Assembly (NCBI RefSeq): GCF_019059575.1
Contig: NW_024881707.1
Location: 434,001-498,000 of the forward strand
Direction of reading: 5' to 3'
Length of the DNA stretch: 64,000 bases
Source: Amphibalanus amphitrite
Taxonomy: Eukaryota; Arthropoda; Thecostraca; Balanomorpha; Balanidae
Position numbers and translations under genes: made by a program. This document shows positions 1 through 64,000 of this stretch, piece by piece; the stretch's first letter is position 1, and every line of letters starts with the position of its first letter. The notes under the pieces were generated by a model that was given only the letters and a program-made list of their open reading frames with translations, made no database searches and was not told the origin of the DNA.

Positions 1-533
1 GTTAAATAGCGAAGTTATCATATCGCCTTCCATCTTCTGTGTGATCTATGTACTCAATACTCGTGTTACTTGGTTGTTTATGTAGGATTTGTCTGACACG
101 TGACCGTTTTTGTCACAACAGCAGTGAACCGGTTCCGGCCGGCCGGTTTGACCTCTGTTGTCTGCGAGCTGTGATCTTTGGGTTTGATTTATGTCTCATA
201 GCTGGCCCGTTATCGAGAGAGTGCAGTTCGTCGCACGATTGGTCGATGGCGTTCAGCTCGATCGTAAACGACTGCAGTTCCATGTGCTATTTCGGTCTTC
301 GTTTTATACCAATATGACAGACTTTGGCGGCAAGCGACGAACACCTGTTTTGACCCTTTGATCTGTTTGCCTCCTATCTTTGATGATTTAGCTTAAAAGC
401 GCGTTTGTTTGTGGTCTTTTCAGCGCGTTGTGTGCCACCTCTCTGTCCTGTGACTATGTGTGACCTTGTGACCTGACCTCTTTCGACCTTTCCTGACCTG
501 ACCTGACCTCTGACCTCTGACCTCTGACCTCAG
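1..533. other. Cals: Calsyntenin upstream intron, end part
   Basis: No exon was recognised here. The last 60 bases are a TGACCTC/TGACCTG array that forms the polypyrimidine tract of the exon at 534. The preceding cadherin-1 exons must lie to the left of the window. Confidence 0.6.
473..531 (+). repeat. TGACCTC heptamer array at the acceptor
   Basis: Tandem TGACCTC with TGACC variants runs directly into the acceptor CAG at 531-533. Similar arrays lie before the exons at 31714 and 33453. Confidence 0.85.
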
Positions 534-667
534 GTGGTGTCCACCGATGCGAGCACCGGCGAGGCGGTGATTCAGGCCCGCCGGCCTCTCAGCTGTGAGA
601 AGAGGAAGAGCTACCGGTTCGAGATCGCTGCCGTCGGCTGTGACCCCGGCCCGCAGGTCTCCGACAA
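534..667 (+). CDS. Cals: Calsyntenin exon: end of cadherin repeat 1
   Basis: First exon in the window, 134 bp. The acceptor follows a run of TGACCTC repeats ending in CAG, and the donor is GTGAGT. It encodes the end of cadherin repeat 1, with the family pattern STGEAVI followed by a conserved Cys and a Tyr-x-Phe-x-Ile strand. It starts in phase 0 and leaves two bases (AA), completed by the T that opens the exon at 11155. Its upstream partner exons are outside the window. Confidence 0.9.
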
Positions 668-3600
668 GTGAGTCACTCAAACGCTGGCGGGGTCCACGGC
701 GGGAGGCTTCCGCTGTAGTGTGATAATGCATTTTTGGGTGTGAACAACCTGCATAAGAACCCACGAGAAAAAGATGGACGCGTATGTGTTTTTAACTTTA
801 AAACCACCACTGTTTTGAAGCGGCATATCTTGCATGGGATGACAATTTCCTATTGAATAGCATCCTCTGTTGTCCTTTGCAGATCCTCGGTAGTTGTCAG
901 CCACACAACTCCATCCTTCCGACTGCCCGCCACCCCAGCGGTACCTGGCACGCTGGCGTGCTCGCCACCCGCTCCGTCCTCGTGGCGTGCTCGGCTACGG
1001 CGCGCTACGTCCGCCCGCCGTGCGTGTGGCCCCCTGTCGACCCCATTAGGTGATGCCGACTGATCGACCCGACCCGACCTGACCGGCCGGCCGGCCGCGG
1101 TGCCGGCGGGGTCCGGTGGCCTGGTGATGCAGAGGGGTGGTGAAACCTGGCACCAATGCTGGTGCAAGGTGGATAGGCGGAGCCATGCACGGCATGGGAT
1201 GTCGGCACGGGCTGGCTCAGACGGATGGAGGCTCGTGGGACGACTAATGGTGTAGACTCAGAAACGTCACGGCAAGTGATGAATGTTCCAAGAGGCTGGC
1301 GACACGAGTTTGTAGAATGTGCCGATGGCATGAGAATGTGTCGTAGAATGGAATTTGACGCTGCGCTACTGGGGTTGAAGTCTGGCTGACATTGGGAAAC
1401 TGATGGACTAGTTTTACTTTGGAAACTTGTAATGGCCTTAAATTGAAGCTTGACAAGGGTAATTTGAACGGTAATGCTGAATTTACTCACACCCGTTTGT
1501 GTAGTTTGTGTACCATACTCTTATTCTAAACATTCTATGAAATGGAATGATTGTGTCGCACTGAGTCGCCCTCGGTTCTAACGTATCGACATTCTGCAAT
1601 GCTGCATGTTCGGAAAGATAAATTTGCCCGTATAGTCCCGACGCGATCCTCTTTCGAACATACCGCTGATTGTCACTTACCACGTTTCTGACACTGTAAA
1701 TTCACTGCCCGATTTAATTTAAACCTTTCAACGTCACTATTCATTGCTCTCAACAAGCTCCATCTTCATGAGCTCTGGACAGCTGACTAATGAATTCATC
1801 ACCCTCAACTGAGCGTATATCAATCACCGCCCAGACGTAGAAAGCTTATGAACTGTCAGAAAAGCTGACGCGCATCGTGCGTTGAAACTACTTCTCGTCT
1901 GACAGTTTATCCGGCAGCAGCTGTGGTCGTGGCCACTTATGAATCACTGCCGGGGCTGAATGATTGGCGGATCGGACTTGGGCGCGGGGTTAGTGTCGGT
2001 TGACGGTCCCCGGGCCGCGCTCTGCCAGCTGGCGTGCTGCCCATGTGGGCCCATTTCGATTCATGCTATGCAGATTGCGTCCACGCGAGGTGACGATGGG
2101 CTGACCGTAAGCGGAGGCTGTCGCTTGCGATCCTCCCCGTGACCTTCGAGGTTCGACCACTTGGCGCAGAGTCGGATGGGTTTTAGCCACGGGGCACGGG
2201 ATTTCTTTGCTTTGAAAGGGTTGCAACGTGTGTGATAGTACATACCTAATGGTATTGCTTTGTTGTTTAAAAATGAAGACTGGCAAGTGTCGAGCAGGGT
2301 GGAAGCTGGTGGTGTCTATTTAACCCTAGAACGCCTAGGGGGGGGGGGGGGTTGTATCAACCCCCCCTGAGGTTTTTTCGAGGTGCACGCTAAACGGCTT
2401 GTCGTAGCGGGCTGAAATTTTCAATACCCTCTGGGGCAACCTTTGCGCATCTTTTGCCGAAAAAAATTGATCGGGTCATGTCAGGTCACGGAGTTATGAC
2501 GTCCTAAGAGGTACAGCCTCCGGCCGACAGTTACCAAACGTGTGCGCCGAATCCCTAGGTTTTCTGCCGGTGATGCCCACATTGTTTGATGGATCATGAT
2601 GAAACTTCCCATGCATGTTGGGGCAAGCATTGGCTATCGTGTGGTGCAAGAAAATTGACCGGGTCAGGTCAGGTCACGGAGCTATGACGTCACAAGAGGA
2701 ACAGCGTCCGGTACTATTTTTGAAAAGCGCCCGAACCACTATTTTGCTAATTCTTGTCACCTCAATGGGAATATGCAGCAATATTAGCTTCTATAGGGAG
2801 CAAATGGACCTCCCAAATCCAAAAATACAATCAGATTTCAAAAATTTAAATTTTGATTTTTCGAATTTCTGCCGCCGACTGTGACCTTGCCGACTTCCGG
2901 CGCTCCCAACGCGCTATTTTTAGAGCTAGGGAAACGAAATACATACCAAACGATAGAAAATTGATCAAGGAACACGATAGTGAAGGTTTCAAGTCGATAT
3001 CTCCCACCGTTTTGCCGCAATCGCCGCGGAAAGTTGAAAAAGTTTGATTTTTTCGGAAAATTTGACCTTTGACCGGTCATAAGTAGGTCAAATGTTGACC
3101 TAGGACCAAAAAATATACCACCAATCGCGAGATCTCGTTGAGAGCAATCCGTTGTTTTTTTCCGCTAAGCTCTACGACCTTCCGTTTCGAAACGCCAGGG
3201 GGGGGTCGTAACAACCCCCCCCCCCTGGTCGTTCGTGTTATGAGAAATGGCCTGGTCGTGCGAGGGTTAATGAACAGATACGTGTTCAAATGTTGAAGCT
3301 AACATGGCAGATCTTGACAGCTACGACAGTTGCATGTCGAACAAAGCAACTAACCAGAGAACTGCTTCTTTGGACTTTCAGAGTAGCTCTTGAACCAGTT
3401 ATTCATTTAGATGAACCATTAATCATCACATAACAACACATTGTGCTAACTGGCTTGTTGAATCAATTATGATTAAGTGATAGACCGGCTAAAAAACTGG
3501 AAGAGAATGGCTTTATACAACAGCTGACGACTTACAAATGACTTGCAACGTGAAGATGTCAAATCAAACGATTTAAAATAAATCGAGCCCAATTCTCTTA

Positions 3601-6600
3601 GCTGCGGCTAATCGTTTGTAACGCTGCTACTTCTTAGGTAGCAGTTGTAATTCTAATTCACCATTAGTTCATTTTTTATTTCTTGTGACCTTCTATGGTT
3701 AGTGTGTATTTTAAAACTAACCATTTTCCACACTAATGGATTTGGATAGTCGTTTCCGGCCGTCCAGCATAAACGGCTCATGACTCATCAAGTTTACGTC
3801 AAATAAGCGATGTAATGGAGTTCTCTCCGGTTTATATTAAAGTTGGTAGCGCCCGCAGCTGTGTGCCGTCAAAATTAGAGAATGAGTGGTCTTTAATCGG
3901 CTCCTGGATGGGTTGTCTTGAAAGCTGGAACACGGAAGAAAATTTGCATGTTTTAACATCAAACCATAAACCAGTCAAGCACTTGTCTTACGCTTATTTT
4001 ATTTCGCATACGCGATTATTTGCATCTCTGAAGGAAGAAGGTTGTAATTTTGGAGCATTACCAAGGAGTGACCATACATTAGCGCGGGGATGTTTCCTGG
4101 CCTATCGAAAAAGAGGTCCGGGACTGCCCAAAAGTTGCGCCGGGTGAGTCGTTGGTCATCGGTCGATTTTCAAAACAACACAAACAGCCAACAAACAGTC
4201 ACCTGGTGTCAGAAGCTGCAATTGCCTTCAGGTTTGAGCTGGATGCTGGATGTGTTAGCTGGATGTTGGAGGATGTCAGTGCGAGGCGATCTTGCGAATG
4301 AGTTCCTGCCAACATGGCGTATGGCCAAACCGTTCTTCGGCACGGATGCGGTGAACTAGACGTCATGGATCGCCTTGCTTGTGCTCCTTGTACCTAACTG
4401 GCTGAGAAACCACGGTTGTGATCGGATCCGTGTTTTTTATCAAACATCAACCTCAACCTATTTGCTAATGAATACATCTCTTAGATCACTATTTTCGGAA
4501 CTAATTATCCTGAGCGCCTCTTGTTTCCGTGCATCCCACGTGTTTTCGTCACGACCTTAAAACCACGTAAATCCGGCCAGTCCAATGCCCATTATCTTCC
4601 GTAGAGCCGCGGGCAGTGGCTCTGCTTTCGTTAGCCTGATGCATGGCCGGTCCGCGGGCCGTAAATTACTCCCGCGACGAGTGTAATGAAGGGTAGGTCC
4701 ACGGTCGCTTCCGCCACTGAGCCAGCTGAGACGGCAGCGGTGGGGAATATAATCAGCGAAATACGTGCGGTTGGTAATGCTGGAGGTCCCGTGCAGTGGA
4801 CTGATTATGTGATGGCCAAGTGGCTGTGCTATTTGTAGTTTGGGGCAGGTACAGAGGTAATTAAATGAGTAGAAGGGGCTCTAAGCTCATCTTTATTACA
4901 CCGGTTTTTGAAGACATTGTGAGCTTTTCCGACGATGCCGTAGAGTGATTCGCTAGCTATTTTTGGCCAGTTAGAAAATGGCGTAGTTGCCATTTGTTAG
5001 GTATATATTGTGTCTTGTTATCATACTTCGGCCTTGATCATACTTGCAGTTTGAAATGTGCAAGTGCGTGGAATTTATACGTCTAAAGGAAGGCATTGTG
5101 TGGCATAATTACTTACTAACGTTTGGCTAATGGAAACGTCCTTGCGCATATTAGTTGCTTACTAACGTTTAGACAATGGAAACGCTCTTGCGCATATGCG
5201 ACCGAAGCAATATGAAATGTCAATATATTCACATTTCCAGAAGGCCTTAGTCTATTCAGGATAGCAAGACAAAGGCATAGCTCTGTTTCACAATTAGCGT
5301 TGTCATGGCGACGGAGCGAATCCAAACAGAGTTGCCACGGACCTTTTATGATGCCGTGGGCGACCGACGGCGGCTTTGTCGGGAAACATGAGCTGAAAAC
5401 AGCTATCGTTTGGAACTCAATTCCGCTCAGTGCGAGTCCGTGATGCATGCCCCAGAGCTATTCCAATTTGAACCTGATACACACAAACGTCAGAACTGCG
5501 TATATCGTTGTCTCCCCGGATAGAAGCGAAACAGGCAACTGATAATGCTCGTCCTGTCCATCCGTGTGGGTTCGGATAAAAGTCTTGTTTTATGTTTGAT
5601 GATAGATAACGATGGTTGTTTTTCGCGCAGTTTATCTAGGGTTATCAATTATGCTTGCTCTTGACTGGACTGCAGGAGATGCGCAAAAATGGAAAAGTAT
5701 CATTACCATTACGCAACAGCATCAATCTTCCGTATTTCTGGAAAATCAGGCAACGTCCTTTCGTTCTTTGCTGGTAACTTAGTCCCACGTTCTTTCTTAT
5801 GTTTTCTGTGCGTAGTAAAGGCGAAGCTTGTTTGGCTCGCATCCGATTTCGAAGTTAGTCCTGTGTTTTTTGGTTGTTTTGACTCGATGGATTAGCTAAT
5901 TACACCGCTGCTGCTGTGTCGGCAATGGATCACGGTCTCGAGCACAGCGTTTCCAATCAGTAGACATTTTCCGCTCTGAAAGGCACAACCTCAACGCATT
6001 CGACAAATGTACAAAAAAGCAGATAATTGCATGTAGGGCCGGAAAAAATATAGTATTTCAAAGTCCTTTTCACCACCGGCTTGACAACGGGTGGAACGGG
6101 TTGCCAGTCGCTGAAGCCTGAATGTTCGTGACTTGTGATGCTCTGTGACGGCTGCTACCGCCCTGGTGATAGCCGGTTCCGATATTGATTCTCACTCCTG
6201 GCTGTTCAGTTATTGATGATCGCTCGCCACACACGCATCTTAGACCGACAATGAACGCTCACAAAGCCCCGTCCCGTCGTCGCTTTTGTTGTCACCGGTC
6301 GTTATATTGGTGACGTTACCACGAGCATGACTTTGTTCGCTATCTGGCCATCCGCCTGGTAGTTTCCTTTCCGCATTGTTCCTTTTTGTAGAAATGGTAC
6401 TTTTATAATGTTAGTGGATGGGAGCTGGCGTAGAAAGCTCCAACTCGGTTGTACATAATACCAGCTCAGGCGCTGAGGGACGATAAGAATGCAACTTCCC
6501 AAACATTTCAAAAATGTCGTATGTCGTGCCAGGGTATACAGTACTTCCAAGTGTTGTATCTAGTTACCTGCTGACACGGTTGTGTCATTCTTGGACATCG

Positions 6601-9600
6601 TTAGACGGAGCTGGAAGTTGGACCTCTTAAAAAATGGACCTTTTTAAATGGCATCCAAACATGGCCTAATGGTGCTCCATGCTCAATGTTTATGGTATTG
6701 GGCTGTGTTAGGCGGTGTGTCTGTGGTGTTACGGTGGGTAGGAACAGTCGAGTGAATAATGAGTTTTAAATTAATGTGACCATATATAACATGAATCCAT
6801 CGATTCATGTAATCCATAGATTCATGTTATCTATGATGTGACTAAAAATTGTAACTGGTGCCTGATCTACTATTCATCCACGATGGAATGGTTTGTTTTC
6901 TTACCAAACATTAAAGAAACATTAAGAAACATAAATGATACCATGCTTCGCATGTCCTCTTGTTTTGTTTTGCCCTGTTCTTTGACCTACTGAACGTGCC
7001 ACTTCCTTGTCTCATCTTATTTCTTACCAACTGCGTCATTCCCTCTCAGAGGTCCGCACCCCAGAACCGCTCCACAATCAAACATTTCTTCCTCAACTCC
7101 TCTCTCATCTGCCTAATGTTTCCATGTGCGCAGCGCGTCTGACTTTGGCCGACCTCAGTCCTGCCCGCTGTTCCGCGCCGATCCCCCGTTCCGGGCCGGT
7201 GGCAGACGCTCCTGGGAGCAGACGGTATCTGCATAATCGGCGAGCGATGCGACATCAGGTCGGCGAGTGGCGCTCCTGACGGGACGGCGGCGGCTCAGGG
7301 TGGCTGCAGACGGTTAAGGCCGCCGGGGTGGGAGAGGAGGTTTGAGGACAGATCAGAAGTTTGTGGAGGGAGGGAGTGGTGACAGGGATCTAGGGAATGA
7401 TGATTGAGCTGATGGTGGTTGAATGTGGGTGCGTTAGATGGATGAGGTGACATTGAGATGGAGGCAGGTGACGACATATTGAGAAAGACCGGTGCTTGTT
7501 AAACATGTGGGAGGGCGATGGCTCTGTCGTAAGCTCAAAGTGGAGAAGCTGTGTTAAAGCCAAAGTGTGGGCTGTTCAAGTTGTAAGAGCTCAACACAAG
7601 TGACAGCTCCTCAGCACCGGCTGCTGCTGCAGCGCAACATCAAAGGTGGGCGCGAAGACAGCCTAAACTGCGCCCAGTCTGAACAGACATTGCGGAGCGG
7701 CCGGGTGCTATAAAGAGCTGCCGGGTACTGTTGAGCGCAGGGTTCTGCCGCTGAGTTAGGTGTTGGCTGCTGACTTGCCGCTGAGTTGGGTGTCGACCTC
7801 CACCGCCGCTGCATTATTGACTGTCTCAGCAGTTTATGCTGGTGAATTACCACCGGCCCGGTCCGCTGCTGCGCCACCCACCACCGGATGGGCGGCGGGG
7901 AGCCTCCAAACAAATCCCCGGTCCGATCGGCCGCTCCTCCGCCATCCATCAGGCTTAGCGGTCCTCTGAGGGGACGAACCGGCAGAGGTGCGGTCCGTGC
8001 CGCTCAAACCCCCGGACCGGCGGCGGCGCCTGTCAGCGGGTGTGTCTCGGTTGGAAGGAGGGGAGGGGCGGGAGAGAGCAGTTTTTGGAAGTTTGACGCC
8101 GTGCTGCGCCGCTCTAGCCCAATCAGTAGCGGCTATCGTTTCGGTAAGGATCAAAGAAGAACATCAAACACATTGATTAGCTCAGAGAAAAATCGAGGTG
8201 ATCGTTAACCATACGTGGAACAGGAAGTTGTTCTTTGAAATAGTAGTCGATGTTGTTTGATCGTTATGGATTAAAAGTTGCCCCATCTTGTAAAATAATG
8301 AAAGTCGTGTATGGAAATACTGCGGAACACTCAATTATGTGCTGAACTCTCAACTAAATTTAGGAGCACTAGGGGCTCTTTTCTTCTTACCATTCAGTAG
8401 TTGTAAAATAGGTATCCGGGCTAAAGATACTACCGTATTCACTATAGCATACTGCTGTCATAAATTTGTGTAAAAAAAAAAAACGAATTTCATCTTCATT
8501 AGAAGCGTACGTAAAGTCGGCGTACTGATGCATCTCGCCATCGCATTAGATATATCAAGTCACAGTTATACCTCTGTAAGCCATGGCCCCCTTCATGGGC
8601 GACACTTTTCCCTCCAATCGTCCTCTAAAACCGTCGGCGTGGGCCATGCATTTAAATTCGCTCATTGGGTTCGGCGTCCGCTAAATCCTGGCCCTGCGAG
8701 TGGAACTGGTCACTGGACGGTACGGAAGCCGGCGCCTAGTCTATGGCTGTGTTCCGACTGGCTCTGTAGATAACCTGAGAGTCCCGAACATACCTGAGTC
8801 AGGTCTGGTGTCGGTATAACCCCTCAATACGAGATGCACGGGCTTGGCGTCGTGATATCATCGTGTCGGTGTTGGGTGGTGACGGGTCTCCGTGACCCCA
8901 GTGGGGGGGGGGGGGAGGGGATGGGGGTCGTCCTGGCACGGCCGACCTATGCCTTGATTGCCGTGACCTGTCTCATCACCGCAGCGTGTCACGCGATCAG
9001 TTACTCGTGTCCCTCATCACCCCTGTTCTTCCACCCAGTCCACGACCAAAATTACAGCAGTCCTGTCATAGTCCTGTGGGACCTGTGTAGTTCGTAAGAT
9101 TTCCACCAGGTGTCAGCTGTGGCTGGTCGCTGGTGTGTAGTTTCTATCGGTTCCGCTAGGTGGTAGGGCTAGTTCGGTGTATGGCCACTAGAGGTAGCAA
9201 CAGCTGTCATCCAAATCACTACGGTAAAGGATTTGGGATGGTGTCCATTGCTAGCTACATGGGGGCAGGGGTGGACAGTTGTGCCGAGTTGGGGTAGCAC
9301 GAGCCTTCCCAATGCCGCGCTGGCTTGGCTTTGGAGCCGCACCAGACGGCGGAGGTCAAAGTCACCGCTAGGGCGGCGGCGGATTTGCTGCGCCCGTGCA
9401 ACCCCAACTCGGCATAATTATCCAATTCTGCATGGGGGTCATACAGGCTATCAACATGCCAGCTCAAAAGCACTGAGATTATCGCCGACGCCGCCTACCT
9501 CACGCCTGCTTTTACGTATCCCGTTTTTGCGCACCATTTTGTAAGAAACGAGCCATACTCTCCCAGCCATTTCAGACCGCCATTTACGGTGCGGTGCCAT

Positions 9601-12600
9601 ATCACTGCGCAGTTGTCCAATATATTGGACTTTTCCGGAGAGGCTACTGCTCAAATCGTGTCTTCCAGACGACAGCATCCTCGTTGGACTGCCGCCTCTG
9701 AAGCTGCGACACCATTTCGGAGCCCCCGGACGGGACAGTGGCGCTTGTTTGCTTGTTAGACCGGCCTGCTCAAATTATTTCCGATCTCTGACAGGGTGGT
9801 GCTCGTCAATTTCCAACTTGCTCAACTCCAACACAAGATACTAGGGAAGTTTGCCAGTACCAACAGCCAGCGAACTTGTCTCGTTTAGGCCGCTTAACCC
9901 TTGTTTAAATGCGCAGCGAGGCAATATCGCTGTTCAAATAAAATAAGTTGTTATTCTTGCGCACTTGCTTCAGAGGGCGGCGTAATTTAATTTACGCCTG
10001 AAGAGGATGCAATGGCTACGGGGCGTAATATATTGGCCAAAACACTGTCGCTGCTTCCTTACTGCCGGACTTTGTGCTACACGTTAGATTAGTAATTAAT
10101 TTAACCGACTTCTGTAATGGTTTGAATTACAGCCGCCCCTGGGCCTTTTCAGCACCACTCACTTCACTGCAGTGTCGCCCATCAAACCTGATCAATCTGT
10201 GCACAATATGTATCACCTAATAACCCCAACCCTTAAAGGTAGTGTGCCAGCTTTCTTGGACCGTATGGAGTTAATGGCCCAGATAAGGAGAACCGGATTT
10301 TTAGAACTTATCCATACCTTCAAAACTCATGGAAACGTCTTAAATTCTTCAAATTTTGAGTACCCCAGTGCGAAATTCGCCCCGACGGGTTGTCGGTCGT
10401 ACCCCAACCACATTTCACATGACTATGAACAATAAATGCACACACTGAAATCGCTATTACCGATATGCTCATCCAATCAAGTTTCGATAAACCCGTTCAT
10501 CATCATCTCCTGCGGTTTCAAACACGCCTGTTAGGTGGCTTCTGATGCTCGTCGAGGTCGGAATTTCCAAATACGCGTGGTGCGTCGGGCCGCGCGCTCT
10601 GACTTCGGCCAAGAAAAATGCGTCAGCTGATCATTGTCATTTCTGCCACTTGCGTGTGGTGAAATGGGGTCAAAACTTATAAGACGGCTTTTTCATATCA
10701 ATTATTTTACATAAAATCATATTTCAAACCATAAATAATGTTCGACAGCCAAATAAAAGAAACAATACCAATACGGGCTTACAGTTTAAGGCTCGACATT
10801 GTGTTGTCTACGATTAGACAGCTGATAACTCATTCCCGTACGTCGTATGGTCGTAACACTATATAGTGTTACGATGACCTTTGCTTATTGTCACAAGTGC
10901 GCCGCATTCGCGATTGTTGCCCGACGCCTGTTTGCAGGTGAGCCCACTACAGTTGTTATACATATCTAAAAACCGAAAAACTTTTAGGCGAAAAAGGCAC
11001 TATTCCAGGCCCATTTTTGATTTTTTTTGCGATATTAGGTAAAAACAGAAGCCTCTTATCCTAGGAAAAATAAAATGGGAAATCTTTCAAAGGTGGCACA
11101 CTACCTTTAACCTTCACCCGTCACCTCTCTAACCCCGCCCCCTCTATCCGGCAGTGTCACCGTGCACATCGAGGTGGAGGATGTGAACGAGTTCGCGCCG
11201 CGTTTCACCGAGCGCTCGTACATCCTGGACGTGGACGAGGGTCGGCTGTACGACGAGATCGTCCAGGTCGCCGCGGAGGATGACGACTGCTCTCCAAAGT
11301 ACGGCGACATCTGCCGCTACGAGATCCTCAGCAGCGACCAGCCGTTCGTCATCAACAGCCAGGGTGAGCGCTTCTGACCAGAGGCCGGCTTTACCAACAG
11401 AAAAATCGCCGGCTGCTGGAATTTGCTGGAATCGGAAGGAACCGACCGATGCATTTTATTTTATTGCATTTATTTTAGTTTTTCAGTCATTATGGATATC
11501 ATATCGGATTATTTGCTCCATTTATATGCATTGTGATAACGTCAGATATGCTCTTAGAGGTTCGTTACAACAGTTCTAATCAATTTTACTCGCTTTTCGC
11601 GCTAACATCCTTGGTTGATTTTATTTCACTTTGAGAGGGACATTATGAACGACGTCATTTCACAAATGAATTTATACTGATGGGTCTCGACATCTCTCAG
11701 AACCGATATAAATGAGACACGATTAACTCTGTCCGTGCCACCTAGTGTCCCAAAGTTCAGCCTCAAAGACGCTTCCGTTTGATTCTATACTTGGCCCTGC
11801 CTCAGACACGAGCCCGCCGCTGCGCTCGGTCTCTGTATAATTATCAGGAGTCACGGCGTGTAACGATCGGGGTGGTGTCCGGCGGAGCCGAGCCCGGGTC
11901 AGTCGTCTCCCTGCTGATTGGCCGTAATGACTGACCTCATCAGGCGGCGGTCGGTAGCGGCCTACCGCGTCCCCTGGGACCGACAGAAGACCGGGCTGGG
12001 CTCTGCCGAGGCATGAGTGGGCTGTTCAGCATGGCTGGGGATTGGGGTCCATAGAGGCACGGTGTAGATGAGCCATGGTTGGTGTCTTAGGGTCTATAGT
12101 GGCATGACATAATATCCCCCACTGTCCTAGGGTCTAGCGAGGGTCTAGCGAGCGAGGGGCTTACCGTCATGGCCAGGTCTTCTGGGAAATAGTCTGACTC
12201 TGAGATGCGTTCTTTGAGCCAGCCCTGACGTGCCCCCTCCCAGGGGAAAGAGGGCGTCTGACGAAGGATCAGAGGGGACGAAGCTGATCCCCTCTGGGTC
12301 TCCGGAGATAAGTATGATACGACTAGGTCCCCCAGTGGCCGGCGGCGCCAGACGTATAATTACAGCGGGCTTTTTTCGTCACCATGACCCCGAGTGATAC
12401 AAACAGTGTTCATGGGGAATGTATTCACTTGTTGCGCATCATGGACTATTTCCAAATGACTTGGCTGAGAACCGTGTGGCTTAAAAAGCATATCTGCCGC
12501 ACAACTAAAATTTGAAGTTGCTATGGATACCGCTAAATGGAAGAGTATCAGAGCTGAACAATTCCCGAATTTTGTGGCGATCGTTTTAGTTTGCTTTTGC

Positions 12601-15600
12601 GATAGAGCTTTTATCGTTTCGTTTTTAATGTGGAAACCTTTGCTCTGCTAAAGTGATTAACACGAAAGGTCAGTTAAATGACATTTGCATGCCAGGAGCT
12701 CGTTTTGATAAGGTTTAGGTGCTTATTTCCCCTTCCGCTTCCCATTCCGTGCAGACGTCAGGGGTCGGTCAAGCCTATTATCTACCTCCACTACCTGCAT
12801 AGCATGCGTGGCGGAACAGGGGAGCGTTACCCATCCCCCACCATCTCTCAAATCGGGCCACCATCGCGTCTGCCATTATCGAAACGAGCCGGCCAAATCG
12901 ATACGGCCGAACGAGGCGGAAATTTCGGCACGGCTGCCCCGAGCCGCTAGCGGGCCGCTCGTAAAGGCGAGTGGCTGAATTTGGCCGCTGGGCCGGATGG
13001 AGACAGATGCCGGCCGGCTCGTTACCTCGGCCGATCTGGCCGGCTCGTATGACGTGCTAACGTGGCCAATGTCCGCGGAACGCTTCGACGGATGGCCGGT
13101 GTCGCAGGCGTCAATTTGGTTGAGTGACCGATTTGGTCGGCCGGCAGCGATTAGCTAGCTGACGATATTGAATCGGAGAGGAGCCGAGCACGCGTAACCG
13201 GGCTACGAGCGCCACGGCGACGGCCCAGAGTCCGCTCCGTGATGGCAGGGAGGGCTCGACGACAGTCGTAGGGTTTATGGCGACGGATTGATGGCAGGCG
13301 GATTGATATTATGCCCTGAAGCGATGACATTGACGACAGTGATGAAGCGTGGTCCGTATGGCATGTAGTGCGCCAGGCTTTACCCACTGAAAGGGCTAGC
13401 CACCTAAGACTTCTCATATTCATGGGCTTTTTGGGATCTTCATATTTGTTTTATTCGATGATTTGATATGTATTAATTTATGTTGAAAGTAAAGGATTTC
13501 AGTTTTTATCTTGCAAAGTTTAAACAGGCAATCGAAAATAATATTTAGAGGACAAGGAATGTTTTTAAAAGCGAGCCAATGTACATTAGTGATGATGTCA
13601 TTTCGTTGGAATCGAATTGGGCTCACCCCGATATCTTATCTGGCGATCGCCTCCTAAAGACACCAACCGGCTAATTGGTTTCTGTCCTAAAGTCATTCTC
13701 CGATCTGAAATTAGTTCAGCGTGCAATTTCCAGGCGTGAGATTAAGCCCGATCCAATCAAAGATGTCCTTGGCGAGTCACGGCTGACGCGTGTGTGCCTT
13801 ACGAGGTGAGCGTCAAACTTCTCAACTCTTCGAGTGAGTCTGTTTTGCGAGCGACTTGAGAGCAACTTGTGCTGGAGACACAGTACCTATATGCTGCAGG
13901 ATGGTGGTTCGAGCCCGGCTTATTATTTTTTTTGTAGACGACATTACTATCGAGGGGTGTTTTCTGCACAAAATATTTTAATGACTATGCAAGTCAAGTG
14001 CCTACTGGGTCTAAATTTGACATCTGGAAATCTTAGTTGGAAATGGGCACACATATAAAGGAGCAAAACACTAGGGCATTGACAGTTGCGAGCTTCACAG
14101 CTTCAAAGCGATGGTGCGTCTGCCTTATCGCGTTCTGCATAATTAACGGGATCCGAATCTAAGTGGAGCTGCCTGGGACGTTTAGTTCAGCTGGAAATAG
14201 CAGTCTGTGGGAGAATTGAATTTCACCTGCTATATGGATGGATATGGTTGTGTTTTCGTCAGTCTATTTTGGGATGAGTTGCCTTGCTGTAAGTGCTGTT
14301 TCGGTACCTTGCAACATCGCTTATATTCAAGCGAATGTGTGATTTTACGCTATTATTTCCGAAATAAGACCTCAGGCCAGTGACCAGCAGATGCCCATAT
14401 TTTACAAGTTTTAAATCTGTCTCTGCGCCCGATGACCTAGCCACGGCCTTCACGTCGCGTCTCTGTCGACTGCTGTTTGTATGTGTCTGTCACTGACGCG
14501 GCCATTTGGACGGTCGTCAAACACAGGCTGCCGTCGGAGGTACCTCAATATGTCGGACGACGCTTCCGACGACAGACAGCCTGTTGAGTCGGGTCGACGG
14601 GGCGTCCCTGGGCTGTGCTGTTGTCTTGGGGGTTACGGAAACGGTGTAGATGATAAACGACGAATGCGGATGATGATGGACTATGAGATGTGGCCTTTGC
14701 TAGCCTGATGGCGTTTTAAGGTGGCAGGGAAGGTCTTTGGAAGCCTCTACGGGGGTCTGAAAAGGTGGTGTGCGTTATGGAAATTTTGATGAAATTGACG
14801 AAAGCGCTTGGTTTGGGATGGACACCGATAGACCAACGAACTTACGAAAAAGGATTGTTTCCGTTGGATGACTGGGAAGTGGGCTGTGCGTTAAAGGGAC
14901 TATCCCACCTTTAACATGGGGTTTGAGTTGAGATAGCCAAGTTTGCGGCGAGGTTCAGAAACCACTATCTATCTAGGTTGCAACCCCCGCGGCCTCTTGG
15001 TGTTGAAGAAATTCGTTCCCTTCATTTGAAAATGGGCCTTGTACAAGGCCCTATCTTCAACATGGAGCGACCGTTAGTGTGACGTCACCTCGTTTAGTCA
15101 TTCTGATTTAAATGGGTTTGTTCGTTGAAAAATCGCTTAAAACTTGGTCTGAACTTTGTTGTGGTGCCTACAGAGTAAAAAGCTTTATGATAGTAATGTG
15201 GCCTGGGGAAGGAGGTAATTTTGGGCTGTGACGTCACATATTTGAAAGTTTGTGTTTTGAATATGGGAAGCCTAAGATGTTTAATGAAAAATAAACGCCA
15301 GAACCGTGTTCCTGGTCATCCAATCTATAAAGTCAGGCACAATTTAACTGGTTTTAACAACATTTTAGAAGGTGGGATAGTCCCTTTAAGCTCTCACTTT
15401 AGCGCAGAGTTTTAATGGTCACTGCTTGCCGTATCGGGACTTTAAGTTTAGCACAGACTGCTATCAGTCTTGCCGATATGCTAATGAACGGATCATGCGT
15501 AGGCCGTTTTATCTGGTCATCTTGACTCATTAGCATGACATAATTAACTGGCGCTGGGTTCATTTTATCTTAAATTCACTTAGACGCCACTTTGTTCCGT

Positions 15601-18600
15601 TGAGCTGGTATTTTATGTGACACACTAGCTGGTGAGGAATGAAGTGCCAGATTAGGACGGTCGAGTGGGCTGCCAAGGAATGACGCTGGGAATTAGATTA
15701 AGCTGCTAGTTTGCAAATGAGTGAGCCCATTATGAGCTTAGTGTGCTGTGTTTTAACACTGTGTTCTGACATTGTTTACAGGCACCATTCGGAACACCGA
15801 GCCGCTCTCTTATGAGAAGTCTCATAACCACATTCTGTTCATCGTGGCCTACGACTGCGGAATGAAGATGTCGGACAAGGTCACCGTCACCATCAAGGTC
15901 AACCGCGTCTGCCACCTCGGGTGGAAAGGTGAGACAACTTACTCTTGCTTACTTCAGCTTACGGTACTGCCAGAAAATAGGTATCCATTATTTTACTGGC
16001 ACTTTATTTAAGTGTACCGACAACATTGTGTGAAAATATTTTAATTCTTTGGAAATTCTTTGGAAATCATTTGAACGCGTCCCGAACCATCTGCTCAATC
16101 CTCTTAAGCTCACCGTCCTATCACCCTGCGGTATACAAGTCCGTCCCCCTCTGCCGGGCGAGCCCGCTCCTCCGGCCAGCATTGTCTGTCGGTGATGTGG
16201 ACCGCCTGTAACTCGCCGCGGCAGCGCGGCTGAGGCTGACACGGCTCCCTGGTCGATCGTTCGTGTCCGGACAGCGTGTCGGCGATCACCGAGGGCCGCG
16301 TGTCATCAGCGTGTCACGTGTCGGTGTCAGTGTCCGTGTCAAACCCTGATCGAGGTGTCTCGTCCGAGAACTGATCGGGTGTCGGACGGATATGAGAAAT
16401 GACAGAACTTGGAAGCGGCGACTAGAAAAGTTGGCGTACGTATATAAGGAGAAGTTGTGAATTTATCCTCGCTGAACGCATACGATATTTATCATATGTT
16501 GATCGAGGATCGCAAGTTTTGCAGTTTGTTGTGCACGGCCGATCGAGAGCTTTCGTTAGAGCGTAAAATGTGACCCAGCTATCAAGACCGATCTCGACAA
16601 CAGGATTTATTATCCAGTCATGCGACATTACCATTAATGCGTCACGTATTTGTTCAATCCCCCCGTCCAAAGCCTGTCACACACCCCCGCTGCAACCCGT
16701 ACACGACCACAATCTACGTCTTTCAGTAAAGGGTCACGGAATTTCTGGAGGTCTCTGAAGCCTTGGGAGGCCTGGGTCACCACATACGGTCTGCTGGCCC
16801 TACAGCACTGATGGCCGCGTCTCGTTCACCCAGTGGGAATATTCCACCCGGAAATGTCTAGTGCCACCGCCATCGTTCTGCTCATTGGCTTCGAAATGCC
16901 GCCGAGATATATAGCGGCGGTGTAATAGAAACATTGCGCCACGAATGAAGCCATTCATAAGCATCAGTTTGTTGGCGTGCCGTATGGAAGGCATTTGTAT
17001 ACATGAAGACCCGCCAGCTCGCCAGTTGCATTCAAATGCGCGACAAGGGGAACGGGTACAGCGTAAGATCTTTATGGTACAGCGGGCCATGCTGTAATGA
17101 AATCAGTTTGGAATAAGGCCTAGCTTCAGATAAGTTGAATTGATGTTCCAAATGTTCAATCTTTAAGTAGGTGTTCTAAATATTGTTGCCGTAACATTCC
17201 GTATCTATTAGCCTCAGGCTAAGGCCGTCTTCTATGCAGTTATCCATTCCGTTCATGCGGATGCTGGCATGTTTTAAACATGACTCAAGAACATAGAAGT
17301 TTGTGAAATTAATTATCATGTACCGATTGTCATATTGCCCGCATGCATGCATTGCATAGGCATCGACGACCAATCAAGTCGGTATGAGTAAATATTGCTG
17401 GGATGAGTTCGAAATATTCCGCAAATTTACTGAGTACTGGACGGAATTATAAGGCGGATTTTATTTCCGACATGACCCACAAGCTCGATACAGTCCATCC
17501 GCCTCTATTCTCCTCACGTTTTCTCGTTTTCCTGTGGCTGCATCTGGTCTGGAGCGTCTCAAAACCGCCTTCATTTCCGGCGCACCCGTCGCCGAGGCAG
17601 CCTCTTCACCGGGTCCGAGGACGAACACATGATTACGGCGGCCATGAAGCCGGCAGTGAGCGGCGGCGCGGCCGCTCGGGGACCCACTGAATCCGGCTGT
17701 TAGCAGGTGCCGGTCCGAATCAGCCGTCCGGGTGCGGCTTCGCGGGTCGATGCCGGAGCTGGGACCGCCGCCGGCCCAGCGCCCAGCCCTAATGTCCGTC
17801 CCGTGTCAGCCCCGCCGCTCCCATCCGCCCAGAATGGCACCGCTCAGGTGGCGGCTCAGAGCGTAGTGGTTGCTCCATCTCGGGGGAGAGTGTAAAATCA
17901 GACATCAAAAGAAACATGTATTTACCGGGCAACAGTAACCGTGTTGGAAAAAAACGTCAATCGCGATTTTAATTTCTTTGTTTCATAAGCCTTCCTTTCG
18001 GTCTTGTTCAGCCACTGTTACTGGTCCGTTTATGGCGATACTGATCCTCCTCTTCCATCATCCTCCGTCAGCAATACATCCCTCCGGCACCCTATCTCGA
18101 CACCCCCCCCCCCCCTCCCCTGCATCGCTTTCTCCCATCCGCCTTTGTCGGTCAACATCGAACGATACATTTCCGTCGAAGGACGGGAGGGTGAGCTGAA
18201 AAATAGAGGAGATGAGGAAAAGGAGAAGAGGTGATCTTTTCCCGGGTCCGGTAGGACCTATACGGTGCTCCCCAGAGTACCGGCGCATATCATGTAAAGG
18301 AGCTATTCAGTATCAAGCTGGGGAGTGGAGAGCTCTCTACTTGGCTGGCTGGGCCGGCAGGCGCTTGGCTGGTCTCCCGGGCGACAGATATAGCTCATTT
18401 GGTTGGATACTGCGCTAAAGACATATGATGGATTGATGACACGATTTAACCCCGATTTTCTGATCTAATGCCCAAAAATGACGGTCATTTGATGACGGTT
18501 ACTCGTTATAATCGGATTCCTCGGGCATAAAAACATGCATTACCTATATCAGCATTATGCAATTAAGTCTGTTTTTCCCAGTTATGATTTCTATCTGGGC

Positions 18601-20701
18601 AGTTTTCTTCAATAACCTGTTTCTTGCGAAATCCGAGCGATATCGATGCGAGAAGAAACCAAGTGATTCGAGTAACTTATACATCTGACGCTAGATGGCA
18701 GCAGTGAGGGCGCCTGCCAGTTATGCTGTGCCGCATACGCTTCTGTATTGCGGTACAGCCTATTCTGTGCCGAATCCGCAAAGCTGAAGCCGGCACGGCA
18801 CGGCTTATTGCCGGCTTATGTGGCATTCGCTTCAAGATTGAATGAATTACAAGTCATTGCAGTGTTCCACATCATGTGTGTAGGACCCTACGTCGACTGA
18901 CGGTCGCTCCCCCCCCCCCCCGGCAGATCTGCCCGAACACGTGGAGTACGCGCCCAACTCTGGCGCCGTGGCGCTGTTCCCGGACGCCACGCTGGACATG
19001 TGCGAGGTCCCCTGCGCCGTCGACCGCGTCCAGAGCAAGATCTCGCTGCAGACGTCTCACATCGGCAAGGGCTGCGACCGGGACACGTTCTCTGTGGAGA
19101 ACCAGCGCCGACTGTGCGGCGCCGACGCCCGCGCGGTGGACCTGCTGCCGTCGCCGACAGCGGAGAGCCAGTGGACGCGGCCGCTGCCCCGGGATCACGG
19201 CCACGAGTCCGACGAGGTGTTCCAGGTGAGCGGGAGGGAAGGAGAGAGTGGGATGAAAGGAGAATGAGTTGATTCGATTATAAAGTAGTTGCATGCTATC
19301 ACTGGAAAACAGAATTTGTTTTTTCATCCAGTTTGAACTCATCGATGACGATTGACGACATTTCTCGTCCTCCAGTTAAATCGCTTGAGATGTGTGTTGT
19401 ACCGTGTATCCACTATCCAGGTTTGATGACCCTTTCTGTCTAACTATTTCTAACTATTGTCTAACTATTTCACCAATGCGACCCGCCCTTTCTTACACTC
19501 AATGATTATCCCCAATACGTTGATCCGTGGATTGCATTTGATGTCCCGCGCCCCTGCCCACTGTGTCTCCCAGTTTGACGACTCCCCACTCCCCGCGTCC
19601 CCAGTTTGACGGCACGAGCACGGCGGTGGTGGTGCCGCCGTCGGTGATGGAGCCCCAGCTGGGCAACACGTTCACCATCTCGGTCTGGCTGCGGCACGCC
19701 GACCACCCCGGCCAGGACAAGCACGTCAAGGAGCACGTCCTCTGCAACGCCGACGATCACAGTAAGTGGGCAGACGGGTATACTGAAAATGACTTTTACC
19801 AAAAGAACATCGAAGCCGGGGTTGGAAATGTGTGCTTGTAGTTTATACTGGCGGGAGCTTTTTATCAGCTTTTCATATTAGTGTGGGATGTGGACAATAC
19901 GATATAAAGGAGATATTGATGGTATATGAGACACGGTACAGGATATTACGTCAAATTCCACATCCTGTTATCTCTGCAGGATATCAGGTGAAATTTCCCA
20001 TTCTTTCATCTGTGATACAAGCGCAAATGAGAGACGCATTTAGAAGTTGCGTGTTTTCGAGGCTACTCAGTTTCCCCGCGCTTGAAACTGCTAAAAACAA
20101 CCCAGAGTCAAACGCAAAAAGGCTCAACGGCTCCGGTAATTGTACGTTCGAAGCCTGATATCCCACATCCGTCCCAGTGCTTATTTCAGTACCTACGGTC
20201 GTTTCTGTGAGCTGGCTACATCAATGGTACAACGCTAATATCAGTCGTCGGATCATAAAGGAGGATCTCGCTATTCATTTCCAGCCGTGGCGCCGGCCCG
20301 AATAGATTCAATTTGCCCCACGCGCGAATACATTTCCTCCGGTCGGCCGTTGAAGCATGTTATTGTTGATTCTCCGCCATATGAGACGGCGCAGCATACA
20401 ATAGTTCTGAAAGCGCTGACGCAATGGCCTCTAGGCTAGCTGGTTTGAAATGAGTCCGACAGCTGCAAACTGTTTTTTTTTCACGGGTGAGACAGGATAT
20501 CATATTCTGACTGCCGCCAGGAGTTGTTTGCCGCGCAGTAAGTGAAAGACGGGCAAACAGAATATGCGGTGACCAGGCATTGAAGGAAGAGGTTTTTGTG
20601 TAACCTCTTGGTGCTCTGTGAAGTTTTTACTTTTTGAATCATTAGTGTTTCAATGTTTATGTCGCCTGTCCCCCTCTCTCGCTCTCTCTTTGCCTCCTCT
20701 C

Positions 20702-20753
<52 letters not shown>

Positions 20754-23700
20754 CCCCCCCTCCCTCCCTCTCTTCCCCCTCCCCTCTCGCACCCCCGGCG
20801 CCTCTCTGCCACGTCAGTGCTCCACCGTCCGGTAGCTGATAACATCGGACGGCGGCGCCGCGGCCCGCGCACCAGAGCTGACGTCGGTGATTTGGTGATT
20901 GGTGTCTGTTGAGTAGACGGAGAGCTCTATGGCGCTGCAGCGTTATCAGCGCCAGAGAGGTGCAGAGAGGAGAGAGGGAGGGAGGAAAAGAGGGAAAAGA
21001 GAAATAATATAGGGACAAGAGTAATTTAGAATGTTGCCTTCCTCATTGCTTCCTTACCTTTCTTCCCTGGTTCGGCTACATTGCGTTTTCTACCTTTCTC
21101 AAGCTCACCCAGTTGAATATTTCGTGGCTCCTCGAAACTTCTTTCCCTCCCACTTCCCTACCTGCTCTGAGTTGACTATCAAAGTAATGTCCGCCTCGCC
21201 CAACGTCCCCCCCCCCCTCGATTGTTCCCTCCCCATCGGACCCGGCCCGGGACATTAGCGCCGACCGCTCTGTATGTGGGCAAAGGTCACCACTCTGTTT
21301 GATCGATAGACCGCTAATCAGCTGCTCCGGATGGCCGTCGATCGGAGAAAGGAGCGATGGGGACGAGAGGGTGGTGGCGGTAGGCCATCTTTGTCGTACA
21401 GTTTTCAGATCATATCCCACACTTGTTCTACCAGACAGACCAAGCAAGCACCCGCGTCAGTTCTTAGCTTCATTCAGCTCAGCCCCAACCTCAGCCTTGG
21501 GGCTGGCCGTAGCTCTAGCTCTATCCCAAACCCTACACCAGCTCCAGTCCAGTACTGGCTTCAGATTTCAGCCTTCAGTTCTGTCCCTGTCCCGGAGGGA
21601 TGACACTGGCCGGCCTGGCCCGGGGTCTGTGAGATTGAATGGGCTTGTTTCCGTGTCTTTCGACGAAGCTGTTGAACTACGTTTGTTTTCAACAGTGTCG
21701 CCCGTTGGGATGAACAAAGTAGATCAGGCTCTATCTGTATCGACTTTTTTTTTAAATTTTATTATCATGACCATCACGACCATCATAATCGCCACACCAC
21801 ACGATCAACATCATTCCCACCATCAGTTCCGCGACCGCACAGAACCACGTCTGTTCCATCAGTACACACGGTGAGACCAGTCCATCTTCGTTCGATATCA
21901 TCAACAGACGTCACATCACCGGGCGACGCAGGCACTTTGTGCGCACATCACGGACGTCAGGCGCCTCTTACGGACCGCCCGCTGGACTGACGCGGCGCAG
22001 TATGTGACGACGTCACACGCGCGAGATTCCCGCACGTGACTCGCGAGACTGCCAGCAACAAACTTATGGAAGATGGAATGATAACATTTTCGTACGATAG
22101 TCTACCGGCACTGCCCCTTGTCCGCAACCGGTGACTGTGTCCTTATAAATACCATGCCTGCTGACACAGAGAGCAGTCGTGGGCTAAACCGCCCTCAGCG
22201 GCATTCAGCTCTGCTCCCTCCTACAGGCGCATGTACAGCCCTCTGCAAACTGCGTGGTAGGTATTCTTTTTTCGACAAAACCGAGAATAACGCGAATACT
22301 ATGCCATCGGTCACTCGGAAATCGTAACAGTATGACGCGCGAGACTTCGCACCTTAGATTGGCATTATCATCGTGTTCATTTTCTATCCAGTTTGGCAAC
22401 AAAATCCAAAAGTTTATATTTGCCCCCAAAACAGACTTTTGCATTTTGTTGCCACACAAGGCGTATACTTTGTCTAGTGATGGACCTAATCGAAGAAGTG
22501 GAGCATAGCGCATCTATTTGCAGTGAGTTCCGACCGACTGATAACATAGCCTTTGAGTTATCGCCGGTTTTGTCGAAAAAAGAATACCTACCACGCAGTC
22601 TGCTGAGGGCTGTACCTAAGTCTACCAGCGTACACCTAAGCCCAAAAGAGTACATCTAAGCCTACAAGCGTACATCTAAGCCTTAGCTGACACAAATCAG
22701 ATTGCGCAAGGATAGAGGTTACCGACAGGTGGGCGGCAGCGCGGGCCCAGCGAGGGCGGCGGCGACACGCCACCAGCGAGGGCGGCGGCAGCATAGCCCC
22801 AGCGAGGGCAGCGGCGACATCATCCCAGCGAGGGCAGCGGCGACACAGGCCCAGCGGGCTAGCTTGCGGCGGCGACGGCCACACGGGCTCGGCAGCGTCC
22901 AAGGGACGGTTACGAACACATAATGTGGGGCCGAATCAGTGGGTGAAGTGATAATATGGGCAAGGGGTGGAGGTCGGGGGGGGGGGGTAGGAAGAGGAGG
23001 GGAGGGGGTGATAGGTGTATGCAAGTTTTGAATTCGGGAAAATGTTGCAGGAAATCCGCTAAATTTTGCTGCTAAATTCTGATTTATTCTTCAAGAATGC
23101 CAGCTAATCTGCCCCACTTGGTCTCGTGTTTATCTAAAGTCTGCCGCCTGACGGCAGCGTTCTTCTCTACTGATGCTTCAGCTCTCAGTAGTGACAAAAA
23201 TAGTGACATGCTAGGGGGGACGTTTATATACTTTGAGCGCAATATCATACGTTTAGCTAATGTTATTATCAATATTTTCAACCTATCTTCGCTCGGGAGA
23301 CGAGGGAAGAACCATGTTTCTTTTTTTACATTCAAACAATGCTAAATGTGGATGTTAAGTGTGCTTCAACCTCTTTAATAAAGCGCTGCACCACATCGCA
23401 GCTCCACAACACATGTAAAGAGTTTCATCTTCCATTTCACAAAAAGTGCATAATGGACTGTCCGCTTTTCCGATACGATATAAAAATGTATTCGTGGCTA
23501 CTATTCGGTGCACTGTTCGGAAATGAAAGCTTTGCAAATAACTATTTTTGGTTGAGAGGCGTATGTCTCATTGTGCCAAAGTGCATGTCTCCCACATCTC
23601 TCACCCACTTTTGTTCTACTTTAGATGGTCTCTCTCTTTGTTTCGTGTAGAGTGCCGTGACAAGGCTTTTGTAAAGTATTTTCGATATTTTTGACTTTTC

Positions 23701-26700
23701 GGAAAGTAACGCAATTTTGAAAGGTAGAACTGGTGCCTCTATCCGTTGTTTTACGTTTTTAACGTCAGCTGGTATGCTCCTCATAAGAGAAGAGTAGCAT
23801 AAGAACGTCATTTGTATATTATACATGGAGTTGATTTGTTCCCTTCTGTGTAGTAAGCCTGTCTCTTTGCAAAACAAGTCCGCTATGAACCGCAGCCCTT
23901 TTCTGTCCCAATCTCTCACAAAGGTCTTTTTGTACTTAGTGTTGTCCGAAAACCATATCTTATCGGAAAGAATTTCGTCTCCATCTGGTACGTAGGCGGC
24001 AGAAAAATTTGCCCATTCTCTTACTACGTCTTTCCAAAAGTTGTTCCTAGTCCTTTTTTCTAGTTCTTTTAGCTTTGTTGATCCGAAGCATATGAGATTT
24101 TCTATTGGGGGTAGTTTTAGTTTAGCAATGTTTGCCCATGTCACCTGACTGTCGGCACAGTAGAGCCTTTTTACCCAGGTTGACTTCAGGCTGGACAAAA
24201 ATGATCTAACGTCGATCATCTTTAGTCCCCCGCACTCGTAATTTTGCACAAGCCACGACCTTTTGATTTTATCTGGTCCATTATTCCAAACAAAGCGAAA
24301 AAGGATACTGTTAATTTTTCTTAGAACCTCGTCGCTGGGGTTAGGTAAGGCTGTTAGCACATGCACAAGTTTTGCAACCAACAATGACTTTACAACAGTT
24401 ATTTTCCCAATTAATGTTAGGTTTCTTCTGTTCCATTGGGCTATTTCTTTACTTATCTTTGGTAGAATCGTTTCCACATTAATTGATGAAATATTTTGAT
24501 TTGAATTGCTGAACAGTATACCAAGCACCTTAAGTTGGCTCACGGTGCTCAGTCCGAGATTAACTATAGCACTTGAGTCAACCTCACCAACTGGTAGGCA
24601 TTTCGTTTTTTGCACGTTTATTTTCAAACCGCTCACTCTCGTGAACTCATTTAGCTCATGCAACGCACCTTCTAATGAGTTCGAATCCGGACTTGAGCAG
24701 ACTATAAGGTCATCCGCATACTGAGAGATTCTTACCTCCAGACTGCCTATACGAATTCCTTCAAAGCGCGTGGAACATTTTAAATGATTTGCGAGGGGCT
24801 CCATTATTAAGTCAAACAAATAACCAGAAATTGGGTCACCTTGACGGATACCCCTACTCATAGCTATTTTTGACCCGAGGCTTCCTTCTAGTACTATCCG
24901 CGAATTCAGGTCTGGATTTAAATAGTGAACACTTATTAATTTCCGGAAGTATTGGCCGAAGTTGTACTTTTTAAAGGCCTCAGTCAAAAACTCCCAATCT
25001 ACTGTATCGAATGCCGATTCAAAATCTACTGCCATGATGATGCCAGCATCTTTTGTGCTGTTTAAATGTTCAATAACATCGTACAATAAACGAGTATTTT
25101 CACCTATGAACCTGCCAGGGATATACGCTGTTTGGGTGGGCGAAACTATTGTGTGAATAACCGTTTTTAATCTGTTCGTAATTGCAGCTGAAATTATCTT
25201 GAAGTCAACGTTGAGGAGCGATATCGGTCTCCAACCTTTTGGAGAGTCTGGGGCGACGCCGGGCTTGGGAATGAGAGTTACAATGCTTTCATTATGAGTA
25301 ACCAAATTTTTATTCTCTTGTAATCTTTCTAACCAAGCTCTGTACAGAAAGCAACCAATATATGACCAGAAATGTTTGAAGAAGTCGGCCGTAAAGCCAG
25401 TGGCGCGGGAACTTCTTCCAGACTGGGGGGCTGAACCATCATAGAGATCAACCTAGGGTACCCCCAAATCTAGTTTTCTCATCGGTTTTAGCCCACTTAT
25501 TTTTCAGACCTTGGCCTTTTCAACGAAAAAAAAGAAGAAAATATTTGCAAAAAAGTGAGATAGGTATTCCGTCTCAGCTGAGTGAAGAACTACCGTTTTG
25601 GCAACCTGGAATAAAGGTTTTAAGCTGCCAAATGAGTTGCCGAGTCAGTAAAATAGGTAGATTTTTTCACTTACATGCTTTCTTTCTTTGTGACTCACAA
25701 CCCCTAATTTGGGGAGGACAAGCTGCCCCAACGGTTCCTGGCCTCATAAAAAGATGTGAGGCACCGCCCCCACGGCTCCAGAGTTGTGAGGGCAAGCTTC
25801 CCCCACTGCCCTCTCCCCCGGTTCCCGCGCCCAAGATTACTTTCTCGCGCCTATGTATGAATCTATGAAATTGTGTTGGTAGATTTCCGATTTCGATTCC
25901 TCCAGCTGGGGGGCTCAAATACATTACGAGCCCCCCCCCCCCAGCCGAAAAGTTGGAGGGGCTCAGCCCCCCCCCCCCCCTAGCCCCCCCGGTTCCCGCG
26001 CCACTGCGTAAAGCCGTTTGATCCTGGTGTTTTACCACTCTTCTACTCTTATACTTTTAGGGCTAACTGCAGTTCATTAAAGGATATTGGTTCGTCTAAC
26101 GCACGACTTTGCTCGTTTGAAAGCTTACATGTTATGTTGTTTTGTAAGTATTCATTAGGGTTGGCATTGTTACTGTTCTTACTGTACTTATTTCTCAAGT
26201 TATCTGAAAAATATTTGAGTATCATTTCTTTATCAGTGATAACACCGTCGTTCGTTTTAAGAGCATTAATTGTTTTTTCTCGTTGAATTTCTCTTTTCGA
26301 GTGACAAAAAGTATTTCGAGCATGTTTCGCCTTCTTCATGCCAGTTAACCTGGATCTAGTAATGTGGCCCTGAATTTTTGGTTTACGCAGTTCTTCCAGA
26401 ACCTTTTGTTTATCTTCTAAACGTTTAAGGATTTTCTGGATTCGGATAATCGTTTAGCGATTTTCGGATTGACATTATTTCATTGCAGATTTTTGTTTCC
26501 TTTTCTCTGTATTTTCGAGCCCTTTGCTTGATATTTCACAGTTTCCCCGCGAATTAGCATAAGTAACGTTTCATAAAAAGATTATCATTTATTGTAAACT
26601 GAATTGAATTCGACGTTAACTGTATCAGACATGTATTTTTCCGAATAGACCGGTATTGCATACTGACCAATTACATTCACTATTAGATCTTTGACGATTT

Positions 26701-29700
26701 TGTCATACGAAGCATCTGCAATCAGAGGCCTGTTTTCACTAAAAACTTGTATTTACAAGTGTTTGTAGTTTACAATTCATAAGTATTTTTACCAACTACG
26801 TAAAAACCGATTTCACTAAGCTTCATCGCCAGTGGCACCTCCGATAAGAAAATGTTTGCAAATAAACTTGTAAACAGTAAAAAACAGTAAAAAGTTTTCT
26901 AATCAAACTATAGCATGTTAAAGATACTGCTTCTTGTATCAAATATTGTCTAGTATTCATGTCAAAAGTTGCCTAATTAAATTATATTTAATGATGCTGT
27001 TGGAAAAAGATATAAATGATAATTCACATTGTCCATTATTGTAAAAAATAACACGCAAAACATTGACAGCAGAAGACTGTTGAATGCAATTATGGCGCGC
27101 GATGACAAAACTTGACGATATTTTAATACCGATTATTTTGCTTCTTAATGTGTGTGCTAAGTGAAAATTGAGCATGAAAGACTCAACAAAGCATAGTTGT
27201 TCTAAATATATGACTGTTTTTGCATTATTGCACAAAAGTATCAAAATTCCGAACGTCAGGACCACTGGAATTTCAGGTTTGTAATTACGATGTTTCTTTC
27301 AAGTTTTTGGTCTTCGTGAAACAGAAAGTTTGCGATTCCCATGTTTTCCGAGCAAACTTTTTCTTGTAAAAAAGTTTGCAAATTTTAAACTCAAAATTCA
27401 TGTTCAAAGGTTTCGTGAAATCCAAATCTCAAATGTTGGTAATTATTTCTTGTAAACTCAAGCTTTTTCTTTGTAAATACAAGTTTTATTTGTTAGTGAA
27501 ACAGGCCTCAGAGAGTCGTTAAACTTCCACAAGCGCGGGCCTCTTCTCCTTTGCGGAACATAGTTATGTGTAAGGTAATCATACTGTGGTTCTGACGATA
27601 GCCAGGCGAGCATGGAACTCGAGACTGGCAATATTTCTGAGGTTGGTCGCTAATAAAAAACATATCTAGGTCGTCAAATTTGTGAGATTTTGTTTAGACC
27701 AAGGTAAATGCCTTTTTATTCGGGTTCAGCTCGATCCATGCGTCAATGAGCCCGTGCTCTTCTATTGTTTTTACGAAAACATCCTCGCTCTTGGGTTATT
27801 CTGCCTGTGATAATTTGAGTCTCGCTGGACTTGAGAACGAAATTAAAATCGCCACCGATGATTAGTTGTCGTTTGAAAGTCATTTAGACGCTGATTAATG
27901 CGATAAAAAAATACTGGCTGGTCGTCATTCGGACCGTAAATGTTGATGAATGTAAAAGTGTTTGCAAATATTGTGCAAATAAGTATGCAAAGTTTCCCTT
28001 TGGGCAAAATTCCTGGTGTTTTATGCTTCGTATTGGAGCCTGGGGCTGAATAGAACCGATGTACCTCTGCTATTAAATGTCCAAAAGCATGATAGCCTTT
28101 CATGCCCATAGGGTTTTAAAGGGCATATTCATTACGTTTGGTTAAGTGAGTGTCTTGCAAAAATATATATCGTAATTAAGATTTCGCAAATAATCTAACA
28201 CGTCACGCCTCTTCTCCTGGCCTCCTAACCCTCTGCAATTGAATGACAGGAACTTTAGAGCATCATAGCATTTCTTTTTTGGAACGCTGAAAAGGAAGCG
28301 GGGGCAGGAGTGGAGGGATAATACCGTTTTGTCAAGTCACAGAACGTGATCGTGATTTTATGAGTTACTGCGCCAGAAAGCAGCTCCTGCGCCACCGAGG
28401 CCGCCGCCGCCACCGCCAGCTGCGCCGAGACGAGCACCACCGCCAGCTGCGCCGAGACTAGAGCCGCCGCCAACAGCACCGAGACGCGCGCCGCCGCCAA
28501 CAACGCGAGGACCAGCGCCGCCGCCAACCACGCCCGAGGCAGAAGAGCAGGCGAGGGTTGTCGTAAGTCGAATTCCTGAGGAACAGAACATACAGAACGC
28601 GAGAAGACTCGGAAAACGAGGAAAGAACGAGAATGAAAACACTATCTGTATCGACTGGGAATTCGATTATGTTTGGTTGTTTTTGGACGCCTGGATGAAC
28701 TGGAACACTGTTTGCCACTTGAACGGGATTGACTCTACAAAACGATACACATGTGCATAATATCCATCAGTCGCTGTAAACATAACGCCTTTTCTCGATT
28801 CCACCTTCTAAGAAAATGCTAGAGACTCGAAGCAGAGCCAATTTTCCCTGTATCAGTTTCACCGCGGATGTGTATCGCCATGCTGTTTTCCCGTCCGTCC
28901 GTCTATCCGTCGGTTCCGCTCTCATCCGCCCCCGTCACGGTGTCGGCAAACACCTGTCTGCCGCGGGGGCGGGCCGGCCGGCCGGCCAGATTGTGTGGCG
29001 CTCCTGGCGGGCCGGCGGCACGCCATCGTATCACACCGGCACGAAAACAGCGTCCGGCGCCGGACAGAGGCCCTCACTCTGACGGGCACTTCCCACGGGA
29101 GCGGGCCAATCGCTGCAGTGATCGGGCGCGCCGCCACACCGGCCGGCCACCGAGGCACGCCAGCTCATACACCGCGCCGGCCGGCCACCAAGGCGCGCCT
29201 GCAGCCCATACACCGGGACGACGGGGCTCAGCGCAGGGGGAGGAGGGATTTAACATTTGTTGGCTCAATTCGTATCGAACTTTACCTTTTGTTATCTGGA
29301 GAATTATGTTATGGTAAGTGAGATTGGGTTAGCGTCTAAGACAACGACGACAACCTTATGTATATCAGTAAAAATAGTACGCTAGGCTGCTAATGGTGTG
29401 GTATTGCTTGCCTGAGCTATATGAAAATAAATCCGGCGGAGATAGGTGCACTCACGGTGTATGTATATAAATATGCACACTGATGTCTCATGCCTACCAG
29501 TCTTCACCGGTTTGCTTGGGATTTGACCGTTTTTTTTTTTTTGCGTCAGACAGTGCAACCCTAGCTATCGCACTGGGCTGACATTCGATGCTTTCGGAAA
29601 GTTTGCGTGGAGATCGAGGAGCCTAAGTGAAAAACGTGCTTCAGGCAAGGGAATCGGTGAGGTAGTCTTGCAGAGCGCGTTGCCTTTGAAGCTTTGTGAA

Positions 29701-32700
29701 ATGTTGGAAAGTGGAATACAGACAGAGTACTGCAAAGTTTCCCTAGCCTTGCTCTGTCACGTTGGTGCCATTGTGAGCTGAAAATGTACCCGAGCACATA
29801 GGTCATATGGAAGCTTTTGGACAGTACGTTCAAAGCGCCACTTTAAAAAGGAAAACTACATAACTAACTAAGCAAAACTATTCACCAGCACACCTGCCTC
29901 GCTATACAAGTAAATTAATATCATTGCAGAAAATAGGTCCTGATTCCTACCGGTCCTTTCCCCGACCAGTGCAGTGCCTGGTTCTGTTTTAACCAGCTGA
30001 ATGCGATCTGTTTCAGGGATGAACCGCCACCACTATGCGCTGTTCATCCGCAACTGCCACCTGATCATGCTGCTGCGACGGGAGTACGACGAGGCCAACC
30101 TCAACACATTCTCACCGGCCGAGTGGCGCTGGCAGATCCCGCAGGTCAGTATCGAAAATCACCGCTCGTCTTTTTCGTTTGTTTAGGCGCTCGTTTTACT
30201 AGGCAAACTACTTATGTATGTGTGCTCCTTTTTATGTATTCGGAAAAGTGAGCATGGAGATGATCGCCTTTGCCTGAGAAGACGGGCAAAGCCGATCACC
30301 GGGAGGCAAACGACCGTCATTATCTGCTCAAAGCCGATCGGGGAAGACAGCTGCGAGCCGAGAACGTCGGTCTGTGGACTTACCCTGCGATCACCCGCCC
30401 TCCTCGGCCGACCGATAATGGCCCTATTGATTTCAGTTGTTGGATCAGGACATTGATTGTCCGTGTGGTGGACTGGTGTCGGGCTGCCGCTGCTGCCGTC
30501 CGGCGCTGTCCTTGTGACTGTGATTTGTTAGGCAACGTTCCCTGCAAACTCTGGCCAAAACCATTGTTTGTGCCGTGTCAGAAGGCAAAAACACTGCTGC
30601 CTTCTGTTCTGTACCTGTCTGTTTTGAATACTAACTCGGCTGAGTGGCACTTGGGTAAATACCGAGCACGCAGAGCGGAAATATTTCCAGCTATTTTGCT
30701 GCCTCGGGAGGGCAACACAAGTGTGTTCAGGCCGATTGCCTGTTGACATAACGCAGCCCGATGATTTCGTGGTCTGTTTTGTGGTGATGAAGGGCGCTGC
30801 TGGCCCGTGAAATGACCAGAGTGTGTGGCAGCGGCAGCGGAGGGGACCATAGCGGGGCTGAAGGTGGAGCCGACTTTTGTCGGTTTTGTCTAGTTCGCTC
30901 ATGCTACGGGAAGAATTGTAGCGCGGAGCTTCGGAAGAGTTTTGTTATAACAGCATAGAGCTTGGTGTAACTGGGAAGAGGCATATCTTTGGTCAAGGGA
31001 GATTGTGATGTTCTTGGATGCCCTTAAGATTGTCTTCGCGGACCCAATTTACCTCACCAATTATCGTATACATTTTCACAATAAACTGCCTTCCTCCCTT
31101 TTATCCCCTCCCTCCGCCCTATTTCCAGCAATCACCCCGCATCCACTCGACCTACCGAGTTATCGACCTGACCCCTCGTCGTCTATCATGGCGGCGTGTG
31201 ACGTCACAAATCACCTTTGTGACGCACATGGCGCCCCAGCGGCGAAATTAGCGCACCGACCTTTGGACCCTGGTGCAATGCCGATGGTGGTTTTTGCGCC
31301 AGCTGGTGGGTAATGTACAGGTAGATGGTTATGATACGGTCAGCGCTATCCTGTGATGTGTCATTTGGGAATTGTTTGGCATAAGGGATCCATGCTGATG
31401 TATGATTGTGACATGGCATATGGTGACGAATAGGCGCGGTATATAAGATATGTTCGACGGGTTTCGTAGCTGAATAACTTCAACCTGGCGTCCTTTGGGA
31501 ATGTTTTAGTACCTTGTACTACCGTGCCACAGAGTGACGTTCCTAATGGTTTCTAACTTGTTTGCCTGGTGACTGAAGCGTAGGATACCAGTCATGGCGA
31601 TTTTCGGCTGGCCTCTGTTCCCGTATCTCATGTTGAAACGACCCTGACTTCTGACCTCTGACCCCTAACTTGACCCCTGACCCCTGACCCCTGACCCCTG
31701 TTCTCTCCGACAGGTGTGTGACGACGAGTGGCACCACTACTCGCTGAGTATGCAGTACCCGGACCTCACCCTGACCGTCGACGGACGGCCCGTGTCCGTC
31801 GAGCCTCAGATGCACGAGGTCATCGACGACTGGCCCCTGCACTCGGCGCCCGACCTGTCCACCCGGCTGGCTGTGGGTGGCTGCTGGCAGGGTGAGTCTA
31901 TTTGTGGGGAAAGTCACCTTACCTGTCCACTCGGCTGGATGTGGGCGGCTGCTGGCAGGGTGAGTCAGTTTCTGGGGAAATCACTTCACTGGACCTTTTG
32001 GCTGTGTTTCAACTTTGCGTAACTTAATGCCGACCAGTGTTTTGCGAAAAACGAATAGCGAAACTAAACTTCGTGGTATCAGTTCGTTTTTCTAGATTGC
32101 CTGGGCATTTAACTTCAATCGCTCGATACGTGTGTAAAATCAAGTCACAAGCCGTTCGTTTGCACGCTCCCATTATCCCTCCTCGTGAAGTGATCTGACC
32201 TCACCGCTAACCCTCCCCGTTTCGCCAGGCTCCGAGTCGCGGATGAAGCACATCTTTAACGGCTACATGGCGGGTCTGTCGGTACTGCGCGGCGCCACCG
32301 AGAAGGCTGAGGTGCTCTCCTGTCTGCACAGTTGCAGCGAGTCCCTACAGGCGCCCGACGTGCAGTTCCTGCTGCCCGGCATGGAGCTGCTCGCCAACAA
32401 CGGTACGCCACAGATGGGCAGGTGTCAATAACGGAACGGTGGAGTAGGGGACGGTGGGGGTAGCGGGGAACGCGCTGCGGATATTTTTTAATCAGTTTAA
32501 ATATTAATGCTTTAACTAGTTGCTGGTCTTTGCGCCAGGCTATTTATTATGCTTCAATCCATTCATGTTCGGTAATTGACCAGGCTGTAGCCAATGATCG
32601 ATGTTTTGCAATCTGTGTGGTTCTTCAGTCTGGAAGTTTGCCACTTAATACGCTTTTTCTGGTGACTTTCACATCTATTTCCACTTCTCCTGCCGATAAT

Positions 32701-35700
32701 ACGGAGGCTGGGTCCGGCCAGCCAGCCGACTCGCAGGCCCCGATAAGAGACTCCGACAGAAGTTCTTTCGCTGGCTGCCAATTTGTTCCAGCTCAATGAA
32801 TTAAATTCCGAACTTTTCAATTTGGCTCGATGGAGCGAAGGCAACTTGGGAGTCGTCTTTATAATTCCTGAAACAGACGTGAATAACTTCATCCTCGCCG
32901 CATTACTTATTTAGCATCTGTTTTATAAATTAAATAACAAAAATACCTTAAGACAAAGAGGTAGATGGAGCTTTTCCAGAATATTTCACCCACCTTTCGC
33001 AGAACATTTTGCCGAAATTTGACACGCATTCGGCGGACATTCAATCAGCCTGTGCGTCGCCGCCTGTCGGTGTCGGCCGTAAACCAAACACAGGCGGGAA
33101 TTGAGCCCCGGGCCTGTGTGTGTGTGGAGGGGCGGGCGGTGATGGATCCGAAATGGGCCGTGGGTGGAGCGTGGCTGTGGTGGGCCGTGGGATGGTGGTA
33201 GAGTTCGGATGACACTGAGCCAACCACGAGATATGGTGTTCAGCCTCAGAATAATAGATAAATGTAACGTTAGACTCTGGAAAGGACTTATTTGCTGAAA
33301 AGTTAGTGGTTGTATGAATGATTTGATCATATGATGTTCGTTTAATTTTTATATATACTAATGTTGAAACGGTTTAATTTGTAGGGTTACTTTTATGTGG
33401 CCGTACTTGATCCCGTATGACCCCGTATGACCTCGTGTGACCTGTTCAACAGACATGACCGAGGTCACTGTGGAAGGCAGTAACCGCACCCACATCCAGA
33501 GCTTGTTCCGCAAGATCGCCTACGTCAACAGTCGCGAGTTCCCCACGGCCGGCCGGCGCGGCCTCAAGGTCATCACCAACCTCGTGTAAGTGCAGATAAT
33601 CTGTCCACTGGTCCCATGTGATTCGGAAGCTGTGAAGCTAGTGTTGTGTGGGTTGGCGGCCAGAACCATCGTAGTATCTGGTGCTGGTGGGAGATGAATA
33701 CCGAATTGATAGGCTTTGAATTGATCTCACTGTTATTGAGGGTTGCAGTTTGATTCGGTATGCTGTTTGATTTTTAATCACAATCCTGCTGGTGGTGATA
33801 GTTTTGCCCAAGGGAATTTTTCGAAAACTGACGTTATTTAGTTTCTGTATTGTTGGCTAAGTGGCTGGTAAATATTTAGTGGCCTTTTAGGAGTTTGCTT
33901 CCCTCAGCGCAGTGACCAAATTTATGTTGCCGATCATCATTTATTTCGCTTTATAGGCCGATTGTCGGGCAGTGTCATTAACTCCAGAGCCTTTGGCCGT
34001 GTAAGTCCCTCAGACGAAGTGCCGCTTAGTCAGTGAAAATGGCGGCGAGCCGAGAAAATCCTCCAATAATTCATTGGCGAGGGACGCAGTTCGGCCTGCG
34101 TCCGCTCAGGAGGACTGGTGTGCGGGTGTGATACGCCAATAACGACCCACCGAGTCAATGTATTGATGGCCGCCAATCTCTGAGGTTATGCCCATCAACT
34201 GAGCAGGCGCCAGCCGCTTAGTGCTTAGGTCTTGTAGCGAAGGCCGCCGGCTAAATTTGTGGCCAAAGGATCGAAGAGTTACGGCAAACACCGAAATATC
34301 GTCAGTAACCAAGCAGCTGGGACATACGGCTATTTTAGGAGGTTGCTGGCATTTTGCCGGTGTCAGTTGATGGGTTTGTTATTGTGTTCTGGCGCAGTTG
34401 GAGCCTGGAGGTAGTTTGGATTCGGTCTGAATCGCACACGGTGGTGGCAGTTGTTAATGACTTTATTATTGTTGCAGATAGAATGGGTGGCACAGAGTGG
34501 TTGAGCGGTCAGAGAAGGTGTTAGGCTAGCAAGCCTGACGTGCTTTTGATAGATGTCTTAGTTAACACAAACTTAACGAGTCGTTGTGGCATGTCGAAGT
34601 TTTGCTTTATCTGACACTACCAAAACGATCTCCATTATCAAATGAATACTGTCTAGGTATACCAAATAAAGATACCGCCGCTTACTGCGTCTAGCAACCA
34701 AGTTACAACAACGCCCAGAAGCATGCCTTACACCAGCACCCCCGCCTCTCTCCCTCCCTCAGCTGCACCAACGGCAAGATGGTGAAGATCCCCGTGGTGG
34801 ACAGCTACGTCATCGTCCGTCAGCCTCGCTACCTGCACATTGCCGTCAACGGCACGGACAACTTCTCTGACGACTACGAGCAGCTCAAGACGGGCGTGTC
34901 TGTGTTCCCTGACATCCGCGTGCTGGCCGGCACCGACCAGCAGGAGATGAGCGGTAAATACGAGGACGGGACTGATGGGAATCTGGGGTGGGCGGGGAAG
35001 AAGGGAAGGTTGGATTATAGTGGATTATGGGATAAGACTCACAGGAGTCTATGAACTGGTTCAAGGCGTGGAAGGAAGATCTGAGGGCGATAAGTCTTCA
35101 ACGTTTTTTGGTAGTTTTCACAGACAATTTGTGAGCGCTCGTGTTTGAACTGGGTCAAGCCGTTTTGATATACCAGTTTTACAGGCCTATGCTGCATGAG
35201 TACGGCTCCCAGTCCCACGTGCACCCTATTAACGGCCCAGGACCTTCGTCAAAGGTATAGAACGATGCCTTTTAGGGTCCGCCACATTATGCTCGCATAA
35301 TTTCGTCTTGGAGTTTTCTCAGGCACCATTGCCTTTGACTAATTCAGCTAGTGTGCATCTCGCTGAATGGGTATTACGAGTATGTGACGTAGTATGCAGT
35401 TTAATGCCCGAGGTGTTCCCCGTCTCTGGAACAATATGACGTGCGTCACAGCCGGTGCTTATTAATACCCACGGGCCCACCGCGGCGGTCTAGGTCAGCC
35501 TCTATTACGCATTTCAACAAACCGATCCATCCCCCTCCCCTCCTGCACCTGTGAGGCCAAGCTTAGCACACGGCTCAAGAGAGCACCAGTAAGTTGAGCC
35601 CCTCGTCCCAACGTCCACTGGCAGCTCCTGACTGGCGTATTTGAACTGTCAAAATCCAGCCAGCACTCGCAGCAAACTCTGCCCGGCGGCGCCGGCCGTC

Positions 35701-38700
35701 GTCAGAACGCAATTACTGTCGTCTGGCGCGGGTGCCGGGCCTGTGTTGATGAAATGCTGCCCACTGGAGGCCGGGACGGCCCGCGGGAGGTGACCTTTGG
35801 CGGCCGTCTGGCCGTCTTATCGCCGGCTTGGCCACCGTCTGGTGTTATAGAATGGTGCTAATGTGGCTCCGGTGGAGGATACAGGAGGGGGAGTGGGAGG
35901 GAGAAGGTGATAGCACGGCGGGAGGGAAGGGGCGAGCGGTGATAGGGGGTATTGGATGGTATTGGGAGACGTGATAGAATGTGCTGAAAGATACGGTGGA
36001 AGTTGTGAAAGACGTGCCAGGGACGCGATGGAAGGGGTTGAAAAGGTCCCAGAGACGTGATGAAACGTACTGGAAGACATGTCTGAATAGAAGGCGGCCT
36101 TGGCGTGGAACGCTAAGGTCCGTCAGAAAATGGCGCCCGCATTCTTTGTTGGCGGCGCTAACGGGCTTTCTTTGAAGTTGGTTCTTATTGCAGATTTGTG
36201 AGCGTGCTCCGGATTTGATGGGCGCCTGACGCACGTCAGCTGCTTGTTAATAAAGGAAGGAGTAGAGGGGATGGGAGGGGAGGAATGGAGGGCGTGACGC
36301 ACATATTGTGAGAGCCGGAATGTCTTATTGGACTTGTACAGTGAAAAGGCTACTTAAAGGGTGACTCATAAAGTGCGTGATAGCTTTTCGTTAAGCTACG
36401 CATCTAAATTCTAAGTGCAGACAAGGAGATAATTTCATGTATATTTCAAGTAGGACAGCGAAACTATTGTCCCTAATAAGCTGAAGTACCCGGATGCCCT
36501 TTTCGCTCGATAGTTGCGGTTAGTTTCTGTAACGTGGAAAGGTTCTATGAACTGGGTAATCAATACTGGAAGCAGAAACTTTACCACTCATGCTCGTGCG
36601 GGAAGTTGGTGCGGTCTGGTGCGCCTTCAAAAGTGCTTAATGTTCACGTCTTGTTAAACACGCTCCCACTTAAGAATGACCTGAATGGGAAGTGTGGGCA
36701 CTGTAGTTCTGCAGTTAATGCTTTGCCCATCGCATTATCGTTATTTGTTCTGTGTTGCCATGTACCAATGCAGTGTATTATTATCTAGTATTGAAAAGGC
36801 ACCACCTCTAATCTCCCCCCCTCGCCTCAGCCGGCAGGAGCGTCGGCCACAAGCTGGACAAGTGCGCCGTCACGGTCTATCCTCCTCTGAACCCGGAGCA
36901 CGAGGAGCTGACCCTGAACCAGCGACTGCTGGACAGCTTCCAGCTGCGGGCCAAGCTGAACAAGGACGGTCTGGTGGTGTACGGGCCCGGCCAGCCCGAC
37001 AGCTACCAGGAGGTGGGTCAGAGACGCCGGACAGGGACCGTCGGGGTCAGAGGGAGGACAGTAGGATCGGGGTGGTTTCATCTGGGGTCAGAGGGGAATA
37101 CGGAAGGGTCGGAGGTGGGTCCGTTTGGTGTCAAAGAGGAAAATGGAAGGGTCGCCGGAGAGCGTGTAGAATAAGAGGGAGGGAAAGAAGGGTTGTGAGC
37201 AAGGCGAATCTCATTTTCTGTTAGAAATCTCGCGATGAGTTAAAATAACCGTGCTCGTGTTGATAAGTTTCACGACTCTAGATACTGAAGTGATGAACTT
37301 AGTTATCGGTTGAAAAATAATGTGTCGAGTGGGGAGGACAGACCCATCTGACATTAGCTACTCAGGCGGAGGTGTTTGCATTTCACGTTCCACAATCCAC
37401 ATGTACAACCACTGGGACAACTTTCCACAAATGTCATGAATGATTGCAATAAAACACGTCTCTCTTGGCAAACATCCGCCAAACCGATATCATTCCCTCG
37501 CAGTGAATATATCTACCGATTTAGCAGCACTGCGCCGGCGTTTCGCGCAATACCACACATGACACTGGCGAGACTGCACTAGTGTCTGGTTTCGGCCTAA
37601 TGCCAGCCATTAGCTGATGTCCCCCGGGGTCGATTAGGGGGCGGCGGTGACCGTACACGGCCAAGTTCGGAGAATCAGAGGCGTGCCGTCCGTCCACCAT
37701 CATACAGAGGTCGTTTGTGCAGAGCCGTCAGAGTTGTGCGGTGTAATGGTGTTTGCCGCCGCATAGGTGTATTTGATCGGGGGCCTAATGATAGCGATCT
37801 TTTCTTACTCGGCGGTGATCTGGGCCTCGTTTCATAAAGCGACTCCGTAACTTACGCCGGTTTTGGGTCTTGTATTGCAAGTGCATATGAAGCGATGACG
37901 ATAGTTTGAACCGTTGAATTTATTTATCTTGCAAGCAAGAACAGAAGGGAGAACGGTAAATAAATTTATCTCTTCACATGCACTTGCAATACAAGACCAA
38001 AAACCGGCGTAAGTTACGGACTCGCTTTATGAAACGAGGCCCTGGACTTTGATTTATGTTTCCCGACGTTTCCTCATAGTATGTGAGTCATTTTTGCTTT
38101 GTGTATAAATCAACCTGTTCCTGGCGCTAATGTAATTTTTGTTATATTTGCGCCACATTTAATATTATGTAATTAGGTATGCACTTACTGATATCAGGCG
38201 GCTGATTACCTAGGAGCGTCTTGTAGCCAATTTCAGCATGGGGAACTCCTAAACGATATGAAGTCGAATGTCGATGAAAACTCCAAAGGTTCTTTCTTTC
38301 CAACTGCACGTTTATAACGGATCGCTCTCGCTCCCGGCAGGCGCTGCGTTTCGTGCAGTACACCAACCGCAAACCAGCCTACTACCTGAACCGCGCCTTC
38401 AAGCTGCTCTGCTCGAGCATGAGCCAGCGGTTCATCAGTAACGAGTACGTGCAGACGCTGACGGTGATCCACCCGGCGCGACGCACCGAGCCGCCCAAAC
38501 GGCTGGCCACGGCCGCCCCTCCGGCCGCCCAGGACCAGGAGCCCGCCGCCGCCGCCGCCGCCCCCGCCCAGCCGGAGGTCGAGGAGGCGGTGCCGCCGCC
38601 GGCCGCTCATGTCCAGGACGCCCGTCACCACGTGCAGCTCAAATCGTGGACCACCGGCCATCAGATGCGCTCGGCTGGAGCCAGTGAGTGATAAGGAGGG

Positions 38701-40502
38701 AAGAAGGGGATGGGAGAGAGAGCAAGGAGGAGACGAGATAGAAGACGTGGAACTGTAGTGAACTGAACTTAATAGATATGGATCAAATGGTTGTATGGCG
38801 CTGTTTTTTTTTAATTTTAGCCGTTTTAGTCAGCTTTCTAATGCATTGACCTGCTCACTTCCTCCGTCATGCAAAATATTGGCATTAACAGTTATATCAC
38901 GCATTAACAAAAAGAGATGTGCAGTCGATAAAGTACAGTAGCACGAATAACGAGACGTTGTTTTGCTAAACTCATCATTAATTTCTCTTGATTGTGCGAA
39001 TTATCCAAGGTAAACAGCTGACCATTGTCCCCCCCCCCTCCCCTCCGCGCAGGCCACGCGGTGACCATCATCATCGTGGTGTGTATCGGCTTCCTGGTGT
39101 CGATGATCGTGCTGGGCGTGATTCGGATCCGCGCCGCCCACCGGCGACACCAGGACGAGGCAGCTGACGCCGAGATGGCCTGGGACGACTCGGCGCTCAA
39201 CATCACTGTCAACCCCATGGAGGAGGTGAGAGAGGGACGGAGAGAGAGAGAGAGAGAGAGGGGGAGGGAGGGAGGGGCTTAACATCAATGTCAACCCCAT
39301 GGAGGAGGTGAGAGGGACGGAGCGAGGGAGGGAGGGGAAGGAAAGAAAGGGTAGAGTGTTAGAGGGAGTAGGGAGGAAAGGGCGTTCAGTACCCGTCACA
39401 TTACACGAGTGCCGAGTGCGATTAAATATCAAGGCAAGAGTGTGAAAAGAGGTGGTGATGAACTTTGCCATGCTGTTTTATTACCCCATATATGTACAAG
39501 ATTTCAAAAACGTGTCCCGTTTTTTTTTTTTTTAATGGGCAATATTTGCTTTCGAATAAGAGGCAATGGCAATTGCTACAGCTTTTTTGATGGAAGATGT
39601 GATCCATCTTCAAAGGAATTTTATTTTATTTGGTTAAATCTGCTTGATTAAATAAAGGAAGTTGCCCTGGTGAAAATCGAGTGGCTGGATTCTGTGGATG
39701 TTCAAGATAATGCCTAATCACGCAAGAGACGTACTAAAGGTTTTCCTAACTCACGGCAGCATTCAGTTTTACAAAAAGTCCCGCCCATCTCCTCCCCTTT
39801 TTCCCGTGCCCGGCGCGGTTCACCGGTCGCTCAGAGCTGAGGGCTTCATCGCCACGGCGTGGCTGCGGCCGGCGGCGGCCGAGTTTAATTTCTGTGCCGC
39901 CGCCGCCGCCGCCAGAGGCTGCGAGCCTGATTGAACTACGGCTCCGGTCCTAATTTGTGGCCTCTGTGGGAAGGGCCCGCCGCCACCCTCGGGCGCTGGC
40001 CATATTGAAACGTGGCCTGCCTCACAAACAGCGGAGAGGGGGGGGGGGCGTGAGTGGTGGGGAGGGAGGAGGGGCGTGGGGAGGGTACTATGGAGATGGA
40101 TCTGGGTGGGCCGGGAAGCTGAGAAAGAGCTCCAGTCCGGCCGGTTCCTTTTTGTTTGAATTATTTTTATCGCGTGCTGGGCACGCCAGTCGGTATATGT
40201 CTTCGATGTTGGGGCAAGCAATTACGCATAACATGAGGTCGTGCGTACTCTCCTGTGCATTCTCGCGTACTCTCCCGCGCGTGTCGAGGCCTGTGTGGTC
40301 CTCTGTTGCTCTCCCTGACCGTCCCCCCCCCCCCACCCCGCCGTCGCAGGATGCCGCCACTGCCGGACAGCCTGCCGCCGTCGACGACGACAGCTCCGAC
40401 GACGGCAGCGACTACGACAGCTCGGACCCGGACGACGACGAGGAGGAGGTGCCGCCGCCGCGCAAACAGCTCGAGTGGGATAACAGTCACCTGGCCATCT
40501 GA
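534..40502 (+). CDS. Cals: Calsyntenin, 14 exons, 5' end missing
   Basis: Joined exons: 534-667, 11155-11363, 15782-15928, 18927-19225, 19605-19761, 30017-30144, 31714-31891, 32229-32402, 33453-33585, 34763-34953, 36831-37012, 38341-38683, 39053-39225, 40350-40502. All borders are GT-AG and the phases agree, giving 866 codons plus TGA. Order of parts: cadherin-1 remainder (1-44), cadherin-2 with DVNEFAP (54-60), a Cys-containing linker, LamG-type domain (about 190-420), membrane-proximal ectodomain (420-700), Ala/Pro-rich stretch (about 690-735), transmembrane helix (about 761-782) and acidic tail. The tail carries WDDS (802-805) and EWDNS (from 858), the two kinesin light-chain-binding motifs of the family. 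Calsyntenins are type I membrane proteins of neurons that are shed by proteolysis and link vesicles to kinesin-1. The missing residues are the signal peptide and most of cadherin-1. Identification is secure; the symbol follows the fly gene. Confidence 0.95.
2324..3266. mobile_element. PiggyBac-like non-autonomous element, 943 bp
   Basis: The ends read CCCTAGAACGCC and, on the other strand, CCCTCGCACGACC. TTAA lies on both sides (2320-2323 and 3267-3270), the piggyBac target duplication. Each end is followed by a G-run/C-run hairpin (about 2336-2368 and 3198-3228). Inside is a direct repeat of about 90 bp with offset 188 around TCAGGTCACGGAG (2481 and 2669). No transposase is present. The imperfect ends suggest an old copy. 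Confidence 0.6.
5108..5200. repeat. 46-bp tandem duplication
   Basis: Two adjacent copies share CTTACTAACGTTT at 5112 and 5158 and continue through AATGGAAACG and CTTGCGCATAT with a few differences. They are intronic and non-coding. Confidence 0.8.
6788..6828. repeat. Short palindrome
   Basis: AACATGAATC at 6788-6797 pairs with GATTCATGTT at 6819-6828. An inner GATTCATG at 6802-6809 can pair alternatively. No function is evident. Confidence 0.6.
9282..9414. repeat. Inverted repeat, 20-bp arms
   Basis: TGCCGAGTTGGGGTAGCACG at 9282-9301 is complementary to 9395-9414 with one mismatch. It could be a very small MITE or a chance foldback; no target duplication was identified. Confidence 0.5.
10237..11106. 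mobile_element. TTAA-flanked MITE, 870 bp, next to exon 2
   Basis: The left end AGGTAGTGTGCCAGCTTT and the right end are inverted repeats (AGGTAGTGTGCCACCTTT on the other strand), with TTAA at 10233-10236 and 11107-11110. The ends and target site fit a piggyBac-like MITE. The right end stops 48 bases before the exon at 11155. No coding sequence was found in it. Confidence 0.7.
11155..11363 (+). CDS. Cals: Calsyntenin exon: cadherin repeat 2
   Basis: 209 bp, donor GTGAGC. It begins with the VTVHIEVEDVNEFAP linker, whose Asp/Asn/Glu residues are the cadherin calcium ligands, and contains the calsyntenin signature DDDCSPKYGDIC with paired cysteines. The acceptor lies only about 45 bp downstream of a TTAA-flanked mobile element, so the local splicing context may be partly transposon-derived. 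Confidence 0.95.
11364..15781 (+). other. Cals: Calsyntenin intron, 4.4 kb
   Basis: No exon was recognised. It contains one TTAA-flanked MITE (14895-15385). A GGTTCGAGCCC box at about 13910 resembles a tRNA B box but has no A box at the right distance. The sequence around 12880-13140 is rich in GGCCGGCTCGT-like repeats. Confidence 0.6.
14895..15385. mobile_element. TTAA-flanked MITE, 491 bp
   Basis: Perfect 17-bp terminal inverted repeats AGGGACTATCCCACCTT lie inside TTAA duplications at 14891-14894 and 15386-15389. The structure fits a piggyBac-type non-autonomous element. It appears younger than the copy at 2324, because its ends are exact. Confidence 0.8.
15782..15928 (+). CDS. Cals: Calsyntenin exon: end of cadherin repeat 2
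   Basis: 147 bp between TTTACAG and GTGAGA. It encodes the last strands of cadherin 2, with AYDCG and KVTVTIKVNRVCHLGW, then the Cys-containing linker that precedes the LamG-type domain in all calsyntenins. Phase is 1 in and 1 out. Confidence 0.94.
15929..18926 (+). other. Cals: Calsyntenin intron, 3.0 kb
   Basis: No exon was recognised. GC-rich and AT-rich segments alternate, and a C run lies at about 18100-18118. It ends in a C-only tract before the acceptor at 18926. Confidence 0.6.
18927..19225 (+). CDS. Cals: Calsyntenin exon: pre-LamG and LamG start
   Basis: 299 bp. The polypyrimidine tract is a nearly pure C run ending in GGCAG; the donor is GTGAGC. It encodes the strongly conserved block EYAPNSGAVALFPD, ISLQTSHIGKGCDRD, LCGADARAVDLLPSP and a final DHGHESDEVFQ. 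These features separate calsyntenins from other cadherins and make this one of the most diagnostic exons. Confidence 0.96.
19605..19761 (+). CDS. Cals: Calsyntenin exon: LamG core
   Basis: 157 bp, donor GTAAGT. It opens with FDGTSTAVVVP and includes FTISVWLRHAD and the VLCNAD strand of the LamG-type fold. The 12 bp over the acceptor (CCCAGTTTGACG) also occur 31 bp upstream at 19569-19580. That copy offers a second AG which would shift the frame by one, so the downstream AG at 19603-19604 is the one that preserves coding. Confidence 0.94.
20671..20790. repeat. CT microsatellite and polypyrimidine tract
   Basis: About 54 bases of nearly perfect (CT)n (20697-20750) are followed by C10 and CCCTCC-type sequence. 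It produces spurious reading frames of Ser-Leu or Arg-Glu repeats. Confidence 0.95.
22233..22615. repeat. Foldback palindrome, about 383 bp
   Basis: The left arm (22233 to about 22320) and the right arm (about 22530-22615) are inverted copies sharing GGTAGGTATTCTTTTTTCGA and GACAAAACCG. An inner inverted pair (GGCAACAAAAT near 22395 and ATTTTGTTGCC near 22448) extends the hairpin. The whole looks like a foldback or MITE-like element and would form long double-stranded RNA in the pre-mRNA. No target duplication was established. Confidence 0.75.
22615..22685. repeat. 20-bp tandem repeat, about 3.5 copies
   Basis: CCTAAG or TCTAAG recurs at 22615, 22635, 22655 and 22675, exactly 20 bases apart, with the unit ending in GCGTACAT. 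It starts at the edge of the foldback palindrome. Confidence 0.85.
22748..22877. repeat. 26-bp GC-rich minisatellite, 5 units
   Basis: CAGCGAGGGC or a close variant begins at 22748, 22774, 22800, 22826 and 22852, exactly 26 bases apart. The unit continues GGCGGCGACA. A period of 26 is not a multiple of three, which argues against coding. Confidence 0.88.
23084..23541 (-). pseudogene. LINE ORF2 C-terminal CCHC region, frameshifted
   Basis: Three frames are needed to follow it: FHFRTVHRIVATNTFLYRIG with CTFCEMEDETLY (23537-23440), then HVLWSCDVV (from about 23436), then WFFPRLPSEDRLKILIITLA (from about 23314) to a TGA-type end near 23084. C-x2-C-x7-H-x4-C is the LINE C-terminal zinc knuckle. 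At least three indels have occurred. Confidence 0.85.
23542..25389 (-). pseudogene. LINE ORF2 reverse transcriptase segment
   Basis: An open segment of about 610 codons. Motifs, numbering from 25305: LIPKPG (11-16), GWRPISLLN (24-32), AYIPGRF (60-66), DFESAFDTVDWEF (94-106), RGIRQGDPIS (151-160) and the catalytic YADD (196-199; bases 24720-24709). Downstream IGKIT and W-rich blocks belong to the thumb and linker of L1-like proteins. The upstream part adds GFTADFFKHFW up to the insertion at 25398. A stop at 23542-23544 results from a one-base frameshift before the CCHC region. It is not expected to be active. Confidence 0.93.
25398..26006. mobile_element. hAT-type MITE, 609 bp, inside the LINE
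   Basis: Perfect 15-bp terminal inverted repeats CAGTGGCGCGGGAAC (25398-25412 and 25992-26006) lie within perfect 8-bp target duplications CGTAAAGC (25390-25397 and 26007-26014). An 8-bp duplication and CAGTGGCG-type ends are hAT hallmarks. Internal sequence is marked by several G/C homopolymer runs near 25930 and 25970. No transposase is present. Without the element and one duplication, the host LINE reads through GSNGFTADFF in frame. Confidence 0.92.
26015..26721 (-). pseudogene. LINE ORF2 linker segment between two insertions
   Basis: On the minus strand it reads SLIADASYDKIVKDLIVN, then RGETVKYQAKRARKYREKE, VNWHEEG, FSDNLRNKYSK and FNELQLALK, followed by KTPGSNGF at the right-hand insertion. 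The order and motifs match the region between endonuclease and reverse transcriptase in L1-like ORF2. Two in-frame stops (TAA, TAG) lie just before KSGKTPG, and frameshifts occur near 26340-26460. Confidence 0.85.
26727..27507. mobile_element. TIR element (MITE-like), 781 bp, inside the LINE
   Basis: The ends GGCCTGTTTTCACTAA and, inverted, GGCCTGTTTCACTAAC continue into shared AACTTGTATTTACAA, giving terminal inverted repeats of about 35 bp with gaps. The 5-bp TCAGA flanks both sides (26722-26726 and 27508-27512). Many TTTACAAG/CTTGTAAA words lie near the ends. No transposase was found and the superfamily is uncertain. Removing it with one TCAGA restores NDSLIADASYD in the LINE frame. Confidence 0.85.
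27513..28266 (-). pseudogene. LINE ORF2 endonuclease segment
   Basis: The minus strand begins LKFLSFNCRGLGGQEKRRDV, then YFLQDTHL (in place of QETH), VHRFYSAPGS, FINIYGPNDDQPVFFYRIN and, after a frameshift, IIGGDFNFVL. These are the ordered motifs of an APE-type LINE endonuclease. Stops are present at about 28115 and 27750. Confidence 0.88.
28271..28720 (-). other. Ala/Gly-rich sequence, possible LINE ORF1 remnant
   Basis: Upstream of the LINE endonuclease the minus strand has open stretches rich in Gly, Ala or Arg, depending on frame. They come from imperfect GCCGCCGCCAACA-type repeats (28385-28545). The position fits an ORF1, but no RRM or zinc-knuckle motif was recognised, so this is only a suggestion. 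Confidence 0.35.
29136..29220. repeat. 42-bp tandem duplication, GC-rich
   Basis: Two units each run CACCGGCCGGCCACC or GCCGGCCGGCCACC through CATACACCG. They lie in a stretch rich in GGCCGGCC (28968-29190). Confidence 0.75.
30017..30144 (+). CDS. Cals: Calsyntenin exon: LamG
   Basis: 128 bp between TTTCAG and GTCAGT. It encodes MNRHHYALFIRNCHL and PAEWRWQIPQ, both close to vertebrate calsyntenin LamG strands. It follows the largest transposon-filled intron (10.3 kb) and precedes the VCDDEWHHY exon in the conserved order. Confidence 0.95.
31647..31700 (+). repeat. TGACCCC heptamer array before a calsyntenin acceptor
   Basis: CTGACCTCTGACCCC is followed by at least four CTGACCC units, ending about 13 bases before the acceptor CAG at 31711-31713. 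Confidence 0.85.
31714..31891 (+). CDS. Cals: Calsyntenin exon: LamG
   Basis: 178 bp, encoding VCDDEWHHYSLSM, LTVDGRPV and LAVGGCWQ, typical of the LamG-type fold. The acceptor is preceded by a TGACCCC repeat array. The last 39 bp, the donor GTGAGT and about 29 bp of intron are tandemly repeated 68 bp downstream, creating a second intact donor at 31960. Using that donor would add 68 nt and shift the frame of the next exon. Confidence 0.95.
31853..31988 (+). repeat. Cals: 68-bp tandem duplication over an exon-intron border
   Basis: ACCTGTCCAC starts at 31853 and again at 31921. Both copies include GGCTGCTGGCAG and the donor GTGAGTC. The first copy is the end of the exon; the second is intronic if the first donor is used. 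Confidence 0.92.
32229..32402 (+). CDS. Cals: Calsyntenin exon: end of LamG
   Basis: 174 bp, acceptor GCCAG, donor GTACGC. It encodes MKHIFNGYMAGLSVLRG and VLSCLHSCSESL. The paired cysteines match the calsyntenin C-x-x-x-C after the LamG-type domain. Phase is 1 in and 1 out. Confidence 0.94.
33453..33585 (+). CDS. Cals: Calsyntenin exon: membrane-proximal ectodomain
   Basis: 133 bp, encoding VTVEGSNRTHIQ and AYVNSREFPTAGRRGLKV, which matches the AYxNSRxFPTPGxRxLK block of the family. An N-R-T sequon suggests glycosylation. The donor is GTAAGT, splitting the last codon after two bases. The intron before it ends with TATGACCCCG/TATGACCTCG/TGTGACCTG repeats. Confidence 0.93.
34763..34953 (+). 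CDS. Cals: Calsyntenin exon: membrane-proximal ectodomain
   Basis: 191 bp, donor GTAAAT. It encodes a Cys followed by VKIPVVDSYVIVRQP and, later, GVSVFPDIRVLA, matching the conserved VPEVEGYVVVLQP and FPDL-type strands of calsyntenins. The acceptor is CCTCCCTCAG. Confidence 0.93.
36831..37012 (+). CDS. Cals: Calsyntenin exon: membrane-proximal ectodomain
   Basis: 182 bp, donor GTGGGT. It encodes GHKLDKCAVTVYPPLNPEHE, matching the LDxCxVxVxxxLxPExE block. A second AG seven bases downstream (GGCAG ending at 36837) would break the frame, so the acceptor CGCCTCAG ending at 36830 was chosen. Confidence 0.9.
37823..38041. mobile_element. Palindromic MITE, 219 bp
   Basis: The arms of about 68 bp begin GGCCTCGTTTCATAAAGCGA and are inverted copies with only a few mismatches. 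CTG flanks both sides (37820-37822 and 38042-38044), a possible 3-bp target duplication that could suggest a Harbinger-like origin. It lies in a calsyntenin intron and has no coding sequence. Confidence 0.8.
38341..38683 (+). CDS. Cals: Calsyntenin exon: ectodomain stalk, Ala/Pro-rich
   Basis: 343 bp, donor GTGAGT. The first half is conserved (LRFVQYTNRKP, RAFKLLCSSM, FISNEYVQTLTVIHP). The second half is a low-complexity stalk rich in Ala, Pro and Glu, including an Ala6 run coded by GCC triplets at about 38546-38563. It lies where calsyntenins are shed, so its length and composition may vary between alleles. Confidence 0.93.
39053..39225 (+). CDS. Cals: Calsyntenin exon: transmembrane helix and kinesin motif 1
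   Basis: 173 bp, encoding the helix VTIIIVVCIGFLVSMIVLGV, the basic stop-transfer RIRAAHRRH, then MAWDDSALNITVNPMEE, near-identical to the family's first kinesin light-chain-binding motif. The polypyrimidine tract is a long C run. The exon end and donor GTGAGA are repeated 82 bp downstream. Reading through the first donor meets TAA at 39280-39282. Confidence 0.96.
39199..39320 (+). repeat. Cals: 82-bp tandem duplication over an exon-intron border
   Basis: AACATCACTGTCAACCCCAT at 39199 recurs with one change at 39281. Both copies run through GGAGGAGGTGAGA. A GA/GGGA-rich spacer (39240-39277) lies between them. The second copy repeats the coding end VNPMEE and a usable donor. Confidence 0.92.
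40350..40502 (+). CDS. Cals: Calsyntenin last coding exon: acidic tail and kinesin motif 2
   Basis: 153 bp from CCGTCGCAG to the TGA at 40500-40502. It encodes a highly acidic stretch (Asp/Glu/Ser runs) and the C-terminal RKQLEWDNSHLAI. This is the second Trp-acidic kinesin light-chain motif, with Asn where vertebrate copies usually have Asp. The motif sits at the extreme C-terminus, as in the vertebrate calsyntenin-1 tail. Confidence 0.94.
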   Translation, partial: DAATAGQPAAVDDDSSDDGSDYDSSDPDDDEEEVPPPRKQLEWDNSHLAI

Positions 40503-42887
40503 GCGGCGCCGGCGCCTGTGTGATAGCCGCCGCCCCCGCCTCCGCCCCCGCCGGCTCTGCGGAGCCGCGCTGCCCGCCTCCGTGAGTCCACCATCCTTGC
40601 TACTAAAGCCTCGTGGCGCTGGAGCGGTGTCATGTCCTCAGACTTATCCACTGCTGGTTCTCCTTTCACCTCACATTATCTCTCCCTGTATCCCTCTTGC
40701 TGTCTCTCTTGCTGCTCCTGTCGCCACCGCCGCCGCTACTGCTATCGCGGTTGACGCTGCCTGTAGCAATGCTTATATAGTTGCAGAAGCTGAGTCGCCG
40801 GGAATTGAGTGCCATACACTGTAGAGTAGATACACAGCGTGGGGCGCGTCTCGAGGGCCGGTCCCTCGGTCGTCCGCCGCACGTCGGGCTGGCCGGGGCG
40901 GTGGGCGGTGCTGATGGCAGCGGGCGGGGGCGGTGGGCGGGGGCGGTAGAAGGCGCGCTCTAACCCACTTCTAGTCCGCCGGAGGTCTGTGCTGACAGGC
41001 CCCCTTCCCGGCCGCAATAACCACCCTGTCCGGACCACAATGGACGCTGTGTCCACTCTGGCGCTTCTGTCAAACTGTCTGCTCGAGACATCTCCTTTCT
41101 ATCCTCTGAATCTCATTCGTCCTTAGTGCTCCATTTATGCTTATTTCCTTTCATTTCATATCTTCCTTCGCCTTATATCACCTTTCACTTGACCATATTT
41201 TCTGTCATCCGTCTTGTCCTATCCACCCTTGCTCTCTTTTATCCGTTTTACCCCGCTGACGGGCCCGGGATGGGTTGTCTGCTCTCTTCCTCTCTCCTCT
41301 CCCTCCCTTCCCCGGAGAGGTCTGCCGGCCTCCGCCGGCGCCTCCTCCCTGTGTTGGCAGCTGCTCTGTGACTGACGTGTGGTGATGCGAGTGACGGCGA
41401 GTGAGAGCGCCGGCCGCCGCCGTTTCGAGTGCCTCTCGCCTGCCGATGGCACCCCGGCACCCCTGGCTGCAGCTGGGGCCGACCTGGCACCGCCGGCTCC
41501 GGAGCACCTCACACGGCCCGGCCTGGCTCGGCAGAGTGTGAGGCACCGCGCCGCCGCGCTCTGGGACACACGACAGGGGCGGTGGGTATATGTGCGGGTG
41601 CGTGTGTGTGACGTGGCGTGGACTGTTGGGGGTGGGAAGAGTGACCGGATATCGGGCCCGGCGCCCGGCCGGTCCGCTCGTAATCAGCGTCGGACGACTG
41701 GGGTCGTGTTTGTTGTGGCTAGGTTTTAGCTCTGTTGACCTGCGCAGCGCGACATTCACTCACATATCTTTGGGCACGAGCGGTCACCGTCGGCGGCGTG
41801 CCGGAACCAGCGGCGGCGCCAGGAACCATCCGGAACCAGCCGCGACGACCGGAGCCGCGCGGCGGCCGAGAGAGAGGCGCGCGCGCGCGGCCGCTCCGTA
41901 ACCATATCATGGCGCCGGCGCGAGCCGGAACGTGACGTCACTGTAGCCATCTCGGTGTTTGTCTGATTAACATTCCATCTCGCATCGCGCGGTGTGCGAC
42001 TGACGGGCGCGGCGGCCGAGCCGCCGGACTGACGGGTGACGTCATCGGCGACCGGAGGTGACGTCATCGACGCCCCAGAGCGCGCCGCGGTGTGTTCTGT
42101 TGTGAAAAAAATATCCAGTGTTATAATCTCTATCCGTTAAGAGCTGTCGCACCGATAGGTTTAGAGCTGTAAACGCCGAGTCTTTTGTAATGTAGATCAC
42201 CAATACATTCTGTCACCACCAATGTGCGTGTTGATTGCGAGAACATTGAAGGTAGCCGACACCCGAAGGACCTTTGAAGTGTGTGTGCGATTACAGCTAA
42301 TAGGAATGCGACAACCGTTAATCTGCAATCAGCAATGGCCTTTCTTGGGCCCCACGCCTGCTTCTCGATGCACCTGCCCCCCCCCCCCCCGGCTGGCCTC
42401 TGAGGGTCCCATCATGGCTACTGGAGGCCCCATGACGGCCTGCGAGGACCCCACGCAGGTTCGACGGCCTGGACAGACCACACTTAAACACTCTCACGAC
42501 GTCATCTGAGGGCCCCACACTGGTTCTTGGGGGCCCATACCGGCTCCTCGAGATACCATAACTTCTCCATGGATCCTCGCCGGCATTCGAGGCCCCAAAG
42601 GCCTAAACATCCATGCTGTTTCTCTGTAGATTATGCCATTGTGCTTTTACCGCCAGTGACGCGCTCCCCTGTCGTGTAACGCTACCGCCATCAGCCGCGA
42701 CCCGTCCGTACTACCGTCCTGTCATTGAGGCTGTCATGCGGGACAGCCTACCTTCAGGCGCTTGAGACGCCTGCCATCTAGCGGCAGGAGTGCAAGCTTT
42801 TGTCCGGCTCGGTTTGCTTACCTCGCATACGTATGTATACGGATGCTTAGGTATGGAAACAGTCTACCATATAAAAAATCTACCAGG

Positions 42888-42893
42888 ATTAAA
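42888..42893 (+). terminator. Cals: Candidate poly(A) signal, calsyntenin
   Basis: ATTAAA lies 2.4 kb after the stop. It was chosen only because no AATAAA was seen closer on this strand. Confidence 0.2.
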
Positions 42894-42908
42894 TCCACCG
42901 GTAGCTAG

Positions 42909-42985
42909 GGTTCTTATGGCTTAGTGAATAGGGCGGTAGACTTGTACGTCAGCAATCCGAGCTCGATTCTTCGATCTAGCCTCGC
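42909..42985 (+). repeat. tRNA-like segment, possible SINE head
   Basis: TGGCTTAGTG (42917-42926) matches an RNA polymerase III A box. GCTCGATTC (42961-42969) resembles a B box about 44 bases on, the spacing found in tRNA genes. No convincing acceptor stem or anticodon arm was found, so a tRNA-derived SINE or a decayed pseudogene is likelier than a working tRNA. Confidence 0.4.
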
Positions 42986-43088
42986 GTCGTTTTCGTTCTT
43001 TTGACAAACGAATCGGTCCCTGGCCTAACTCATTTGTAACTCGCCCCTGACAGCACACGCCTTCACATGGCACACACGTTGTTATGAT

Positions 43089-43094
43089 TTTATT
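43089..43094 (-). terminator. ITGA: Candidate poly(A) signal, integrin alpha
   Basis: AATAAA on the minus strand, 1.9 kb after the integrin stop. It is a motif match only. Confidence 0.3.
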
Positions 43095-43822
43095 GGGCAT
43101 TTCGGATTAGTTCTCGGCACTCTATCGATCGCACATTTTATACGACACCACACAACGGTCTCAAGACAGCGACACGAAGCGACCAGTCGGTCGCTGCCAG
43201 TCCTCGCGAACACACATGACTGGCACACCAACACAGTAGACAGGTCGTCAATTACGAAACGCGTCAATCAGCTAGCCAAATCCGAAACGCGCCCGTTGAC
43301 GATAAGGTGCGCGAAAACGCAGCTTGATTCCACATTAAGTGGAAGGGCGCTAGCATGGGCATCCGCTCTGCTAGTTAGGAGAGCCGGCTTCAGATAAATC
43401 GAAGCTGTGATCAAATATAAAACACTAAATGATAATGACATATAAAATGATGAATGTGAACTTACAAGTAATAATACTTAGCCGAGATTCTAAAGGCCTC
43501 CAAGGAACTTGAGTTCGAAAAATGAATACAAGAAGTCATGACATAAAAAATGAAAAATTCCCCGAGCAATTTTCAGCAATTATTGTCGAAATTTTGTGCT
43601 TCAAGTTACCTGGGACGGGAACACCTAAAAGCAGAGCGATGGTCTCATGTTATTCCCAAATCCACAAGCATAATCGGACATGCCTCATTGCTATGGTGAT
43701 CGATCAATGCTGTCAAAATTTATCAATGTCAGTCACCAAGGCATACGGCTCAAAAGCACACGGGTCCACCATTTATCAGTCAGACTGGGAGTTCGATCAT
43801 TTTCTCCACACAAACACTGCGG

Positions 43823-43848
43823 TACACACACACACACACACACACACA
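43823..43848. repeat. CA microsatellite
   Basis: About 12 CA units in the region between the two genes. Confidence 0.95.
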
Positions 43849-44972
43849 TACAAACAGGCCGCTGGCCGCCGGAGCAGCATCGAATCGGCTCCCACCCGAC
43901 TGCCCCAGGTTAATATCACAGTATTACAACGCGTCAGTCGCACAACAGCGCCTCACTGCCATCTGTCGGGCGACCATGCAACTAGCGACCTGTGGGGCCG
44001 CCCGGCTTCTCCCCACGCTGGGGAGCAAGGAACATGACTGGGCATTTGAAGGGGGATAGAAGTAGAGGGGTAGCTCAACCTCGGGATGCGATGCCGCCCG
44101 AAGAATGGTCAGAACTCAATCTGTCATTTAAGCATAACCAGAGGTCAGAGCTCAGCTGGATCTAGAGTCTCAACTGGAGTCCTGGATTTCCTGAACCCAT
44201 CGGGAGGTCATTCGAGGTCTGGATGAGGCTCACGGGATGCTTGACCACTGATGACCGATATACATGGATCGCTGGTATTTCGCCGTTTGTGACCGGACCG
44301 TACCACCGTTCGGCCACCGAGGTAACCCACGCAGCCGATTTGTTAGGGGGGTGAGCGCCGGTGGAGTTACTGGAACGACGACTCGTTACGGGGAACGGCG
44401 ACCGAATCAGAGGAGCACGCGCAGGCAATGTGAACAGGGGAGGATGAAAATGACAGATGACGGTGTAATGTATAAAAGGTTTTACGAGAGTCATCTAGCT
44501 GCCAAAACATACTAACTAGACTGCATAATGCTAATCATACAACACTAAGCGATGGTTTAAGCACACTCAAACCTGCGCGACTGAGGGGCGGCGTGGGCAG
44601 TGGCAGTTGTGTCCGCCCTCACTGGCGGCCACCAGAGGACGCCGGGACGACTCAGTCACCAGTTAGCAGCGCCCCGCAGCGCTCCTCCGGCTGGGTTAGC
44701 GCCGATCCAGGCCCTGCCCACCAGTCCGCACAAGGCACGCGTCTGCAGAACCGTCTCACGCCTCGCCACTGTGCAGCGTCCCTTCCGTCCTGCAAGCTCG
44801 CACGTGCCTTCACAGACACATATTTGGCACATACTGCCGATGGCACAACTGGCTTCGAGCACCAGCACACGGCGGCCGCTGCCCGGCCCGTCACCGCGGC
44901 GCTTTGGACGGCTCACTGTAGATGGCAGCACCTGCGCTCGAATAGATGTCGCTCGCCAACAGCGGCTCGCGT

Positions 44973-45161
44973 CTAGCGGCTGATGTTGGACTTGAGCGTC
45001 GGGTCTGGCCGCCGGCGTTTGAAGAAGCCCAGCTTCCAGAGGATGAGGCAGATGATTGCCAGAAGCAGGAGTCCGGCCAGCACGGAGACGACGATCACCC
45101 AGATGGGTACGCCGCCGTCCTCGGCCTTGGCCGGCACCGCCGGGTACGCTATCGTCTCCGC
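44973..45161 (-). CDS. ITGA: Integrin alpha last exon: transmembrane helix and tail
   Basis: 189 bp from CCCGCAG to TAG at 44973-44975. It encodes a short stalk, the helix [20 protein letters not shown] and onward, then [25 protein letters not shown] is the membrane-proximal motif that clasps the beta chain. The tail after it is short (about 14 residues). Confidence 0.97.
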
Positions 45162-48100
45162 CTGCGGGAGCACGGCACACAGTCAGACGGGGAGCGTATT
45201 GGCAGACATCGAACGAGACTAACAACACTTAGCTGAAAGGGCATTAGAGCGTTCAGAGCTGCTTACGGCTCGAGCCATCAGCTTTTAAGCAGGCGGCAAA
45301 ACATATCTTTTATTTGGAGTGAGTGCGCGTGGGTTTGGTGTTATTAGTGTGTACGAGTATGTGTGGGTGTGGGTGTGTTGCTGCGCCAGACAATTGCTAT
45401 GTTATGCCTTGTACCATTTTGACTCCCCCAACCGTTTTATTGATTGACAATGGACACGTAATAGCCACTCTGCTGTGGTGTGTCTGCTGAAGTGAATACA
45501 GGAATACAAGCTCAATGTTCCTCTGTCCTATCTCCATACGACTATCGCACCTCTCATCCGCCCTTTCTTCTCGCGCCAATGCAGAACACTACACCCACCA
45601 CTCTCCATCCTTCCATCTCCCATATTCCTCCGTCCACCTACCATGGAGACATCATCGGAGACATCCTGCAGCTGCTCCAGGGTGGGGTCCATCTGCAGCG
45701 TGGCGCGCGACTTGATAGACACGTACGAGACGCGGTCATAGTCCTCGACCAGAGTGTGGTTCCAGATGCGGCCCTGGATGTGCACCAGCGCGTACTGGTT
45801 CGGCTTCAGGCTGTTGATGCGGCACCGGAACTGAACACACTTGGCTGTGTTGCGCGCGCAGTCCTGAGGGAAGGGTGGTGGAGGGTTAGATCGGCGTGGT
45901 GGAGTTCAGACAGCGAATAATTAGTTATATCAATAGTGAAGCACAGTACAGAATGTGAGAATCCCGCTCTCGCATGTCTTGCATGGGACGGCAAGTTTAT
46001 TAATAGCCGCAAAATTTATCTATCATATCCAGCCATCACGAGGCAGCTGCTCAAAGAGCATTTTGAAATGTTACTATCTCTTCCACAGCGTAATTAAACT
46101 ATCATAAATCAACGACCTAGCCATATAATTGCAATTTGAGGTGAGGCAGACCCTCCCCCTTCCTCCCGCCTCCCGCCCCGCCGCGGTACTCACAAAGAAC
46201 ACCACCTGCTGCACCTCTCCGGACGGCGACGTCACCGCCTCGGGCATCACCACCATCTCGCGCTCGCGGCGCCTCCTGACGCCGACATCGCGCCGCGTGC
46301 GCCGGTCCTCCTCGGTGGTCAGCTCGCGCTCGAAGCCGTCGCCGCCGTCCAGGTCGCGGTGAGCCTGGTAGGTGCGCCGCGTGCCGTCGCCCAGGTCCTC
46401 CACCCTCTCGACGCCTCCCTGGACGCGGCGCGAGCTGAGCTCGTCCCGGCGCGTGGCCAGGTCGACGGGACCCAGTCCGTCAGCGGGCAGCGGCCGGCGC
46501 GACTCGTACTGGCGCCGATAGGTGTACGACTGGTTGCCGCCGGTGGCGCCGCCAATCGGCCGGCGGCGGCGGTAGTAGCCGCGCCGGCGGCCGCCAGGGC
46601 GGCGCGCGCGGCCGCCGGTGGCGCCCTGGTAGGTGGAGCCCTCGTACTCCGACTCGTACTCGGAGCCGTCCTCGTACTGTCGCCGCAGTCCGCCGCCGGT
46701 GCGCGCGTCACCGCCGGCGCCCAGAGCGCCCTCATACCGCCCGCCGCCCGACTGGCTGTCGAAGGAGTTGGTGCGGAATCCCTGGCCGGCGCCGTAGCGC
46801 CGCTCCAGCTCGTCGCTACTGCTGCCGCTATAGCTGCCGCCGTAGCTGCCTCCGGTGGTGGAGCCGGCGCTGCCGCTACTGGAGCTGCTGGTCTGGTACC
46901 CTCGCCGGTCCACTGTGGCCGATACCTGCCCGCCCGACTGACCCGAACCGTAGCGTTTCTCGGAGAACGATCCGCCCTGATAGCGCCTGTCAGTGGCACC
47001 GCCCTGGTACCGGCTGTCGTATCCGCCATCACCAGTCCCCGCACCGGCACCAGCACCACCCGTGTAGCGCCGCTCCGTGTAGCCGTACCGCCGGGTGGTG
47101 TAGTCATCCTCTGTGTCCCCCGCCACCGTGCCGTACGGCCGGCGTCGATAGGCGTCCTCCTGCTTCCGCCTGCGATCATCGATGGCATTCAGACCGCTAC
47201 CGTAGTCGGTCTTCCGAACGGTGGTGTCCTCCACAACGACTCTGTCGTGGTGATCGCCCGTGAACGAACCTCCTCCTCCAAACGACCCGCCGCTGGAGGA
47301 CTCCTTACGGGACGAGTTGGAGAAGCTGTACTCCTTCTTGTAGGAGGACTCCTTCGACGACGAAGAGGAAGAGGAAGAAGATGATGAAGATGATGAAGAA
47401 GAAGAGCTGCCGGAGGTGGCCCTGGAGTATCCGCCGCCGGCCGACGTGAAGCCCGACTCGGTCTGGTAACCGGAGGCGCCCACGTAGGCGCCGGTGATAC
47501 TCGGAGAAAAGACGGGCTCCTCGACCAGCTGCTGCAGATTGCGCGGGTTCACGATCGCCTTGTCGAACGTACACTCGCCGTCGCCTGCGGAGAGGGCGGA
47601 GATGGGTACGGGTTAAAGAGTTGTAGTAGTAGATCGGGAGAGGGTAGGTGTCGCAGCGTGAAAATGGTAGACACTCAAGGTGACAGAATTAGATAAAAAC
47701 AGCGTGGATTGTACGAACTAAAGCACGACGAATGAAAAAGTTCAGAAACCTGTTAGCTGGACAGTTATCGAAACCGTGCATAAAAACAATCAGCTAAGTC
47801 TCCAAGGGTTGTGGGTAACAGCATATCAGATCCCAAAACCAAATCATCTTACTTCTTCAAGCCCCGAAGCCCACCCTCACCTCTCCACTTTTTACTCTCT
47901 CATCCCTCTCCTCTTCTCTCACCTTCCACCACTGGCGGCTTGGTGAGGTAGAGGAGCCACTTTCCGCGCGGCCCTGGGCTCTGTACCTCCACCGGCCAGT
48001 CAATCAGCACGTCCACCCAGTCCACCGTGGACGGGCCATCGTTGTACACCTCGTACTTGTGCAGGATCGGGCTGCCCACCTCGTCCAGACTCTTGACGTC

Positions 48101-51100
48101 GCTCTCGCCCTTCACCTCGCCGCCGTAGAACACCTGCTCTGGCCAGGCCACACTGAGGGAGGGAGGGGTGGGGAGGTTAGAGGTGGTCCGATATACGGCA
48201 CACGGCAGTCACAGCTAAACAATTAACCGATCAAAAAGGAGGAAGATACAAATCAACGATCCGTGTTAGTCACAAAAAGGCAGATAGGCGCACTGGCGGC
48301 GTTCGCCAGCATTCGGAGCACCGGATTCCATAAACAAAAACATAATAATGGCGTTACATTGTTCAATCTTCATACCCCTCCCACTGTTATCAAATCCCAG
48401 CTCCATCCCAACCCACATTTCAACTCCCCTCCACTCCCCCTCGATCCCCTCCCCCACCCCGTTCACCGCACTCACCCGCTGACGGAGATCTCGCTGCGTT
48501 TGGCCACCCGGGCGCGGATGATGCTCTCGCCCTGCGGCTCCGTCTGCTCCGAGGTCGTGTTGGTGCTGAAGCTGAGCTCCACCATCTCCTCGTCATCGTC
48601 CAGCTTGTCGACGTTGAAGCGCAGCACCATCTCCTGCGTGCCGCGGCTGACCGGGTTCCCCAGGTTGCAGATGAGCTGGTTGCCACTGTTCTGGCAGGCG
48701 ATGTGGTCCTGTCGGGGGGCAGATAAGAAGAGGTGAGACGGGATGGTTACTCAATCAACTGAGGCCTGAGGGTTGGCTTGGAGGGGTTTGATACCTGAAT
48801 AAAGCGTATGCTGAGTGCTTATTACCGCGATGAAGGGTTGTAAATGTATGGGAATTTATTGCAAATGCATATACGGTTTTGAGAATACGTGAAGCTGGGG
48901 ATGCCAGTAGCGGTGGAACTAACTTATCGATCAACAATCATTCCGAGCATGCCATATATATGTTCTATCAGCCTTGTCCTCTAATGCATTTTATATCTAA
49001 AGTCTTTACATCTTGCAATGAAGCTATGGTCATTGGCTAGACAGCGTTCGCCATTCGACAATAAGTGCAGTGATGAATCAACTACTGATACTCCTGCAAA
49101 TGTCCCTTCAATAGGTCAACAAGCAGCTGGAGAACGAACTGTAAGCTACCAAACATTTGCATAGTGTAGTACAGTCATGCTCGTATACCAAGTCATGTTA
49201 TCACTAACGAAAGAGCTAAATATTTACGCCGCATACGAGTGCATTCATGATCAACATGCACCCTATAACTCTAACGTCCATGCCCATGAGAACAGCGCTA
49301 AATACCACAGCGAACACCACTTACAGGCAGGCAGTCCGGCCAGAAGGGGACCATTCCTACCTCAGGAGCCCTGAACTGCTCCGTCCGAGCCATAAGTTAG
49401 TCAGCGGGGAGAGATCGTACACAGGTTCAAACGTTAGTGGGAGCTATTGGCTACATCACACGCATTTGTTAGTGGAGGTGAGGTATCAGTATGATTTCTT
49501 TTTCAAGTCGTGCTAGAAATACATTTAAGGGTTAATTCTAACGACAATAGCCTCCGATATATTTAGGTTAGTCACAGACCACCAACGTTACACCTATCAG
49601 CTAAGCAAACAACACACGGCAAAAACACCAAACCACCTATCGACGCACACCAGCCCACACACCGCACACACGCCGTGAGACGTCACCTCCCGATACCTTC
49701 CCCCTCTCCCACGGTGACACTCTGTCCCCTTCCCCACCCGGTGTCACCCTGTCTCCGCTCTGATACTGACCGTGGGCTCCTTGCCGACAAAGCTGATGCT
49801 GGGCGGGTAGGTGACGAACAGCCGGGCGTTGTAGGCCGGCTCGCCGTCGTTCCGGATCGTGGTGTTGATGCGCAGCAGCTTCCCGACCTCCTTCTCCAGA
49901 ACGGAGAAGCCCTCCTCGTCTAAGGAGAGGGGTGAATGTCAGTTATTGGGATGGTGGGGTTCAGACGCATGCTGGTCATCACAATGAGAACGGTAGACCG
50001 TGGGTCAGAACAGGTAGGAAAAAAGTACAGGAAAAACTGTGAGGCCAAAGGGTTTACAAGGCGTTTGTCGTCTAACACTGACTTCAGCTGACACTATTCT
50101 CAGTCATAAGAAACGGTAACACCCTATAACGCATGACCGCTCAGCTCTTCAAAATAGCAGAGCCAATGCCTTCACCATCCCACCAAATCTCACCTGTCCT
50201 AAGATCGAACACAGGCTTGACCTTCAGCTGACTCTGACACACTTCATCGGAGCCGCACTTTTTGACAAACTTGGCGTAGAAGACCTTGGACGCCTCCTCC
50301 TGGTTGAGGATGGGGAAGTTGTCGATGTCTGGCAGCGACCCACCGGGGTACGCCTGGCGGGGCACCCTCTGCTGCAGCGAGTAGGTCAGCTTCATCGGGA
50401 TGCTCGTCTGGATGTCGCGGGTGTCCTTCTGCGGAGAGAGGAGGGCAGGGCGGTGTTAGGGGGACGGGTCACAACAGGGGGAGGGGCGTGCAGGGAGGGG
50501 TAGAATCTGAGAGGCGGCACTGGCGTGCAGCATCAGTAAGTTTTACGAAGGGGGACGACGGACGTAAACCAGCGAAGCCAATGTCTTTAACTAGCTATAC
50601 TTAGATGATCTATTTCATATAAACCTTTCGCTGGGTCGCTGACCTAAACTATTAAATTCACTCCCTTTCTTTACCCTCCCCTGCCTTTTCCCACCCCTCC
50701 CCTGGACCGATAGGTCCGCACCTTGATGAACATGGTCTCCTCCTGGCAGAAGTACTCGCGGGTGTTATCGGCGCTCAGTGGCAGCGTCCTCTCGACCACG
50801 TGGCGCCGCTCGGGCAGACCTTCCAGGAAGCGAACTCTGGAGAAGCGCCGGTCCGGCTGGAAGGTCTCCGCCTCCAGACGGTACTCGAGGTTCACAGTAG
50901 TCTTCAGCTGCTCCAGCGACTCCATCTTGAAACAGGCCTGGAACGTTACGCTGGAAAAACGCAGCAGAGGGGAAATGTTAGCAGTGTGGTGAATACAAGT
51001 GCAGATACTAAGCGGTGTCACAACTTTGAAAAAGTTCAGTTATGAAGTCAATCCAAGATGCAATACACTCATTTTGTAGACGGACATTCAAGCAGGACGT

Positions 51101-54100
51101 ATATTATGACTAGGTTAAACTGAGCAGTGGCCTGTGTTTGCCGTTAGCACAGGCGCTGATCCATGCTAATCTAATGCTGATATCACGACAGCTCTATGTC
51201 GCTATCTCGCGGCAGCGCAATCGGCGTCCACTTGACGGCTGCCGACATACACAACCTCAGCGTACAGTGCAAACACTCTGGATCCCATCAATACCCCGCC
51301 CAGCAGCCGCACTCGGCACTCGCAGCCACAGATCACCCTGGATAAACAGCCGCCCACTACAGTTACACCCACGGCCGGCGCGGCCCGATCGCAGCGCCCC
51401 TGGCGGCCCAGTGGCTCACCACTTGAGTCCGATGCCGGGCTGTTTGTCGCAGCTGAGCTCGGATGGGTTGATTCTGGTCAGCTGGTCCATCCCCTCCACC
51501 TTGGTAACAATGCCGACAATGGGCCGCGCTCTGAGGATTAGGAGTGACGTCATTGTTTACGGGGTGACGGCAAACCGAAACAGTAGGTATTGACTGGGCG
51601 AATAAGACAGGAGAGCACACAAAAATTAAAACCAGCCTCGCATCTTAAAAATGGTCGAAAATTGAAAAAAAGAATCGGATAAATAACACATCGCAAGGTT
51701 CAAAAGAGCATCGGAATAAGCCTGGCACCAGAGAAAAGAACATCAAACAGAGAGATACCCAAAATGTGATTTTTCGTAACGTCGGTGCTTATATCTGTAT
51801 AGATTCATTCGATCAGAACTATCTTTCAAACGCTTCACCATCCCACCCCGCCACTCTGCCCCCTCCCAGGCTCCCACTGCATTCAACTCTACCCACCTGA
51901 TCAGCGACACCGTATCATTGCAGAACGACCCGATCAGCAGATCCGGGTAGCCATTTCCGTCGATATCCAGACCTCCTCCGAGGGAGTATCCAAAGGTGAT
52001 GGGCGCGCGCGCTCCTGCCACGTCCTCGGATCGTATCACCTGTGCCGGCTCTGTACTCAGACCTTTTGAGCCGCCCAGGTAGATGCGCACCACGCCGGCG
52101 CCCTCGAACGGAGCGCCCACAGCAAGGTCCGGATAGGAGTCCTTGTTCAGGTCGCCCAGACTGGCCAGCGCGAAACCGAACCGGGACTCGGGAGCACCTG
52201 GTGAGAGAGGAGCGAGTTAGATAGACAGGGGACCGGGTGAGCTGTGGGTGTTTAATAGATAAATATAGAGCTGACTCTCATAGTGAGAGAACGTCGTTCA
52301 ATAGAATCATCCTGAGGAGCTCTGAACTTAGGGATAGCTCAACCTCTTATATAGAATCTGCAAGCGTTCAACAAAGGCATCTCACAGGATACAAATTGTA
52401 GCAAATCAAGCATTGGTATATTATCTTCATATATCATCTATTACTCATCTCCAAGTACCTCGCTTGAGTATAGAACCCACCCACCATCCGTCTTCACTCG
52501 GTCCTTACCCAGAATGCGGGTGGGTTTGGTGCTCTTGGTCAGGCCCGAGCGGGGTGTGGAGTAGATGTAGATGGCGCCACCGGACGCCTCGCCATCGCCG
52601 GTGAAATGGAACGGAGCACCGACCACCAGATCGGTCATACTGCAACGAGCGGGATGGTACGTACGTCAGTCACATCCTGGTCCATCGGTCAGGATCGCCA
52701 GCGCCACTATCAGCAGCAAACAAACACTTTGTCAGGGTATGAATTTATGGAAAAGGGACATACCTTTTCTGCACATACAAAATAAAACACTAAACTACAT
52801 GGTTAGCTCAAAAGACCAAACACCACAGCTTGGCAATCCAAAATATTCATGGCTAGTGGCAGAAAAAGATACTTAAGGTTTTATATTTTCTATTGCCATA
52901 ACACACTAGCATAGCAGTTACAATACGACGAACACTTACCCATTTTGATCGAAATCGTCAGCGCAGAGTTCGTATCCGAACTGGGAGAAATGCTCCTCTC
53001 CATCAATAATTAGGTCGTATCGTAGTGTCTTCTGGCCAACTCGCTCCTGAAAAAAAATAAGAGGGTGGGATACGTCAAAGAAAGAGAGAGGAAGGGAGAA
53101 CTATGAAAGAGCGAGAGAGCAGAGAGCAGAGACCACCCTGTTCTATCGCTGCAAACCGGTATGGTTGTGTCCACTTGTACTGTGCATTAGATTAGCGGTA
53201 AATGGTCATTAAGCGAATATTAATGAGCCACAGAGGTAATAAATTCATGAAAAACTGCTCCGCAATTAACCGAACACACAACAACTGATACTTTTTACGC
53301 CCTCCAGCCGGTTATGCAATAAATATGTCGCATATAGCATGGATCCAAGCCCCAAAGTACACCAATCAAACAACTGTACAACTGTCCACGATCGTAGCAG
53401 GCGCCCGGCAGGCGGCAACTTCTTAAGCGCCGCGAATAATCAGTCCAACCTGACGTATAACCCTGTGCGTGGACTCTGCATGTGCTATGTGCTCAGCGTG
53501 CTGTGTTCTCAGTGTGTTCTGTGTTCAGTGTGTTCTGCACTCACCTTCGAGAAGAAAACCACCTGTCCTGTGCCCTGGGAGCGCGGTGCGCCGGCCACGA
53601 TCGACTGGGAGGCCAGGTTGGGGAAGAACGTGCCGTACGCCACGGCCATACCTGTCGCCGAGGACAAACGTGCAACAGGTGTTATTCGACGTGCTCATTG
53701 AAATAACACGAGTCTGCGATGACTGGTGGTCCATCCTGCAGATATTGAATAAGTGGATTGATATGGACAAGTGGACAATAAGAGCAGAAGACACGCAGAG
53801 TACAGACAAAAATAAAGCCAATCATTACAACCCAGCAGATACACAAACCCGCGACAATTCGGACACCTTACATCCGTTCCCTCGCACTTCACCCGACACA
53901 ACAATGACACTGTACTGTGACACCGTACTGACACCTTCTGCTGACACCCCCCCCCCCCCCCCACGCGAGCCGCACCCTCAACCCGATTCAGCCGTCACGA
54001 AACACAAATGAGACTGTCCGTCAGACTACCTACCTAGCCACAAACAGTGACAGTCGCCTGATTGGACGACGCGGTGGTGCGTGAGCAGTGCCCACAGAGC

Positions 54101-57100
54101 GCAGAACACGATTTTGAACAGGGATGGGGTGAGGTGGGATCTCTAGGGTCTGTGAGGGATGGGTCGGAATGCCTGACAGGATTTTCACGAACATCACACT
54201 GGATGAAAGCACGGTAACAACTAACACATTCAGCTGTAATATCCAAAAAGCTGGCCTGCATTCTTTGTTGCACGACTGCTTTGCCCGACACACGTAACAC
54301 GCCGTCCGCTCGCGACATTAAAAATATTACTTTGTCGTGTCTGTTTCACACATGCAAAACACATCTACGGAAAACACCGACGTTCTATGCGAAGAATATC
54401 AAAATTGGGGCGCTTTCGCAGTCTCGCGGACGACGAAGATTCTATGTCATCCGGCCAATAGCGTTCGAGAATAGAGGTGGCAAAAGATGAAAATTTTGGG
54501 AACCAGACTCGAACCAGACCCGGCTGGACATTTCTGGAACCAGTCGGACCCGGTATTAGTTGGAATCGGAACCAGTTGGACCCGTTCCCCAAAAGTCAAT
54601 TAATACAAACTACTTGCAGGTATCATCAGTTGCATCATGTAAAACAGCCTATTTCCCACTGGGAATACTCATGAGCTACTGTGTGCAAAGATACATTCAC
54701 TTCATATTTTGCAATAATGGCTAGTGTGCAAGATGTATAGTTTATGGTAGGACCCGGTTGGAACCGGCAGAAAATTTCCAGGAACCGGTCTGGCCCCATA
54801 TGGGTCCAGACTGGTTCTTAGGACCGGGTCCTCGGGTCCACATTTTGCCACCTCTATTCGAGAACCGTGGCCAAGCCCCCCGTTGACATTGAACGTGATT
54901 TGGCCGGACGGTGTAGAATCTTCGTCGTCCGCGAGACTCGAAAGTGCCCTAAGGCAAATACACAACGCGATAATACCAAAAGAAGACACTTATTAGAAGC
55001 ATTGCTAGACAAACATATCCTTCAGACGCCTTTCGCTCACGTACCGAGATAGCTGTACTTGTCGACGGGGCTGGTGGAGGCGGTCACCGGGCCAAAGTAC
55101 TGAGTCTTGTCGCGCTGCAGAAAGTTGTCGGAGATGTTGACGGCGAACACGGTGCCTCTCCAGGTGTAGGGACCCGGCATGCCGATGACGGCACTGTCAT
55201 CCTCTGTCAGCAGGCCGGAGGTGCCCGCCTGACAGTAGCCGTACTGCTCGTGCTGCCTGAGATCGGAGAGGAGGGCTCCAGTCAGCTACCTACAGAGTAC
55301 AGATGGATGATAGTTTCCACACATCAGCTCCCCACTCCAACTAACACTGATTCAAGTCACTAATTCACTTCCATCACCATTCTGACGAAGCCAGACTGCC
55401 TAAAACAAAGGATGACATTGCCAGCCCCATCAAATGACTCAGTAAACCGCAACGAGATCCGACTGTCCAGGAAACTCCAGGCATTACGTCTCAGCACACA
55501 CCAATGTAACTCTACGGGCGGACTCTGTCACTGCAGTCTTCCATTCACATCTGACGAGCGACGGACAAACCACAATCGTCGTCCAAACTACCGGAACAGT
55601 GCGCCGACACACAGACAACCATGCCAAGGACGAACCGCCGCTCCGTCATCCCGAGACACGAGCGCTCCCAATTCCCATCCATCGACCCTGTCACTGGCGC
55701 CAGTACAAACACAGCGTACACAGCAGTACACAACAAACAGCCGACACCACACCGAGGGCGCGGCGCCGCCAGCCGCTCCACAGCCAGCGGGCTATGCGTG
55801 ACAAAGGCAGACAGCTCAGCCGTCAATTGTGAGCAATTTGGCACTGTTGAGCCCCCCCCCCTCCCGTTGCCGTGCAGTGTGAGCATTTGTGCCGGCTCGG
55901 TGAGTTTTATGGGAAGAAGGCTGTGAGTTCGCTGGTGACCGCCGCTGGAAGTTCGGCTGGTGTATACGACTGGAGGAGCTTCATCAAGGAACAGGAGCTT
56001 CCGCAATGAGCTGGGGGAGATATCAGATAGCGCTAAGATCTGGGCTGCCTCCTTGAGGAGTTGGGATACATTTTTTTACGAAGTTCGGTATGAGTTTCTT
56101 TGGCGGGCTGATAGAAAGTTCAGTAAGGAAGATCAGATGAGTTTCTCCGAGCGGCTGACAGGAATTTCTTTTGTGATTTTTTTTTTCTTTTTTGAAGGTA
56201 GCAAGAGCTTTTCAGGAACAGCCGGAAGGCTTCTTGTGGTATGATGCAGATTTACCCAAAACCAGCCGATCATGCAGGTGCGAGTATCATGCCGATTTAT
56301 CGGTCATGACTCAGCCATTGATAGTGCTCACAATGCAACTAATAAGCGACCGTTATCACTCTCCTTGTTTTACGCCTCGATAGGAGACACCGTCTCGTCA
56401 CTGTCTCTCAGTCAGGCAGTCTAACAAATGAACCACAGTCTCGTGTTCTGACAGCGGCCCCACACACCAGAGTGATCGCATGCACCGCATGTTTGACATT
56501 CCTCAGACAGCTACTCATTGTCGGGACACACACAGTGGCGCGGAATACGGGGAGGGGTGCGAAGGGGAGGGAAAAGACGGGAGCAGAAGCTTGAACAAGA
56601 AACACGACACGCGAAGTGGTTCACATGCCCTCAGAGTCCTCAAATGGGAATTTCCTAAGCACCGAATGCTAAACCAGCGCACGGGTTGACAATGCCGGCG
56701 ACCTACGCACAAGGAAAGCGGTCGAATGTCCATCGACTGATTGTCGCGTGTCTGACGGCGCGATAGCAGCGCTGTCGCTCCCTGTAGCTTGTACTGTCAT
56801 ATAGCGACAAAATCTCGGCGAAACTGTGCGGCAGAAATAGCCCAGTGTGGCGTGTCGACCCGACCTGCTGCGGCACTGGTGATGGGGTGGGGATCCCTCA
56901 CTCTCCTCAATCCCCCTCTATCATTCTCTCCTGCCCTCTCACCTGGTGACATCCAGATTGCGGCAGGGTATCCACTCGTGCTCAAAGTCGAGGTTCTGCT
57001 GCAGTGTGTAGCAGAGTCCGTGACCCCAGTGCCATTCGTTGGCCAGGCCGCGGTTTATATAACGGTGGGCGCACACCTGAGGACCAGGAAACAACCAGGG

Positions 57101-60100
57101 TTAACACAACGGCAGCTAGCGCGTACGGGTGCGATTCCTGTCGAGTTATCAGTAGCAGAAACATAGTAGAGTGATACATGATCAGGTTCTGTTATTTTGG
57201 CATTTGCACGTAAGCGATTGAAAAGGTCACGAGCAAAAGTTATCAGCAGAAAATGGGGAAATGAGAAATTATACCTAAGTCAGTACGGCAAACGCTTAAA
57301 ACATGCCGAAAAGAAGAAAATTTTTCGTTTACTTAACTTAAAGTATATTAACTAGTCTGTATCAAAATTAATATATGAACAGCAGAAGTCTGAGCTCCAT
57401 AAATATCAATATCAGTGCAAATGCCACTCTCCCGATCGGCCGGCCTCGGACACTGTCTGGTCCGGGCGACCACTTCATTAGGGCGACTGGAGCGCCCGCC
57501 CTGGTCGGGAGCCCGATTCGAACGCTCGCCGAATTATTCCCGGCACGCAGGCCCTGTCCACTCCAGATACCATCGGAAAGTGGCGTCACTGAGACCAGTG
57601 ACGCCACGCTGCGCCGTCCAATGCCGATTAAAATCGCCCGAAAATGAAGCCTTGACGCTTGGCTACATAAAAATTAAAACACCTTCCACTTACTGGCATC
57701 TTCACGAGCATTATATCTTCCTAATGGTGATACAGGTGATCAATATAACTGCAACTGGGATTTCTGGTCATGTGAAGATAAAACGCCTCTGACTTACCAT
57801 AACCTTGCGTCCAGGCCCCTGGCTTCGGACGGTGACACCCATCCACTGGCCTTCCTTCAGCTCGGTATCGGCCGGCGGGTTCAGAGTGATGCCGTCTGCA
57901 ACCCGGCGTTTGATAGTCAGATGGGTACTCGGGACACTCAGTAGGTCAGACGGGTAAAAATAACTATATACAGTCAGACGGGTACGGTCAAATGGTCAGA
58001 CAGGGGCAGTCAAACAGGTACGGCTCTCCAGCAAAAGAGTCGTTGGTTAACCGATGTGTTTTTCGTAATATAACTTTAAATGACAGGGCCACCTCAGTAA
58101 AACGACACAATGGAAAAGAGAAGAGGGCTCGTGCGGATACTTTGGCAACGGTTTTCAAACACCATTAGACGTATTCATCAACGCAGACCGATTTTTGTGA
58201 AGTTGGTAACCAACAACTAAATACCTGGAGAGCCGTACATTCAGATGGTCAGACAGGTACAATTAGACGGTCAGACGGCAGGTCAACACAAACGTCTAGC
58301 GGTCACACACGGGTACAGTCAAACGGTCAGGCGGGCACAGTCAGGTGTTAGACGAGAGAGGTCGAATACAGCCTAATCATACACACAGACGGCCAGACGG
58401 TTCAATACGACAGACACAGGCATACCGTAATAGTCAGACAGACGGGTATATAATATAGTCAGATGGTCAGATTGAACAGTCAGACTCAAAACAGTCGTCT
58501 CAGTCAGACGAGCGCTGCCAGTCAGGCAAAGTCAGAAGTCCTCAAATGGTCGCTCGATTCGCACAGACAAACAATCAGCGACATCACCGCATGGGACGGG
58601 GATATGGGAGGCAGGACACCCTAGCCAAGATTGTGGCACTCACGTGTTGCCAGGAAGGCTACAGCCGCGGTTCCATGTGCAGAGCCGACTATTAGCCAAC
58701 CACAGATGGCTGCTGCGGCTTGTGGCCATCAGATGTGGTCGCAGGCAGGAGGGGTTCGCACAGGAAAACCAGCTCGACTCGGGAAGGCGCTCACAGGACG
58801 TGCAGTGGAACCGCGGCAGGGCTGGATGCTGGTTTACATAACCTTGGCTGGATGTAAATGAGGTGGGACTGGTAGCGGTTTCTAGTGTTCCACGGTAGGA
58901 TAATGCACGGAGTCGGTTTGTTTTGAGCAAGACAATATATGTCGACGGTAACTGTGTTGTTGTCACGACAGTGATATAAAAATGTCACCAGGATATAGAC
59001 AATATCACGGTCAGTTAGCTCCACGCCCAAACCATTCCAAAAGTTCGCACACATCATTCAGTTAGTGGTGAAGCATGCTAAATATCACGAAACTCACGGC
59101 AAACATATTGTATCAGTGTCAGGGGGTCTTACAAGACAATTCAAGGATTTTAATGCACCACAACAACTCATTCCATGCTGAAACGGTACCGTCAAAAAAT
59201 ATTTCCTCTTAAAAAAACTCATAAAAATGCAACTGTTGCGCGCAACAAGTGCAATATTGGCTGGTACGATTAACGCAGCTTGGCCGTCGAATGAATATCA
59301 CCCATCGATTGATCAGAGAAATCAAACATTAACAAACATGTTCACGATACACATGCACAGTGCATTGTTCCCGGCAATCACCAGAAGCGGTTGTTCAGCT
59401 GGCATCGCCTCGTCGCCCGTCTACCATCTGTTCACCCTGTGCCTTCGCTGGAAACCGCAGGAAAGCAGGAGCCCCATATTCCATAGCAGCTGGAACGGCG
59501 TCGGTCATAATTTCCAAGTCCCAGGCAAGGCCGTACAAGCAATGCCAAACTTATTTAGGAGCCAATGCCACATTTGAAATAGGTATGCACCTTAATTCTG
59601 CGTTATGGTAGGTATGCAATGCAGGCATACAAACTGGTGTCTTGCATTTCTACAAAGGTGTGATGGTTACTACATTACTTATATTTAGTTGAGCTGAGTT
59701 AGCTAAAGATTTTGCTTACAGAGTTAGCTGATATTTATATTGGCCGCTTAATTCACAGCTCACTGTAATATGGGCTGAAGGCCCGACCTCGCACCTGGTT
59801 TCCAGGCCGTCCGCTGGCGCCACCGTAATATCCCGGCCCGGGCTACCAATATCGGTGCAGCGCTATCTCAATGAGCGCGCTGGCTGTTCAGTGTTCACAC
59901 AAACTGTGTTTGCCAGCGATAAGATAGGTGCTATTAGGTGTGCAGACCGCAACAAGGACCCGCTATCTACCGCGGTGACACACACGAGAGGGAATTACAA
60001 CAGGAAAAGTATATCGGCAATTACCGATAGACATATGGCACAAAAAAAAACTATAAAACAATGAGCATTTTGCGTCGGAAAGACACGACTTCGTAACGCT

Positions 60101-63004
60101 CAGCTTTGGCCATGTTGCGATCAATCCGCGACAAGGCCGTTCGCATCTCCCCTAATGCAATGTTCTGACACATTCTGGGAGACTGGCAATCTTGTCACGA
60201 TTTTAATAATGACGAGTTATTTTGATTCAATGACAAACTGTGAGAAGTAAACGTTTAGCGGATCGTAACTTTCATGTCACTGGAAATCAGGATACTGTTG
60301 CACACCTATCATACGTGATTACGCTGCAGCCGATACCTACCTACTTCAGGCTCGGTAAATTAGCGTTTAGTAAGTAAGGAAGCATTGCAAGGCGAGTTTT
60401 TCGGGATGCGGGCTATGTAATACACGTGAGATAGGCATTCATCGTTGACATTTCGCTGAAGTTCCTGGAGAGCCAGTATAACGAACTTAGTAGCAGCTAC
60501 AACCATGGCAGATTAAGCCCCCATCTAATCGCGGCCTATGAGGAGCGTGAAGACGATAATGCTACCCTGCTAATCCGCCTGCGTTCTAATGACATCACGC
60601 GAGCCCGGGGCGGTTTGATGCGCGCGGCTTATAAATCCTGGCACTCACAAAAACGGCCGGGAGGGCTGCCAACGGAGCTGCAAAAATTTCCCAGCAACCC
60701 CCGTCACAGTCAGCAGTCCGACGAGCAGCAACGTCGTATCCAAGTCGAGGAGCATCCAGTCGTGGTACCAATCACGCAGCGAGCGTCCTCTCAGCAACCG
60801 CCCGCGCATGCAGCAGAGCTGTAGCCGTCTGGGGCCCGCCGGTCCCCTCAACCCGTCCTGAAAGCTATAAGCCAGCTGTGGTGTCCGTCTCCGGTTCTTG
60901 GCATAGCGTACAAAGCACACTCCAAACCAACCAGCAGTGTGGAATCATGCAGCTAGAGGGGTGAGCCATTGGCAAAGGAACCGCCAGCCATATGGCCTGC
61001 CCGAGCATGCCTTTTCGTCTCTTTGGTGACCACTTACTCTTGATATACCGTCCTTTAACGGGATCTGAAAAGCACAGTGTCTGTTAGATGGGATATTTAC
61101 ACCGGTTTGGAGGGAGCCAGCCTGCCACCAGAAACATGGATAGCCAGAGTAGAATAGTTAAAAGCCAGTAAGCAAGGCACTAAAACACACAGTGAAAATC
61201 CCCATAAAGTATAAACAACACAAATACTTTGTGAACAAAGGCAGTAAATATTCCCAGAGACATTCATAGCAAACCTACAGAGAACGACAGCCATAGTTTC
61301 CCAAACTACAACACAAGCCAATACGACGTGAGACGTGAAAGACACATACATAGAGTAAGCAGTATGAAAAAGAAATTCGTCAGAAAGGTAGACACCCGTT
61401 ACAGAGCAACGAGGACAGGTAGATGATCAGAGCTGGCGTCGACAGGCGTGACCCGGCCCCGGGTCAACCCTTACCTGTCCCGGCGACCCGACCCGCACCG
61501 ATCGACCCAGAGGGATCGACTCGACTCGCGGACGACCTCGACGGGACGCAAGGAGGCGGGGGCGGAGACGCCTGCGCCTTTTCTCTTCTCGGCAGCCGTT
61601 AGAGGACTTATATTACTAGGCGTGACTAGGAGACGGATGTGCTTTACGTGACCGTCCTTTGCTATGGTGATAGGTCCCGCTTGTCCGTTCTGGGCACAGC
61701 GTGCTTAACAAATTGAATCTCATCATCGAAATGAGCTCTTGAAGCGAAGGTGAGGACTTTCAAGGAGCAACAGTTCTATTAAAACGTTGCTCATCTTGCC
61801 GCCACGTCAACAACTCGTAGCTATATGTAGCTTCTTTCGGCATCAGTGGCGTTATTCATGGCACTGCCACTTCCCAAATGAGCAGACGACGATGTCCCAC
61901 TTCCTCGTCATGCCAGGTGAACATGCGCTGCGCTCATTATGCATAAAATATACGCTGTAAAATGCCGTTAAGTAAAATTGGTCCGATATGTATGCTAACT
62001 AGCATTTCGTAATAAGTGATCAGTTCAATCAGGCTCGACATAATGTGCAGGTATTTTTTACTGATATCCAACCAGCTCAATAAGCTCAGAGCAACTAAGC
62101 CTGGACAAGTAGCTTAGGCTTTTCTTCTCTCGCTTCTCGGCTCACGCGAAACGGCTCAAGCCGGCTCAGCACTGTCTCTTGCAGCTCAGTTAGCAGATCG
62201 TCCTGTTGATGCTTAGTACGACTTGGTCCACCCCTTGCCACAGTATAATATCGTTCAGCTGATGTCCAGTTCAGCTGGCGATTGGAATTTCGTTAGCGAG
62301 CTCTGACTGATGGCAACCATTTATGTCATTAATGACGCCACTTTTATCGGAGAAGAAGGACACGCATCGCTTTTCAAAGAAGCTAGAACAACTGTGACGC
62401 AAGTGAGCAACGCCCCCAGGGCACTGGCCGAAGCATCTTGTCTTGAACCAGGGAAGAGTTTTACCAGACAGCGCTCTTAGAAGCGTTGCACCCTGCTGAA
62501 CAACGTTCATCACTGCAAAGTGGCAGCTTAAAATGTGACGCCGGCGTTACACAACACTGGTAGCAGAATTATGCGTCAGGCTGCGAACTTGCGCTCCCAG
62601 TTTGGCCTGTGGGTCTGAGAGCCTGCCGGACCAGTCGCTTGCATAACGCTCCTCTAGAAGCCCGGATTAATTGCTGTGACAGTTAAATTGTTCACTGAGA
62701 TCAGCCGACAAACACATCGAACGGGTTCCGCAGGACCTCCGCACCGGTCTGAGGAGCCGGGGTTAATCGCTGAGATGCCAGCTGCAGAGCCCGCCACCAG
62801 TGACACGGCCCAATCCTCGCCTCCAGACCTCCCCCGCTGCCGGACCGGACAGGGGCGCAGCTCGCGCTCCACTCACCATAGTGACCGTCCGTCTCCACCT
62901 GCTGACAGTCGTCCTGGCGCGTGGAGAGAGGACACTTCCAGAGTGCCCCGCTCTTCTCCGTGTTGGGCTGCAGGTTCTTCCCCAGTGGAGCGCCGACCAG
63001 AAGC
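44973..63004 (-). CDS. ITGA: Integrin alpha chain, PS2/alphaV type, 17 exons, 5' end missing
   Basis: Exons in transcript order: 63004-62877, 57895-57798, 57076-56943, 55256-55045, 53651-53545, 53046-52940, 52639-52509, 52197-51897, 51530-51420, 50950-50722, 50428-50194, 49919-49771, 48708-48476, 48152-47923, 47584-46194, 45863-45642, 45161-44973. All phases agree: 1401 codons plus TAG. Parts by visible residue: FG-GAP propeller (1-405) with calcium loops [30 protein letters not shown] and [18 protein letters not shown] junction (about 407) and thigh; calf-1 and calf-2; low-complexity insert (about 825-1245); light-chain start with CxxxxxxC; helix (about 1355-1380) and GFFKRRR tail. Integrin alpha chains pair with beta chains as cell-matrix receptors. 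The [13 protein letters not shown] and [17 protein letters not shown] blocks favour the RGD-binding PS2/alphaV branch over laminin-binding PS1. Without the insert, length fits the usual 1000-1050 residues. The signal-peptide exon lies beyond 64000. Confidence 0.95.
45642..45863 (-). CDS. ITGA: Integrin alpha exon: light-chain start
   Basis: 222 bp, encoding [19 protein letters not shown], then [19 protein letters not shown]. The spaced cysteines and the RIWNxTxxE strand belong to the light-chain part of calf-2. N-H-T is a sequon. The acceptor is CCCTCAG and the donor GTAGGT. Confidence 0.95.
46194..47584 (-). CDS. ITGA: Integrin alpha exon with about 400-residue Gly/Ser/Tyr/Arg-rich insert
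   Basis: 1391 bp, completing one split codon and adding 463. It begins with conserved calf-2 sequence ([13 protein letters not shown]) and ends with conserved calf-2 sequence (GEVQQVVFF). Between them is a tail-like insert: a run of about 18 Ser, then Gly-rich segments, then repeated Arg-Arg-Tyr blocks (RRYGY, ERRYTGG, DRRYQGG, EKRYGSG, ERRYGAG) and polybasic runs such as [11 protein letters not shown]. The last basic clusters, DRRTRRD and VRRRRE at about 46259-46315, fit furin sites at the normal heavy/light chain boundary. No RGD was seen. The insert is open in frame, has GC-rich coding bias like its neighbours and keeps the splice phases, so it looks like real coding sequence. Its function is unknown. 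Confidence 0.9.
47923..48152 (-). CDS. ITGA: Integrin alpha exon: calf-2
   Basis: 230 bp, encoding [40 protein letters not shown] and [12 protein letters not shown]. The YEVxNxGPSxV strand and the aromatic W..LLYL strand are calf-2 signatures. The exon ends just before the long low-complexity exon. Confidence 0.94.
48476..48708 (-). CDS. ITGA: Integrin alpha exon: calf-1 to calf-2
   Basis: 233 bp, encoding [20 protein letters not shown] and the strand [20 protein letters not shown]. The C-x6-C followed by LGNP is a standard calf motif. The donor GTGAGT splits a Gly codon. Confidence 0.93.
49771..49919 (-). CDS. ITGA: Integrin alpha exon: calf-1
   Basis: 149 bp, encoding [20 protein letters not shown] and [13 protein letters not shown], the NxGExAYxAxL pattern of calf-1. 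N-T-T is a glycosylation sequon. The donor is GTCAGT. Confidence 0.93.
50194..50428 (-). CDS. ITGA: Integrin alpha exon: thigh to calf-1
   Basis: 235 bp, encoding [26 protein letters not shown] and [14 protein letters not shown]. The last block is the alpha-chain genu disulfide (DCGxDxxCxxxL in relatives). The donor is GTGAGA. Confidence 0.94.
50722..50950 (-). CDS. ITGA: Integrin alpha exon: thigh domain
   Basis: 229 bp, encoding [34 protein letters not shown] and CQEETMFIK, matching thigh-domain strands of alpha chains. The donor reads GTGCGG, the weakest 5' splice site seen in this gene. The join to KDTRDIQ in phase 0 is unambiguous. Confidence 0.92.
51420..51530 (-). CDS. ITGA: Integrin alpha exon: propeller exit into thigh
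   Basis: 111 bp, encoding [14 protein letters not shown] and a Cys, the conserved RARPVV-type junction between the propeller and the thigh domain. The donor is GTGAGC; the split codon completes the Cys of LKC at the next exon. Confidence 0.95.
51897..52197 (-). CDS. ITGA: Integrin alpha exon: propeller blades 6 and 7
   Basis: 301 bp carrying two FG-GAP repeats: [20 protein letters not shown] with [19 protein letters not shown], then [18 protein letters not shown] with LLIGSF. Both have complete D-x-[DN]-x-[DN]-G/S-Y-x-D calcium loops. It ends in VSLI before the ARPIV exon. The donor is GTGGGT. Confidence 0.96.
52509..52639 (-). CDS. ITGA: Integrin alpha exon: propeller blade 5, GAP strand
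   Basis: 131 bp, encoding [20 protein letters not shown] then GAIYIYST, the GAP half of FG-GAP 5. The leading T completes a Gly codon from the previous exon. The donor is GTAAGG. Confidence 0.94.
52940..53046 (-). CDS. ITGA: Integrin alpha exon: propeller blade 5
   Basis: 107 bp, encoding [21 protein letters not shown]. This is the FG strand, followed by the first part of the calcium loop DFDQNGMTD that continues in the next exon. The donor is GTAAGT and the acceptor follows a U-rich tract. Confidence 0.93.
53545..53651 (-). CDS. ITGA: Integrin alpha exon: propeller blade 4
   Basis: 107 bp, encoding [35 protein letters not shown], cited here as the blade in positions 192-226. Where most alpha chains place an Asp-rich calcium loop (D-x-D-x-D after VAVG), this exon has [10 protein letters not shown] with no acidic ligands. 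The following VAGAPR strand is intact. Confidence 0.93.
54409..54949. mobile_element. Small foldback element carrying a nested hAT MITE
   Basis: The outer arms (54409-54457 and about 54900-54949) are inverted copies sharing GTCTCGCGGACGACGAAGAT and flanking bases, with some mismatches. Without the inner element it would be about 150 bp. The target duplication is not clear. Confidence 0.65.
54472..54856. mobile_element. hAT-type MITE, 385 bp
   Basis: Perfect 14-bp terminal inverted repeats TAGAGGTGGCAAAA (54472-54485 and 54843-54856) lie within perfect 8-bp target duplications TTCGAGAA (54464-54471 and 54857-54864). The interior has GGACCCGGT/GGAACCAG-type repeats in both orientations. There is no transposase. 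Its ends differ from those of the MITE at 25398, so it is a separate family. Confidence 0.92.
55045..55256 (-). CDS. ITGA: Integrin alpha exon: propeller blade 3
   Basis: 212 bp, encoding [30 protein letters not shown] and a final SPVDKYSYL. The CQAGTSG block and the GxPGxYxWxGxVF strand are hallmarks of integrin alpha FG-GAP 3. The donor is GTACGT. Confidence 0.95.
56943..57076 (-). CDS. ITGA: Integrin alpha exon: propeller blade 2
   Basis: 134 bp. It opens with VCAHRY, the counterpart of the usual CAPRY/CAPLY, and continues through [21 protein letters not shown] with conserved cysteines. The donor GTGAGA splits an Arg codon completed by the exon ending at 55256. Confidence 0.92.
57798..57895 (-). 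CDS. ITGA: Integrin alpha exon: propeller blade 2 start
   Basis: 98 bp, encoding [22 protein letters not shown]. This is the FG-GAP 2 entry, where the family has QWFGATV and a following V-x-ACAPxY. The donor is GTAAGT and the exon ends in phase 0 before VCAHRY. Confidence 0.92.
57910..58530. repeat. Imperfect GTCAGACGG(GTACA) minisatellite
   Basis: Many irregular units such as GTCAGACGGGTAC, GTCAGACAGG and GTCAAACGGTCAG occur from 57915 to 58020 and from 58240 to 58520. The units vary in length, so it is an old degenerate array. Confidence 0.75.
58021..58235. mobile_element. TA-flanked TIR element, 215 bp
   Basis: The ends CGGCTCTCCAG and CTGGAGAGCCG are perfect inverted repeats, with further complementarity (GTTGGTTAACC near 58040 and GGTAACCAAC near 58205). 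TA flanks both sides (58019-58020 and 58236-58237), as for Tc1/mariner-type MITEs; GTAC is an alternative reading. It sits inside the minisatellite. Confidence 0.65.
62877..63004 (-). CDS. ITGA: Integrin alpha exon: propeller blade 1
   Basis: 128 bp, acceptor CTGTCTGCAG, donor GTGAGT. It starts with [10 protein letters not shown], the classical end of FG-GAP repeat 1, followed by GALWKCPLS and a second Cys, the conserved disulfide of blade 1. One base of a split codon precedes it, so at least one more 5' exon exists. None is recognisable between 63005 and 64000. Confidence 0.93.
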
Positions 63005-64000
63005 CTGCAGACAGACAGAGAGACAGGCTGTGAAAACAATTCATCGACTTCGCCTATCATGTCGGACGTGCGACGACTAACAATAAGGGCCATGCTATGC
63101 TACGGGAGTTTGTCGTTGAGAATCACTGCACGAAATATGAAAGACACCTTGAATAATGCTTGATAAATTGTGTGGTTAATGATATGTCAATCACGAACGA
63201 TAGACGGTGCGGTACGACCCATGACACATGGTTTTTCAACAACAAACCTCAACGACCACAACAAAACAGCCAAAACTCTGATCATCAATCCACCATCCCT
63301 TCCATCTCATAGCAGCACATCGGCATTGCAACACGAACCACTCAGCCAGGGCTAGCGCAACGTTGACCGCCGGACGTACTAAATTTTCCCTTCACCGGAT
63401 TCGGAAGTTGGTCGGTCGACAGGGCGGCCACAAACTGTCTGTGAACCAGCGGCTGAAAATCGCGCGCGTGCCGCCCGCCTGACACCCACACAGCCAAAGG
63501 TCAAACGACGCGCTCGACCTGACAATCCAGTCACACGGCGACGTCTAATTATACATAGTCGTGTTGTGTAGGTCACAGTGCAAGGCGAAAAGTAAATCGC
63601 CCGGGTCAACACGAAACAAATGCAGTGCCGAACTGCATGCAAGAAGAGTAAAATCGAGCGACGTGAAATCCGACGCAGGTTTAAACGGTTTAGGCTATCG
63701 CGTGATAATTCTGGAGTTATACTCACGCTGCGTGAAAATCGAGCTGAGCTCAAACACGCTACATGTCTTTGCGATATAAACCTGGAATGGTTCAGCATCT
63801 TTGCAATGCTCCCTCCTTCCAAAAAGCGCCACCATCAGATTGTATCCCACAGCCCCTGACAGCAACCATCTCCGCACCTCGACAGAAAAGGGCATCATCC
63901 TTCACCAATTCCCGATGCCTGTCGAGCAAGCTACACCCGGATCTTGACTCGGGCAGCCGGCACCAAAGTTCGCGATTAGGTATGCATGACACATACACAC
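63005..64000. other. ITGA: Integrin alpha 5' intron, start part
   Basis: I looked on the minus strand for the signal peptide and the FNxD...YFGxSV block that should precede LLVGAP, and did not find it. Only short, unsupported frames are present. Confidence 0.55.

Follow-up and report, generated by a model that had tools for sequence, protein, structure and literature searches.

A Gly/Ser/Arg/Tyr-rich insert of about 400 residues, probably disordered, in the chain-cleavage loop of a predicted laminin-class integrin alpha subunit of Amphibalanus amphitrite

The window analysed here is a stretch of 64,000 nucleotides of Amphibalanus amphitrite DNA (C210:434001-498000), taken from an 807.6-Mb assembly of 2644 contigs. 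An integrin alpha chain is encoded on its minus strand, where 17 joined exons give a frame of 1401 codons free of stops (Table 1). All introns of this gene (16/16) begin with GT and end with AG, and the phases agree across all joins. Exon limits were picked from GT/AG dinucleotides, phase and homology, with no RNA. The 5' end of the gene, comprising at least one exon and the start codon, lies beyond the window, and a motif search of the next 20 kb upstream did not find it. In a Pfam search run with 1281 of the 1401 residues, FG-GAP and Integrin_A_Ig_1, 2 and 3 were above cut-off. A search against solved integrins gave alignments to alpha5 and alphaV that pick up both sides of a large insert, including the transmembrane helix and GFFKR; after the insert, the alignment restarts at the cysteines and runs to these two elements. 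Judged from these matches, the chain is an integrin alpha subunit with an FG-GAP propeller, thigh, calf-1, calf-2, one transmembrane helix and a GFFKR tail. The original prediction had named an integrin alpha chain with intact splice phases and the same count of 1401 codons, and on each of these points it agrees with our results. Rfam and tRNA scans gave 0 matches. Scanning viral contigs with the 410-residue head of the chain found 0 relatives, and a scan of prokaryote contigs gave two loci, both bacterial.

Table 1. Features of the integrin alpha gene, in window coordinates; aa numbers refer to the 1401-codon fragment
Feature	Position	Strand	Remarks
Gene fragment, 17 exons	44974..63004	-	limits by GT/AG, phase, homology
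Exons 1-6 of fragment	63004-62877, 57895-57798, 57076-56943, 55256-55045, 53651-53545, 53046-52940	-	
Exons 7-12 of fragment	52639-52509, 52197-51897, 51530-51420, 50950-50722, 50428-50194, 49919-49771	-	
Exons 13-17 of fragment	48708-48476, 48152-47923, 47584-46194, 45863-45642, 45161-44974	-	
Preceding exon	47923..48152	-	calf-2 first half
Giant exon, 1391 bp	46194..47584	-	aa 802-1265; calf-2 flanks and insert
First calf-2 Cys	47571..47573	-	aa 806, heavy-chain side
Insert proper, 411 codons (SITGAYVG...DVGVRRR)	46269..47501	-	aa 830-1240; Gly/Ser/Arg/Tyr-rich; limits by eye
Ser run, 18 Ser	47355..47408	-	aa 861-878; codons AGC, TCT, TCA, TCC, TCG; computed from frame start 47582 = aa 803
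RARR then Pro	46599..46610	-	aa 1127-1130; furin-like motif inside arm
RRRR then Pro	46560..46571	-	aa 1140-1143; furin-like motif inside arm
RTRR then Asp	46290..46301	-	aa 1230-1233; candidate processing site, arm end
RRRR then Glu	46266..46277	-	aa 1238-1241; best chain-cleavage candidate
Next exon	45642..45863	-	remainder of calf-2, incl. three light-chain Cys, spacing 7 and 5
Last coding exon	44973..45161	-	transmembrane helix and tail; stop TAG 44975-44973

The insert lies in the giant exon, which is preceded by AG, followed by GT and open in 463 of its 463 whole codons. The distance from the first to the next calf-2 cysteine is 461 residues. It is 54 residues in mouse alpha7 (C862 to C916, in an excerpt of PMC7139957) and likewise in alphaIIb (C826 to C880, in an excerpt of PMC12383024), so that the net gain is 407 residues. 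This is the giant low-complexity insert at the chain-cleavage loop that had been predicted. Its 411 residues are rich in glycine (19.2%, 79 residues), serine (15.8%), arginine (13.9%, 57 residues), threonine (7.8%) and tyrosine (7.5%; 39 residues for tyrosine and phenylalanine together), and it has neither cysteine nor tryptophan. It carries arginine and aromatic residues on glycine and polar spacers, as found in Arg/aromatic condensate-forming proteins, a possible likeness of working and not of membership. The insert is nearly charge-balanced (+0.027 per residue), with a basic stretch at 1130-1179 (+0.18). Of the six prolines, four follow an arginine (binomial P 0.004, spotted post hoc). Tyr 963, 1111 and 1115 lie in acidic surroundings of a kind often sulphated, by a rule of our own that gives a hint only.

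Arginine pairs are far more frequent than expected by chance. With overlaps counted, there are 25 RR where 7.7 are expected; RR[GQ]?Y is present 8 times for an expectation of 0.74, and both counts exceed those of all 5000 shuffles. The count of plain RY shows no significant excess (7, with 4.3 expected; 594 of 5000 shuffles). The RRY blocks are encoded by varied codons and the DNA is hardly repetitive outside the Ser run, and the RR/RRY pattern therefore looks maintained at the protein level. The sole tandem array found in the insert sits within the Ser run (47368-47399), and the other direct repeats of at least 15 nt comprise three two-copy families. A recent tandem expansion of the DNA as the origin of the whole insert was rejected, given the confinement of the array, the few repeats and the varied codons. 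A known domain was rejected as well, with no match to the insert below E 0.48 in Pfam or below E 1.6 in the PDB.

Whether the insert is coding was assessed from its statistics. None of 2000 dinucleotide shuffles retained an open frame (mean 7.9 stops). The GC3 of the insert is 0.825 and that of the rest of the gene 0.830, and the introns have an overall GC of 0.49. Codon choice in the insert tracks the rest of the gene, with z values of 15.1 against uniform recoding and 9.0 against base-composition recoding.

A second copy of the gene was found on another contig, C198, which is collinear with the gene and its neighbourhood in blocks over window positions 35065-64000, including a calsyntenin end. 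This copy is probably the other haplotype; it may instead be a segmental duplicate. It has 17/17 exons, 16/16 GT..AG introns and no stop. The only coding indel between the copies is 6 bp long and adds two serine codons to the Ser run on C198. In the introns (15 of 16, the longest being skipped), we counted 199 alignment gaps, or 22.5 per kb, of which 135 are not multiples of three. At this rate, which depends on alignment settings, about 31 gaps would be expected in the giant exon, against the one seen. Differences between the copies in the insert comprise 51 synonymous and 8 nonsynonymous ones, and 7 residues differ. This gives a dS of 0.177, a dN of 0.009 and an omega of 0.05 (bootstrap 0.017-0.095). 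Without selection, 71% of the differences should be nonsynonymous (P 9.5e-20), though the sample is small, being two copies of the same assembly. An omega between haplotypes is not a measure of conservation between species. The other 990 codons, with 62 synonymous and 2 nonsynonymous differences, have an omega of 0.009. Selection on the insert is thus weaker than on these other codons (Fisher P 0.047), yet it is strong. Kept in both copies are 31 of 31 tyrosines, 55 of 57 arginines, 21 of 21 non-overlapping RR pairs, 6 of 6 prolines and 4 of 4 RX[RK]R motifs.

These comparisons establish, at the level of the genome, that the insert is coding, in phase in both full gene copies and under purifying selection, and they suggest that natural selection holds it nearly unchanged. 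Because the second copy is stop-free with a single 6-bp indel, omega is 0.05 and the tyrosines and motifs are kept, translation of the insert is almost certain, and its sequence is of importance; the original prediction had called it very probably translated, and the open frame, the codon use and the constrained second copy bear this out. Low-complexity DNA may be misassembled, and the exon might be imagined to be a retained intron, an assembly error or noncoding DNA that is open by chance. The same exon lies on a second contig, 98% identical in protein and with amino-acid changes selected against, which leaves next to no probability for such an artefact; it was rejected on this constrained second copy and the coding statistics.

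An 89-residue core of the insert was found at three places in the assembly, namely the two gene copies and one partial copy. All further matches have E 0.97 or worse; the total at an E of 10 or less is 23 among the best candidates scored. That the genome has a family of such arms was rejected, because among the best candidates scored the core matches well only at the three places of this gene.

We also asked whether part of the giant exon could be removed as an intron in some transcripts, with long and short forms coexisting. There are six in-frame internal GT..AG pairs of at least 60 nt that pass the weakest real sites. In the best of them (46942 to 46216, 726 nt), the donor scores 8.3 and outscores the ordinary donor of the exon itself (5.3, leave-one-out), and the acceptor, at 4.2, is stronger than 5 of the 16 acceptors of the gene. 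For these reasons, a shorter, internally spliced isoform is possible as far as splice-site scores can tell. On the other hand, the acceptor of the giant exon is the best of all 16 (13.2, leave-one-out), and the region concerned is constrained as coding sequence (Sd 26, Nd 3 for aa 1001-1240). As an explanation of the insert, such an optional segment appears very unlikely.

To which class of integrin the chain belongs was judged from its head and its cysteines. The head scored 260.7 bits with alpha6, 198 with alpha5, 179.7 with alphaV, 171.9 with alpha4 and 142.9 with alphaIIb in the best 60 of 62 matches; alpha3 and alpha7 are not among the matches listed. Over the first 139 residues, alpha6 reached 73.4 against 46.5 for the runner-up. 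A QWMGVTVxSQGPGxKV block is common to this chain and alpha6, and the alpha5 alignment shows only part of it. With the 1281-residue chain, the order was alpha5 (282.5), alphaV (272.8) and alpha6 (239.3). Here alpha6 comes last of the three because the sole alpha6 among the matches listed has 627 residues and is without calf domains. Calf-2 alone matched only alphaIIb and alphaV, and weakly, with no laminin-class calf to compare. The light-chain cysteines of calf-2 (C1267, C1274 and C1279) are spaced 7,5, as they are in mouse alpha7 (C916, C923 and C928, in an excerpt of PMC7139957); the spacing given for alphaIIb in an excerpt of PMC12383024 is 5,5. Alpha3, alpha6 and alpha7 form the laminin-binding or PS1 clade together with Drosophila alphaPS1, the product of mew (excerpts of PMC1145181 and PMC9218073). 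From head and cysteine spacing, we assign the chain to this laminin-receptor class (alpha3/6/7, PS1), laminin binding itself being a prediction only. The chain shares its domain order and cleavage loop with the RGD-class alphas (alphaV, alpha5, alphaIIb and alphaPS2, the product of inflated), but its head is nearer to alpha6. The PS2/RGD class was therefore rejected, with the head nearest to alpha6 among the matches listed and the cysteine spacing 7,5 and not 5,5; the comparison with PS2 chains made in the original prediction points to the wrong class. Long alpha chains do exist, Drosophila alphaPS2 having about 1396 residues. Inflated (P12080) is tabulated at 140.0, apparently in kDa, in an excerpt of PMC3986406.

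A search of the assembly with the calf-2 family gave at least eight places, of which five are this gene and its copies and three are other integrin alphas, on contigs C2, C654 and C98. The alpha on C98, a near-twin of that on C654, is closest to alphaV (108.6 bits, followed by alpha5 with 85.5, no laminin-class calf having been compared). It aligns through the calf-2 loop without a large insert and has the cysteine spacing 5,5. With the likeliest splice junctions, the cysteines enclose a loop of 52 residues on both C654 and C98 and one of 48 on C2, and each loop ends in a basic site; alternative junctions give loops of 15 to 64 residues, and a small exon might be hidden in the longer C2 intron. 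Of the alphas identified in the assembly, the laminin-class chain alone appears to carry an arm. Like the gene studied here, the alpha of C654 and C98 occurs on two contigs, and its exons there are almost identical.

The structure of the insert was predicted by AlphaFold from the single sequence. The insert showed no strand and one 10-residue helix, the strands being confined to the C-terminal flank, at a mean pLDDT of 41.5. As a control, a conserved propeller exon predicted in the same manner gave seven strands at a mean pLDDT of 47.8. Because this exon scores hardly higher, pLDDT alone says little and only the secondary structure separates the two. The charge-hydropathy value of the insert is negative. 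According to these predictions, the insert is probably disordered and flexible, as had been anticipated.

In alphas without an A domain, calf-2 is the place where the chain is cut (an excerpt of PMC12383024), and from the family the same is expected of laminin-binding alphas and of this chain. There are four R-X-[RK]-R motifs in the giant exon and none before aa 1127. The two C-terminal ones, RTRR|D and RRRR|E, are predicted sites at the insert's end that lie between the first and second calf-2 cysteine, and the two inner ones are each followed by proline. Furin disfavours proline after the cut. If this applies here, cleavage would be confined to the arm's C-terminal end and the heavy chain would keep the arm; the contexts of the four motifs thus favour tethering. 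It might be argued that cuts at both ends of the arm, or inside it, free it as a secreted peptide and leave a mature receptor of normal size, and several basic runs could serve for this (RRRK at 939, RRR at 948 and 1134, RRRR at 1140 and 1238, RTRR at 1230). The lack of any R-X-[RK]-R before aa 1127, which leaves the N-terminal two thirds of the arm without a full motif, and the prolines behind both inner motifs speak against this, and we consider excision quite unlikely. Another proposal is that the polybasic part tunes the speed or site of the alpha-chain cut, or exit from the Golgi. The part with all four motifs (aa 1121-1265) is free of amino-acid changes between the copies (Sd 11, Nd 0), as this proposal would have it, but regulation of processing requires neither 400 residues nor 31 kept tyrosines and seems improbable as the explanation of the arm.

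The reading that we prefer, tentatively and at somewhat less than an even chance, is that of a laminin-class alpha whose calf-2 loop, enlarged by about 407 residues, forms a disordered arm of Arg/Tyr stickers, which is tethered on the heavy chain and adds weak contacts. From what is usual in the family, calf-2 would fold around the arm and be held by its usual cysteines. A proprotein convertase would then cut at RRRR|ERE or RTRR|D, at the C-terminal end of the arm, which would remain on the heavy chain as its C-terminal tail, bound by disulphide near the membrane. The weakest step of the proposal is that the arm would make many weak Arg-Tyr, Tyr-Tyr and Arg-polyanion contacts. Through such contacts, adjacent integrins might be gathered into clusters or anchored to polymers of the basement membrane.

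The function of the arm is argued from composition only. We favour multivalent weak contacts because RR and RR[GQ]?Y are enriched, because the pattern looks like one of the protein and because of an analogy with tick cement. The near-zero net charge of the insert weakens polyanion binding outside the basic stretch, and the absence of enrichment of RY itself speaks against the sticker reading. Mussel foot protein 3, a secreted glue rich in glycine, arginine and tyrosine that serves wet adhesion, is likened here with no sequence comparison. In a tick cement protein, arginines and aromatic residues on glycine-rich spacers drive phase separation and condensation outside the cell (an excerpt of PMC11794139). 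As described there, this protein, tick-GRP77, is like the arm in being disordered, extracellular and from an arthropod, with about 26% glycine, 9% aromatic residues, spaced arginines and phase separation through Arg-aromatic contacts. It differs in being a free secreted protein with no receptor part, and the likeness is one of composition and not of sequence. A bolder form of the proposal takes the arm as a built-in extracellular stickers-and-spacers domain: the arms of adjacent receptors would form condensates among themselves and with polymers of the basement membrane, and clustering of the laminin receptor would be driven from outside by its own heavy-chain tail. We regard this form as unlikely.

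The main rival to a sticker arm is a passive spacer. Here the loop would tolerate length, the arm would need only to be soluble, disordered and uncut, and the constraint would reflect avoidance of harmful residues and not binding. Calf-2 as the place of cleavage (an excerpt of PMC12383024) agrees with this, tolerance of length being our own deduction; so do the weaker constraint on the insert, compared with the remainder of the chain, and the absence of an arm from the other two alphas found. However, an omega of 0.05 and the full retention of Tyr, RR and Pro exceed what solubility should need. Also against the spacer is the single indel, where the gap rate of the introns, a figure dependent on alignment settings, predicts about 31. 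We judge the passive spacer rather unlikely, though a serious contender.

A search of titles and abstract openings in the open-licence PMC literature found no report of a long insert in the cleavage loop of an integrin alpha, which is no proof of novelty. To our knowledge, the calf-2 loop of integrin alpha chains has been seen as hardly more than a site of cleavage. While the receptor family is familiar, a surprising combination is that of a probably disordered region of 400 residues, an omega of 0.05 and its presence in what we assign as the laminin-class chain but in neither of the two other alphas found. An arm kept in the one chain and absent from the two others amounts to a natural experiment, and it poses the question of whether extracellular disorder can cluster adhesion receptors or tie them to the matrix.

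The copy of the integrin alpha gene in the window, on contig C210 of the assembly G000, differs by about 10% in 15 of its 16 introns from the collinear copy on contig C198, and the dS of the coding sequence is 0.12. If the two copies are haplotypes of one animal, these values are very high. Within the Gly/Ser/Arg/Tyr-rich insert (46269-47501), dS reaches 0.177 compared to 0.094 in the rest of the gene, an approximately twofold increase that is possibly due to the mutation rate or to weaker constraint on codons.

A partial third copy of the integrin gene was observed at G000:C198:371081-374321 (loci L012 and L005). In it, exon 10 and, close behind, the 3′ portion of the giant exon 15 precede exons 16 and 17. 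As the end of the calsyntenin gene is likewise repeated on this contig (C198:379079), some stretch of C198 seems to be either duplicated in tandem or misjoined.

In the window, the integrin gene and a calsyntenin gene, marked by CLSTN_C and laminin G matches, are arranged tail to tail; the cadherin match may be part of the calsyntenin gene. Judging from its reverse transcriptase domain, the long minus-strand open frame is apparently a retroelement copy.

Features observed beside the integrin exons (window positions)
Feature	Position	Strand	Basis
Region of the calsyntenin gene	11111-39279	+	
Cadherin-like frame	11111-11374	+	judged by eye; no Pfam match
Cadherin	15757-16008	+	Pfam match below curated cut-off
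Laminin G domain	31681-32019	+	Pfam match, one frame
CLSTN_C	34695-35051, 38278-38688, 39022-39279	+	Pfam match, three frames
RVT_1, open frame of 587 codons	23542-25305	-	E 2.6e-39
Open frame REPLLASDIYSSAGAAIYSEPSKAPR	44894-44971	-	

Directly 3′ of the integrin stop codon TAG, a further open frame (REPLLASDIYSSAGAAIYSEPSKAPR) is found, which could encode an alternative cytoplasmic tail of the integrin alpha chain. Alternative tails occur in alpha3, alpha6 and alpha7 chains.
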